A stretch of 64,000 nt of DNA. It comes from Hirundichthys speculiger. Its lineage: Eukaryota > Chordata > Actinopteri > Beloniformes > Exocoetidae. The translations under genes and the position numbers were made by a program. Location: assembly GCA_018398805.1 (NCBI GenBank), contig JAGFBZ010000365.1, forward strand, positions 231,865 to 295,864. Reading direction: 5' to 3'. A model generated the notes under the pieces. It was not told the origin of the DNA, ran no database searches, and was given only the letters and a program-made list of their open reading frames with translations. Positions 1-64,000 of this stretch are shown piece by piece; position 1 is the stretch's first letter, and the number at the start of each line of letters is the position of its first letter.

Positions 1-85
1 TCATTTGTGATGATGGTTAATATTAGTGATTCACCAAAGCCAAATTATTTTAAGGGTTTGAAATAGAAATTTCCCATTACCGTTA

Positions 86-658
86 TCAAAAGCTACAGCT
101 GCTTGCTTGTGATATACAATGAATCATATTAAAAGGTTTCCTTTGGTTCTTAGAGGACAGTCTTCCTTTAATAAAGTCTGAATGGATCACAAGAGGAGTT
201 ATTCTCTGTTCATAGTCTATTGCCTCACTGATGATTTTTGTGACCATATTAATAAGAGCCAGAGTTTGATAACTTGGAGACATGGTCGTTTTTTTTTTTT
301 GTTTGTTTGTTTTCCAGGTTTTAATATTAAAGCGATCAGAGCAGTATTCTTTGTTATAGAGAGGTTCCACTTTTGCTTAATTTTAGCTATTAGTCAGATA
401 AATATAATAGCTTAAATGTCCAGAAAATGCTGATAAAAGTCAGTGGGGAAGCTGTCCGGATCTGTTGATTTGTTATTAGTTGAGTTGGCACGTATTATTA
501 AATTCTAGAGTAAGTGGCTTATCAAGTTCCTTTACTTTAGGTGTTTGTAAAATGTTTCCAGCTGAGTTTACAACTTCCTTATTTCTTTTGTTCTGATTAG
601 CCAGATATTTGCCAGATTTAGTGTTGTATTTAAAATGTTCATACAAAAGTCTTTGCAC
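86..658 (-). mobile_element. L1/Tx1-like LINE remnant, reverse transcriptase part
   Basis: Minus-strand open stretches at 86-370 and 476-658 resemble the region just before and inside the reverse transcriptase of L1/Tx1-clade LINE ORF2. The motifs LINMVTKI, ITPLVIHSDFIKGR and LSSKN are like the L1 pattern in which a series of leucines is followed by a phenylalanine-isoleucine-lysine-glycine-arginine block. The 476-658 part fits the linker upstream of it. Frames are broken, so this is a dead copy. The endonuclease part of the same LINE lies at 2383-2655, and a Harbinger element (662-1971) sits between them, so the LINE is older. The clade call is from memory of the motif pattern. Confidence 0.55.
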
Positions 659-661
659 CAG

Positions 662-1971
662 AGGGGTGTCCTACAAAGCGAGATTAGAGGGTTAGCGAGG
701 TATGTTGAGTCTAAAGCCAGGATTTCCAGTACCACGAAGGTGGCTCTCTTTTAACCTGGCTAGATCACCATGGTAATTTACTCTGTAAGTTTAACCTGGT
801 CCGGAGCAGGTTATGTGCAGAGTTTAGGCTCAAATCGGCTATAAAAAAGCGCCTCCCTTTCACTTTCACACAATCCCGTTGACCTGAGCGCCAGGATTGT
901 GCAATGGAGGGAGAGTATTCAGAGACCGGACTGATCCGCTGGCTTCCCATGACCATATTCTCTATGAACGCTATAGATTTCCAGCTGAGGGAATAAGTTA
1001 CATTTGTAATCTGATTGAGCCATATATTGGCAGCGCCACCAAACGGAGCCGTGCGCTCACAGTAGCGCAAACGGTGTGCGTTTCTTTGCCACGGGAACCT
1101 AGATGCATTCAGTTGGTGATGCAGAAAATCTGAGCCAGAATATTGTATGCCGCTATTCACAAGGTTGTACTTGCTCTTACTGAACTGCTGAATATGTTTG
1201 TAGTATTCCCTGGCCATCTGCCCACGCTTCAAATAAAAGAAGCGTTTTACAAAATCGCAGGTAACATAAATTAATAGTCCATTATATTGATAATCAGTGT
1301 GACGTGGAAAATTAATGTGAAATGTTTTAATATAATTCATTCATAGGATTCCCCAGGGTTATAGGGTACCTATTAAAGTGGCCGGTGAGTGTATATTGGT
1401 ATCACAGATAATATTAAATCTTAAATTAATTTCACATAGATTTAGCAAAAAACTAAAGTGATTTTCATTTATCATTCATAATGGGACAGTCAGACCTACA
1501 TAATGTTTAAATCTGCTGCATTAAGTTTAAAGTTTAAGCATGCTAAAAGAGGGAGGGACATTAATTAAGGTGCATTAAGTGGTGAAATAAATATAATTTA
1601 CGAATTTACACAATCTGCAATTTTTTGCCAGCACTCCTATCTGGCTTTATTTGCACCTACAGTGTTGCTTTTGGCCATAAAGATTTCTTTGAAACCCTCA
1701 TAGCCCTGCATTATTAAAACCTGCTCCTCCTGACTAAAATATAGGGACCACGGTCTATCCATTTGATCCGGAATAGGCGTCAAATGACGCGTCAAACGCC
1801 CCCTTTTATGTGAACGCGCACAGAGAAGAAAGCAGAAAGCCGCGATTAACAAAGATAGTTGATAACCACCGTCTTGGTACCAATTATCTCTGATGGCGAG
1901 TTTCAGGTTTGTTAAGCCAGCTCACCCAAAGAAAGCCTTGCTGTGTCGAACTTGCTTCGTAGTACACCCCT
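662..1971. mobile_element. Non-autonomous PIF/Harbinger-like element, copy 1
   Basis: A 1.3-kb element is bounded by inverted AGGGGTGT...ACACCCCT ends whose inner sequences also pair (the left end continues towards CTACAAAGC, the right end reads GCTTCGTAG). A 3-bp CAG flanks both sides (659-661 and 1972-1974), matching the 3-bp duplications of PIF/Harbinger. A second copy, over 90% alike by eye, lies at 50456-51740. Inside are decayed pieces of the two usual Harbinger genes in opposite orientation: a Myb/SANT-like segment on the minus strand (about 1600-1850) and a transposase-like piece on the plus strand (about 900-1130). Neither is complete. It inserted into the L1/Tx1-like LINE around it. 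Confidence 0.65.
1637..1852 (-). pseudogene. Myb/SANT-like ORF remnant of Harbinger copy 1
   Basis: The minus-strand reading frame contains [20 protein letters not shown] followed by a lysine- and asparagine-containing stretch, the pattern of the Myb/SANT-like DNA-binding protein that accompanies Harbinger transposases. Here the frame stops after GANKAR. The equivalent frame in copy 2 (51367-51621) runs on through [12 protein letters not shown], so copy 1 carries a premature stop. It is not expected to be functional. Confidence 0.5.
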
Positions 1972-2382
1972 CAGAACTGTGTTCCTATTGTTTATGTATT
2001 TGTTCAACTAATTTATAATTCTGTTAATCAGAGTGAATTTCAGGTGTGGGATGAAAAGTTATATAGTTTCTAATTCTTTAATATTTTTTCCAAGCTTCTT
2101 TCCTCTTCTTGTTTTCTCTTTTTCTTATAAGTGAAGTATGAGATAATTTGTACTCTAAGCATCCACGTTTCCTAAAGTAGGGTTGGTGCTTTTTCTGGTG
2201 AATCACAAGATGGAAAGACTCTCATTTAATGTAATAATCCAAGTTGGGATTGTAAAGCAGTGATTAATTAAATCACCACCCACTGCTGGTTTTGACAGAT
2301 TTATTCTTTTTCAAGGTAAGAATGATCTGTGTGTGATCGCTAATGATGATCGCAAATATTTTTGAGATAATTTAACTGTTAA

Positions 2383-2655
2383 TTAGGAAGAAGTCAATAT
2401 AGCTTTGGAGAATAAAGAGAATTCTTTGTTTGTTGGATATTTTATCATCGGGCAATCCCCAAGACCAAAATATGCCATGAACTGTGTAATTATTTCTGAA
2501 GATCGGCAGTTATATGTTCTGTTGGGTTTGTTACATTTATCTAAGGCAGAATTAAGAACTGCAATAATCACTGGGAAATCATAAATTGCAGATGGCAGTA
2601 AAAAGATATGCAAAAAAGGAAGAATCATCATTGTTTGGTCTATAAATGCGAGCAA
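2383..2655 (-). mobile_element. L1/Tx1-like LINE remnant, endonuclease part
   Basis: A 90-codon minus-strand stretch with ITQFMAYFGLGDCPMIKYP and NKEFSLFSKA fits the part of the LINE apurinic endonuclease that precedes the conserved SRIDY motif in L1/Tx1 elements. It lies upstream, in minus-strand sense, of the reverse-transcriptase remnant at 86-658, in the order expected for one LINE. The intervening 1975-2380 has no clear frame. Dead copy. Confidence 0.45.
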
Positions 2656-2706
2656 CAGTTATTAGCTGTTATTTATTGCTTTATTTATAATCATATATTT
2701 TATTCA

Positions 2707-2900
2707 ATTAACCTTTATTTAACCAGGTTAGTCCCATTGAGATAAACAACCTCTGGGCCACACACACACTGTCAAAGTCATTCTTGTGAGTGATTTAGAG
2801 TCACCAGTTAACCTAACATGCATGTTTTTGGAATGTGGGAGGAAGGATACTCCTGAGGAGAGGAGAACATGCAAATGCCACGTAGAAAGTCTCTTCCCCA
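2707..2900. repeat. Dispersed fish repeat fragment
   Basis: The stretch beginning CCTTTATTTAACCAGGTTAG and the following GAGTCACCAGTTAACCTAAC and TGCATGTTTTTGGAATGTGG blocks are recognisable, often-seen teleost interspersed repeat sequences of uncertain class. No ends or target duplications are visible. The 2900-3460 region after it shows nothing recognisable apart from short T runs. Confidence 0.4.
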
Positions 2901-3464
2901 GAAAGTTAGCATCAAAGCATTTCATTTGTTTCCATACTCACCCTACCTTTGAGTTGCTTTGTTTGGGACTTCACCAACTTTCTGCATCCCTCAAGCCCCC
3001 TCAAACTGTTCTGATGTGTTAGAGTCACTACACACCTGAAGTTCATGTTTATAATTATGATCCAAGCTCAGTTCAGACACTCTTGACTAGGTGGTTGAGA
3101 TGAAATCATCTTGTCAGCTTCCCAACACTTTAAAAGGGACATGATTTGATTTTTTTTTTTTTTTACCTTTTTTTCTTTGTGGATGTGAAATTTAAACCTG
3201 TCCTTGTGCCTACAATCTGGTTCAACTTCAAGTTTAGCTCCAGGGTAATCTTGAAACCTTGTGGTTTAGATAGTAGCATGTTAAACCAAAGCTAATTTAC
3301 TCACATGCTGACTAACAGTGCAAATGTCCTAAAGACTTTAAAGACCTGGGGTCTCATTACTATCCTTGCATATGCCCATAAAAGTTCAGTGGGTCATTTT
3401 CCATGCTAACGTTCAGATGCACTAAAAGTGAAATGAACATGAGAATGTGCTCCATGCACATATT

Positions 3465-3540
3465 GGTCGTTGCCCGGACGACGCCTGGCATGGAGGCTAC
3501 TCGCTGCTGCTCCGGGGACTTATTCCTGCGACGCTGTATA
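3465..3540 (+). repeat. GC-rich retroposon fragment (also at 59.1 kb)
   Basis: The sequence around CGTTGCCCGGACGACGCCTG at 3473 reappears in reverse orientation near 59120-59170, where it is the 5'-like end of a longer retroposon copy (58385-59190). Only about 75 bp are kept here. Confidence 0.5.
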
Positions 3541-3770
3541 TTCATATATTCATTGTATATTCATATACAATGAAAAAAAAAAGAAAGTAATATGAATTAT
3601 CACCCTGGGTTAGCAGGAGCTAAGCTAAAACAGCTAACTCATGAGCATGTTCAAGTTGGCTTTTTGGTGCTGCCGGTGCCTCTTTGCAGCAAGGTTCTGT
3701 GTACTTGGAGGAAACAGAGGTTTAAAAGCTGTGCCAACCTATGGTGCATATAACTGGACAGTGTGGTATG

Positions 3771-3796
3771 GTAACCCTAACCCTAACCCTAACCTG
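3771..3796. repeat. Short interstitial telomere-like repeat
   Basis: Four consecutive TAACCC units are present (the minus strand reads TTAGGG). Too short and isolated to mark a chromosome end. A two-unit relic of the same kind occurs near 43034. Confidence 0.8.
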
Positions 3797-3941
3797 GTAT
3801 GGTGTTCCTTCGAGAAATGAAAAGCCCATAAACAAGCTGTCAGGCAGCACATCTCCAGAGAGGAAATTCAGAATTTGGTGATGTCCATGGGCTCCACACT
3901 TTGGAAATTTTGATCCATGTATTAAAAATTACAGTTACAGT

Positions 3942-4450
3942 TGAAACCAGAAGTTTACATACACTGTATAAAAAGACACTCAGCCTTTTTTTTCGTTTAT
4001 TAAATCACTGTTTAGAATTGAATCAGACTAAATTTGACATATTTTAGGTCAGCTCAGATTAACAAAAATATTTATATTTGCTAAATACTAGAACGATATT
4101 TTTAATTTTCTTCTTCAAAGTTAGCAGTTCAGTTCTCGTAATATCCTTAGTATTTGGCAGCATTGTCTTTTAACTTTATGAATACAATCAAACATTTTGG
4201 GTATCCTTCCACAAGCCTCTCACAATAGTTTGCTGGAATTCTGGCCAGTTTGTCCCAACAGAACTAAAGTTATTATGTCAGGTTTGTTGGCTGATTTGCA
4301 GTTATGTCACTTTGTCCAAATACTTTTTACTTGCTGAAAATTGAGATATGTAAAAAGGCTGTAATTCCTAAAGGTAAAAATGACATATTTTTGTGAAAAC
4401 TCTCAAATTAACCTGAAAATCTACATGTTGATCACACCGTCATTGTTTTT
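3942..4450 (-). mobile_element. Tc1/mariner (Sleeping Beauty-like) end fragment
   Basis: The left end reads CAGTTGAAACCAGAAGTTTA followed by CATACAC, close to the terminal inverted repeat of salmonid-type Tc1 elements. Downstream, the minus strand holds a decayed 3' end of a Tc1 transposase frame (ARIPANYCERLVEGYPK-like around 4180-4250). The other end was not found, so this is a truncated copy. Confidence 0.6.
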
Positions 4451-6015
4451 CTTTTCAAATCCATTTTGGAGCTGCAATACAAAGAAAACTTTTAATAATA
4501 ATTACCGACATGTTTATCAGTAATCTTTACAGTCATCATACTGTAAATGATTATGGGTCGGAAAGTGGTCTGACATGCAGAGAAGTACTGCAGAAGAAAT
4601 ATTGTACACATGCAAAAACCATTATATATAAATAAATACCGGTTCATATATATAATTAAATATGATACAGTATAAAATGTCAAGCAATAAATACTTAGAA
4701 ATTATGATGCATGGAAATTTGAAGCATGAAACAAGCCGGGATCATCAGTGAATAGTGTAGATAGGTATAAGGATGGCAGCAGAAATACACTAATGTCTTC
4801 AGGCTTCTGCAGAGTTCTGAAATAGGTCATGTTCACATCAGGGGGGGGGTCTGCATAATCTTTGTGACTGCTCTGCTGCTGGAGTGGTTCAGGCCAGTGG
4901 CCCGTGGCTGTGTGGGGGCTGGGAGGGAAGAATTATCACTGTCATAGATGCCTCACACACAAACATGGGGCTAATGAAGGTTTTTTAACTGCTTATCAAC
5001 CAAAAACAGTCAGAGATTCAAAATTAAAAATGCCTTGTCCTTTCTGTTAAATATTTAGTCACATGTGGGGGGAGGCAAAGTACCATCAGTGCAACTGTAG
5101 ATGATGAGAGGAAGGATGTGGTGGTTCACTGCTATATTTATTCATTGTTTTGCTTGCATCACTTTTTCTTTATTTGCACATGAGCAAATATTTGTATCCT
5201 TTCTTTTAAGTTTTATTGGTGTAAAAACTTAAGAAAAATAATCTGATCATAGAGGCTCTTAATCTTAGGCAAATACGATCTTAGATCAACAACAATATAA
5301 TTGTAGATGATCCAGTCGTGCTTGCATAATTGAGCCACCATCTTCAGCTATGACTGAAGTGTTGCAGCGGAGATTAAAATAAGCACCTTCAAATCCAGGA
5401 CCATGGTTCTCATTACTCATCTCATTCTCATCTACTGTTGTGATGTCTCCTTCTGATTATGAGAGTGTACTCTACTACTTGGAAATGAAAATTGGTTTAG
5501 TCCAGAGATTGCAGTTCAGTCAGTTCACAGGTGAACCTTGGTTTTCTCTGCTGGGAGGCAAACAAAGACCTCCTTCCCAGGATTATTCTGAGGAGGAGGA
5601 ACTTTCTAGTTTGGCCTGGCTCACTTTCTGCCAGAGCTTTCTTCAGGGGCTATGGGAAGGTCCTCCAGGAGGAGACAGGGCTGGCGCCCTCGCTCTGGCC
5701 TCCAGTTCTTGGGTGGGGCCAGTCCCTATGGCGGCCTGGATAGACGCACCACCTCCTCTGGTCTCCATGGCGGCCCGTACGGATGCGTTGAAGACCTTCT
5801 TGCGCCTGTACCGACCATCTCACATCGTCTGTGTTGGGGACAAGTGACGTGAAGAGAAACTACAGCCAGGCCAGTCAGCACTGGGAAGGAACAGCAACCA
5901 TAATGCACTGTTTCCACTGGTGACCAAATAGCTGCTGGTCAGTAAATACGCAGGAACACCACAAGTGGGAAGACGCATTGGACTATGTGACTCGATAGCC
6001 ATCAAAAAGTTCAGT
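4451..6015. other. No recognisable gene or element
   Basis: AT-rich sequence to about 5400, then a more GC-rich stretch with a 135-codon open frame at 5440-5847 that has no recognisable motif, no splice context and overlapping frames on both strands. I read it as noncoding. Confidence 0.5.
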
Positions 6016-6195
6016 GCTTCACTCGAACTCAAATAAAACTAAAATTAACACTAAAACTAATAAAAACTAAACTACAACTAAGCATTAAAAAAATGAATGA
6101 AAACTAGCAAAACTGCCCTAAAAACTAATTAAAGCTAACTGAATTTGAAAACTAAACTAAAAACTAAATAAAAACTAAAACTAATGAAAAATCCA
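6016..6195. repeat. A-rich (ACTAA)n-like low-complexity tract
   Basis: About 180 bp of degenerate AAAACTAA/ACTAAAACT units, probably a decayed simple repeat or retroposon tail. The following 6195-6390 contains an imperfect inverted copy of 3361-3470 (shared TTTCACTT...GTTCAT and GCAAGGATAG blocks). Confidence 0.6.
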
Positions 6196-6960
6196 AAACT
6201 TTTATAACCCTGCTTCCAAGTGTTGCCAACAAAACCTCAGAAAAGTGCATTCGCCACCTATGAAATGTGCAAGAAGCACCACACATTCTCACGTTCATTT
6301 CACTTTGTGTACATCTGAACGTTTGGAAAATTATGTATGGAACTATTTTTGTGCGTACGCAAGGATAGTACATGAGGCTGCTGGTATGAATGGGGACTGG
6401 GTTTGATTGGGGTCATTCAGTCAACATGTCTGGTTAGACCACCACTGCTCCTCCACCCTCACCATCAACACTGGCACACCACAAGGCTGCGTATTGAGTC
6501 CTTTCCTCTACTCCCTCTTCACCCGCGACTGCAGACCTGTTCACGGCTCCAATGCCATCATCAAGTTTGCAGACGACACCACCGTGATTGGCCTCATCAG
6601 GAGCAACGATGAGTCGGCCTACAGGGAGGAGGTGGACCACCTGGCTGCGTGGTGCGAGAACAATGACCTGAAGCTCAACACCTCAAAAACTAAAGAAATC
6701 ATCGTGGAAGGTTCACCAGCGCCTCTTCTTCTTGAGTACTCTGAGGAAGCACCACCTCTCTTCAAACGTGCTAGGGAACTTCTACCGCTGCACCATCGAG
6801 AGCATCCTGACCAACTGGATCACAGTCTGGTGCAGGAACTGCTCCAGCGCTGACCGAAGGCCTTGTAGAGGGTGGTGAAAACCGCCCAGCGCATCGCCAG
6901 AGCTCCACTTCCTGCCATGGACACCATCCACAGGAAGCGTTGTCTCAGGAGAGCAATCAG

Positions 6961-8220
6961 CATCATCAAGGACTCCTCCCACCCAGCACACGGACTGTTT
7001 ATCCTCCTGCCCTCTAGGAGGCGCTACAGGAGTCTCCGTACACCAACCAGCATCATCAAGGACTCCTCCCACCCAGCACACGGACTGTTTACCCTCCTGC
7101 CCTCTAGGAGGCGCTACAGGAGTCTCCGTACACCAACCAGCATCATCAAGGACTCCTCCCACCCAGCACACGGACTGTTCACCCTCCTGCCCTCTAGGAG
7201 GCGCTACAGGAGTCTCCGTACACCAACCAGCATCATCAAGGACTCCTCCCACCCAGCACACGGACTGTTTACCCTCCTGCCCTCTAGGAGACGCTACAGG
7301 AGTCTCCGTACACCAACCAGCATCATCAAGGACTCCTGCCACCCAGCACACGGACTGTTTATCCTCCTGCCCTCTAGGAGGTGCTACAGGAGTCTCCATA
7401 CACCAACCAACAACATCAAGGACTCCTCCCACCCAGCACACGGACTGTTTACCCTCCTGCTCTCTAGGAGGCGCTACAGGAGTCTCCGTACACCAACCAG
7501 CATCATCAAGGACTCCTCCCACCCAGCACACAGACTGTTCACCCTCCTGCCCTCTAGGAGGCGCTACAGGAGTCTCCGTACAGCAACCAGCATCATCAAG
7601 GACTCCTCCCACCCAGCACACGGACTGTTTACCCTCCTGCCCTCTAGGAGGCACTACAGGAGTCTCCGTACACCAACCAGCATCATCAAGGACTCCTCCC
7701 ACCCAGTTCACGGACTGTTTATCCTCCTGCTCTCTAGGAGGCCCTACAGGAGTCTCCGTACACCAACCAGCATCATCAAGGACTCCTCCCACCCAGCACA
7801 CAGACTGTTTACCCTCCTGCCCTCTAGGAGGCGCAACAGGAGTCTCTGTACACCAACCAGCATTATCAAGGACTCCTCCCACCCAGCACACGGACTGTTT
7901 ACCCTCCTGCCCTCTAGGAGACGCTACAGGAGTCTCCGTATACCAACCAGCATCATCAAGGACTCCTGCCACCAAGCACACGGATTGTTTATCCTCCTGC
8001 CCTCTAGGAGGCGCTACAGGAGTCTCCGTACACCAACCAACAACATCAAGGACTCCTCCCACTCAGCACACGGACTGTTTGCCCTCCTGCTCTCTAGGAG
8101 GCGCTACAGGAGTCTCCGTACACCAACCAGCATCATCAAGGACTCCTCCCACCCAGCACACGGACTGTTTACCCTCCTGCCCTCTAGGAGGCACTATAGG
8201 AGTCTCCGTACACCAACCAG
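6961..8220 (+). repeat. 90-bp coding minisatellite, about 14 copies
   Basis: The unit begins CATCATCAAGGACTCCTCCC and recurs every 90 bp exactly, from 6961 to 8220, without indels. Ninety is a multiple of three and no unit carries a stop in the LINE sense frame, so a 491-codon frame (6872-8347) stays open. Variant bases show a higher-order pattern: the GACTCCTGCC unit (7321 and 7951), the CAACATCAAG unit (7411 and 8041) and the GAGACGCTAC unit (7231 and 7861) recur 630 bp apart, meaning a block of seven units was duplicated. The repeat is the C-terminal part of LINE ORF2, not a host gene. Confidence 0.9.
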
Positions 8221-8267
8221 CAGGTTCAGGAACAGCTTCTTTCCATCAGCTGTTTCTCTATTGAACT

Positions 8268-8270
<3 letters not shown>

Positions 8271-8303
<33 letters not shown>
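8271..8303. repeat. Homopolymer C tract
   Basis: Thirty-three consecutive C. Such tracts are unstable and prone to sequencing error, so the length is unreliable. Confidence 0.9.
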
Positions 8304-8605
8304 TTTCACTTACACACACGCCAACCCCCCACTCCACCAAGAAATGAACGGGGCTAGTACCCACTAAGTCTTTACACTCTTCCAAATGTAAATAATATAA
8401 TCGCACTAGACTCTTTTTTAACAACTACCTCCTCACACTCCTGTAAATACTGTCATAATCATGTAAATACTGTCATAATCATGTAAATACTGTCCTTATC
8501 TGTGTAAATCTTATCACATCTCTGCTCATAATATACATTTATTCATTTAAATCTGACCTGCACTTTACAACAATAGTTATTTATTATTTTACACTATGTA
8601 CATAC

Positions 8606-8632
8606 ACACACACGCACACACACACACCCCCC

Positions 8633-8670
<38 letters not shown>

Positions 8671-8723
8671 GGTATATATACCTATATATATATGTATATA
8701 TACCTATATATATGCCCAGCCCT

Positions 8724-8808
<85 letters not shown>
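8606..8808. repeat. (CA)n/(TA)n microsatellite with an embedded hAT end
   Basis: An AC run grades into a long AT run. In the middle, at 8713-8725, is TGCCCAGCCCTAA, the exact terminal sequence of the hAT element that starts at 8809, in inverted orientation. The TA tract is therefore flanked by two facing copies of the same transposon end. Confidence 0.8.
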
Positions 8809-8809
<1 letters not shown>

Positions 8810-9905
8810 AGGGCTGGGCAACGATTAAAATTTTTAATCGCGATTTATCGCATCATTTCCCTGATTAATCAAGATTAATCGCATTATATACGCAAAATCA
8901 AATAATGAATTCAAAAGTGATGTAAAGGTCACTTAGTGCCATAACATTTGCTGTTCAAACACTTTTAACATCAGTGTTTATCAGTAGCACATATTTAGTA
9001 TAAATCTCATCTAAAAAAGGTAAAACAAAATAAAGCTTATTGCCACTGCCAGGGCATTAATGTCATCCTGTTTTTATAAAAAAATTTTAAAAAAGTCAAC
9101 AAACAAAATCCAACAAAATGATTGTGTCTCAGCACAATCAGAACATTAAAACAGGAAATTTCTGAGCTAACAGCAGAAACTTTTAAGGGGGAGTTCAACT
9201 TGGCAGTGGTTACAAATAACCTTGTTTCTGTTGAATCCTCCGTCTGGGAGAACTTTAAAATGAAAATGTCCATGTTAAAGTTCAGTAACTTTACCAATCC
9301 GTGTATCATTCATTCTTTCCATTTTCAATTGTCAATCAAATATTTTTTTAAAAAAAGAAGTGACTTTTTTTTTGACATTTTTCGTTTTAATCTAACAAAA
9401 AAAAAAACGAAAAAAAAAAAAGGCTGTTTTTTTAATATATATTTCAATTTTAGACTTGGATCAAAAATACGAAATTAAAAAGCGGGCCACAGGACTGAAT
9501 TTATTTTATAATGGAGGACTGGACTTTCTGTTGTCATTACACATCTGTGCCACTAGATGGAGCCACACTGCAGCAACCAGCTAGAGAACAGCAGGACAGT
9601 GAACACATGGAGCAGATCTGATGGAACATGGAGGAATGACAAGAAAGTTTTGTTGCAGTCCAGATTTTTGTTTTTCACACAGAATTGTTAATATTGCTAC
9701 CTAAGTTGCTACCTGAACTGTAAATTTCACAGATTTTTACCGTTTTCTATGTCCGTTTTTAGCTTACCTGGAGCGGCAGCAGCAGCCAGTAAGAGACTTT
9801 TCAAAATAAAAGCATGTTAGCAACATGCGTTAACGCGTGATAAATGTTGGCGTTAATAAATTCATGCGTTAACGCAATAATAAGGCGTTAACTTGCCCAG
9901 CCCTA
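8809..9905. mobile_element. Non-autonomous hAT-like element
   Basis: Ends are TAGGGCTGGGCAA (left) and TTGCCCAGCCCTA (right), a perfect 13-bp inverted repeat, with AT-rich sub-ends rich in TTAATCG and GTTAACG words, as in a well-known teleost hAT family. Both flanks are AT microsatellite, so the 8-bp target duplication cannot be fixed. There is no transposase frame inside. Confidence 0.7.
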
Positions 9906-9923
9906 ATATGTATATATATATAT

Positions 9924-12037
9924 TGTAGGACCCCTCTTTGGATTTTATTTCATTAATTAAAGTCGCCTCTGCAGCTGTGAACCTTCACCTACTTCTACCT
10001 GCAACCTGGAGAAAACCCCCACAGCATGTGGCATCTCACACATTATCTGGTACCAACCGGACACCAGCACTGTAGCTATAAAACTCAAAATTGTCCACGT
10101 TGCCATGGCAACTCTCATCCAAAACCACTTTAAGAAGCTATAAACCTCTGGTTCATGGAATGTGGTTCAAGTCGGAATGTGGAGCGGCCAGGCACAGAGG
10201 CCCCTTCAGGTCTGGTATCTATCAGACGGCTCTTATCTGTGGTGGGACAAGAGCACCCAGAAAATCTTCTACAACCCCCCCTCAGGATGAGAGGAGACGA
10301 TTAAAAGCTCAATATAACCAGATCAATTTTCTTACAGGACAAGCAACTACAACTGATTGCCTTAAAATGTTATAACTGAAGACAATATAACGTTCACGAA
10401 CACATAAAAAGAAAGACTGTCAAGTTAAGCCGTGAAATGATTTTTGTATTTAGATTCATGCCATCATAACCAAGCTCTCTCTTCCACAAGGCAATTTTCT
10501 GAATGAAAGGTTAAACGTTATTATCTTGTGACATAACTGTTGATATTTGTGTTTGTGATGTTTTGTTACCACACCCTGACGGTTAGTAACTGTTTAAATG
10601 TGTTTAAAAATTGTGGATTACAGACACCATATGAAAAGAGACAAAAGATCAAAACTTCATCTCCCAGCATTCAGTACTGCGGATCCGCGGGAAAAATCCC
10701 TGCTTTTGATTGGACAGCATTGGTCAGACCCCGTTTATTTACATAAACGCTCATTAAATATTCCAGGGTTATTAAAAGCCAGATGAGTCCTTTGTCCTTC
10801 TCTTCAAGCTCTTCGATCTCTTTTCCTGCTCTTAATTTTACACTCTCTTCTGAACTCTTCTTCTCTTACGTTTTTTTTCTTTTGAAACTCTTCCCTCCTT
10901 TTTCATTTTTATTTTCGTTGAAACTTTTGTGGCGTGGATAACACCCTGAAATCAATTTGGTTGCTTTATTTTATTTACATAGTTGATTTTGCTTCTGCAC
11001 ATTTTTCATCCTCAATTTTACAGAAGCTTGGCTCACGAGCCGCAATGACTTTTTAGAACGATCACTGAATGATCTCAACTAACAAAAGTTTTGATAACAA
11101 CTTTCCTGTGTAAGCCCTCACGTGCCGGCATGAAGTGCTTAAACGCTCAACGTTTGACACCCGAAAACCACGCCTAGAACTTTGCCAACTTCCCTTTTTT
11201 TGCATTAGTTTAACAATTTTGATTTTTGTTGCTCCGCCTTTTCTTTTGGGGCTCACGTCAACTTTTGATGGGCAATCAAACTCTTTAACTGCTGATTCCT
11301 GCCGACCAGAGCCAAGTCTGTGACACCAAACGTCTCAGCTGCCACTCGGATTCCGGACCACCGGAACCGACCCGCCTACCCAGACGAAAAGAGAGCGCCC
11401 GAGTCACGCGCTACGTCCGGAGACCTCCAGAGAGCCATCGGCTGAACACGATTCCCGAAAGCCACTGCGAACTGTGCCAACCGATGCGCCAACGACAAGT
11501 AAGCCGCCAGGGTAAGGCTGACAGAGAATAAGATTTGGTGTCTCCCAGTTTGTCGACGGTTCAGACCGGTCCGTGTGTCACGGACCACGTCCGGACCACA
11601 CTTCCCCATTATTCGGCAGCTAATTAGTTCGAGAATTGCCCCTCTTTATTAATTTGTTCACTTTGATAACAGATTAGCTATTAGCAACCTGTGCGTACAC
11701 GCCATCTTTCTTATTATGATTCTCTTCCTTCCTTTCCTCTCTATCGTCATTTCCTGTCATGCGCTATAGCCAAATATGAAGAATTCGTGATGTTGATGTG
11801 CATTTTATATATATAAATGTCTTATATGTTTTGTGTTCTTGTCTGTGTCTAAATAAATGTTGTACAACGTATTAGCGACTCTGAGGATTAATTTTCCAAC
11901 AGCCAATCCAACTCGTTCAAGAACCCACAAGAAATTGTGACTCATTTGCTCCTTAATTTTTCCTTCTTTTTAAAGAAAGCCGGTGGCACCCTATAGGCAT
12001 TTATTAAAATATTAATAAATTACACGAGTCCCCCTAC

Positions 12038-12038
<1 letters not shown>
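9924..12038 (+). mobile_element. Candidate solo LTR of a retroelement
   Basis: A 2.1-kb block between two AT microsatellites starts TGTAGGA and ends CCCTACA, so it has TG...CA termini with a short inverted repeat. Inside are promoter-like signals on the plus strand: two CCAAT-like ATTGG boxes at 10708-10725, a TTAAAAG box near 10770, and a polyadenylation-type AATAAA near 11850. A GTAAG site near 11500 could be a splice donor. No gag or pol frame is present. A solo LTR of a large retrovirus is the simplest reading; a non-LTR origin is not excluded. Confidence 0.45.

Positions 12039-12113
<75 letters not shown>
12039..12113. repeat. (AT)n microsatellite, left target flank of the ERV
   Basis: A pure AT dinucleotide run. 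The matching right flank of the ERV at 39992-40062 is also (AT)n, so the retrovirus appears to have inserted into one AT microsatellite. Confidence 0.85.
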
Positions 12114-12114
<1 letters not shown>

Positions 12115-12692
12115 TGTTAGATTCCCCAGTTGTGGTTCAGTCTCTGACTAGCAGGGTCTGTCACCGGGACCAGCTCTCCATCTCCCTCACCGACTGCCTA
12201 CAGGAAATCAGTTCCTGGTTCTCTTACAATTTCCTCAAGCTTAACAGTGACAAAACTGGGCTCCTCCTCATTGGCACCAAATCCACCCTTTCAAAAATAG
12301 ACAGTTTATCCATCTCTCTTGACAACTCCTCAGTTTCCCCCTCCCCTCAGGTTAAGAGTCTGGGTGTCATCCTTGACAGCACACTTTCATATCAGTCTTA
12401 CATTATTAATGTCACCCGCTCAGCCTATTTCCACTTACGCAATATCTCCCGTCTCCGCCCATCTCTCACACCCACCAGTACTGCTATCCTGGTTCACATT
12501 CTGGTTGCATCCCGCCTGAACTACTGTAACTCCCTGCTCTTCGGTATACCAGAATAGCCAATTGGCTCAAAGTCCAGCTATTGGTCCCGTCTGTTAACTG
12601 CAGCTCTCCTCTTAAGATCTGGGCTCTTGTTACTGGCTAGGATAAATTTAGTGGCTTGGACAGCAAGCCCCAAGGATATGTGACAATATTTG
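12115..12692 (-). repeat. ERV 3' LTR, distal part
   Basis: In ERV sense this is the downstream end of the 3' LTR, ending TCTAACA at 12115. It matches 27047-27399 of the 5' LTR except that 12185-12551 is a LINE fragment where the 5' LTR has about 156 bp of its own sequence. The rest of this LTR continues at 17878 beyond the Gypsy insertion. Confidence 0.75.
12185..12551 (+). mobile_element. L2 LINE ORF2 fragment inside the LTR
   Basis: The plus strand encodes [38 protein letters not shown] and [20 protein letters not shown], the well-known C-terminal portion of L2-clade reverse transcriptase. Both ends are truncated and no tail or target duplication is visible. It replaces, rather than simply adds to, the corresponding LTR sequence seen at 27108-27263. 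Confidence 0.7.
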
Positions 12693-13129
12693 TGTCATGC
12701 GGCTCCCTGTCCTCTGGCGCCCTCCACTGTCTCCGGTCCCATCCTTCAGCCTAGACTTGCTCGACCCGGCCTCCCCTGCGCAGCTGGGACTGATCATCAA
12801 TCAACACCACACTCTACATAACCTGGATTCCTTCAGCCACTCGGCGCCAGTCCGACAACGCTCCTTGAGTGGTATTAAGCCCACGTCTCGTCTCACTGTG
12901 TCAACCTGTCTGAACCTTCTAATCACTTTTGCTCTCTTCTCCAGTCCTGCCTTCCCCGTCTGCCCGTCCCACGTCCAGCCTGTGTGAGTCTGCCTGCGCA
13001 TCCTGGAACCAGATCTTGGAGAACCAGCCTCGAGCCATCCACAACTGTTCCGGGATTCTCTGTCCAAATAAACCCCTTTGTTCTCAAAGTGAAGTCTAAC
13101 TTGGAGTCTTTCTCACCTGAGCCATGACA
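12693..13129 (+). repeat. Gypsy 5' LTR
   Basis: 437 bp. A CTACATAA TATA-like box at about 12814-12821 lies about 30 bp upstream of GCCAGTCCGA (12846-12855), which is the exact complement of 13132-13141. AATAAA at 13067-13072 is the polyadenylation signal. The terminal ATGACA contributes the gag start codon at 13124. Confidence 0.92.
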
Positions 13130-14191
13130 GATCGGACTGGCCTACCCTCGGACTTCGCCGACTTCGCTGGACCAGCAGATTCGCCAGGATTCGCTGAGGC
13201 CGTGGTGGGGGCCCTCCGTGCCCAAGGACAGATGCTGGGACACCATGAACAACTGGTACAAACACTCTCCCAATCCAGGGACCAGCTTCTCTCCCAGTTG
13301 TCTGATCTCACAGCGCAGGTGTCGCTGTTGGTTAATCGTGCCTCGTCTACCACCCCGCCGGCCGCCCCGGAAACCACCGCGGGTCTCCGTCAGACTCCAG
13401 CTGCCTCTCCCAGAGACTCGAATGCTCCCGATCCAGCACCGTTCTCTGGGGATCTGGGGTGCTGCCGTGGTTTCCTCCTCCAGTGTCGTCACGTTTTTCT
13501 CCAGAAACCGCTCACGTTCACCTCTGACGCCTCCAAGATCATCTACGTGGTGGGGTTATTGCGCGGCAGGGCTCTGGACTGGGCACACGCAGAGGAGACC
13601 AGGTACCCCCTCCGTTTTCTGACGTATGACACATTCGAAAGAAAGTTAAAACTGGTATTTGATCACCCCGATTATGCAGGCTCTGCGGCTGGACGTTTAT
13701 TAGAGATCTCAAAAGGCTCCCGGAGTACCGCTGAATATTCCGTGGAGTTTCGGACACTAGCAGCGGACTCCGGCTGGAATGACGTGGCCCTGGCAGGGGT
13801 TTTTACTAAAGGACTCACCGACGACGTCAAAGACAAGCTAGCCTGCAGAGAAGCGCCTGCCACTCTCGACGCCCTGGTTTCATTAGCCATCCGGATCGAC
13901 AACCGGCTCCGTGAACGTCGGCGGGAGCGCGGCTCACGTTCCAGAGCTCCCCCGGGGGCGTCTCTGTCCACCCTCCGGCCTCGACCTCCGTCCCCGGTGT
14001 CTTCCACTCCATCCCAGCCGCCTTCCCCTCCGACCCAGCCGCCAGAGGAACCCATGCAGTTGGGAAGAACCCACCTCACGCCGGAGGAACGACAGAGGCG
14101 GATACGGCTGGGCAGGTGTCTGTACTGCGGGGAACCCGACCACCGGATAGCTACGTGCCCCGTGCGGCCAAAAGACCAGGCTCGCCCGTGA
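13124..14191 (+). CDS. gag: Gypsy Gag polyprotein
   Basis: A 355-residue open frame. After a coiled N terminus (residues 30-70, HHEQLVQTLSQSRDQLLSQL-like) and a proline-rich linker comes the retrotransposon Gag domain (about 105-250, with LLRGRALDWAH and FTKGLTDDVKDKL). An Arg/Pro-rich linker follows, then one zinc knuckle CLYCGEPDHRIATC at 332-345 (C-x2-C-x4-H-x4-C). This is the Gag type from which mammalian PEG10/RTL proteins derive. It packages element RNA into particles. The start codon lies in the last six bases of the 5' LTR, so there is almost no leader. Pol follows in another frame. The frame is intact, unlike pol. Confidence 0.88.
   Translation: MTDRTGLPSDFADFAGPADSPGFAEAVVGALRAQGQMLGHHEQLVQTLSQSRDQLLSQLSDLTAQVSLLVNRASSTTPPAAPETTAGLRQTPAASPRDSNAPDPAPFSGDLGCCRGFLLQCRHVFLQKPLTFTSDASKIIYVVGLLRGRALDWAHAEETRYPLRFLTYDTFERKLKLVFDHPDYAGSAAGRLLEISKGSRSTAEYSVEFRTLAADSGWNDVALAGVFTKGLTDDVKDKLACREAPATLDALVSLAIRIDNRLRERRRERGSRSRAPPGASLSTLRPRPPSPVSSTPSQPPSPPTQPPEEPMQLGRTHLTPEERQRRIRLGRCLYCGEPDHRIATCPVRPKDQARP
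13132..13141 (+). promoter_or_regulatory. Candidate self-priming primer-binding site
   Basis: TCGGACTGGC immediately after the 5' LTR is perfectly complementary to GCCAGTCCGA in the LTR (12846-12855; also 17594-17603), placed where transcription should begin about 30 bp after a TATA-like box. Tf1 and proposed sushi elements prime reverse transcription with the 5' end of their own RNA in this way. No tRNA-complementary site is evident. The match is only 10 bp, so this is an inference. Confidence 0.5.
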
Positions 14192-14199
14192 CTCTTGGG

Positions 14200-17100
14200 A
14201 CACTGGTGAGCCAAACGCCACATAACACTTCACACCCCAGACCCATGATCACAGGAACCATCCACACCCCACAATTATCATTCCCGCTCTCCGTGCTGGT
14301 CGACTCAGGGGCAGATGACAACCCATTGTGGCAAAAGCTCTGGACGGCCGAGTGTCTCACATCTCCCACTCCACGGCTCCTGTTATGTTGAGTCTGGCAG
14401 GCAACCACAATGAAACCATTGCTTTCAAAGTTATTAATTCACCCCGGACCCCTCTGGTGCTAGGCTACCCCTGGTTATGTTTACACAACCCCCAGATTGA
14501 CTGGACTACTCTTAAAATCTGTACTTGGAGTTCCTTCTGTTTGGCAAATTGTCTTGGCTCAGCCACATCCGCTGACCGAACCCCGAAAGCCGAATCTGCC
14601 CCGCCACCTGATCTGACCCTGATCCCGTCCGAGTACCACAACCTGGCCGCCGTGTTCTGCAAGGAGAAGGCTCTCTCCTTGCCTCCACATCGGCCATATG
14701 ACTGCTCCATAGACCTCCTCCCGGACGCTCCACTGCCCAATGGACGGTTATACAACCTCTCGTGCCCGGAGAGGGAGGCTATGGAGCAGTACATTAAGGA
14801 GGCTTTAGGGCGTGGCCACATTCGCCCGTCCACGTCGCCCGTAGCGGCCGGATTTTTCTTCGTGGCCAAGAAGGAGGGTACCCTGCGGCCATGTATTGAT
14901 TTTCGGGGACTCAACGAGATCACTGTTCGGAATACTTATCCACTCCCATTAATAACTTCTGCTCTTGATTCGTTACAGGGGGCTACGGTGTTCACCAAAC
15001 TCGATCTCCGCAACGCCTATAATCAGATCCGGATTAAGGAGGGGATGAGTGGAAAACAGGTTTCAATACACATCTCGGACATTTTGAATATCTGGTGATG
15101 CCATTCGGACTCACTAACGCTCCCGCTGTGTTCCAGGCTCTGATTAATGACATCCTCCGGGATTACCTGTATAAATTCGTGTTCGTATACCTCGACGACA
15201 TCCTTGTCTTTTCCAGAAACCAAGACGAACACGTCCATCACGTCCGCCTGGTCCTTCAACGCCTCCTCCAGAACCATCTGTATGTGAAAATAGAAAAGTG
15301 CTCCTTCCATCTGCAGTCTGTCTCGTTTCTCGGCTACATCCTCGGCTCCGGCAGACTGCAGACAGACCCGAGCAAAATACAGGCAATCGCCAAATGGCCC
15401 GTACCCACCTCCCGTCGCCAGCTACAGCAGTTCCTGGGCTTCGCAAACTTTTACCGCAAATTCGTCCGTAATTACAGTCAAATTGCTCAGCCACTCACGC
15501 AACTCACCTCTTCTAAGGTCACCTTTGTATGGTCAGAACCTGCCCAGCAAGCCTTTGATCTCCTTCAGGACCGCTTCCTTTCGGCCCCCATCCTCACTCA
15601 ACCAGATCCTGCTAAATCTTTCACCGTAGAAGTGGACGCGTCTAACTCTGGGGTAGGAGCGGTGCTGTCCCAGGTTTCAGATCAGGATCAGAAACTCCAT
15701 CCCTGTGCGTTCTTCTCCCGCCGACTCACCCCCGCTGAGAGGAATTACGGCATCGGGGATAAGGAGCTGCTGGCCATTAAAGTGGCCCTGGAGGAATGGA
15801 GGCACTGGCTCGAGGGCGCTGAGCAACCTTTTACGATATGGACAGATCATAAAAATCTGGCGTACTTACAAAGCGCAAAAGGATTAAACCCTCGACAGGC
15901 CCGTTGGTCTCTCTTTTTCTCCCGTTTCAATTTTAGTGTCTCTTACAGGCCAGGAACCAAGAACGGGAAACCCGACGCCCTGTCCAGAGAGTTCCCCGCC
16001 GACGAGCCCCTCTCGCCAGAGTCCATCCTGCCTCCCGCCTGCATCGTTGGTAGCGTCACCTGGGATATTGAGTCGGTGGTGAGAAACGCTCAACGGACGG
16101 AACCCAACCCTGGCAACAGACCCCAGGGACGTCTCTATGTTCCGCTGGCTGCCCGCCCTCAGGTCCTCCACTGGATCCATTCATCACGCCTCTCATGCCA
16201 TCCTGGTATAAAACGCACACTTCACCTGCTACATAGACATTTCTGGTGGCCTTCCATGAACAAAGACACGCATGCATTCGTGTTAGCCTGCTCTGTCTGT
16301 GCCAGGGGTAAACCCTCTTACCAGTCTCCCTCAGGTCTCCTGCAACCTCTCCCCGTTCCGACCCGGCCGTGGTCTCACATCGCGTTGGACTTTATCACCG
16401 GATTACCACCCTCCGAAGGCCACTCTGTCATCCTCACCATAGTAGATCGCTTCTCCAAAGCTGCACACTTCATTCCCCTCTCCAAGCTCCCCACAGCATC
16501 TTAGACTGCCGATCTCCTTGTGAGCCACGTCCTCCGCCTTCACGGCATCCCCACAGACATCCTGTCCGACGGTGGCCCACAATTTACATCTCAGGTATGG
16601 CGGACATTCTGTCGTGCTCTTGGCGCTACATCCAGTCTCTCCTCAGGTTTCCACCCTCAGACCAACGGCCAGACAGAGCGGCTGAACCAGGAGCTTGAGT
16701 CCGCCCTGAGGTGCGTGGCAGCCCAGAACCAGACCTCCTGGAGCCGGCGGCTCCCGTGGATCGAGTACGCCCACAACTCCCAGGTGTCCACGGCGCATGG
16801 GAAGACGCCGTTTGAGGTGTCTCTGGGGTATCAACCCCCTCTCTTCCCGATGGACGAAGAGGATCTGGCGGTACCATCGGTGCACCTGCACATAAGGAGG
16901 TGTCAGAAAGTGTGGAAAGAGACCAGAGCGGAACCGGCGCACCGCCGATCGTCACCGGGTCCAGGCTCCAGCCTACTCCATGGGTCAGCAGGTTTGGCTG
17001 TCTACCCGTCATGTTCCCCTTCGCACTGAATCTCGAAAGCTCTCCCCTAGATACATCGGGCCGTTTACCATCTCTGAGATCATCAATCCGGCGGCGGTGC

Positions 17101-17420
17101 GGCTCTCCCTACCTGCCTCCATGAAGATCCGCCCGGCGTTCCACGTGTCTCTGCTGAAGCCTGTGTCCACCTGTCCGCTGAGCCCTCCGGCCGTTCCCCC
17201 TCCGCCCCCCTGGCTCGTTGATGACCATCCGGTGTACACCGTCCATCGCCTCCTTGACGCCCGTCGCCGGGGGCGGGGCATGCAGGTACCTCGTTGACTG
17301 GGCGAGGTACGGTCCTGAGGAGCGCTCCTGGGTGCCTCGCTCTGCCATCATGGACCCTGGTTTGCGGCGGGCGTTTTATCGCCGTTTCCCGGGGAAGCCT
17401 GGTGGGCCGCCGGTGGCGCC
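14200..17420 (+). pseudogene. pol: Gypsy pol region, interrupted
   Basis: In order: aspartic protease [10 protein letters not shown] (about 14296-14325), reverse transcriptase with [13 protein letters not shown] and catalytic [10 protein letters not shown] (about 15180-15215), RNase H with [14 protein letters not shown] and [10 protein letters not shown] (about 15620-15870), integrase HHCC zinc domain (about 16170-16310) and core with [10 protein letters not shown] and [11 protein letters not shown], and a C-terminal chromodomain with [17 protein letters not shown] (about 17288-17340). Reading frame changes occur near 14325, 15050, between 16900 and 16980, and near 17265-17285, and an in-frame TAG lies at 16502-16504. 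The change near 15050 falls in a G run and that near 17270 in a G-rich run. With LTRs about 98.4% alike, several of these could be assembly indels rather than old mutations. Confidence 0.85.
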
Positions 17421-17440
17421 CGTTGAGGGGGGGGGGGTGC

Positions 17441-17877
17441 TGTCATGCGGCTCCCTGTCCTCTGGCGCCCTCCACTGTCTCCGGTCCCATCCTTCAGCCT
17501 AGACTTGCTCGACCCGGCCTCCCCTGCGCAGCTGGGACTCATAATCTATCAACACCACACTCTACATAACCTGGATTCCTTCAGCCACTCGGCGCCAGTC
17601 CGACAACGCTCCTTGAGTGGTATTAAACCCACGTCTCGTCTTACTGTGCCAACCTGTCTGAACCTTCTAATCACTTTTGCTCTCTTCTCCAGTCCTGCCT
17701 TCCCCGTCTGCCCGTCCCACGTCCAGCCTGTGTGAGTCTGCCTGCGCATCCTGGAACCAGATCTTGGAGAACCAGCCTCGAGCCATCCACAACTGTTCCG
17801 GGATTCTCTGTCCAAATAAACCCCTTTGTTCTCAAAGTGAAGTCTAACTTGGAATCTTTCTCACCTGAGCCATGACA
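17441..17877 (+). repeat. Gypsy 3' LTR
   Basis: Same length (437 bp) and ends as the 5' LTR, with about seven substitutions. The G run immediately upstream (17427-17437) is the polypurine tract that primes plus-strand synthesis. The polyadenylation signal AATAAA is at 17815-17820. Confidence 0.92.
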
Positions 17878-19395
17878 ATTTGACTAGAATAACCGATAAG
17901 AATCTATGTTACTAGTGCAGAGGCATTTGCAATTGTGGATACAGATGTAATGTCCACCATGACATCTTATGATAGTTTTTATATTTATTAAAGCAGATTA
18001 TCAAGGTTAAGCAGCAGCATTGATTGGTTATACAAATTCTAATTCTACATAAAAGGCAAATTAAAGCTGTGGCTTACAAATCGATTCATCTGGTTGGTTC
18101 AAGGACAGGCTGGATGTACGCAAATGGCCACTTTGTGTTGTTCAAGGCCGCTGATGCAGAAGAGAGAGAGAGCGCACAAGGTCAGGCCTGCAGGTACTCT
18201 GATTTGCCCCTCCTCCTTGCTAGCAGTGAGCTAGGGTAAATCCGGAAAAATCCAATTATATTCCTCAAGTGTTGGAAAAATGGTTAATCCGTTCTTGCGT
18301 CTTCTTTGCTCTTGAAGAATAAATCCTTCAGATATTTCCCTCCAATGGTTAGCTCCCCTCGATCCAGCTAGTCCTTCTTCTGAAGACGCCCCACGGAAGA
18401 ACCCCGAATTCTCTTGATACTCCGCTTTTTATGCCATTCTTTTTCTCTCTCTCTCTCTCTCTCTCCCATCCAGCCTCCACCAGCCTGCCCAATGTCCCCT
18501 ATTTAGTCTTCCCCAACTTCTTGATTGGTTCTCTCACATTTGCATAGGCATTCATAATTTCCCCCAAACTCACATGACACTTCTGATTGGTTATCTACAT
18601 ATACAGAGGCGTGCATAATTTTACATAATCCCTCCTTTACATCATGCATAATTCACAGGCCATGTCCCACAATGATTTCATAGGTTTACAGATCAGCAGG
18701 GGCGTTACATAATTTTCCGAGGTACACGATTCCACTCCTTCCCAATCAAGGTTAACCTGTTTATTTGGCCATATAGCTCGCTAAGCTAAAGCTAATCCAT
18801 TTTTAATGATCTATACACTATGATTGGTCCCACAATTTCACTAATTGATGAATTGATGGATTGGTTCGTATTTAATCACAGAATATGCGCTCATTCATTA
18901 TATTTCTGAATTATCTCACCGCAGTCTGCAGTCTTCCACTCTGCCACTTCGCCAAGGCCACTCGGAGCTGCCACCGTCATCGCCATTTGACCCAGACACC
19001 TGCCCCCACTATTGTGTATGGCGAAGGAAACGTATTGTTTACACTGACGGATTCTCTCCTGCTTTCTGTTGTGTCTCCGTAGCTTTGAGCTGGCAGAATT
19101 ATTTTGAAACTTAGCTTTGTTGACATTCCATTGCGGCACACAGTGACACTCGGCAGCTCAGCTCAGCCGCTCACAGTACTGTCTAAATAAATCATACAGA
19201 ATTGACATAGATCTATTCCAACATCAGTAATACATCTTGTTTCTGATCATTGACAAGAATCACACATTTCATTGATTAGAGATTGATTACAAATCACATT
19301 AATTACCATTTTTCTGTCACTCCACTACACTATAACAGAAAAAATCTCATCCCACAGAGCTGGTATAATTCCAACCTCCTCTGGGTCACTTGATA
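17878..19395 (-). repeat. ERV 3' LTR, proximal part
   Basis: In ERV sense the LTR starts TATCAAGTGACC at 19395 (the 5' LTR has TGTCAAG) directly after a polypurine tract. A TATA-like CATAAAAAG on the minus strand lies near 18424-18432, and an AATAAA near 17986-17992. This copy retains 18019-18654 and 18716-18940, both missing from the 5' LTR, so the intact LTR was about 1.9 kb. AAAATCTC at 19341-19348 is the empty target of the giant transposon. A CT microsatellite lies at 18446-18466. Confidence 0.75.
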
Positions 19396-19404
19396 CCCCC
19401 TCCT
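19396..19404 (-). promoter_or_regulatory. ERV polypurine tract
   Basis: On the minus strand AGGAGGGGG directly abuts the 3' LTR start at 19395, the position of the plus-strand primer in retroviruses. Confidence 0.65.
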
Positions 19405-19748
19405 GGAATCATCAAGCTTTTCACTTTTCATCCCCCGTCGTGGGCACAGACATGGCGATAAAGACCCTCCAGCCACGATCCTCCATCTTCCATGCTGGCT
19501 GTCTGAGACTGCACATCCTTGTTATCCTGTGATGCCCCCTGCAACACCTGTCGAGGGGCTCGCTGGATCACGTCTGGTCACCCACGCCACGTTGCACACA
19601 GGGCCATCCTTCTATCTCTACTTGGAGTAACTTTGTTGGCTTCATACCCATTATAACAATAATCACAATCATAGTGTTCTAGTCACTGATCGAAAATTCA
19701 GTTACTGGGTAAATGTCTGAGTACTGACTAGCAATCAGAGTACTGAAC

Positions 19749-19749
<1 letters not shown>

Positions 19750-19802
<53 letters not shown>
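19750..19802. repeat. 53-base homopolymer C tract (poly-G in ERV sense)
   Basis: Fifty-three consecutive C between the accessory ORFs and the 3' LTR. Exceptionally long for a homopolymer and likely polymorphic or miscounted. In ERV sense it is a pure purine run. Confidence 0.9.
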
Positions 19803-20035
19803 ACTCAATTCTACAGAAATCACCGGTAAATCAATCAATAATAACCACAAGAAAAGTTTAATGAAGAACAGCTTAGAATAAAAACTTGATTACTGATTAT
19901 ACATCACACACTCAATTTACCAGAAATCACAGGAAAATTGAGCAAAATCAATTACAATCATGGTCTTCCAGCTAATGATTAAAACTCTGAACCCTGAGTA
20001 ACGAGTAAAAATCTGATTACTGATTATAAATCAGA

Positions 20036-20443
20036 TTACTGATTATAAATCTCCCATTCAATTTCCCAGAAATCACAGGAAAACCGAACATCCACAATCT
20101 CCTTCCTCCCCCCCGCATTCTCAGAAACCACATCTCGTTTTGTATCCTCGCCGCCTGCGTACAACCCCCTGCCCTTAGGCCTTCGCCTCTCCCTACGAGG
20201 TGGGGAATGTCGGGGCAACCCAAACCGTCGCCTTCGCACCCCCGGATCTCCTGACCCCCCCTCCCGAGGATCATCTATAGGCCCCCCAACTTCGTAGCCC
20301 ACCAGCCACGGCTCTCCGTCCTCCATCAACGGCGTCAGAACTAACACATCCTCGTCCCCCGATGATCCCCCCCAACCCCTGCCAAGGAGCTGGCCGGAGA
20401 ACCGGGGGCTTCTCCAACCACTCATCGACCACGACCATGTCAT
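20036..20443 (-). CDS. Hypothetical 3' ORF of the ERV, arginine-rich
   Basis: A 135-codon minus-strand frame starting MTWSWSMSGWRSPRF, with an acidic middle and an arginine-rich block GVRRRRFGLPRHSPPRRERR (about residues 68-88) that looks like a nuclear-localisation or RNA-binding patch. It lies downstream of the 258-codon ORF and upstream of the 3' LTR, the position of accessory genes in complex retroviruses. I do not recognise a family. Overlapping frames are also open, so coding status is uncertain. Confidence 0.35.
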   Translation of the reverse strand: MTWSWSMSGWRSPRFSGQLLGRGWGGSSGDEDVLVLTPLMEDGEPWLVGYEVGGPIDDPREGGSGDPGVRRRRFGLPRHSPPRRERRRPKGRGLYAGGEDTKRDVVSENAGGRKEIVDVRFSCDFWEIEWEIYNQ

Positions 20444-20445
20444 CC

Positions 20446-21416
<971 letters not shown>

Positions 21417-21524
21417 TTCCCCCTAGAGGATGGAGATAACACAATTTTTAACAGTTATTTCCCTCATACAGAGTTTGGTGGAGCCGGTTAGCAAGCAAGC
21501 AAGCAAATTAATTGGTTAAAGTTC

Positions 21525-21780
21525 TTATACAGCCCCTAAGGGAACCGCCAATTCTAAGAAATGCCCTCTACTTATAACGGGAAAAGAGCCGCATGCACTA
21601 TAAACCACATAATCAGCGGCAACTGACCCACCCAGCCTAGCCAGGAGAGCGCTGCCAGCACCCCCCCTCCTAGCTCCCATAATACTATCGCACAGATTGC
21701 AGGGGGACACCAACATGATCTGCTGAGTGGTGTCTCCACTGCTTTTCTCCTTTTTCTTCCCTTTCTTCTTCCCTTCCTCC
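21525..21780 (-). pseudogene. ERV envelope-region remnant, distal to the LINE insertion
   Basis: Minus-strand open stretches with CWCPPAICAIVLWELGGG and hydrophobic GWVGQLPLIMWFIVHAALFP follow directly on the basic segment that ends before the LINE insertion (22457-22839). It appears to be the same gene region, cut by the 21790-22456 L2 insertion. Frames are not continuous and no function is assigned. Confidence 0.3.
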
Positions 21781-21789
21781 TCCTCCAGC

Positions 21790-22456
21790 TCATTTATAAT
21801 TATTTGAGAGCACCCTGTTACTGAAACTGTGCTCCATTTTCTTTGCTTTCCTGTGGTTTGTTGTGCTGTTTTTGCCCCCCTTTTCTTTCTGTGTATTTGC
21901 AGGCCAGAGTTTCCTGGGTTTCATGCTGACTTGCAGTTCCATCCTATGTCCATCCCGGGGTTCTCCTCCACTTGTATTTGGGTGCCGACTGGCATGGTGA
22001 TCGGCGACCTGGTCCTCTGGCCATCTCATCCCAGTGCTGCTACCTCCATCTGTTTATGTTTATATGGCCATTGTATTTAGTCATTTGTGTGCTCTCCTCT
22101 CTCTGTCCTCCATCCTCTCTGTGTTCTCCGTCCTCTCTCTGTCCTGTCTCCCCTCTTTTCTTTCTCTACCCGGCTGGCCTTTGGCAGGAAGGTCCCCCCA
22201 TATGAGCCAGGTCCTGCTCAAGGTTTCTTCCTCTTAAAGTGGAGTTTTTCCTTGCCTCTGTTTGGCATAAAGGTTTTTTTTTCTCCCTATGTGGGAGTTT
22301 TTTACCTGCCATTATCATTGATTGGATTTAATATTATAATCTTAGTTAATGATATTTGCTCGGGGGTCATGCTCTGGGTCTCTGTAAAGGGCCTAGAGAC
22401 AATTGTCATTGTAACAGACGCTATATAAATAAATTTGAATTGAATTGAATTGAATT
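21790..22456 (+). mobile_element. L2 LINE 3' end, inserted in the ERV
   Basis: Contains the familiar L2 3' untranslated region: AAGGTTTCTTCCTCTTAAAG, GTTTTTCCTTGCCTCTG, the CTCTGGGTCTCTGTAAAGGG block, GACGCTATATAAATAAAT, and a (TTGAA)n tail. A perfect 9-bp target duplication TCCTCCAGC flanks it (21781-21789 and 22457-22465). A 5'-truncated, 0.67-kb insertion by target-primed reverse transcription. Confidence 0.85.
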
Positions 22457-22839
22457 TCCTCCAGCCGGCGCTCCCTTCGCCTCAGCGCTGCGAACAGGAG
22501 GTGGGCTACCAGGCTGATGGACAATAATAATTCATAGCATGCCACCATATACTCCAAAGGTCCAAAACCCACAGCCACAGCATCGAGGACCACCCACCCC
22601 AGGATCACCACCCCCCGTCCAAGCCCTGTCGGGGTGGCACTGATGTGGTGCCTTCCCAGGAGGTAGGTGACAAACAGGGCTGGCGCCATCTCATGCTGCC
22701 CCTGCAGGGTGACGACAACTACCCTCACGCAGCCCTGAACCAGGGTGAGGACTCTCAGCGGCTGTTCGAAGGTCCACCGACCGCTGCAACAGTATGTGAG
22801 CCAGATTATTGTGACACTGACGTGTTCAATGGTTTTCAC
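22457..22839 (-). pseudogene. ERV membrane-protein ORF remnant
   Basis: The minus-strand frame starts MKTIEHVSVTIIWLTYCC. It has several hydrophobic stretches, ending in MVACYELLLSISLVAHLLFA and a basic RRRERRLEE tail, like a membrane anchor and cytoplasmic tail. It is interrupted by the L2 insertion at its 3' end. An envelope or viral membrane accessory protein is possible. No diagnostic CX6CC motif is visible here. Confidence 0.35.
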
Positions 22840-23304
22840 ACAATACAGGGGGGTTCCAAGATCAGTACTGACGTTGGCTATGGTCCCTATCGTTGCCCTC
22901 CCCAGGCTGTTTCAATCGAAGCCTAGACTGGCCCCAGTCGATCCATCTTCAGTCATCTTCAGTCTTCCATAGGCGGGCTCACTCCTCCTCCCGAAGGGCC
23001 GTTCGATCTACCCTCACATCAAAACACCACCACCTCAGCCTCCTTCTGCTCGACATATCCACGTATTCCTTTTTCCGGTCCGAGGTCGTTTACCATATAG
23101 TCACTGTTGCTCTCTTCTCCTCTCTCCTCGAGCAATGGTTTATCAGCTTTGGTCTTGGTCTGGATTCTTCCTGATCTTCTGCTACGCGGTCCTGCCCGCT
23201 GGACTCTTAGGGGAGGGATGGTCTCCTCACACCATGCAGCCGTCGTTAACTTCACTCCAGTCCAAGGTCTTCTTTCTCCTCCGATTAGGTTCCTTTCTTC
23301 ACAC

Positions 23305-23475
23305 AATGCAGTTTCTTCAGCCCTCTCTCGTCTCAGAGAGCCGAGGTCGTACTTCTTATAACTGCAGTTTCTTCAGCCCTCTCTCGTTTCAGAGAGCCGA
23401 GGTCGTAGTTCTTATAATGCAGTTTCTTCAGCCCTCTCTCGTCTCAGAGAGCCGAGGTCGTTCTTCTTATCACCA
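23305..23475. repeat. Three tandem copies of a ~58-bp unit
   Basis: The block TGCAGTTTCTTCAGCCCTCT followed by CTCGTCTCAGAGAGCCGAGG occurs three times in a row with small changes, inside decayed ERV pol sequence. Confidence 0.8.
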
Positions 23476-23819
23476 TCCCTTCATCAGTGGCTACTCTGAC
23501 ATGGGATGGCGGGGGTCCTCTGCCACTAGCCATCTTCGGTTCCTGGTTCCTTCTAGCTTGAAATCGGCACTTGCTCCACTCCCTGGATCCCTCTCCTCTA
23601 CAGTAACATCCTCTTACTGTCTAGTATTTGCTGAACTATGTTGGTTTTCTTCTCCATGGCTTTCCCTTCCATATAACATAACATAGAGCGCAACAGTACC
23701 AACAGGTATTTCTCTCTTTTCTTCCCTGTTATCTCGAGGACACGGTACTTCTGATGGTCCGGCCTTCAACCCATTCCTCTTCTCCCTGCATTGTATTGCC
23801 CACACACAACGCAGTTTCG

Positions 23820-23985
23820 CAGAACATGGCGTATCTGGCTTCAGGCAATCCAGAGCTGTTGCCTCTCCAATTCCCTCCGTGTGGGGAGCGTGCTTACATG
23901 ACCCAGTGCTTCCTGCACGGCCAGTACCACCTCCCTCATGGCTTCTGTTGGGACCACCCGGCCTCTAGGTGTTCTGTCCCACTTC
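23820..23985 (-). pseudogene. pol: ERV integrase zinc-domain remnant
   Basis: The minus strand reads AVQEALGHVSTLPTRRELER, fitting the second half of the H-x3-H part of retroviral integrase zinc domains, with a stop shortly after. Reverse transcriptase motifs were not found between this point and the protease, so most of pol is deleted or unrecognisable. Confidence 0.35.
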
Positions 23986-24669
23986 TCCATCCCAACAAAG
24001 ACGAGTCTTCTCTCTTGCAGTTAGCGGTCCACTTCCTCATTTCCCCGCCAGTGTGTTCCTTCTTTGGCATGTGCCCTTTGCCGCAGCACATCCAATTCCA
24101 TGTTCAGCCATAACTCAGCTATCTATATTTTTCTTTTCTCTCCTTAATCCTGGTGAGCTGCTGTTCTACTTTTAGCTCCTTCGAACCCATTTGCCTCACA
24201 GATAGCGATATCTTCCGTCTCACTTCAATTATCTCACCAATACAGAGTCAACATACCCCCTCCTTCGTTTCACACCTTCAGCACGGCGTCATCATCCTCA
24301 CCACTTACCTCCACTAGCAACCTCACCTCCACTAGCTACCTCACCCCCACTAGCAACCTCACCATAAGACTCCCGGGTTCCAGTCTTTCAGCTGCATGAA
24401 TGGCACTCTTCAGTTCTTCCAGAGGGTTTTGGTTGACGGCCGTCCAGGCTCAGCTGCCGAAACTCTTCTTTCTTCCCAGACTTGAACTTCTTAACCTGCA
24501 GATTCTCCAGAGACCCCTGTGGGTTGATGAGGCTTGCTTGATTGGTGGTTGAGTGTCAGTTGAGGGCCTTAACGTTGATCACCGGTCTCCAGCCTGATCC
24601 AGGAGGGTCGTTGTCTGCTCTGTCCTTGGCGGACAATCACCTAGTTGGTCAGTCACTCTTACCATCTGT

Positions 24670-25047
24670 TCACTGGCTGTTGTTTCTACTCGGGTTGGTT
24701 CTATACAAACTGACCTTGACTGCAGCCAATTCAACCGCTTCTTCACGGGGCCCCCTTTTTTTTTTCTTCTCTCTGGGTTTCCCCAGCTCCTTCAACTCTC
24801 TTACTATAATCAGATTGTTTGGGCCTTGTACCCACACCATTACTTTCCACCCTTCAACTGGCACCTCTTCGATGGTTCCAATGACAATTTGGATCTTCAG
24901 GTGTCCCACTGTCTCAAGGCTGCTGTGGGTCATCGACATCTCAGCTCCAGTGTCCACCAGATATGGGATTCCATCCACTTCAGCGTATATTTCGTTCCCC
25001 TTCCAGTAGGCATCTCCCAGAGCGACCCGCGCCTTCAAACCCCTCAT
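24670..25047 (-). CDS. pro: ERV aspartic protease segment
   Basis: A 125-codon minus-strand frame. Residues about 28-40 read PYLVDTGAEMSMT, the retropepsin active-site loop (D-T-G-A), followed by a beta-rich stretch ending LIIVRELKELG. It overlaps the upstream gag-like frame (24980-25465) by about 70 bp in another frame, as expected when protease is reached by frameshifting. It cleaves Gag-Pol in retroviruses. The frame ends soon after the protease, where pol is deleted. Confidence 0.65.
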   Translation of the reverse strand: MRGLKARVALGDAYWKGNEIYAEVDGIPYLVDTGAEMSMTHSSLETVGHLKIQIVIGTIEEVPVEGWKVMVWVQGPNNLIIVRELKELGKPREKKKKRGPREEAVELAAVKVSLYRTNPSRNNSQ

Positions 25048-25465
25048 TTCCGGGGCCCCCCGCTGCCTTACGGGCAGCCTGGAGGGCCTCCTTCTGCTCT
25101 GGTGTCAACTTGCTGTACTCCTCGGCTGGCAGATAATCACCATTTCTAGGCTTTCCATCTGATTTCCAGGTCGGTGGCTGCCTGGGCTGAAAAGCTGTGG
25201 GTGTTCTATGTGAGGGTTGGGGTCGGCCTTGATAGTCCTGTCTTGACTCCTGATGTTGCGTGGTCAATTTAGCGACTACCTTCCCTGACACCTTGGCGGA
25301 GGGCCTGGTCTCCTTTTTCCTCTTCTCCTCGTAGTACTTGGTTTCCAGATCCCACGTCTTCACGGCCTGATCCAAGGCGGTCACCGTGTGTCCTGTCCTT
25401 CGCCTGGTTGCAAATTTCACCCTTAGAGCCTTCACAAACCGTTCACTAGGCACCGTCCTCTTCAT
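24980..25465 (-). CDS. gag: ERV Gag C-terminal segment
   Basis: A 161-codon minus-strand frame, highly charged, with FVKALRVKFATRRRTGHTV and long Lys/Arg/Gln/Pro-rich sequence (PSHRTPTAFQPRQPPTWKS), consistent with the nucleocapsid side of a Gag without zinc knuckles. It directly precedes the protease. It probably joins 25503-25871, with a frame break near 25480. Confidence 0.45.
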   Translation of the reverse strand: MKRTVPSERFVKALRVKFATRRRTGHTVTALDQAVKTWDLETKYYEEKRKKETRPSAKVSGKVVAKLTTQHQESRQDYQGRPQPSHRTPTAFQPRQPPTWKSDGKPRNGDYLPAEEYSKLTPEQKEALQAARKAAGGPGNEGFEGAGRSGRCLLEGERNIR

Positions 25466-25502
25466 CCGGTGCCCGGCCTGGGTCCCTTTAGTCAGGTCGG
25501 TC

Positions 25503-25871
25503 TCACACTGGGCCAGGAACGATTCGGTCTCCTATGGGACACCTAGCTGCATCTTTCCGCACCCCAGCAACCGCCGCCATCTCGGCTACTCTCCAGGAAA
25601 TATTTCCCGATCTCAACCAATTAACGCTTATCACCACCCTTCTGGCTGCTATCTCCTTCGCCTTCCCCAGACCCCATTCCAGGGCCTCTATCATCACCGG
25701 CAGGTACTCTTTCATCCCTGAACTTCCCTCATATCGGTCAATTCTCACATGAATTATAGCATAATAGGGCAGACATCCCCCACTGGCCACACCAACCCCC
25801 ATCCAGGTCATATCAAGCCACCTAACTTCCTGCCTATAGCCCTCTCCGGCCTTCCATAGCTGATCTCTCAC
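25503..25871 (-). CDS. gag: ERV Gag middle (capsid-like) segment
   Basis: A 122-codon minus-strand frame, moderately hydrophobic, with EYLPVMIEALEWGLGKAKEI and a following helical stretch, lying between the acidic N-terminal gag segment and the basic C-terminal one. No specific capsid motif recognised. Assignment rests on position. Confidence 0.4.
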   Translation of the reverse strand: MRDQLWKAGEGYRQEVRWLDMTWMGVGVASGGCLPYYAIIHVRIDRYEGSSGMKEYLPVMIEALEWGLGKAKEIAARRVVISVNWLRSGNISWRVAEMAAVAGVRKDAARCPIGDRIVPGPV

Positions 25872-26110
25872 CTCAGCATGGTGGGCCTCCCCTTTAGCAT
25901 CGGTTAAGACTATCAGGCATCACTGCTGACCCCCCCGATGCTCCCTATGTAGCTATAGGCTCGGGCTCCATTCCTCAGGGTCACTCTCTTCGTCTCCAGG
26001 GGCACCATTTCAAGGTCAGGGGCGATCCCTTCTTTGGGGGATAAGGAGGGCCAAGTTGGGGGGACACGCCTACATCTCAACTCTAGGGATTCCACTGATA
26101 TCCTTTCTGG

Positions 26111-26749
26111 TCATCCTTGTGGTGGTGGTGGTGGTGATTCGGATGAGAGCCTCTCCGTTTTTACGGTCCGCTTCCTTGGCGGGGGCGACCCCGCTGAGAG
26201 CTCATCACCACCCCAGTCTTTCTTCTCTGTATCTTCTCGGCTAGGTCCATCCTCGAGCTGCATCTGGCAAAAATCCAGGTCCATCCCTTCTACACAACTC
26301 AATGGTGTGGGTGTGGTCTGCTGTTCATCCAACTCTTCCTCTGTACTGAGGCTTGGGTCAGATGGTTCCTTTTCCTCTGTCTGACTCCGAGCCATTTCTG
26401 ACAGATCTTGGGTCTTCTCCTGCGGACCTTCAGCCCCTCCTATATCCACCATCCCGACGTCCCTCAGCCAGTTAGGTGCGGGCTTGGAGGCGTAGCTCTG
26501 TACCTCAGATCCCTCGTCTAGGTTGCTACCTAAGAACTCGCGCTGCCCTGAGCCCTGAGCTAACCGATCTCGGTCCTCTTGGGCTTGTCTCTTTAGCTCC
26601 TCTGCAGTCCCAGACGGTGAGGCCATCCCATGGGGCTTGGTCTCTGCAGTCATCGGTCCCAACCCTGGGTCATCCTCTTCAGGGCTAAGGTTCTTCTGGT
26701 CTGTCGCCATTCTTCTCATTCTTCTCTTTCTTCCTTCTTCTCTGATCAA
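26111..26749 (-). CDS. gag: ERV Gag N-terminal segment
   Basis: A 212-codon minus-strand frame beginning MIREEGRKRRMRRMATDQK (a second ATG at MATDQK). It is strongly hydrophilic and rich in Glu, Asp, Ser and Pro, with a C-terminal PPPPPQG run encoded by a GGT microsatellite. It is the first long frame after the primer site, as expected for gag matrix. No myristoylation glycine follows either ATG. Confidence 0.45.
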   Translation of the reverse strand: MIREEGRKRRMRRMATDQKNLSPEEDDPGLGPMTAETKPHGMASPSGTAEELKRQAQEDRDRLAQGSGQREFLGSNLDEGSEVQSYASKPAPNWLRDVGMVDIGGAEGPQEKTQDLSEMARSQTEEKEPSDPSLSTEEELDEQQTTPTPLSCVEGMDLDFCQMQLEDGPSREDTEKKDWGGDELSAGSPPPRKRTVKTERLSSESPPPPPQG

Positions 26750-27026
26750 GTCGTCTGTTCCTCAAAGCCTCCCTAGGTACCTCTCGGGGTCAGGGATGAG
26801 ATCCAGACTGATTGGCTATTCCACGCAGTCTTGGGATTTCCTCTTGAAATTCTCTGTCGACCTTCGCTCCTCTCAATCCCGCTTGCTTCCTGCAATTACT
26901 GCGGTGTCGGCTTCCCTCGCTGTCCTCACGGGGGAGTCGATCTTCTGTGCCTACGCAGGCTCCTTCCTGCTGCACACTTTCATCTGGGGGTCCAGATTGG
27001 TTGGAACTGAAGCTCACTTCTTCAAG

Positions 27027-27044
27027 GTCCCTGTTAGGGCGCCA
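27027..27044 (-). promoter_or_regulatory. ERV primer-binding site, tRNA-Lys type
   Basis: The minus strand reads TGGCGCCCTAACAGGGAC two bases inside the 5' LTR end (CA at 27047). It differs at one position from the primer site complementary to tRNA-Lys(UUU) used by lentiviruses and mouse mammary tumour virus. This fixes the ERV orientation and the 5' LTR boundary. Confidence 0.85.
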
Positions 27045-27046
27045 AA

Positions 27047-28019
27047 TGTTAGATCCCCCAGTTGTGGTTCAGTCCCTGACTAGCAGAGTCTGTCACCGGG
27101 ACCAGCTCTCCATCTCTTCGGGTAAGAAGTTGCGGTCTAGGGGGGTTCACCTTGCTAAGATTTCCTCAACTTATTTAAGCTGGTATCGAGGAGATTCGCC
27201 TAGCTGTCACTGCATACAACTTCCAGCCGTCTATCCTGCTTCCCTCAATAACTGACCTAAGAGGAATAGCCAATTGGCTCAAAGTCCAGCTATCGGTCCC
27301 GTCCTTTAACTGCAGCTCTCCTCTTAAGATCTGGGCTCTTGTTACTAGCTAGGATAAATTTAGTGGCTTGGACAGCAAGCCCCAAGGATATGTGACAATA
27401 TTTGACTAGAATAACTGATAAGAATCTATGTTACTAGTGCAGAGGCATAACCAATGTCGTTGCAATTGTGGATACAGATGTAATGTCCACCACGACGTCT
27501 TATAATAGTTTTTATATTTATTAAAGCAGATTAGCAAGGTTAAGCAGGTTCACAGGCCATGTCCCACAATGATTTCATAGGTTTACAGATCAGCAGGGGC
27601 GTTACATAATTTTGCCACTTCGCCAAGGCCACTCTGAGCTGCCACCCTCATCGCCATTTGACCCAGACACCTGCCCCCACTATTGTGTATGGCGAAGAAA
27701 ACATATTTTTTACACTGACGGACTCTCTCCTGCTCTCTGTTGTGTCTCCATAGCTTTGAGCTGGCAGAATTATTTTGAAACTTAGCTTTGTTGACATTCC
27801 ATTGCGGCACACAGTGACACTCGGCAGCTCAGCTCAGCCGCTCACAGTACTGTCTAAATAAATCATACAGAATTGACATAGATCTATTCCAACATCAGTA
27901 ATACATCTTGTTTCTGATCATTGACAAGAATCACACATTTCATTGATTAGAGATTGATTACAAATCACATTAATTACCATTTTTCTGTCACTCCACTACA
28001 CTATAACAGAAAAAATCTC
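27047..28019 (-). repeat. ERV 5' LTR, main part
   Basis: Matches the 3' LTR segments but lacks the parts equivalent to 18019-18654 and 18716-18940, including the TATA-like box, so this 5' LTR has lost its own promoter. The last 47 bp of the LTR lie at 39945-39991, beyond the giant transposon. The stretch 27720-28019 is almost identical to 19060-19348. Confidence 0.8.
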
Positions 28020-30022
28020 GGTAACGCTTCCTTTTACAGTAATTACCATGTATTTACATGGTAATTACAAGGTAAGTACCATGTAATAAGGAGTAGTTAC
28101 TGTCAAATTGCCATGTAATTACAAGGTAACTATATAGGTAATTACCAAGTCAATTCCAGGCAAATACCAAGTAACTACCTGGTAATAAGTATTAATTACT
28201 GGATAATTTGTAATTATATACCAACTACTTTCTTAATTGCCAAGTACTTACTAGGTAATTGCCAAGTCATTCCTTAAAAAGTACCTGGTAACAGCCAGGT
28301 AATATGAAATAATTACTCAGTATATATAAAGTATTTATATGGTAACTATGTGATTATTTACTAGGCACTCACTAAGTAATTATTATATTATTTCCTAACA
28401 ACCACATATGATAATTAGTAATTACTGGGTGTTTCTTAAAGTAATTTGAAGGTATATGCATGGTAATTAATATGTATTAATATTAATATGTACTTGTAAC
28501 TACCCTTTAATTGTACCTGACAACTACAGAGGAAGGCTATGTAAATACACAGAAAGTACTGTGAAATTTACAAAGAAATTATGACACTACCAATTACTTC
28601 CCTATTGACCACCAGGTGTAATTACAAGACATCATAAGTTTTTACTAGATACTTACCATGTAATTACTAGGAAATGTGAAAGTGAAAAGTGTTTACGCCA
28701 TGTATTTTCCTACCAGTCAACTGGTTTTTACTACTTACCTGGTAACTTCTTAGTATTTACCCAGTAACTACAACATTTACCTGGTAATTACCGTTGAACT
28801 GTACTGCAAAAGGAAGTGAGGCCTGTTTTCATGCTATTATCTGGTAATTACTCATTCGTTACCCAGGAACTACAGAAATACCTACATAGAAAGTACCTAG
28901 TTACTAAAGTGGATTTGTACTGTAAAAGGAAGTGAGGCCTGTTTCCATGTTATTAACTGGTAATTACTCATTTGTTACCCAGTAAATAGAAAAATATCTA
29001 CCTGGAAAGTACCAAGTTATTAAAATGGATTTGTACTGTAAAAGGAAGTGAGGTCTGTTTCCATTTTATTACCTGGGAATTACTCAGTATTTAGCCCGTA
29101 ACTAGGAAACTATCACATTACCCAAGACACTTGGACTGGAAATGCTGCAAAACCGACCAGTGTCTATGATACAGTGTCAGAGTACACTGATACAGTTACA
29201 GTGTCTGATTCTCCCCCTGAACAGCACACTGTATCTGTCAGGAGATAAGAGTTCCCATCAAAAACCCCCATCACCAGCCATCAAACTACATTAAGATGAA
29301 TGCATTACTTTTACACTTCCTCACTCAAAACACCTCGCTGTGACACATATGCAAAAACAAGTGAGCTGCCAAAGATAAACATTTTAATCAAATTCTTATA
29401 AAACAATTTTTTCAAAAACAGTGCAAATTTTTAACAGTCAGGCACTTAAAAAAAAAAAAATCAGGATAGGCTTCTTTTTCAATAAATAAATAAAAATAAA
29501 ATAAAAACAACAGTGATAAATAATGACTATAAATAATAATTACTAAGTAAACAGTCCCAGTCTTGGGAATTCACATCATGTGTCTGGCCCCAAGCACTGG
29601 GTAGGCATTCCACTTTTTGGTCTCTGAAAAGTGTAACATGTAAAATCCCTCCTGTAAAGCAACGGCTCCCGAAAGGTTAAACTTTATGATAAAAAGAACA
29701 GGTATTTAGCATTTGTCCGGGACACAAAACTAGTCAAAACAACAACGTATTAACTCTAACTGTGTGTGTGCGCGTGTGTGTGAATTCACATCATCATGTG
29801 TTTCCTGCAGACTGGTCTGGCCCCAAGCACTCGGTGGGCGTTTTTCAGAAACCAAAAGGTGATCTGTCTGTCAGGGCTTTAAGACAGTGCAGACACTGGT
29901 TGATTCTTCACTTTCTGGTTTCTGAAAACACCCACCTAGCACAGGCACCCACATGGGCCAGACCAATCTGCCGAAGACACATGATAATGTGATATCACAT
30001 GGCTGTGCTTCACCAGGCCCCC
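28020..30022. repeat. Left terminal inverted repeat of the giant transposon
   Basis: About 2.0 kb pairs with 37977-39936. The outer ~1.1 kb is a patchwork of degenerate palindromic units such as GGTAATTACC, TTACCTGGTAA and GTAATTAC. The terminal word CTTCCTTTTACAGTA recurs inside in the opposite orientation (TACTGTAAAAGGAAG at about 28914 and 29034, TACTGCAAAAGGAAG near 28802). The inner part carries GTGT-repeat-flanked copies of a CTGGCCCCAAGCACT block and ends where the CCDC106-like gene stops. Confidence 0.88.
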
Positions 30023-30345
30023 TCATTTCTGAAATTTGTATTTGATGTTGAGCAGCTCATTGGCCTTCTTCATCTTATCCACTTTCACCTTTAGGGTGGG
30101 GTTTGCATCCAAAAATGCCTTGCATACTTTGGCAAAGCTGGCCAAACTCTGCTTTTCAGCAATTATGGGCAGCTCTCCAAAATCCCCACCGTCTCCGGCA
30201 ATGAGGACATCTGCGATAACCGCAGTTCCTGCGATGGTGTTGCGGTCCAAGTCAAAGGCCCTACAGGTTTCTGGGATGCTCCTGGTCCTCTTACACATCC
30301 TCACCAACTTCTTATAGCGGTGGACCACATCCTCTGGGCTACTGA
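30023..30345 (-). CDS. ccdc106-like: CCDC106-like, last coding exon
   Basis: Acceptor TTGTAG precedes 30345. It encodes the whole conserved C-terminal domain from SSPEDVVHRYKK to the stop at 30023-30025. Phase (two bases completing a codon begun in the previous exon) fits. Confidence 0.85.
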
Positions 30346-33300
30346 CTACAAGACAGATCAAAGAAAAAAAAAAAAAGAAAGGGAAAAACACACAATCATA
30401 ATTACAAATATAATGTACAATCCGAGTATACACGATGATCAGTATTTAAACTATTCTTTTTCACTTCAGGGTTTAATTGATAGTCTATACCAGGGGTGGG
30501 CAATTAATTTTTACAAGGGGCCACATGAAAAACCTGAGTTGTGTCAGAGGGCCACATCAACGATAACTTGAACTTAATCCTGCTCAACTTTCTTCCATTG
30601 TAAAATACATTAATATTATATATTCTAAATAGCTGGTACTGGTAATTAGAAGAATACAATTATTCTGTAGATATTTATATTAGGCTTGTGGCGTATAGGT
30701 CGAGTAAAAAAACAAAAATAATTAATAAATCCAATTTATTCTTAACTTGTTAAATTCCTCAAACTGAATTACAACACATCTATAGAAACACATCAATTAA
30801 ATGAATAATGTTTTAATGATTTCCACCTCATTTTACCAATTCCTTGTTGGGTTTTGCAGTTTTGCTTGCAATGCATCAGCCTCTATTGCGCGCTCTTTAT
30901 CAGACAGATTTCTGTATTTTTCCTCATGCTTGGTCGTGTAGTGCGGATTCAAATTATAATCTTTAAACAGTGATCTGTGTAGCACAAATCACGGCTTCAC
31001 CTTTTAATTTCTGTAAAGAAATACTTAGCGGTCCATGTCTTGTTGAAAGCAAGTCATTCCTTGTCAACTTTTCTTTTCTTAGCGTCAGCACACATTTTAA
31101 CGGCAGCATCACTTAGCGCTGTTTACCTTCATGCACGTACGCTACACGGAAGTACTGCGCTTTTCAAAATAAAAGCACCACAGTTGTATTGCACGCACGA
31201 CGTAGATTTTTTTTTTTATTAAGTTGTAATCAAATGTAATTTATGATTGGCCTCATGCGGGCCGGACAGGGACGAACAAAGGGCCGGATGTGGCCCGCGG
31301 GCCGTGTTTTGCCCAGGTCTGCTCTATAGATAACAGTTTCATAATAGGGCCAGCCTGACTATGCTAAATGTTGCTGTTAAGAGATTGTGTGTGGGTGGAA
31401 GGGAGAGTACTCTTAGCAGAGATGCTCCTACTAAGATGAAAATCCTCTATAGGCCTCGCTAAGGTGAACGGAGTCTGAAAGCTCCCCACTGTAGTCGATA
31501 AAAAAGGGGTGCATTTACCAAATTTTGTGGTCACTTAATGGTGGGGTAGGTGTTGTTTGAAAAAACGGTTCCAGCAATCCAACTCAAGTGAGATTTTGAA
31601 AACATACACTCCCTCCCTCCTCCCAAAGGCTCCGCCTCCTCCTCTTCAGCTCACCCCTCGAAACCACACCTTCACACGATTCACGACTACATGAACCACA
31701 GGGGAGGGAGGGAGGGGTGGGTGGGAGTGCATTGATATTTAATGGACGCATTATGCAGCCAATCAAAATAGTGATGATCACTATTTTGATTGGTCAGAGA
31801 TTTTCTCTGATTATACCCTCTAGACTGGACCAAAACGTTTTGGTTTTTTTTGCAAACATTTTATTTCAGTGGGTGCAATGGGAATGTGAAAAGGTTTTCA
31901 GGCAATATTGTAAAAAGTGTTGCAAAAAACAACACCTACCCCACCTTTATTAAATCAGTGCATTTTCATGCTGCAGTGTGATGTAAAATTTAAAAATTCA
32001 AGGTCCCCCCCTTAACTTTGACAGTGCACAAATGGACTGGTTAGGGCTCATTTGGTTCCATCTGTACATCAGAGTTTTGTGTCAAGAGTTATAAGAGAGG
32101 TATACTCTTAGGGGTCGATTTAGAACGCTTAAGGTAAACCCAGAGTCCCTGAAATCCTCTTTGATAACCACTGATGTAAGCGAAAGCACTGTTTGTGTGT
32201 GCATTGTTACAGAAACAATATGAAAATCTTTATTTTCCCAGATACCTCGCTTTCCAAACGAAGCCTTCTTTGACTTTTTCTTTGGGGAGTCCTCATCTGA
32301 TGATGATGACGACAATGGGGGCTTCCTTCTTCTCTTTTTGGCAGCCTTCTTTGTTTCAAAGGAGGGCTCAGAAGAGTCGGAGGACTCACCAAGGTCATGG
32401 ATCCTATTCTGTGAACCTTAAAGTCAGCAAATATATAAAGTGAACCAAAGAGCAAAAAAATAAAAATAAGAATGCAGTGATAGCAATTTTATTTCATGAA
32501 TAAATATGAGAAAAATTAAAGTAATTCCATAAATTAGAAAGTAAAAGGCCTATATACAAGCTCACAACACAGCGTAAAGCGACACGTTGTGAGTTTGTAG
32601 GTCTGCTGTTTTCACTGTTTTTGTGTCCCAGGCAAATGTAAAATACCTCTTTTTTTGTCACAGGCTTAACAGTTTGGGAACCATTGCTTTACATCATGGG
32701 TTTTCCACTGGTGAGGCATTGCAGGTGGTCCCTGGCCATGCATTCATTGAAAAGACTTTTCCTTTTTAAATTTTCCTTTTAGTTCAATTTGCTACTCTCT
32801 TTTTCTTGTTTGCAGGTGATAGAATGATAAAACTGCTCTTTTCTGGTAATAAAATGTTTTGACAACAGACAATATATTGTTGGATGGGTCTATGGTGGAC
32901 CCACCTGACAATAGGGTTGGTCCCCAGGTTGTTCCTAGTCAGAATGGTGGTCCCTGGGTCAAAATCAGCTGAAAACCCCTGCTTTAAATGGTAGTTTGAG
33001 CCTGACATGTAAGTTTTGGGAGGAACAGTCTAGTTACCTTTTGAACCGGCCTCAGAGGAAAGAGACTTCTCCTTTAGGAGATCCCGCTCCTGTTTTAGTA
33101 GTCTGCTCTCTTCCTTAAGGAGACGAATCTCCTCTTTGAGGAGCCAGTTCTCTCCCTTTAGCTGGTTCAAGTCCGACTTGAATTTTTCCATGGTTCCACA
33201 AGAACCGCCTCGAGCCTCTTCAACTGAAAAAGATGCGCAAAAATGTATTAAATACTTAGGATTGTATTTGTTTCGATGTGTTAACAGTGATAGGCTATTC

Positions 33301-34752
33301 TATTTCAGTTAGACAAAGCTTTGTAACTAAGCCTTGCCAAGCCAGAAGGCCCATAGGGCAGGAGCCTATTTCCTGTTTCTTTAGCATGAAGCAGCTTTGT
33401 GTACATTACAAGTCCACCCCCTGGACATGATGCTAGTATGTCGCAGGGACTGAATCTATATCCCACCTGGGAATAAAATTCTTACCTCCGATATCTGACT
33501 CCACCTCCTCCAAGTTGTGTTCGACTGGCAAAGTCTTCCTCTTGTTTTTCTCTCTTTTTTTCCCTCTTTGGGTTTGTATTTGAGACATGACTCTGTTGGG
33601 TAAAATAACCAAATTAAAATAATTTAACAAAGCTGTATCTGTTATACAGTATGATATATAAATCAACTCTGAGCTGATTTATGGCTCATAAAGTGGTCTG
33701 GGACCCCTAGGGGGCCGTCACAGTTACTACAGGGGGGCCACCAAATATTTGTCATTTTTGTTTGATCTACATTAACCACATGAATATTTTCACTCAAATG
33801 CATACTGTTGACGCATTTTGAGCTAGTAGATCAGCTATTTCTTTTGACATTTTTTAATTTGTATCCTTAATTATTTTCTTTTTACTATTTTTGAATTGGA
33901 ATCGGAAAATTTACATTTATTAATTTTAAAATTAATTCTCGTGCTAACATTATTAACTTCTATTCAAATACAATAAACAAAAAATATATAATAGGCATTA
34001 ATATAGACTGAAGTAATAAAAGAGGGTCATGTTTACATGTTTTGAACTGTAACCGCAGAAATAAATAAATCGGGTGAAATAATGTTTAACATTTCACTTA
34101 AACCTCCCAAGCGCTTTTGAGAACCCCCTGGGGGTCCGAATCACAGGTTGAGAACCACTTGATTGATTGATTGTTTGTTTGATTGATTAAAAAGTTTATT
34201 GAGAAAAAATGTACAGTTTCATCACAGTACAGACCCACTGGTATAAGGTCAACTAAAAGGAGATTACATAAGCCTGAGCTTGTTTCAATTGACATTTTTT
34301 TAAAACTCATAACATTGAGAAACAGAGAAAGAACGCAATACTATGCAGAAAGTAGCATTCAAATGCCACAAATACGCTCTTGACCGATCGGCCAAAGAGT
34401 AAGCTCGTGATAGCAATTTTCCCCATTAAGTTTTGTTGTGTGGTTCCCGAGATATTCTGCAAAATACCGACGATGTCGCGTGGGGGCGCCGGCACACGCG
34501 CGGAGTTAACGGGGTTGTAAAACACATTAAATTTTAAAAACCCTACACACGAATAAATTAACCTCGCATTAACAAGCCTTCAGCAATCTAGAACAGTCGG
34601 CCCAGTGCTCAGATCTAGCCTAGCCTACCAACTTTTCCCAATGTTGTTAGCTTTAGCCATTTTCACGTTAGCAATCATGGCATGCAAACCACCGTCAGAT
34701 TATATTAACTGTTAATGTTACAATTATTTCTCAGGTAAATGTGTCACTTACC
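30023..34752 (-). CDS. ccdc106-like: CCDC106-like protein carried by the giant transposon
   Basis: Four coding exons with GT-AG borders and matching phases: 33588-33486 (ATG at 33588), 33223-33038, 32416-32246 and 30345-30023, giving a 260-aa protein. An upstream noncoding exon probably ends at 34752 (donor GTAAGT). Order: basic N terminus (KKREKNKRK), a coiled coil with four exact leucine heptads (WLLKEEI, RLLKEES, RLLKQER, DLLKEKS, about residues 60-90), an acidic/serine run and basic patches (SSSSSDEDSPKKKSKK), then a conserved C-terminal domain with VVHRYKKL, DLDRNTIAGTAVIADVLIA and a LNIKYKFQK end. This is the layout and C-terminal signature of vertebrate CCDC106 (280 aa in human), a nuclear protein reported to bind p53. 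The role in the transposon is unknown; a nuclear DNA- or transposase-binding partner is my inference. It runs divergently from the transposase and ends at the terminal repeat. Confidence 0.85.
30491..31321. mobile_element. Non-autonomous hAT-like element in a CCDC106-like intron
   Basis: Ends CAGGGGTGGGCAA and TTGCCCAGGTCTG (inverted CAGnnnTGGGCAA), flanked by GTCTATAC and CTCTATAG (six of eight bases shared), as for a hAT 8-bp duplication. Sub-terminal GGGCCACAT and GGCCCGCGGGCC sequences are typical of this common family. No transposase frame. Confidence 0.65.
31539..31949. mobile_element. TTAA-flanked MITE, copy 1
   Basis: About 410 bp with inverted GGTGGGGTAGGTGTT ends, alike to 42358-42769. 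The left side has TTAA at 31535-31538; the right end is slightly altered. It contains a CTCCGCCTCCTCCTC-rich stretch and a CAAAATAGTGATGATCACTATTTTG palindrome (shown in part; 31766-31790). Confidence 0.65.
32246..32416 (-). CDS. ccdc106-like: CCDC106-like, third coding exon (acidic/basic linker)
   Basis: 171 bp between acceptor CTTTAAG and donor GTATCT. It encodes the Ser/Glu and Lys-rich linker. An alternative acceptor eight bases downstream (CACAG before 32408) would break the phase with the preceding exon, so 32416 is preferred. Confidence 0.75.
33038..33223 (-). CDS. ccdc106-like: CCDC106-like, second coding exon (leucine heptads)
   Basis: 186 bp between acceptor TTTTTCAG and donor GTAACT. 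It encodes the coiled coil with four leucine-leucine heptads, predicted to dimerise. Confidence 0.82.
33486..33588 (-). CDS. ccdc106-like: CCDC106-like, first coding exon
   Basis: Start ATG at 33588-33586 lies four bases after an ACAG acceptor and opens MSQIQTQRGKKREKNKRK. The donor GTAAGA follows 33486. No other in-frame ATG upstream joins this frame through the 34752 donor. Confidence 0.75.
34160..34310 (+). repeat. GATT-tailed short repeat, copy 1
   Basis: GATTGATTGATT followed by a GGAGATTACATAAGCCTGAG block. A second direct copy lies at 35035-35155. The pair flanks the 5' exon and divergent promoter. Probably a retroposon tail. Confidence 0.6.
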
Positions 34753-35188
34753 AAGGTGTTTTTCTTCCGTGGTTGGGAAAGTGGAGCACACACCGGGAGA
34801 ATGCGGGTTTCTGTGACGACTCGCGTAGGAGTGGAGGACAAATAGAAAGAAGCACACAGCTTGTCACCGGTGGTTCTGTGTTTCGCCTTCACGTTGGTGA
34901 CGTTGCATTCGCCTGTGTACACATCATTACGCTCTGGAGACGTTCAATAGCCCGCGAAGATAGGAGCGCCAGCAAAAAAGCGCCACGAGCAGGTCAAGCT
35001 TCTTACTGTGTAGGTATGGTGTAGGAGGCACTGATTTATTGATTGATTGATAGGTTTATTATAAGTTTGCATAGGGAAAAGGTCAAGTAAGAAGGAGATT
35101 ACACTATTAAGCCTGATCTTATTTGTTTCAATTGAGATCCTTTTTTTTTAACTAAGAAGAAGGCAATTTCTTTAAAAAGAAGTCAACC
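34753..35188. promoter_or_regulatory. Divergent promoter region of the giant transposon
   Basis: About 430 bp between the probable 5' exon of the CCDC106-like gene (minus) and the transposase start codon (plus). It is locally CpG-rich at 34780-35000 against an AT-rich background, with no long frame crossing it, so both genes probably share it. A GATT-tailed repeat copy occupies 35035-35155. No TATA box is convincing. Confidence 0.5.
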
Positions 35189-35352
35189 ATGACTTTAATA
35201 AGAAAACTCCTGCAAAATACAGCACAAGGCGGAAAATCTCTGATACGGTGGCTTCAGAGGGAGAGGCTGTTGGCCAGTGAAAGAAGATGCCCAGTTTGCC
35301 ACAGGCAAATGAAGTTCAAAAAAACAAACACAACCAAAGATGGATATCGGTG
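35189..35352 (+). CDS. Transposase exon 1
   Basis: Encodes the N terminus and the first zinc-ribbon knuckle CPVC. The donor TG|GTAAGT follows 35352, leaving a two-base phase. Confidence 0.82.
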
Positions 35353-35399
35353 GTAAGTGATGAAGCATTACCATAATCTTATTATTATCATCTTTATTG

Positions 35400-35432
<33 letters not shown>

Positions 35433-35442
35433 TATATAGATA

Positions 35443-35499
<57 letters not shown>

Positions 35500-37976
35500 T
35501 ATATAGATATAGATATATAGATAGATATATATGTATATATATAGATATATAGATAGATATATAGATATTAAGCACTCTATATTTCAATGTGAACGTTTAT
35601 GTAGATGTAAGGGGTAAATGTTTTCCTCCTAACAAGGGACATGACGATGTTTACAATCTCATATACTCTTGAGAATCTATGTTACTACTTAAAATTATAT
35701 TTACAGGTGTGGTATGTTATGTTACAGGAGCTGCAGAAGGTCATCACATGGGGGCAGGGCAATAACAAGGTCCATCAGAGATGGATCCATTTTCTCTGGA
35801 TCACACATCCCATTACAATCATGGATGCAGATTATGCACAGGTTGGATGTTTCTTTCCCTCACTTCAATTCAAACGGTCTCTCATTCTCTCATAAGCTGT
35901 GTAATTGTATTTTGTTACACAATAATTGATTATTTTGTGCGTTTCATTTTAGCTTTGACCATTCCAATCAGGTAGACCTAATACAGTACATGCAAATACC
36001 ACATGTAATCAGTGTCTCTTAACATGAATAGCCAAATGCATACTGACATATTACATCGAGCAGTGGTCCCCAAACCTTGTATCTCAAAATCAAAAGCCAA
36101 GTTATATGTTTGCCCAGATTGCAAATTTATGAACATAGCAGATTTACAAGCTCTGAATGTGTTCGGATCGCAATGTGAACTTGTAGATCAGCTATTTTTA
36201 CTACTTCTATTGGTTATCTTATTTATGGAGTCTTAGTTTTTATTTCATGTATTAAGGAAGTTAATGAGAAATCAGTGCTTGTTTATTTTTTAAAATCATG
36301 AAAACTTACATATGCTTTTTTGAAGAATGTTTTTGAAAAGGATTTGAAATAATAATAATTAGGGGACCCATGTATTTATTTGTGACCCACAAATGGGTTC
36401 TGACCCAATGTTTTGTAACCATTGACATAGAGTACACATTCTAAAGAAATTCAAGAAATCATGCACGTTCATCCATCCCAACATTTACAATATGCACAAT
36501 GGATATTGTAGCAACAATCTATTTATATCAGGACCCCTCCCTGTCTACAAAACTATCCTATCCCTGTAGCTAATATGTTGATAGCAGTTGTCCTCTGTTT
36601 TTTCGCTCAGCTTGGCACAAGGATTGAGGCAAAGACATGTGGACATGATAGAAGATGGTGTGTGTGGAAGCCCCAAGTCTCTCACCAGGGTGACAACCCT
36701 ACTCCGTGAAATATGCTGTAAAGCTGTGAGGCGGATGGAGAGAAACCGGAAGATGAGGATCGGAGGGAGAACAGCGTTCATCGCAATAGACGAGAGCAAG
36801 TTTCGACACAAAAGAAAAGTAAGGTTTTATACGCTACTAAAACAGGGACAATAGGTTTTAAACACAGGCATCAAAGGGTTGGATTGGGGGGTGCCTCCTG
36901 GGTTACTGGTCCAGGCGCATTCTATATTGGCTGTGATGCCCAGGCGGCATCACTGGTTCGATTCCCGAGCCAGACATTTGCCACACTTCTCCCCCCATCT
37001 CTCTCCCCCTTTCCTGTCAGACTACTATCCTATCCAATAAAAGCAAAAATGGCCAAAAAAAAAAATCTTAAAAAGAAAAAAAAAAAACAAAAAACAAAAC
37101 AAACAAAAAATCTACAACCTATGGTTAATCTCCATGGTGATGTAACTGCCATAATGTTATGAAAATATAAATGGATCCTTTAAAGTGCTTCAATTTAGCT
37201 GCTAAAATGTTGTGTGAAGAACAGTGAGTCTGTTCTTCATTGTCTTCAGACAAAAGTCTTGCAGGTACTGGGCATGTGAGATATAGAAATCAGGGTCATT
37301 ATTGGCTTTTACCCATGACTACATTCATATACCACCTCTTGATCCATGTCTCAAACCATGCCATGTGGGGGCAGTTAATTTGAATAGAAGACCCTCAAAA
37401 TTGTCCCCAAATAAATGTATTTTATTTATGTATTTAAATTTAATTGGAACATTCAGAAATGGTGCATTTTAGGTGGACAGCCGCCATTAAGCATGACATT
37501 TTGTTTATTTTCAGTATGGACGTGGACGACGTGGCAACACCTGGCGACGGAGGTCCTGGGTATTCGGGATGATGGAGGTCAAGGGGTCCCGTAGACGCCC
37601 AGTGCTGAAACTGGTAGAAAACCGATCAAGGAGAATCTTGCACCCAATAATTCTCAAATACGTTAGACCTGGAAGCCAAATAATCAGTGATTGTTGGCGT
37701 GCATACGACAGGTTGGCCAGGGATGGATATATTCACTACCAGGTGAATCATCAGCGGTACTTTGTTCACCCTGGGAACGGTGCTCATACACAACACATTG
37801 AGCGTGCATGGAGGAGCTGTAAGGAGAACATATACCGCTACAGGGGGAACCTATCCGAAAGTGCTCTCAAGATGAACTTGAAGTTCATTGAATGGAACCA
37901 GTGGCTGGGGAAAGAGCACAGGGAGGGCATCTTAGGCCGCTTGTTTAAAGACATAAGAGCATGTCACAAAGTGTAA
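35189..37976 (+). CDS. IS1595/Merlin-type DDE transposase
   Basis: Four exons with consistent phases: 35189-35352, 35707-35841, 36611-36818 and 37515-37976, 322 aa. Exon 1 starts at ATG in AACCATGA context and encodes RCPVCHRQM followed by DGYRW, continued in exon 2 by cysteines and [14 protein letters not shown], the zinc-ribbon-like N terminus of IS1595/ISXO2 transposases. The catalytic domain has AIDESKF (first Asp, end of exon 3), YGRGRRG, then [10 protein letters not shown] (second Asp) and [16 protein letters not shown] (Glu), the DDE spacing of this family. It cuts and joins element ends to 8-bp staggered targets. No stop or frameshift is visible, so it may be active. The intron positions make it clearly eukaryotic, related to bacterial IS1016/IS1595. 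Confidence 0.88.
35400..35572. repeat. (TA)n/(GATA)n microsatellite in transposase intron 1
   Basis: Long TA run with interspersed TAGATA units. The open frames across it are simple-repeat artefacts. Confidence 0.9.
35707..35841 (+). CDS. Transposase exon 2
   Basis: Two in-frame acceptors exist: TTTACAG before 35707 and GTTACAG before 35728. The first adds seven residues including two more cysteines. The donor is AG|GTTGGA after 35841. Encodes [14 protein letters not shown], conserved in the family. Confidence 0.75.
36611..36818 (+). CDS. Transposase exon 3
   Basis: Acceptor TCGCTCAG before 36611, donor GTAAGG after 36818. Encodes the helix-rich linker and the first catalytic aspartate in AIDESKF. 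Confidence 0.85.
36860..37100 (+). mobile_element. tRNA-derived SINE in transposase intron 3
   Basis: Contains a B-box-like GGTTCGATTCC after a tRNA-like 5' region, a unique middle (CTTCTCCCCCCATCTCTCTC) and an A-rich tail to about 37100. It is a polymerase III retroposon, not a functional tRNA. Confidence 0.65.
37515..37976 (+). CDS. Transposase exon 4
   Basis: Acceptor TTTTCAG before 37515. Encodes the rest of the catalytic domain (second Asp and Glu) and stops at 37974-37976, four bases from the start of terminal-repeat similarity. Confidence 0.86.
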   Translation, partial: YGRGRRGNTWRRRSWVFGMMEVKGSRRRPVLKLVENRSRRILHPIILKYVRPGSQIISDCWRAYDRLARDGYIHYQVNHQRYFVHPGNGAHTQHIERAWRSCKENIYRYRGNLSESALKMNLKFIEWNQWLGKEHREGILGRLFKDIRACHKV

Positions 37977-39936
37977 GCCGAAATGAGGGGGCCTGGTGAA
38001 GCACCAGCCATGTGATATCACATTATCATGTGTCTGGCCCATGTGGGTGCTTGCAGTAGGTGGGTATTTTCACTCCACCAAAAAGTGGAATGCCTACCCA
38101 GTGCTTGGGGCCAGACTGGTCTGCAGAAAACACATGATTATGTGAATTCCCAAGACTGGGACTGTTTACTTAGTAATTATTATTTGTAGTTATTATTTAT
38201 CACTGTTGTTTTTATTTATTGAAAAAGAAGCCTATCCTGATTTTTTTTTTTTAAGTGCCTGACTGTTAAAAATTTGCACTGTTTTTGAAATTGTTTTATA
38301 AGAATTTGATTAAAATGTTTATCTTTGGCAGCTCACTTGTTTTTGCTTATGTGTCACAGCGAGGTGTTTTGAGTGAGGAAGTGTAAAAGTAATGCATTCA
38401 TCTTAATGTAGTTTGATGGCTGGTGATGGGGGTTTTTGATGGGAACTCTTAATTCCTGACAGATACAGTGTGCTGTTCAGGGGGAGAATCAGACACTGTA
38501 ACTGTATCAGTGTACTCTGACACTGTATCATAGACACTGGTCGGTTTTGCAGCATTTCCAGTCCAAGTGTCTTGGGTAATGTGATAGTTTCCTAGTTACG
38601 GGCTAAATACTGAGTAATTCCCAGGTAATAAAATGGAAACAGACCTCACTTCCTTTTACAGTACAAATCCATTTTAATAACTTGGTACTTTCCAGGTAGA
38701 TATTTTTCTATTTACTGGGTAACAAATGAGTAATTACCAGTTAATAACATGAAAACAGGCCTCACTTCCTTTTACAGTACAAATCCATTTTAACAACTTG
38801 GTACTTTCCAGGTAGATATTTTTCTATTTACTGGGTAACAAATGAGTAATTACCAGTTAATAACATGGAAACAGACCTCACTTCCTTTTACAGTACAAAT
38901 CCATTTTAATAACTTGGTACTTTCCAGGTAGATATTTTTCTATTTACTGGGTAACAAATGAGTAATTACCAGTTAATAACATGGAAACAGGCCTCACTTC
39001 CTTTTACAGTACAAATCCACTTTAGTAACTAGGTACTTTCTATGTAGGTATTTCTGTAGTTCCTGGGTAACGAATGAGTAATTACCAGATAATAGCATGA
39101 AAACAGGCCTCACTTCCTTTTGCAGTACAGTTCAACGGTAATTACCAGGTAAATGTTGTAGTTACTGGGTAAATACTAAGAAGTTACCAGGTAAGTAGTA
39201 AAAACCAGTTGACTGGTAGGAAAATACATGGCGTAAACACTTTTCACTTTCACATTTCCTAGTAATTACATGGTAAGTATCTAGTAAAAACTTATGATGT
39301 CTTGTAATTACACCTGGTGGTCAATAGGGAAGTAATTGGTAGTGTCATAATTTCTTTGTAAATTTCACAGTACTTTCTGTGTATTTACATAGCCTTCCTC
39401 TGTAGTTGTCAGGTACAATTAAAGGGTAGTTACAAGTACATATTAATATTAATACATATTAATTACCATGCATATACCTTCAAATTACTTTAAGAAACAC
39501 CCAGTAATTACTAATTATCATATGTGGTTGTTAGGAAATAATATAATAATTACTTAGTGAGTGCCTAGTAAATAATCACATAGTTACCATATAAATACTT
39601 TATATATACTGAGTAATTATTTCATATTACCTGGCTGTTACCAGGTACTTTTTAAGGAATGACTTGGCAATTACCTAGTAAGTACTTGGCAATTAAGAAA
39701 GTAGTTGGTATATAATTACAAATTATCCAGTAATTAATACTTATTACCAGGTAGTTACTTGGTATTTGCCTGGAATTGACTTGGTAATTACTTTAAAAGT
39801 ACAAGGTAATTACCTATATAGTTACCTTGTAATTACATGGCAATTTGACAGTAACTACTCCTTATTACATGGTACTTACCTTGTAATTACCATGTAAATA
39901 CATGGTAATTACAGTACTGTAAAAGGAAGCGTTACC
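37977..39936. repeat. Right terminal inverted repeat of the giant transposon
   Basis: About 1.96 kb, inverse of 28020-30022 by eye over long blocks. Contains four tandem copies of a ~116-bp unit starting CACTTCCTTTTACAGTACAA (about 38648-39120), against fewer on the left, so the arms differ by unit number. The inner ~200 bp lacks an insertion found in the left arm. Confidence 0.88.
38648..39125. repeat. ~116-bp tandem repeats within the right arm
   Basis: Units begin near 38648, 38761, 38877 and 38993, with a diverged one near 39111. Each carries TTCCTTTTACAGTAC, the same word found at the extreme transposon end but in reverse orientation, so these may be sub-terminal protein-binding sites. 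Confidence 0.8.
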
Positions 39937-39944
39937 AAAATCTC

Positions 39945-39988
39945 ATCACACAGAGCTGGTATAATTCCAACCTCCTCTGGGTCACTTG

Positions 39989-39991
<3 letters not shown>
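39945..39991 (-). repeat. ERV 5' LTR, outer 47 bp
   Basis: Continues the LTR interrupted at 28019. Matches 19349-19395 with one or two changes. The LTR starts TGTCAAGTGACC at 39991 in minus sense. Confidence 0.85.

Positions 39992-40062
<71 letters not shown>
39992..40062. repeat. (AT)n microsatellite, right target flank of the ERV
   Basis: Pure AT run mirroring 12039-12113 on the other side of the ERV. Confidence 0.9.
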
Positions 40063-40067
<5 letters not shown>

Positions 40068-40099
40068 GTGTATACTGTACATTGTATTTATTTTACTGC

Positions 40100-40198
40100 A
40101 AAAGCACTTCTGGTTAGATGCTAACTGCATTTCGTTGCCCTGTACTTAGACATGTGCAATGACAATAAAGTTGAATCTAATCTAATCTAATCTAATTC
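40100..40198 (+). mobile_element. LINE 3' end with TCTAA tail
   Basis: TGTGCAATGACAATAAAGTT followed by (GAATCTAATCTAA)-type tail repeats, a common teleost LINE 3' terminus. Only the terminal ~100 bp is recognisable. Confidence 0.55.
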
Positions 40199-42353
40199 AG
40201 TCGTTCTGAGTTTACTAACACACTGGACTTTCACAAACAAACTGAACCTTTTGAATAACGTATTCTCCTGCTCACCTATAGTGGCACTACATCAAAAATT
40301 CACAAAGGATAAGCCAAAACCAACAATGAACCTGGTTGTCTAGCATTAGTCAATGTAAGACAACTATGGTGTCTGACACGTCTCAGACAACTGCAAAAGC
40401 CACAACACAATGAAAAAAGTCACAATAGAAGTTGAAAAAAAAGAGAAGGTGGACGAAAACAGAAGTTAGCATGGCCTTCAAACATCTTTGGCTTTGTATT
40501 CAATAGACAACCTGATCCATTTTACACAGTAATCAGAAAACACGTTATCTGGCGCAAATATCATTTCGCTTTCAAAGAGCCAAGAAGCCAAAGACCTTTG
40601 AAAGAGACACCAACTTCTTTTTTCATCCACCTTCTATTTCTTTTCCAACTTCTGTTGTGGCTTTTGCTGTTGTGTTGTTGAAAACACAATGGAAGTGGCC
40701 ATTAGGAAGGGTTTAAAGGATAAGGTACCAAGGACAGGCCCAATGGGAGAGCCCTGAGCTTCTGTGTCACCTTGAAAGAGAAGTCAAAGGCATTTCCAGC
40801 TCCTGTGAATATACATATTAAAAAAATATATATATATAGATCTACTTTGGTAAAATACAGCTTGAAGCTGTAAAGAGATAGCTAGCAAAGCATGTGAAAT
40901 GATTACTTTTTAGGTAACACAAAGTAACTTGAAGCCTTCATTTGTCTCTCTGAAGGTAATGGGAGATATTCCTCCCTTCCTCAAGAGAGCAAATGGACTA
41001 TACTTGTAATACACTTTTCTAGTTTTGCCAACTGCTCTGTTCACACAGCACTCTCAGTTTACAGAGATCCCCTCTTCCAAGTCGAATACTTCTTTTTCTA
41101 TCATACACACAAACCAATGAACCCCGATGAACTGGAGTTAATGTAGGATTCGGTGTCTTGCCCAAGGACAGCAAATGGATGGTGGGGCCAGAAATAAAAC
41201 CACCAACATTTAGCTTGACAGACGATTGCTCTAGCTCAGCCTCATCCACATCACTGAGCTGCCAGGTGGGTCCTTCAGGCATGTAACCATCAAGCACTGG
41301 TCTTCCCAGAAGTAACAAACACTACCAACAGGATCGGTCTGGCCGTGTACAAAACAGACAGGTGACTCCGGTAAGTTATCACAGTAAACCTTTATTTCCA
41401 GTGCAGACAACACACAGTGCTCAAGAAGATTTTCCCTTTGTTTTACAAGGTGTAAAGCAGACATCTATGATATTTAGATGGTTTAGAAAATACACAAGAA
41501 AAGTGAGAAATAAACAGATTTAAGGAGAAATAAAATGCAGCATATTTATATATTTAATAATTGAACTGGCTCAGTCAGCTGTTACCTGAGCTCAGGTAAG
41601 CTCTGATCCCCACTGGTGAACACACTTTAAGCTGTCACAACATTAAATCTACATGTTTATCACCATCCAGTTGAAGATCACAGCCTTCAGACGAGGACCT
41701 GCCATCACACACACACATCAGTGTTACAACTTCAACTGAAATCAACATCAGACTCACAACAACATCTGATGATGAAAGTCTTAACTTTCACATTTCAACT
41801 GTGCCACTGAACTTGAGAGAGAAGTGTTTGAGACGACCACGTTGAGCTGGAGAGGTTTTCTCAGTCCTGTTTCTGAGCTAGCTTAATGTGGAAAAAGTAA
41901 TACAAACACTAAGAATAAAGTTAGAATATTATGAGTAAAATATTGTGATGAGAAAAAAAGTGCAACTTCAAGACAAACATTTATATCACAAGACAAATTT
42001 TACTTTAAAAAGGTTGTTGTAATTTCACAAGCAAGAAGCCATCATTTTACAAGAAAAATGTGTACTATTGTATGTGTACTATTGTATAAATCAATTTGTG
42101 ATTTATAAGAAAAAAGTGTTCAAATGCTAAACTTAAGTTCTTCTTCACTTTAGTATTCACAAAGAATCCTTCTCATTTATTGCATCAGTATCACATTATC
42201 CTTTGTAACAGGACTTTTTTCTGTTAAAACTCTGTCACAGTACAGCGTCTTTATGTTTTAATTGTTGTAAACTCTGAATGGCTCTCTGGAGCATAAACAA
42301 GCAGCTCATACCACACAATTAATGGTTCATTATTCTTTATTGTTAGAGTAGAA
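40199..42353. other. No recognisable gene
   Basis: AT-rich intergenic DNA. Short frames at 41019-41464 include TCTTGCCCAAGGACAGCAAA, part of a dispersed noncoding repeat. No coding gene is supported. Confidence 0.5.
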
Positions 42354-42357
42354 TTAA

Positions 42358-42769
42358 AGGTGGGGTAGGTGTTCTTTGAAAAAATGGTTCCAGCAATCCA
42401 AGTCAAGTGAGATTTTGAAAATATACGCTCCCTCCCTCCTCCCAAAGGCTCCGCCTCCTCCTCTTCAGCTCACCCCTCGAAACCATGCCTTCACATGATT
42501 CATGACTACATGAACCGCAGGGAGGGAGGGAGGGAGGGGTGGGTGGGAGTGCATTGATATTTGATGGACGTATTAGGCAGCCAATGAAAGTAATGATGAT
42601 CACTATTTTGATTGGTCAGAGTTTTTCTCTGATTAGACCCTCTAGACTGGACCAAAACGTTTAGTTTTTTTTTTGCAAACATTTTATTTCAGTGGGTGCA
42701 ATGGGAATGTGAAAAGGTTTTCAGGCAACATTGTAAAAAGTGCTGAAAAAAAGAACACCTACCCCACCT
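42358..42769. mobile_element. TTAA-flanked MITE, copy 2
   Basis: 412 bp with inverted ends AGGTGGGGTAGGTGTTCTTT, exactly flanked by TTAA (42354-42357 and 42770-42773). The TTAA target suggests mobilisation by a piggyBac- or Kolobok-type transposase. The same family lies at 31539-31949. Confidence 0.8.
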
Positions 42770-42773
42770 TTAA

Positions 42774-44265
42774 GATAAATTTTATAAAGCCAACACTATC
42801 TGAAGGAGGTTAATGTGCTTGTGTCTATGAATAAAGCTCAGAAATCAGCTCAATTGAGCAAAAGGAATAGAAATAGGTGGAAACTCACTGACCTTTGGCC
42901 AAAGTTCTAAAAACAAGAAAGGTAATTACCAGACTGTGTCTTCTCTGTTAATCTATTAATCTAGACTGTTATTCATTTGTTCAGCATCCGTTGTTTATTT
43001 TAACAACTTCAGGACATTCCAGTTTCTTTTATTAGGGTTAGGGTTTAGGGTTTCACTAGAACTGCAATACAAGCTGAGAACTATTTCAAACTTCATTAAT
43101 GAAAAATAAAAAAAGTCTGATTTACTGAAACGTTCTTAAATAAAATTCTGTGATTATAAAACACCTCTTTTTGTGTACGAACTACGTAAATGTGATGCTA
43201 ATGATGTTAAACCTGAGTTCAAGTTTGTATTCTGTTACAAACTATGTCATCATGTGGTGTGAAGTTTCTCATCACAGTGAAAAGTGGCACATCAGATACA
43301 AAACTTGTGCTTTAAAGCACATTGCACTTTTTTGAATTACTATCCCACCAGGCGAGGGGAACTATAGTACACAATAGTGCAATATTAGTCAAACAAGAGA
43401 TGCTTGACTCTTTTTGGCAACATACACAAAGTGTCCCCATAGAAAATATCCAAAAATGTCACAAATTATTAGTTATCAAGATATTAATAAAATTCAGCCA
43501 GGGTGGATTCATTACAATAAAGACACATCAAGAAAAATACACCACATCTTTGTGTGCATATTCATGCACTGTTGAACACAAAAACACACACATGCTCACA
43601 ACTGAAATGTGTTTTTACATGAGAAACCACTGGATACACTTAAATATAAGACTTGCATCAGGAATGTAACAGGAACAAGTGGAGATTTAAAAACATTAAT
43701 CAAGTATTTAAAGGTACAACCAGCAACATTTTATAGATGTATATAGGATCATTAGAGGACTCTTAAACCTTGAATGATGACCCTCAGTAATCCATCTAGT
43801 AATCTGGCTAAACGCTAACGCTAAATTGGAGGTTGACATTTTTGTCAGGTGCTGCTTAAAAGGACTCTACAGAAAGTAAAAGCAGTTTGTTCTTAAGTAT
43901 CCATGTGGGCACGCATTTAGTTTAGCTGCTTTTCATAAATGATGAATAAATAAAATATTATAAATGAAACAAAAGCTTAGGAACTGAGAACAACACATTT
44001 GTATATTTGCTATTGGTATACTGAACAGTTTTGTTTTGTTTTTTGGTCATTGTCTGACCTCAAGATGAACTTGCTGGAATGTCCACTCCTGGGAAGAATT
44101 TCAGTTATTTTCAATGTTTTCCACATGTGAATAAGCTCTCTCTCAGTAGAACATTGAACTCCAAATACACCACCTGGATTTAACTAAGCAGATAGCTACG
44201 AGCCTCCAATTGGATAATTACTGCATTGGCAATTATCTTTCAGCTGGCAACAGGTTATTTAACCC
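42774..44265. other. No recognisable gene
   Basis: AT-rich sequence with a TTAGGG-like relic at 43034-43052 and a 115-codon frame at 43322-43669 lacking any motif. Nothing supported. Confidence 0.5.
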
Positions 44266-45380
44266 CAAATGGTGCAATGAGCTGCTTCTCATTTCCTAAA
44301 CAACCATGTCAAAGACACATCCGTGGTCGTGGAAAAGATGTTAGTCTGTTTGAGAAGGGTCAAATCATTGGCATCAAGCAGAGAAAACATCTAAGGAGAT
44401 TGTAGAAACTACCAAAAATTGGGTTCAGAACTGTCCAACGCATTATTAAAAACTGGAAGGATAGTGGGGACACATCGTCTTCCAGGAGGAAATGTGGCCG
44501 GAAAAAAAAATCCTCAGTGATCGTGATCAGCGATCACTTAAACACTTGGTGAGATCAAATGGAAGAAAAACAACAGTAGAACTCAGGGCTGTTTAATAGT
44601 GAAAGTAAGAACATTTCCACCCACAATGCTAAGGAAACTCCAGGGATTGGGACTGAACAGCTGTGTAGCCTTAAGAAAACTGCTAATCAGTGAGGCTAAC
44701 TGGATAAAAAGGCTTCAATTAGCTAGGGAGCATAAAGACTGGACTCTGGAGCAATGGAAGATGGTCATGTAGTCTGATGAGTCCAGATTGACCCTGTTTC
44801 AGAGTGATTGGAGCATCAGGGTCAGAAGAGAGGCAGATGAAGTGATGCTCCCATCATGCCTAGTGCCTACTGTACCAGCCTGTGGGGGCAGTGTTCTGAT
44901 CTGGGGTTGCTGTAGTTGGTCATGTCCAGGTTCAGCAACAGTATGAGCTCAAAGAATTAGGTCAGCTGACAACCTGAATATACTGAATGACCAGGTTATT
45001 CCATCTATGGATCTGTTCTTCCCTGATGGCACGGCCATATTCCAAGATGACAATGACAGGATTCATCGGGCTCAAAGACTGGTTCAGTGAGCATGAGACA
45101 TCATTTTCACACATGGGTTGGCCACCACAGTGTCCAGACCTGAACCCCACTGAGAATCTTTGGGATGTGCTGAAGGCTTTGTGCAGCGGTCAGACTCTTC
45201 CATCATCAATCAAGATCTTGGTGAAAAATTAATGCAACACTGGATGGAAATCAATCTTGTGACATTGCAGAAGCTTATTGAATCAATGCCACAGTGAATG
45301 CGTGTCATAATCAAAGCTAAAGGCGGTCCAACGAAAAGGTGTATGACCTTTTTTTAGTGGCAACTTCTTTTTTGGCCAGG
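44266..45380 (+). pseudogene. Tc1/mariner transposase pseudogene
   Basis: The plus strand shows a decayed Tc1 transposase: an N-terminal GRGKDVSLFEKGQIIGIKQR-like paired domain (about 44320-44390), a middle with stops, and a C-terminal PPQCPDLNPTENLWDVLKA (about 45120-45180), which carries the last catalytic acidic residue region in an intact local frame. Several stops and frame changes lie between. The right end near 45310-45380 has the GTGGCAACTTCTTTTTTGGC block seen at ends of fish Tc1 elements. The left end is not clear. Confidence 0.72.
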
Positions 45381-46118
45381 CACGGTAGTTTGGAAATGGT
45401 TTTATTACACTCTCCAGATTGATGTGCAACAACAAATGCTGCTACTGATGTCTTTTCCACTTTACATTTGAAAGTCTGCTTTTTATAGAGGTCTGCACGA
45501 CTGGTGATAATCAGTTCATAATGATCTGGTAGCAACAAATTAATGTCCTAAAAACCATGGAATTAGTAAGGTAGTATGTTTTGTTATAAGTTTTGATCAA
45601 TGGATATTGAGACAGTGTAATGCACTGTGTTGTTGTTTAGTAGCATCTACCTCATTTTAAAATCTAGTAAAGATGAGATGATTTGATTTTTTGTTGTGTT
45701 TTGTCTTGTTTTATGGTATTCTCAAATATAAGATCTCAGCAGCAAAAGAGGACTTGATTTTTCAACATACTCACGGCCACTAACAATAGCTACTGCCTTG
45801 ATTTATCTGGGAACTAGAGACAAGTCAGGTCCAGCTAATCTTCTCAGACACAATAGGTTCAAACTGGGCACTCGTTCCTGATTGCTGGGTTCCATATGTC
45901 ACCATAAAAGAAGCTGACTGCAGCATTAAATATCATGGAGCACAATATTCATGTGATTGAATAATCCTTAGAGAAACTGATTAGGAAAACACCTAGAAGT
46001 TTTACATAAAGGGATCTGAAATATCATTGAAATAATAATAGTCACTGAAACTCAACCTCTGGTTTAAGGGTAAACTTGAAGGCGAGGACACCCAACCACT
46101 GTTCCAAGCTGAAGAAGA

Positions 46119-47589
46119 CTACACTGTGGTTTCGTTCTTCCATGGGCCGGTCCGTATGTTTCCTGTGGCATCTGAACCAAACAGGCCGTCTTCTTGTAGA
46201 CTTCTGTTCCGGCCAATCGCTCCCCGTCGGTTGACGGTGGCATGCTGCCGAGGCAGGGTGTTTCTCGGGAAACCCCTCTGCTCCACATCTGAACAGTGAT
46301 TTTCCTTGTCATTGTAAGTGTTGGGGTCCTGCTGGTACTGCAAGGTTAAAGGATCGGGCTTCTCACAGCAGCATGGGTTGGAAGAATAATCAGCTGAGGT
46401 GTATGTGTGCCACTGACAGGCGTGAACCCCGTGGGATGGCAGGATGAGGCTGTGACAGGAAGTGATGCTGTCGTGCATGTTGTGGGTGTGGTTATGGCAG
46501 GAAGTCACTGAGTCCTGGACACTGTGGCAGGAAGTCTGACGTTGCAAGCTGAGGCATGAAGCCAGCTGCTTGTCCAAATGAGGGCTGGGGCAGGGCAGCT
46601 GGAGATCTGGGTGTGGGCTGTTGGAAACCAGCGGTGAACCCTCCAGGTGATGTGCAGCGTGGGGGCTGTCCAGATAAGAACTGTGCACACTTCCATCCAT
46701 ACTGAGTGATGCCATGTGAGAGCGATAGTCCTGGAGGCATGGCCGTGGCCGGTTGAAGGAGCGTGACTTCGCTCTGTTGGTGAGGCAGCTCTGCAGGGGG
46801 AGAATTGGACGAGGGAGCTCATCTGGAAGTGACTGTGGTCGTGGGGAGGGTACCGGGTCAACAAGAGACAGGATGGGGGATGCAGGACTCATCACAGCCA
46901 CGCAGCAAGGACCGGCATTACTGGGGGTTGGACTCTGAGGAGGCGGGGTTATCTTGTCATATGAACTCTGCAGGAGGTGGGGGGGAAACAGCGGCTGCTT
47001 CCCTGAGCTAAGGTGGCAGTGTGGCTGATGGAGCACCTGCCTCGGTTTCTGGTTCTCTTTATGGCCATCACTGTTCCTGTCTTTTGTCTTAGACTTGGAT
47101 GGACAACAAGCCCACCAACGGTTCCACACGTCATCACGTTTGGCACAGTGTTGGATGAGGAGGAAGAGGCCCAGAGTTACACAAAAAGCGCCATAGAGGC
47201 AGCTAAATATCATATCCAGGAAATGTCCCAAAGACACTGCCAACGCACCCAAAGCCCAGGTCGCCAAGAACAGAAAGAGACTGAAGGCCGTGGCCCGGAG
47301 CTGTGATTTAAATGAGTGCTCGTTAGCCAGTACAGATACGCCAGCAGAGAATGGCGGAGAGTCCCTGGCAGGCCCTGAAGCTCCGCCTCCTTCAGGCTGG
47401 CAGTGATGGTTGGACTCTGTGGAGGACAGTTGCTGCTGCTCCTCACTCAGGACCTGCAGTTCATACTTCCTCTCTGGGTGGCGCTTCAGCTGGACATACG
47501 TACACAGGAAGTACACAGACATGACTAAGACCAGGAGACTCACTGGGGCGTAAAACCCTCCGAGGCTTGGTTCCCACGCCATCCAGCAA
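46119..47589 (-). CDS. adgra1: adgra1 last coding exon (TM5-TM7 and cytoplasmic tail)
   Basis: The acceptor TTTCAG before 47589 joins a Y codon split with the preceding exon. The open frame runs to the stop at 46119-46121. The tail is Ser/Pro/His-rich with a histidine/cysteine-rich run ([20 protein letters not shown]). The 3' untranslated region extends to lower coordinates and was not delimited. Confidence 0.92.
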
Positions 47590-50500
47590 CTGAAACGACA
47601 TAATTAGATCAGCTTTCATTTTATTCATGCGATGCTGAATGAAGACATGTGAGACTTGATGCGACTCACTACAGAGCATCATCCCTGCTGCCATAGTTGT
47701 CCAAACCAAACGCTGCTGTGACTCCAACAATTATGAGAGGGACTCCATCACTGACAAGATAAAACCTGCCAACAAAAGAGTTAACAATTAGCAACACACA
47801 CTGCTATGAGGATTTCTCTGTAAGTCATTTGAACACATGCAAATGATTTTGACAATTTGTGGTTTAAGATTCAGTGGCAGTCTGGAAAAACAGTTTTCAT
47901 CATTCAAACCATTTTGAAAACCCATTATGGGTCAGTGTATGAACTGGCAAACCATACTGGTGAAAACTGAAAAAGCTTTTTAAGGGATTGCAGTGAAATC
48001 TAAATGTTTCTATGATGCACTGATGAACAACTGTGTTGACCCTCTGGCTTACACTATAGGACGACAGATTGCTGAGGTTTATTTGTGTTTCCGAGAGGAT
48101 GAGCAAGCTTTTATGAACTTCTTCTTTTAGCTTTTCTAAAAGCCTGGTCACCACTGTGGATCACCTTTTTCCATCTGGTCCCATATTCTACATCCTCTTT
48201 CACCACATCCAGAAATCTCTGGTCTTTTTCTCCTGCCAAGCAACTACTTTTCCAGCATCCCTCCCATTTATGTGTTGAAACTAAATCTAGCCTCTCATAC
48301 TTTGGGCCCTATCTTGCACCTCCCAATACCCAATACCCAATACCCATTACCTGCAAATCTCAGATTTAGGAGCCTCTGCCAACCGAAATGCAATCTTCCA
48401 CCTCCCAAAACCTGCTACCCATTTTGCCGACTCCCTTAAGCACATTGTGGGCGCGACAATGGGCGTGTCTCTTGCGCTTTCCACGAATTCGGTATCTTGC
48501 GGTACCTGTATCTCGCAGATTTTGGGTATTGGGTAATGGGTGGTCCGACCACCCATTACCCAATACCCAAAATCTGCGATACCAGTACCGCAAGATATCG
48601 AGTTTGTGGAAAGCGCAACTGGCATGTCGGCGCGTAAAAGAGCGCGTCCAAATCCTGTCATTGCGCGTCCACCCAGTCTCATGTGGACTGCCCAACTGGC
48701 TCTACCTCTCGATTATGCATCACTGTATTACTTTCATACGTTATTATTCTCTTAAGGGCAGGTGATTTCTGTACAGCTGTGACATGATCTCATTCAGATG
48801 TTTGCTGTGGAGGAAACGAGGAGATCACAGAACTCTGTTGTGGAGTTTCTTGTACTGCGCTCTTATCCCTCTGACCCTCTCCTTGTGCACTGGAGCACCC
48901 GAGATGCGCTCACTGGTAGAAGGTAGATGTCATCATACGTGTTCCTCTGGCTCAATGCTCATCCAATGATCCGTTCTGCAGTATTTTAAAAAGCACCGCT
49001 TCCAGCGGCTATGCGTCTTGGCGCAGCTGTGCGTCTTTGCGCAGGGGATATGTTCAAGATAACTCAAAAAGTTATGGATGGATTTTGATGACATTTTCAG
49101 GAGTTGTCAGAAATGTGAAAAGGAAGAACTGATTTTATTTTGGGTGTGATCCGGAAGAAATCCTGGATTCTGGATCACTTTCAAATTTTCGATAACATTG
49201 CGCTGTTTAGTTGTTTCTTGAACCCTAAAGCAACCACAATGGAGACAGGAAGGGAGTTCTGGAATTTTAAGAGTTTAATTCTCTCAGATGTAAAAAAGGA
49301 GGATTCGAGGGTTGGCAGCCAAACCAACAATCCAGGGGACGACGAAGGCAAGGAGGTGGCACTGCGAATGGCTGGATCAGGCGTTTCTATGGGAAGATCT
49401 GGAGACGAGTCTGGTTGAATGATGACTGAATAGGTACAGGTGTGCAGTGCCACACCTGGGCTGCTCGTCGGATGGGAAGGTGAAACAGGTGGATCTGAGT
49501 ATATGTAGAGGATTGAAGGTGGCGCAGTGGGTTGTGCGCAGGAGCCCCAGCGGTGGAAGGTTGCAGTTCACAACCCGGCTTGAGACTGTAACACGCGCTC
49601 AATGGGGCTGGAAATTTTGTTTCTCAACATCTCCGTTAATTATTGCCCACAGCTCATTAAATTTCACTCAGGTATTGACACTAAAAACCTCTATAAAATT
49701 TCAGAGGCTGATCTGGATCTGATCCAGAAGGCGGATTTTATCGCAATCTGTAAATCGCTGTATGGGAGAACTGTTGTGCTTGGCGGAGGTCTGCGCTCTC
49801 TGAGTGCTTTTCTAGTTAAGAAATGCTTTCCTGGAAGTTCACTGGCTCTATTTTTTTCTGAACAGTTTGTTGGAACTTCTTAGAGTACAAAAGAAATGAT
49901 TAAATCATTTGCTCCACATTAGTTAGAGCTAGTTATGTATATATATCAGTGCAGAGGAGGAGGAGGAAAAAAGAGGAGGAAGCTCTACAGCAGAGTCCCA
50001 GACGAGCTGCCCATGAGAGCTGCTCCGATTTGGGTGAAAAGACGCTCCATAGCAGTTTGCAGGTAGCGCAACCTGCTCTTAAAGGCAATGGCTACTGACA
50101 CACTGATTGGTTAAACAGGTGGAACGCCCCAACCACTCCCATGCATAATGTGTGCATAATATAGTGGTTTTTGCAGGTAAGATCGTGGGTTTTGGGAGGT
50201 GGAAGATTGCGTTCTTTGTGGGGGAACGCCCCTCCCAATACCTGATATCCCTTAATAGCAGGTTTTGGAGGTTTGGCGCAAGATAGGGCCCTTTATCTCC
50301 AAAACATCTGATTCTGTGGGTTCTTCTGATGTGCTACTTCTTAATCCATCCTTGTCACTATCAAATAAACTCTTACCATTTTCATCTCTACCACCTCTAT
50401 CTCTGCTTCCTGTCTCTGGGTCGGTGCTGTTGTATCCAAGCAACAGAAAAGAGCAGAGGGGTGTACTACGAAGCGAGATTAGAGGGTTAGCGAGGTATGT

Positions 50501-53500
50501 TGAGTCTAAAACCAGGATTTCCAGTACCACGAAGGTGGCTCTTTTTCAACCTGGCTAGATCACCATGGTAACTTACTCTGCAAGCTTAACCTGGTCCGGA
50601 GCAGGTTATGTGCAGAGTTTAGGCTCAAATCGGCTATAAAAAGCACTGCCCTTTTACTTTCACCCAATCCCGTTGACCTGAGCGCCAGGATTGTGCAATG
50701 GAGGGAGAGTATTCAGAGGCCGGACTGATCCACTGGCTTCCCATGACCATATTCTCTATTAACGCTAGAGATTTCCAGCTGAGGGAATACGTTACATTTG
50801 TAATCTGCTAGAGCCATATATTGGCAGCGCCACCAAACGCAGCCGTGCGCTCACAGTAGCGCAAACGGTGTGCGTTTCTTTGCCACGGGAACCTAGATGC
50901 ATTCAGTTGGTGATGCAGAAAATCTGAGCCAGAATACTGGAATAAAGGTTGTACTTGCTCTTACTGAACTGCTGAATATGTTTGTAGTATTCCCTGGCCA
51001 TCTGCCCACGCTTCAAATAAAAGAAGCGTTTTACTAAATCGCAGGTAACATAAATTAATAGTCCATTATATTGATAATGAGTGTGACATGGAATTTCAAG
51101 TGAAATGTTTTAATATAATTCATTCATAAGATTCCCCAGGGTGATAGGGTACCTATTAAAGTGGCCGGTGAGTGTGTATAACAGATAATATTAAATCTTA
51201 AATTAATTTCACATAGATTTAGCAAAAAACTAAAGTGATTTTCATTTATCATTCACCTACATAATGTTTAAATCTGCTGCATTAAGTTTAAAGTTTAAGC
51301 GCTCTAAAAGAGGGAGGGAGATTAATTAAGGTGGTGAAATAAATATAGTGGTGAAATAAATATAATTTACGAATTTACACGATCTGCAATTTTTTGCCAG
51401 CACTCCTCTCTGGCTTTATTCGCACCTACAGTGTTGCTTTTGGCCGTAAAGATTTCTTTGAAATCCTCATAGCCCTGCATTATTAAAACCTGCTCCTCCT
51501 GACTGAAATATACGGACCGCCATCTATCTATTTGATCCGGAATAGACGTCAAATGATGCGTCAAATGCCCCCTTTTATGTGAACGCGCACAGAGCAGGAA
51601 GCAGAAAGCCGCGGTTAACAAAGATAGTTGATAACCACCGTTGTGGTACCAGTTATCTCTGATCGCGAGTTTCAGGTTTGTTAAGCCAGCTCACCCAAAG
51701 AAAGCCTGGCTGTGTGGAACTTGCTTCGTAGTACACCCCTCAGAACAATATTAAGTTCAAAGTCTTCCCAGAACGTGCCAGCAAATGTACCAGTTTTTAA
51801 AAATTGTTATATACAAAAAGAAAAAACAAAACAACCAAGAACTATATCTCAGACCCCACAGGTCAGCATCTTCTGTCTTAAAAAAAACTAAACAAAACAA
51901 AAAAAAAAAAGAAAAAACCACACACAACATGGAAATATGATTGAGGTTAACAAAAAAGTATCTTAAGGAACCACAACACTTCTGAGACCAAAGTGGAGCT
52001 GTTTGGTGAAAACCAAACAGGTTTTCAACAAAAACATCTCATCTCCACCGTCACAGTTGCTTCCAGAGGTAAATGATAGCTATTCCAACTGCCCAGACTC
52101 TTCTGTTCAACCTTTTAACTACCAACGAAGCACAGCTGATAGTTGTTTTGCGGTTATCAGGTAGTCCCTACTGACTGGCAAAGATATTACATGATATATT
52201 TTGCAGCAGACCCTAACCTCCTTTATGCTCTCTTTGGTAGCCTTCTTCACCTTGCTGGCCAGGTATTTAATTTTAACTAGTAGCACCTTTGCCCCATCTT
52301 ACACCCAATGGATGAAAGACTCTGTAGTCCATCATTGACTCAATAGATATTACACCTAAGAAGTCAGTGAGAAACCTTATATGTAACTCCCTTTGGTCAA
52401 AATTATAGCTCTTAGGGTTTATTTCAACTTCTCCTTTCTTCCTTTTAACTTTTAGTATATTGTTTGACACCTATATTGATTGAAAACATCAGCATTGTTT
52501 CATACCTCTACTGTGTGAATGAAAATAATTTATTTCGTTTTTGACTTTACTATATGCATATGATTTTATGATTTACTCATATTTCTTGTTCTTAGAGAGG
52601 ATATTATCTCATATACTCTTTCCTGCTCTGTTGAAACAGTTTGTTCACACCAGTCTCAGGGTCATTTGTCATTTATCTGCTTTCTTGCCATCCAGAACTG
52701 TATGAACCCTTTGTATGAAATGGATATTAAAATCTATTAAAATCTAATTATTGCCAATAATAAGATTTATAAAAATAATCCAAAGCTGAATTAAATATCT
52801 AAACAAAAAATTCTGTGGCGGTACTTAAAGAGAGCTTTGTCTAAGTGAATGTTCAAAAAGCCTCAATGAACTGAAGCAACGTTGGTTAGAAGAATGGACC
52901 AAAGTTCCTCCAAAACCATGTAGGACTGTTGAAGTCATCACGTTATCGCTGCTACGGGGGGGGGGGGGGGGGGGGTCTCCAAGCTGTTGAACCATGGAGG
53001 GCTTTACTGTTGCCTACAATATTTTTTTTTCCTTTTCGGTTTCATCTTGTTAAATAAATAATAGCACAGTGAAAAACGTTAAAATGTTGTACAATGTATA
53101 TATTCAGTTCAACTATATTTGTATAACATCTATTACAATCCAGCACTCAAAGAAAAAATAATGAACAAATCAAATTGATTGAATGAAATCAGCACCGTAG
53201 GGGAGGTCTGCTCCTCGTTCACGAGCCTGAAACAGCAACGCTTCTGAACAGGTTAATGTAGCTCGGTGTTTCAGTCACCATTAGTTTACCTCAGGATAGT
53301 GGGCTGTGTGCAGGTCTGGGCCAGCCCTTTCCTGTCCTGGGTCTGGAGCGGGTCTTTGGACACGTCTGTACAGATGTTTCGGGCAGTAAAAGCCAGCCAC
53401 AGCATGGTGGACAGGGAAGCATAATGGAGCACCATCCCCACCTGGCACAGGTAGAGAGGCACACACAGGTTGTTACTGGAGGTGGTTTTAGAAATGAGCT

Positions 53501-56500
53501 GACCTTTTTTTTGTATGGAAACATTCCACAAAGTGCTGTTACACTTTACTGAGTACCATAAGCCCTGAAACAGTTAGATGCACCAGAACCAGAATATATA
53601 CTTCATTACTGTCAAAACTAAACCTCTGTTGTTACTTTATTAAATTCAAGATTCACTTTGGAGCAAAATAGTACAATCATAATTATATACAGTATATCAT
53701 AAGCTATACGGTTCCTAATTGTTCCCATTTTTGCCTCGTATTATGATCAGGTAAAAATCTCTTTGATTAGTGATTACCTGAAGACCTACAGCAACTTTAA
53801 TGTGATTTGTGTCAACTATCAAATGTTTACTGTACTTAACCCACTGAGTGCTGTTGGTGACTGCATCCTCCCCCAAGTAGATGAAATGAAAGCAAGGTCT
53901 GTTGGAATAAACTGTATAAAGAAGTTATCTCATATTTGCTTAACTGGTTTGAGACAAATGTGGGTGTGTTTTGCTGTGCAGGGTGCTAACTGCAAACTGT
54001 TTTCCGAGACTAGTGTTCAAAGATAGCGATAAGGCATAACGTAAAACCAAACTGACAAACTGGTGAAGCTGACAGGAAACCTCTGGTCAAGATGGGAAAG
54101 CAGGGTGTGACAGAAAACCTTAGCAGAGAGCGGTTTGAGAGTGTAACTAAGACACGTCTCGCCATCTCTCCTCGCGAGTAATAAGAATATAACTGTGTCT
54201 TCTTTCCCAGTGTGCGAATAATAATGTTTTAGGTTGCTGAACCTGACATTAACTTGGTCCTTCTGAGCCGGATACCAACAGACCTGAGGATTCCAGCGGG
54301 CAGGGCGGACGCCAGGAAAAACCTGTGCGGGAAGTGTGGAGTCCTCTATATTAAGAAGCTCCACTGGGAAGAGTTGAAGAGAGCTTACCACAAAAGACAT
54401 TTTGAATCACTGTCCTGCTTACACTTCCAGTTTTTTAGAACACCCTAGGTGTTATTAAAACTGGACCAAAACACATATAATGGGGGAAAATAACAGTTAA
54501 TATCAATCTAGAGAAGCATTGCAATGCAAAGATTGGAAATATATTGAAAAGAAAAACCCGCAAAAAGTAAAACACCTTGAAAAATGGATAAAAAAGTACA
54601 ACTTTAATGGTAAATTAAACACAGAGGAATTGATTAAATTGCAAGGAGCAATTGCAAAAACCAGTAAAGTAACCTAAAGAGAATGTGTAAAGATTCCGTG
54701 TGAGCAAAATAATCAACCTTAGTGATAATACGTAGAACTCGTTTTTGTAGTTTTATAATTGAATTTACGTTGGTTCTAAAGGTGGTTCCCCACAATTCCA
54801 CACAATAAGATATAAAGGGAACCATAGGCGTAATTTATGTAGGGGATGGGTGTGTTGTAACCCACCCAATAATTTAAACCAGCCACCACAATCCCCCCAA
54901 TATCATACCTCTTTCGTTATGTTTCGGAAGTATCCATGGTGGCTCAACCCCCCCAATGTTCAACTCAAAGTTACACCCTTGAAAGGAACAATCAGTTCGT
55001 AACAGAGATGGAAAATCTGAGAAAGTCTTATCACCTGAATGGACGGAAGGATGAGAGTTTTGAAGTATACAGGATCAGAATGGGAAAAGCGTTTAAGACT
55101 CACAGTGGAATTATTGATGGTGGAAATGATGCTGATCAACAGCAGTTAAAATGCACTACATGCTAGCTCTAGAGATGGCTACGTCACTGGGTAGAAGAGC
55201 ATTATGTGGAACTGACAAATGGAAAGTTGGATGATTATATAACTCATGTCCTCCATGCAGAAAAGGTGCTGGGAGCAGGGCCGAATAACATAGGTGTTAG
55301 ATCTGCAGATGGGAACCTTAAAGAAGTAATTGGGTCAGAACCAGTTTGGATCAGAGATCCTGAAGGTAGTTCAGGCCAACTTGCAATCTTGATGTTTCCA
55401 GAATTTGTTTTGCAAGGGAGAGGAACTCCAAATTTTTACTACTTTCTTGATGCCCCCGACAAATTTAAAAAAACATAAAAGAAGGAAGAAAGGCCATTTA
55501 ACTCCTCAGGATGTAATGTCACCTGGTGACCTGCATGTCACAATGTGGTTCAAAAATACCCCTGGCCCAGATAAAGAATACGAGAAAAGGCTGACACAGT
55601 TAATTCCAGTCAAAGTTACAGTAAATTATATGTACTCTGATGCTAAAAGCAGTTCAGTAGTCGGAGTCACTCTGAGTCCCGAAATTAAAAGGCTTTGTGG
55701 ACTCCTCCCCACATATCTTTGTATAAAAGTAAAGACGCTAAATGGAAAGATCTGGGCAAAATGGTGCATGATGAAGGAAAAGCAGCTGACTGGGTTCCCA
55801 CGTCTGTGAACATGTGGGCCAGTGCAGCAACAGGGTTAATGAGGAAATCTTTGTTCTGGAGAATACAGGTGTGTGAGGGAACAAACCTGCAGAACAAACA
55901 GATGTGAGACATATTATTCACTGAGGGAGAGGAGAAATTGTTGCAAGATGTACCAAATGAATGATGGAAATCCTTAACAGGTTACGCTATTGTAACACAA
56001 GGAAACGTGTTGAAAGCAGAGCAGTTACTTTTGAACTACTCAGCACAAGCAGCAGAATTAGTGCATGTAAACTAATGGGAATAAAAAAAAAAAACCAGTG
56101 ACAATATATACGGATAGCCAATATGCTTATGCTGCCATTCACACATTTGCTCAATACTGGTAAAATAGAGGAATGTTGACCTCAACAGGAAAACCTATAA
56201 CATATTCTCAGTTGTTAACTGTTCTAAAAGCAGTGAAACTCCCTAAAGAATTAGCTGTATGCAAATGTGTGCTGCACACACTGGAAGTAAAGGCGAAGTC
56301 TTGCTAGGAAATGCATTTGCTGATAAAACAGCCAAAGAAGAGGCAGAAGGTAGAATTCAAGTGTTAACTGTAGAGCACTGTAATCACCTAACTACTGACG
56401 TGTTAAAAGATATGCAAATCCAGAGCCTACAAACAGAAAAGATTAGTGGATAAAATATGAGGCCAAACTGAAAGATGGAATCTATGTATGATCAGAAGAT

Positions 56501-59500
56501 AAACCTATCCTACCAGAAAACCTATATAAATGGGCGGTGATATTGAGCCATGGTTCTACACATGTCTCAACAGGAGGGATGGTAGGACAGATACATTAAC
56601 ATTATATCAATTAATATGAAAATATTTTTGTAGAGCATGTCTGATATGTGCAAGATATAATTCACAGGGGAATATGAGACCAAAAAGGGGTAGGTTTCCG
56701 ACACTCCAAATATCCATTTCAGATAATCCCTATGGACTTTATTGAATTTAATCAAATTGAAGGGAAAAGTTTTTGTCTAATCATAAGAGATGCATTTTCT
56801 GATTGGGTAGAGCTGTTTCCAATGAAACACCCAGATGCTTTAACTGTAGCTAAGGTGCTATGTAAATATATATATCATGATATGGACGACTCCTACTGTG
56901 GTTAAAATAGCAGAGAGAGGTACCTGGATACATCTGACAAACTGTAAAAGACTCATCTCAGCTAAAGGATCCAATAGGGGAGGTGAGCAGGAGCCTGATA
57001 ATAGGGTGGTGCCAGACGTGTAGAGGCTGGTAAGATACAAAATTCAATGAAGCTTTCCAAGACAACAAACCAAGTAGAGGATAACCCTTTAGCTGACATG
57101 ACCCCGAGATGGTTGAAACTGTATCTACAGTTGTATAACTGTGTTCTTAATTTCTAGCTTTTTATTGATATGGTATCTCTGGAAGCCCCCAAATAAATTT
57201 ATATAACCAATAACATTAATCGAATGAAGAGAAGTAGTGGTCCTGAGACTTACACTCTATGGATAATATCCTGGGTGTATAATAATTCGATTACTGTAGA
57301 CATTCCTATAAAAGCGGTAAAAGGATTTTGGAACACTGTACAAATCACAGGCAAAGATTGGTCAGGTTACTGGTGGTATCTGACTGGACACATTCTGTGA
57401 CTTGATTGGAGTGCTTTTAATACAACTCTCGGATTGTTGTATGTGTTAATAGTACTATGGGAACCACAGAGCAGCCTAGGATGAACAATTATACCTGACG
57501 AGCTGGTGTGAGAGCTGTCAGTGTGCTGCTTGAGAGTGTTGATGGATGGTTTCTTGTTACCACTGGAATATCTGGTGATAATAACAATTGGTTGCTGATG
57601 GTAGAACAAACAGGGAATGTAACAAAAACAGACTGTGTGGTCTGTATGGGTTCAAGGCCCAAACTTCAGAGAGTACCAGCAGCTATCACTGATGAGTACA
57701 AATTAGTTGATCGAGTTGCAGCTGGTTTTGAATCTTTTATCTGTTGGTGGTGTATGCTTAACAAGAATGTGGACAGGATCAACTACATCCACTACAATGT
57801 TCAGAAAATAGGAAATTGGACCCAGAGGGGTTTTGCAGCTGTTCATGGACAGCTGTCGGCGACTTCACTCATGGCGTTCCAGAATAGAATAGCTCTGGAT
57901 ATGTTGCTTGCTGAGAGAGGAGGAACTTGTGCAATCTTTGGTGAACAATGTTGTTGGTTTATACCAAATAATACCGCTGCTGATAGCAGCCTGACTAAAG
58001 CCATTGAAGGCCTACGTACCCTCAATAGCAAGATGAAAGAGCATTCTGGTGTTGACACTTCCATGTGGGATTCATTGATGGATGCCTTTGGAAAATACCG
58101 TCTCTTGGTGTCCTCTGTTTTAATGTCGTTGGCCGTATTTGCGGCAGTTCTGACATTGTGTGGATGCTGTTGAATTCCATGTTTGCGTGCTTTGCTTAAC
58201 CGTTTCATCACCACAGCAATTTCCCCCGTGGATGTCCCAGCTGTATCCGTGCTGCCTGCTGACGACTCCACCTATGTGGAAATGGAACTTGTTGAACCAT
58301 GGGACATGCATTGTTCCAGGATCCAGATGGTCAGGGAGCTGTTTAAGCTTTTTTGAATGAACCATCATGTCCTTCTGATCCAATTCAAATTCAATTCAAT
58401 TCAATTCAAAAATACTTTATTAATCCCCCAAGGGGGAAATTCAAGTTTCAATACACCAGGAAAAATCTGGTGTACTAGGGAAGCTGTTAGTGTCCAGTGC
58501 TCCTTTTCATGCCAGGTCCCATGGTCCGAGTGCTAACTCCAGGTAACAGCCGTTAGCAGCCGTTAAAACAGTTAACAGCCATTAGAACCAGTATATCTTC
58601 ATAATGATGACAAGTGAGATATCTCCAGGTCAGAGGAGGAAACACCGATGAACCAGACCACCTCCACTGGGAAGACCAAGCTCCATTCAGTCCGGCGTGC
58701 GACGGAGCCGACCGTCCCAGAGGCCGGTTCATCATGCGGACCGGACCAGGCCATTGTCGTCTCCCCCGGCAGTGCTGGGCCCCACCAGGTCACCAGATGG
58801 CCCCTGCCAGGTCAGCTGACCCATCCGGCGTGTAGACTGCTGGACAGGGGCAGCATGCCGCCACTGCTACGTCGGGGGCTCCCGTCACGGCTCAGTGACG
58901 CTGCAGCCCGGATCCAGTGGCGGTGGTTGCCGCGGGAAGCAGTTCAGGGCTACTTAGCTTAGCTTTCCCGAACCGGCCTCCAGCGACATCGTCCATGTCT
59001 GCGGCGGAAGGTCTCCACCAGCCGCAAGAGGAACGATCCGCCCCCTGCAGACAGTATGTTGACATCCGACCGCAGATCACCACAAGCCGGGCACAAACTG
59101 GAGTGTCCATCGTCGCAGGGATAAGTCCCTGGAGCAGCAGCGAGAAGCGTCCATGCCAGGCGTCGTCCGGGCAACGACATATATCCACTAAATGATGGAA
59201 ACTCTGAGGGGCAACCTACCCCCTTATATCTGGTAAATTGGGAAAGGAACTGTTGGACAGAGAGTCCCACCTCAAGCAAAGGGCAGAATAATCCCTCGTG
59301 GTGACTTTGGGATCTAGGTAGTCTACCCTCAGAACCTTGGGTCCACCCATACTAAAAGCTGCTTTCTGTGTAACTGGCGTTTCTCTTTTCTGAATAAAAG
59401 GCGAAGGAGCGGCAGAGCGTGTCAGAGCGGTTTGTAACTAAGATACGTCTCTGGCCGTCTCTCCTCACGAGTAATAAGAATATAACTCTCTGTGTCTTCT

Positions 59501-62500
59501 TTCCCAGTATGTGAATAATAATGTTTTAGGTTGCTAAACCTGACAAGGTGCTACAACCAGCTTGGTAGTCTTAGGAAACCAGGAGGTGAAGAAAATTGCA
59601 GTTCCTTGAATGACCCCTGGGGGGGGGGTGCTTGGCTCCAAAAGCAAGTCAGGTAATCTTCATCAACGCTCATGTTAAAATGTTTTAAACATTTACATTC
59701 AAACAAATTTAAACATAAACCTGGTTAAAAAAGCAGTTGTGGCCTCCATAGTTAGATTTCACATCTATGACTGTATGCCAAAAAAAAAAAACAACAACTC
59801 CAAAATTAGTAGTTAATCTTAATTCAGAGATTTTTAATTCACATATAGATGGAAAGTTGCCATCACTTTAGTGATTGGCACTTTATTGACTTCTGAGCCA
59901 TGATTAGAAAGAGCATAGTCATTCGTATTTTAAAGATAATATTGTCACAGTGATCAGTGATGCTGCTGCTGCTCCCAGGTAGCGCCACGCAGTGACTTAT
60001 GGGGTGCCCTGGGCTGACTGTGGCAATGTGGGTGGTTTTTCTGTGTTTCTGTTTCTATTTGGTTACCTTCTGTGGCTCTTGGTGATTGCACATAGTTGTG
60101 TTGTAAGCACCATAAGCAGGGTAGGTAGATGACCATTTCCCTTTGAGTTTGAGATGTTCTGTGATCAGTTGATAAAATTGAAGTTCTGAGTTCTCTATAA
60201 ATCTCAGTTCAATAATCCAATGTCTCAGCTCTGCTGCAATATGTTTAGTCTTGCTGTCAACTATACTAACAGACTGTTGCTGCCAGCTGTGAGTAGGCCT
60301 TGAAAGGTCTGCAGATGATGTTATGGTAAACTTCACAGATCACAGGTACCTCTTTGTCCAGAGCATCTATGGACATAATTTCTGATATAGCCTTCTATAT
60401 AACTGGGTTTCTCCTGTGTGACGCCATCACGGGCGCCGGGCAGGAGTCCCATCTTTATTTGGTCTTAGTGGTGTTAAAGCTTACTGTCTTCTTCTGTCAA
60501 ACTGCCATTTCCTGCAACCGCCTGCTGAGGTGCAGATCTGACCCCTTTTGCATGCATATGGAAAATATATTCTGTAAAAAATCCAGCTAAGTGTTGCTAT
60601 TTAAGGTTAATTGTTGATCTTACTCAGACTCCTCAGTCTTTTAGAGGCTAGAACAGAGTCAATAATTTTTCCAGCACAGTAGCTCAGTAGCTGGCAGCTT
60701 TGTCCACGCAAGAAGCCTAACCAGCGGCCAGCTTATAGCTTGTTGGCTGTGTTGGGCCACCATGTGTTACACAGAGACTGCGAGGCCTTTGAGACAAAAC
60801 ACACCAAAAAAGGACTCAAGCTCCCAACAAGCTTTGCACCTAATTGTTTTACAACAGGGGTGCCCAATCCTGGTCCTTGAGAGCCCCTATCCAGCAGGTT
60901 TTAGATATTTCAAGTGGCTGGCTGTCTCATCAACAGACTTGTGCAGATTTTGATGACAACCTGATAATGAGCATTAATTAGAATCAGGTGTTGAAGTAGG
61001 GAAACCTCTAAAACATGTTGGGTAGGGGATCTCGAGGACCAAGATTGGACACCCCTGTTTTACAACAAGGTGTGAAAGTGATGTCAGCGCCTCCCTTACT
61101 GGCTAAAGACCCACATCACACAGCCGGAGTCCCCGGCAGAGGCAGAGTGCCCCCTGCAGCACATAAATACACCGAGCCTCCTCGTCTCACTGTCTTTGTG
61201 CCTGCACTTTAACTCATTCACTGCCATTAACGTCTATAGACGTCCATTCAAATCCGAACGTTTAATCCGAACGCGCAATTGACGTCTATAGACGTCAATT
61301 GCACAAAATATGTTTTTGAACGGGGTTTGCTCGGAAACACTCTGGCGGAGCTTCTCAATAGATATCAGAGTTCTCAGCATCGTAGTTAGTGTTTAGATCC
61401 TCCAGATGGCAGCATCCACACTTCCTATAAAGTCTGCCACGATGCAGATTTGTCTGAGGAGAAGATGGCGCAGCGTGGTAGCAAGGACAAGTACAAACAG
61501 CTCACACTCCAACAGTGTGTCGGTGTCGGTAGTTCGAGGAGTGAATGGAAAAAAGATGATGGAGGTGATGGAGATCATAGAGGATCAGAGCCAAGGAGAG
61601 GAGTGAAAGCCCGGGACGACCAACCAGGTCCAAGCGGAGTTCGGCCGCGCTCACGGCAGACTTTGCCCGTGTTGCCCTAGCTCTGCTCCGGAGAAAGTTC
61701 TGACGAATTTAGTGAACTCGATGGAGATTTGTCGGACGAATGGCTGCCGGTTGGATTGGCTGAGAGCAGCAGAGACTCATCGCCAGAAAGGCCAGAGAGA
61801 AGTAAGAAATAACTTTTTTCCTTTTGCTTTGCACCCGCGGTTCATCCCTCCCCGCACCTGTTTCTAACCATCCATGTTACGTGAGTTCCATCTTCTCCCA
61901 CCAGTTCATTTACTGGAATATCTAGTACCAGCATCTAGTTGTGCTGAATCTAGTTACTACTTTTCACCAGGAGATGGTGGACATGTGTGTCTGTAATCTG
62001 AGAACCATTTTTGTTGGTGGCATTATTCAAAATTTTAGCGTAAAATGAGTTTGTAAACACCCTCCGCCGGAGAGACACACGGCTCAGCAGAGGAAGGATG
62101 CAGGGCGTTGCGAGAGCAGAGCGAATGAGTCTTTTTTCTTTTTTTTTTCATTTACTCATGATGCTGAGAGGTAGGTTTATCGTCCACAAGAGTAATTTGT
62201 CAGGTTCTGGCTAACTCCGATTCAGAGGAGGAAGACATGCAGTTGTCCAGTGAAGCAGAAACTGACATCAGTATTGACGGCGAGTCCGCGCTGTAATGCA
62301 CAATCAGCAGACAGTATAGCGGATGTTTTGCCTCAGTGTGACCGGGGTGAAAACATTCTGCGATTGCCAAGCAGGTCCAGGTGTCAGGGGGGGCTCATAA
62401 CACCGCAAATATGGAAAAATGTAGTGGGGATGAAACAGTTCTGGCAACAAGGGAGAAGCCGGTGAAAAAAACACCGCTAATGGCGCACAGAAATCACGGT

Positions 62501-63161
62501 GGTGATGATGGTGGTGGCTGAGTTTTTGAGAGAAGAGGAATATTATCAAAAGTGGAGAATAAATTTTGATGAGCCTGTTGGTTATCGTGGAGACAATCTG
62601 GAGATATTTCTCATTGACAGTATTTATCTCAAACTGCTTTCAAGTTAAAGCCTTTTAAAATCTTGATATCAAAATTGTATATTTTCTTGAAAAAATTTTC
62701 AGGTCCTGCACCCAGTAGAGGTCCCAGTTCCACACCTGTTTGGCAGTGCAACAAAGAGAGGTGAGTGTAAAAAGGGGGGGGGGGTAGCTCCACACTGCAG
62801 CAATATCAAAAATATATTTATGCTGATTGTATATATATTTCTGTCAGTGGTGAAGCTGTCCTCTATTCCACATGGGTTTTGAGGTCAAAGGGGCCCGACA
62901 TTGCACGTGTGAATAGAGGACAGAAAAAAGCTAAAAAAGTAAGGAATAAGTAATCCAGGAATAGACCATGACAGTGATTAGAATTGCAATAGCTGCTTGT
63001 TTTATTGCCATCCATTCCCACCCTTTCCCTACTTTCTCCCATTCCCACCCTACTGCTGACCGCCATCTCCTCAGCATCCGACACCGCCTCATCATTATGC
63101 TGCTCTTCCTCAATATATCCATAATAATAATAATAATAATAACAATAACAATAATAATAAT

Positions 63162-63194
<33 letters not shown>

Positions 63195-63539
63195 AATAAT
63201 AATGATAATAATAATAATGATAATAATAATAATAATAATAATAGTAAAGCCTATTGATTTTATTTTTAATTGACCAAGAAAATTAATGATTTGTTATGCA
63301 TGTAACTTTGTAATCATATAATCTTTAATGTTCTGTCTGTGCCCTGAACACACCCAAAAAACAAACACTACATGCAAAGTCTCAAGTAGGGTTGTCACAA
63401 TACCAGAATTTCCGTAGTCAATACCAATACTAGCAAATTTCCACGGTTCTCGATACTCTATTCGATACCAACACTGAAAAAAAAGCATGTGCTTCTAAAA
63501 TCATTGGGATACTTTATTAAATAATAATAATAATAGGCC

Positions 63540-63636
<97 letters not shown>

Positions 63637-64000
63637 AGGCTAATTATAACAACTGATACATCAAACTTCTTTTTAGGTTAAGCTGCACTTAAATTTAGGA
63701 ACCGGTACCAAAAAATACCAGCTCTCGGTACACATCCCTATTGGAGACTATTTATTGCTCTTAGCAGAGTCATTTATCTTAATGCCTGATTGAAATCCAG
63801 TCCCTTGTTGGCCTCAGGACAAACATGTAGCTGTTTGACTCCAGACCACAGGCAGGATACAAAGCAGAACACTGAAAATATGCAGTAAAAAGGAAGATAA
63901 GACACACTTACAATCTGACAAATGAAGGGGAAGTTGATTTGATTGATGCCTCCAGCAAAAACTCCAAATGTCAGTCCTGTGTGAAACAGGAAGTTGAGGA
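46119..64000 (-). CDS. adgra1: Adhesion G-protein-coupled receptor A1-like, 3' part
   Basis: Four minus-strand coding exons in phase: 64000-63912 (partial), 53441-53290, 47765-47670 and 47589-46119. The protein segment starts in TM2 ([20 protein letters not shown]), continues through TM3 ([20 protein letters not shown]), TM4 ([13 protein letters not shown]), TM5-TM7 ([60 protein letters not shown]) and a ~300-residue tail. It ends [14 protein letters not shown], a PDZ-ligand terminus shared by the ADGRA group. ADGRA1 (GPR123) fits better than ADGRA2/3 by the [15 protein letters not shown] stretch and the ending. It is an orphan receptor, mainly neural in mammals. First exons lie beyond 64000. 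Introns are 10.5, 5.5 and 0.08 kb. Confidence 0.88.
47670..47765 (-). CDS. adgra1: adgra1 exon with TM4
   Basis: 96 bp; acceptor TTGGCAG, donor GTGAGT. Encodes [20 protein letters not shown] and a short second extracellular loop ending in a split tyrosine codon. Confidence 0.92.
48304..50291. mobile_element. Hairpin-bearing non-autonomous DNA element
   Basis: A 2.0-kb block with inverted ends GGGCCCTATCTTGC(A/G)CC at both sides. Near the left end is a long imperfect palindrome (48490-48602) centred on GGTGGTCCGACCACC, and sequences such as CCCAATACCCAATACCC and GGGTATTGGGTAATGGG recur. No protein frame with a recognisable motif. The superfamily is not identified and no clear target duplication is seen. 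Confidence 0.55.
48490..48602. repeat. Long near-perfect palindrome
   Basis: Two ~56-bp arms (TATCTTGCGGTAC...ATGGGTGGTC and its inverse) around a single unpaired C at 48546, with a 2-base length difference and a few mismatches. It could extrude as a hairpin. Confidence 0.85.
50456..51740. mobile_element. Non-autonomous PIF/Harbinger-like element, copy 2
   Basis: Same family as 662-1971, same AGGGGTGT...ACACCCCT ends and CAG on both sides (50453-50455, 51741-51743). Lies in the adgra1 intron. Small internal indels distinguish the copies. Confidence 0.68.
51367..51621 (-). pseudogene. Myb/SANT-like ORF remnant of Harbinger copy 2
   Basis: The minus-strand frame has [20 protein letters not shown], then [19 protein letters not shown], the third-helix tryptophan pattern of Harbinger Myb-like proteins, and is longer than in copy 1. 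The rest of that protein is absent, so it is a fragment. Confidence 0.55.
52956..52975. repeat. Homopolymer G tract
   Basis: Twenty consecutive G. Length unreliable. Confidence 0.9.
53290..53441 (-). CDS. adgra1: adgra1 exon with TM3
   Basis: 152 bp; acceptor CTGTGCCAG, donor GTAAAC. Encodes [20 protein letters not shown] and the second intracellular loop, ending in an AG-split arginine codon completed by the next exon. Confidence 0.92.
54125..54248 (+). repeat. ERV 2 5' LTR fragment
   Basis: Only the downstream 124 bp of the LTR is recognisable, from GCAGAGAGCGGTTTGAGA to CTGACA. A TTAACTTGGTCC stretch follows where a primer site would lie, but I cannot assign a tRNA. Confidence 0.55.
54634..54840 (-). 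mobile_element. LINE reverse-transcriptase C-terminal fragment
   Basis: The minus strand encodes [20 protein letters not shown] and [20 protein letters not shown], the conserved C-terminal segment of fish jockey-group LINE ORF2. Short and truncated. Confidence 0.6.
54936..55809 (+). pseudogene. ERV 2 gag/pro-pol-like frames
   Basis: Three overlapping or adjacent open stretches (54936-55166, 55206-55478, 55405-55809). The last includes [20 protein letters not shown] and [11 protein letters not shown], a block I have met repeatedly in teleost ERV polyproteins. A frame change falls near 55440-55480. No catalytic motif is visible. Confidence 0.4.
56085..56453 (+). pseudogene. pol: ERV 2 RNase H remnant
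   Basis: [20 protein letters not shown] (about 56100-56160) contains the D-S RNase H motif, and [20 protein letters not shown] (about 56265-56325) the last catalytic Asp region. The two lie in different frames, with a stop between. Confidence 0.65.
56540..56890 (+). pseudogene. pol: ERV 2 integrase remnant
   Basis: [12 protein letters not shown] (zinc-domain histidines, about 56555-56595), then [20 protein letters not shown] and [12 protein letters not shown] (catalytic core, about 56730-56825). Several stops. The C-terminal part is not recognisable. Confidence 0.65.
57508..58173 (+). pseudogene. env: ERV 2 envelope, mainly transmembrane subunit
   Basis: A 221-codon open frame. It contains a gamma-type retroviral transmembrane-subunit core: [19 protein letters not shown] followed by a CX6CC motif (CAIFGEQCC), a heptad-like stretch and a C-terminal hydrophobic anchor ([20 protein letters not shown]). 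An in-frame TGA at 58171-58173 ends it, although the same frame stays open to 58356. The surface subunit upstream is incomplete. The gene is considered inactive. Confidence 0.72.
58385..59190 (-). mobile_element. Retroposon with GAATT tail
   Basis: In minus sense it starts with a GC-rich region (TCGTTGCCCGGACGACGCCT) and ends with GGGATTAATAAAGTATTTTT and a (GAATT)n tail. This is the familiar 3' end of an abundant teleost retroposon. A short piece of the same 5' region lies at 3465-3540. It separates the env remnant from the 3' LTR of ERV 2. Confidence 0.6.
59400..59545 (+). repeat. ERV 2 3' LTR, downstream part
   Basis: Follows a candidate polyadenylation signal GAATAAAAG at about 59390. 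Matches 54125-54248 and ends CTGACA at 59545. The upstream LTR boundary was not resolved (59200-59400 probably belongs to it). Confidence 0.6.
60855..61057. mobile_element. hAT-type MITE with perfect target duplication
   Basis: 203 bp with ends CAGGGGTGCCCAATCCTGGT and the inverse-like ACCAAGATTGGACACCCCTG, flanked by perfect 8-bp TTTTACAA (60847-60854 and 61058-61065). No coding capacity. Confidence 0.88.
61213..62760 (+). pseudogene. piggyBac-like element, 5' fragment with two exon-like pieces
   Basis: Starts after TTAA (61209-61212) with CTCATTCACTGCCATTAACG and a repeated GACGTCTATAGACGTC palindrome, as at ends of fish piggyBac-like elements. An acidic frame ([20 protein letters not shown], about 61705-61765) ends at a GTAAGAAA donor near 61801. 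Another exon-like piece at 62702-62761 ([10 protein letters not shown] between a TTTTCAG acceptor and GTGAGTG donor) looks like the next part of the transposase N terminus. The catalytic domain was not found. Confidence 0.4.
63121..63245. repeat. (AAT)n/(AAC)n microsatellite
   Basis: Trinucleotide run grading AAT-AAC-AAT. Confidence 0.9.
63386..63742. mobile_element. Non-autonomous DNA element (hAT-like)
   Basis: TAGGGTTGTCACAATACC at the left and GGTACACATCCCTA at the right form inverted TAGGGNTGT ends, with GGTACCAAAAAATACC-type sub-ends of a common fish family. It carries an expanded AAT/AAC microsatellite (63518-63636). Confidence 0.5.
63518..63636. repeat. (AAT)n/(AAC)n microsatellite inside the 63.4-kb element
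   Basis: Pure AAT run followed by AAC run, within the MITE above. Confidence 0.9.
63912..64000 (-). CDS. adgra1: adgra1 exon with TM2 (partial)
   Basis: Donor ATT|GTAAGT at 63912, phase 0. Encodes [20 protein letters not shown] and on to FICQI. The exon continues past the window edge. Confidence 0.85.

Follow-up and report, generated by a model that had tools for sequence, protein, structure and literature searches.

Merlin transposons carry GG ends and create target-site duplications of 8 or 9 bp, and new families have been assigned to Merlin by their GG ends together with the transposase domain (PMC8101967). Their inverted repeats are described as 24–462 bp long, and internal tandem repeats are known in some of them (PMC8101967). 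In the part of this survey consulted here a partner gene is not described; for a Merlin of Symbiodinium it mentions one overlapping antisense frame, which its authors considered to be chance (PMC8101967). The bacterial IS1595 family, with IS1016, resembles the element presented here in its transposase domain and its 8-bp duplication but is described there with a single transposase gene (PMC8101967), whereas the present element has a second one. Such a two-gene arrangement is closer to fish Harbinger elements, with which it shares a conserved transposase, a faster-evolving partner and the long association of both; the Myb-like partner proteins of Harbinger are less conserved than their transposases, as far as the consulted part of the source describes them (PMC9179366).

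The window, i.e. the whole 64,000-nucleotide stretch of Hirundichthys speculiger DNA analysed here, is confirmed to contain an insertion that has near-perfect inverted arms and is flanked by an 8-bp target duplication. Its main features are:

28020..39936, whole element, 11,917 bp, delimited by its ends, the target duplication, the empty site and other copies with the same boundaries
28012..28019, left target-site duplication AAAATCTC, 8 bp
39937..39944, right target-site duplication AAAATCTC, 8 bp
19341..19348, empty target site in the sister LTR, a single AAAATCTC directly adjoined by the right flank
28020..30029, + strand, left inverted arm, near-identity to the right arm over the outer ~1.6 kb, patchy further inward
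37980..39936, − strand, right inverted arm, beginning just behind the gene 1 stop codon
30491..31322, nested insertion inside the element, 0.83 kb, counted within the 11.9 kb
31535..31949, nested repeat, 415 bp, with inverted ends GGTGGGGTAGGTGTT...AACACCTACCCCACC

The element starts with GGTAACGCTTCC... at 28020 and closes with ...GGAAGCGTTACC at 39936, which gives GG...CC ends. A search for the 22-bp end that tolerated up to three mismatches gave exactly two hits in the window, inverted relative to each other, and none in 100 shuffles. In the sister LTR both flanks of the element are joined around one copy of AAAATCTC. Thus, the inverted ends, the 8-bp duplication and the empty sister-LTR site claimed in the initial annotation were all found. 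The nested repeat is 93% identical to 42354–42772, one copy being located inside the element and the other outside. The older LTR that represents the sister LTR also harbors an LTR retrotransposon (12693–17877; 437-bp LTRs, 98.4% alike; 5-bp duplication ATTTG). Elsewhere in the window, ~90-bp units form a tandem array (6942–8222), and a stretch of 1.3 kb is directly duplicated with 92% identity (659–1977 and 50454–51746).

Between the arms, two divergent genes are separated by a spacer:

35189..35352, + strand, gene 1 exon 1, with the CPVC of a possible zinc ribbon
35728..35841, + strand, gene 1 exon 2, acceptor moved from 35707 to 35728
36611..36818, + strand, gene 1 exon 3, first catalytic D (AIDESKF)
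37515..37976, + strand, gene 1 exon 4, second D (ISDCW) and E (HIERAW), stop codon at 37974–37976
34750..35010, no strand, spacer, GC 0.52, CpG observed/expected 1.02, the highest among six stretches measured
34740..34835, − strand, likely 5' exon belonging to gene 2; the N-terminal region of P0001 from E. coioides matches here (76%)
33486..33588, − strand, gene 2 coding exon 1, ATG at 33588
33038..33223, − strand, gene 2 coding exon 2, coiled coil judged by eye from heptad-like leucines
32246..32416, − strand, gene 2 coding exon 3, rich in serine, acidic residues and lysine
30023..30345, − strand, gene 2 coding exon 4, CCDC106 core domain

Gene 1 encodes the transposase in four exons on the + strand with an open frame. 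These four open exons agree with the initial annotation; its length of 322 amino acids does not stand. The seven residues placed by that model at the start of exon 2 are missing from the aligned relatives, and P0012, whose complete frame lies on a contig of 1.6 kb, matches gene 1 from the acceptor at 35728 onward. From these relatives and P0012 it follows that the exon 2 acceptor lies 21 nt further downstream and that the transposase has 315 amino acids. The protein matches DDE_Tnp_IS1595 in Pfam (PF12762; E 4.3e-20; 72.7 bits against a cut-off of 27), the domain against which the annotation had proposed to search it. The catalytic triad D160/D228/E265 is invariant in 21 of 21 aligned sequences including the window copy. 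The predicted structure of the relative P0010 (pLDDT 82.8) matches retroviral integrases and DDE transposases, among them ISCth4 (E 5.2e-4) and Mos1 (E 1.9e-3). Among the matches listed, the closest relatives of the transposase are 72–84% identical, carry PF12762 as well and are from teleosts where named. With the DDE_Tnp_IS1595 domain, the DDE triad, 5'-GG ends and the 8-bp duplication all present, the proposed assignment to a Merlin/IS1595-type transposon is borne out: all features tested place the element within Merlin, where it forms a new variant with two genes.

The most distinctive feature of the element is its second gene, which the annotation had recognized as an intact multi-exon gene and left unnamed. 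It is open in four coding exons on the − strand and encodes 260 amino acids belonging to the CCDC106 family (PF15794; E 3.4e-22; 79.8 bits against a curated cut-off of 30.2). The match covers residues 81–256 of the protein and positions 55–220 of the 220-position profile. As in CCDC106, the conserved C-terminal domain follows a coiled coil, but here the family member is encoded inside a mobile element. A conserved CCDC106-family partner gene is new for Merlin. The protein shares 90% identity with one from E. coioides and 86% with one from E. lanceolatus; P0002, annotated in E. lanceolatus, matches all four gene 2 coding exons, and the annotated relatives in Epinephelus are named "CCDC106-like" and have an intact frame. 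The matches listed include no sequence named as a tetrapod CCDC106. The CCDC106 domain was modelled as entirely helical (pLDDT 82.9), and its top structural matches are the DNA-binding proteins VirB and SopB, matches too weak for proof. A Pfam search of the gene 2 protein at E ≤ 1 gave no Myb match, whereas the Harbinger partner is Myb/SANT-like; the Harbinger transposase is also of another type than that of Merlin. The CpG-rich spacer at 34750–35010 is, judged from its composition, a candidate bidirectional promoter.

The arms, at ~1.6–2.0 kb, exceed the 24–462 bp described for Merlin in the part of the survey consulted (PMC8101967). Initially annotated as ~2-kb inverted repeats, they are homologous up to 30029 and 37980, and near-identity is confined to the outer ~1.6 kb. 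Direct counting gave no difference over 760 columns of the outer arm. Up to 29160 only gaps differ, mainly two 116-bp units and 27 bp by which the right arm is longer, and patchy homology picks up again further inward. In a single BLAST piece the arms match over 1122 bp (96.6%, 11 mismatches, 2 gap openings), while an alignment of the whole 2-kb arms has 1627 of 1700 columns identical. The left arm reaches the stop codon of gene 2 and contains three of the 116-bp tandem units, two fewer than the right arm, as well as phased GGTAATTACC sites. Since GAAATGAGGGGGCCTGGTGAAGCAC is situated at or just behind the stop codons of both genes, the ends of the arms coincide with the ends of the genes.

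In the left arm, the outermost 758 bp contain 15 sites of the palindrome GGTAATTACC with at most two mismatches (0.9 in shuffles, maximum 4) and eight pairs of sites spaced 11, 22 or 33 bp apart (0.01 in shuffles), exact figures that flatter the motif because it was chosen by eye beforehand. Less dependent on this choice is the contrast between arm and interior, as the 7.9-kb interior of the element has one site. Phased pairs are also found in other arms (C373, 7; C2507, 11; C750, 12; C963 and C600, 1 each); the arms of the pair at C271 have nine GGTAATTACC sites and no phased pair. Arms made of palindrome arrays in 11-bp phase are a new feature.

The 1.04-Gb assembly (3002 contigs) was searched for further copies with the same boundaries and gene pair, a search whose failure the initial annotation had named as a refutation, and such copies were found. 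Transposase exon 4 occurs in at least five other places at 99–100%. Both ends are present at C2219 (12,290 bp, 8-bp duplication CAAAATTG) and C245 (14,827 bp, 8-bp duplication AAATGTTC); together with the window copy, the 8-bp duplications match in three of three copies with both ends, and their sequence differs per site. At C880 and C1705, a copy with one clean end runs into the end of the contig. Because they share a flank (99.5% over 3.4 kb), C2646 and C245 are the same insertion, and the family counts five independent insertions including the window copy. In the five long copies, again with the window, 60 of 60 splice-site dinucleotides (12 per copy) are the expected AG/GT. Among these long copies only that of the window has both genes open. 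At C2219 gene 2 is open with no difference in 260 codons and the transposase has frame-breaking differences; C245, C2646 and C880 have them in both genes. Of the four other long copies, C2219 has the nested insertion at 30491–31322, which from its ends we take to be hAT-like, and the remaining three (C245, C2646, C880) lack it. Copies of the same family with both ends measure 11.9–14.8 kb, and great length may well be typical of such elements. In two decayed relatives, C963 and C373, the arms are separated by only ~2.8 and ~4.3 kb, respectively, perhaps due to deletion. C750, C963 and C2507 carry the terminal sequence GGTAACGCTTCC on one side only, and C600 has it with three mismatches over 21 bp; it was looked for at C373 and not found.

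The gene pair itself recurs. At least 76 CCDC106 matches and at least 29 transposase exon-4 matches were merged into 65 and 23 loci, respectively. A CCDC106 locus lies within 20 kb of 16 of the 23 transposase loci, and in 16 of 16 cases it is upstream on the opposite strand, i.e. head-to-head, where uniform placing expects 0.06. As two of these have a CCDC106 locus in common and C245/C2646 represent a single insertion, 14 pairs are independent, the window included; the loosest, at C2036, spans 17 kb. No CCDC106 locus was found within 20 kb at C1705 (contig end), C2245, C2530, C2623, C373, C600 and C750. A local search at C373 revealed a 25-residue CCDC106 piece arranged as in the other pairs; local searches at C600 and C750 found none. 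The pair at C271 (loci L041 and L042, C271:42500–46000 and C271:53500–56000) belongs to another Merlin clade, with P0028 as the nearest relative (56–74% by piece) and P0010 at 47–62%, within an element of at least 12 kb with arms of at least 1 kb built of ~102-bp tandem units. In D. labrax, the transposase P0010 and the CCDC106-like P0059 are located on contigs that both have a length of 21,118,976, and a further CCDC106-like protein, P0061, on another. Seen from the other side, 15 of the 65 CCDC106 loci are near a matching transposase, a count obtained with a DNA query that is blind to distant transposases. The other 50 have no nearby match to the transposase of the window; some of them may pair with distant Merlins and some may be host genes.

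Because the back-to-back pair recurs at other genomic sites, the partner is likely a built-in helper of the movement of the element. We consider it probable that this is a two-gene divergent Merlin transposon whose CCDC106-like protein helps the transposase to act on the long inverted arms. Alternatively, a Merlin could have captured the gene from its host at an early stage and propagated it since as a passenger that contributes nothing to transposition. Comparison of the window with C245, C2646 and C880 bears on this. Transposase exons differ by 0.3–0.8% and their introns by 2.4–3.0%, whereas the partner exons differ by 2.4–2.7%, almost as much as their introns (2.7–3.1%). For the transposase, dS is 0.005 to C245 and C2646 and 0.025 to C880, and dN/dS, based on few changes, is 0.55, 0.55 and 0.16, respectively. 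As the likeness of the transposase exons includes synonymous sites, it can be read as selection on the protein or as exchange between copies. The arms differ at no position within the window element, at 25–41 positions from those of C245, C2646, C1705 and C880, and at 0–1 from C2219. C245 has 14 differences between its own arms and at least 21 to C1705 and C880, and C880 has 26 within the element and 13 to C1705. In the window copy and C245, but not in C880, arms of the same element thus resemble each other more than those of most other elements compared, a hint at occasional homogenisation.

The near-absence of constraint on the partner at close range fits a passenger and a fast-evolving helper equally. 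That CCDC106 exists as a human gene too, and that the partner is absent near some relatives of the element, speak for capture; however, a useless gene would be expected to be lost or rearranged across the divergence seen here, where the head-to-head order is kept although transposase pieces are only 47–79% identical in protein to that of the window or to P0010, and the frame of the partner is intact in two genomic copies and in annotated Epinephelus proteins. We therefore regard a mere passenger as rather unlikely. It is quite improbable that the partner acts on the host instead, e.g. by damping a p53 response to transposition breaks. Gene 2 does belong to the CCDC106 family, and human CCDC106 is reported, in the part of the source consulted, to lower p53 stability (PMC6423756), but these reports concern cancer cells and the sequence studied here offers nothing on p53 binding. 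The initial annotation had also considered a new superfamily. Arm length and second gene indeed go beyond Merlin as described in the consulted part of the survey (PMC8101967); yet the DDE_Tnp_IS1595 domain, the triad, the GG ends, the 8-bp duplication and the 72–84% identity to the closest listed relatives argue against a superfamily only distantly related to Merlin, which the relationships of the transposase already contradict and which we consider extremely improbable. A new Merlin subgroup is plausible.

For the probable reading, a helper of the transposase, the following course can be proposed. Both genes would be transcribed outward from the CpG-rich spacer and end within the arms. The partner, with its coiled coil, basic middle and helical C-terminal domain, would dimerise and bind the palindromic GGTAATTACC sites in 11-bp phase along the arms; it is proposed as the arm binder because palindromes about one helical turn apart suit a coiled-coil dimer. 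By analogy to the Myb-like proteins of Harbinger, it might join the transposase and the ends or carry them into the nucleus. The transposase would cut at the GG ends, and insertion would proceed by 8-bp staggered cut-and-paste.

We further speculate that CCDC106 proteins are at root transposon accessories, arm-binding partners in a deep teleost Merlin lineage that read palindromes about one helical turn apart, and that CCDC106, the p53 regulator of vertebrates, arose from such a partner by domestication; at present this is a doubtful proposition. If a lineage of Merlins in fish requires a CCDC106-type partner, this would add a new accessory-protein system to the one known from Harbinger with its Myb-like protein. 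In that case, some fish genes annotated as "CCDC106-like" may be mobile DNA, and the origin of CCDC106, a reported regulator of p53, would become testable.
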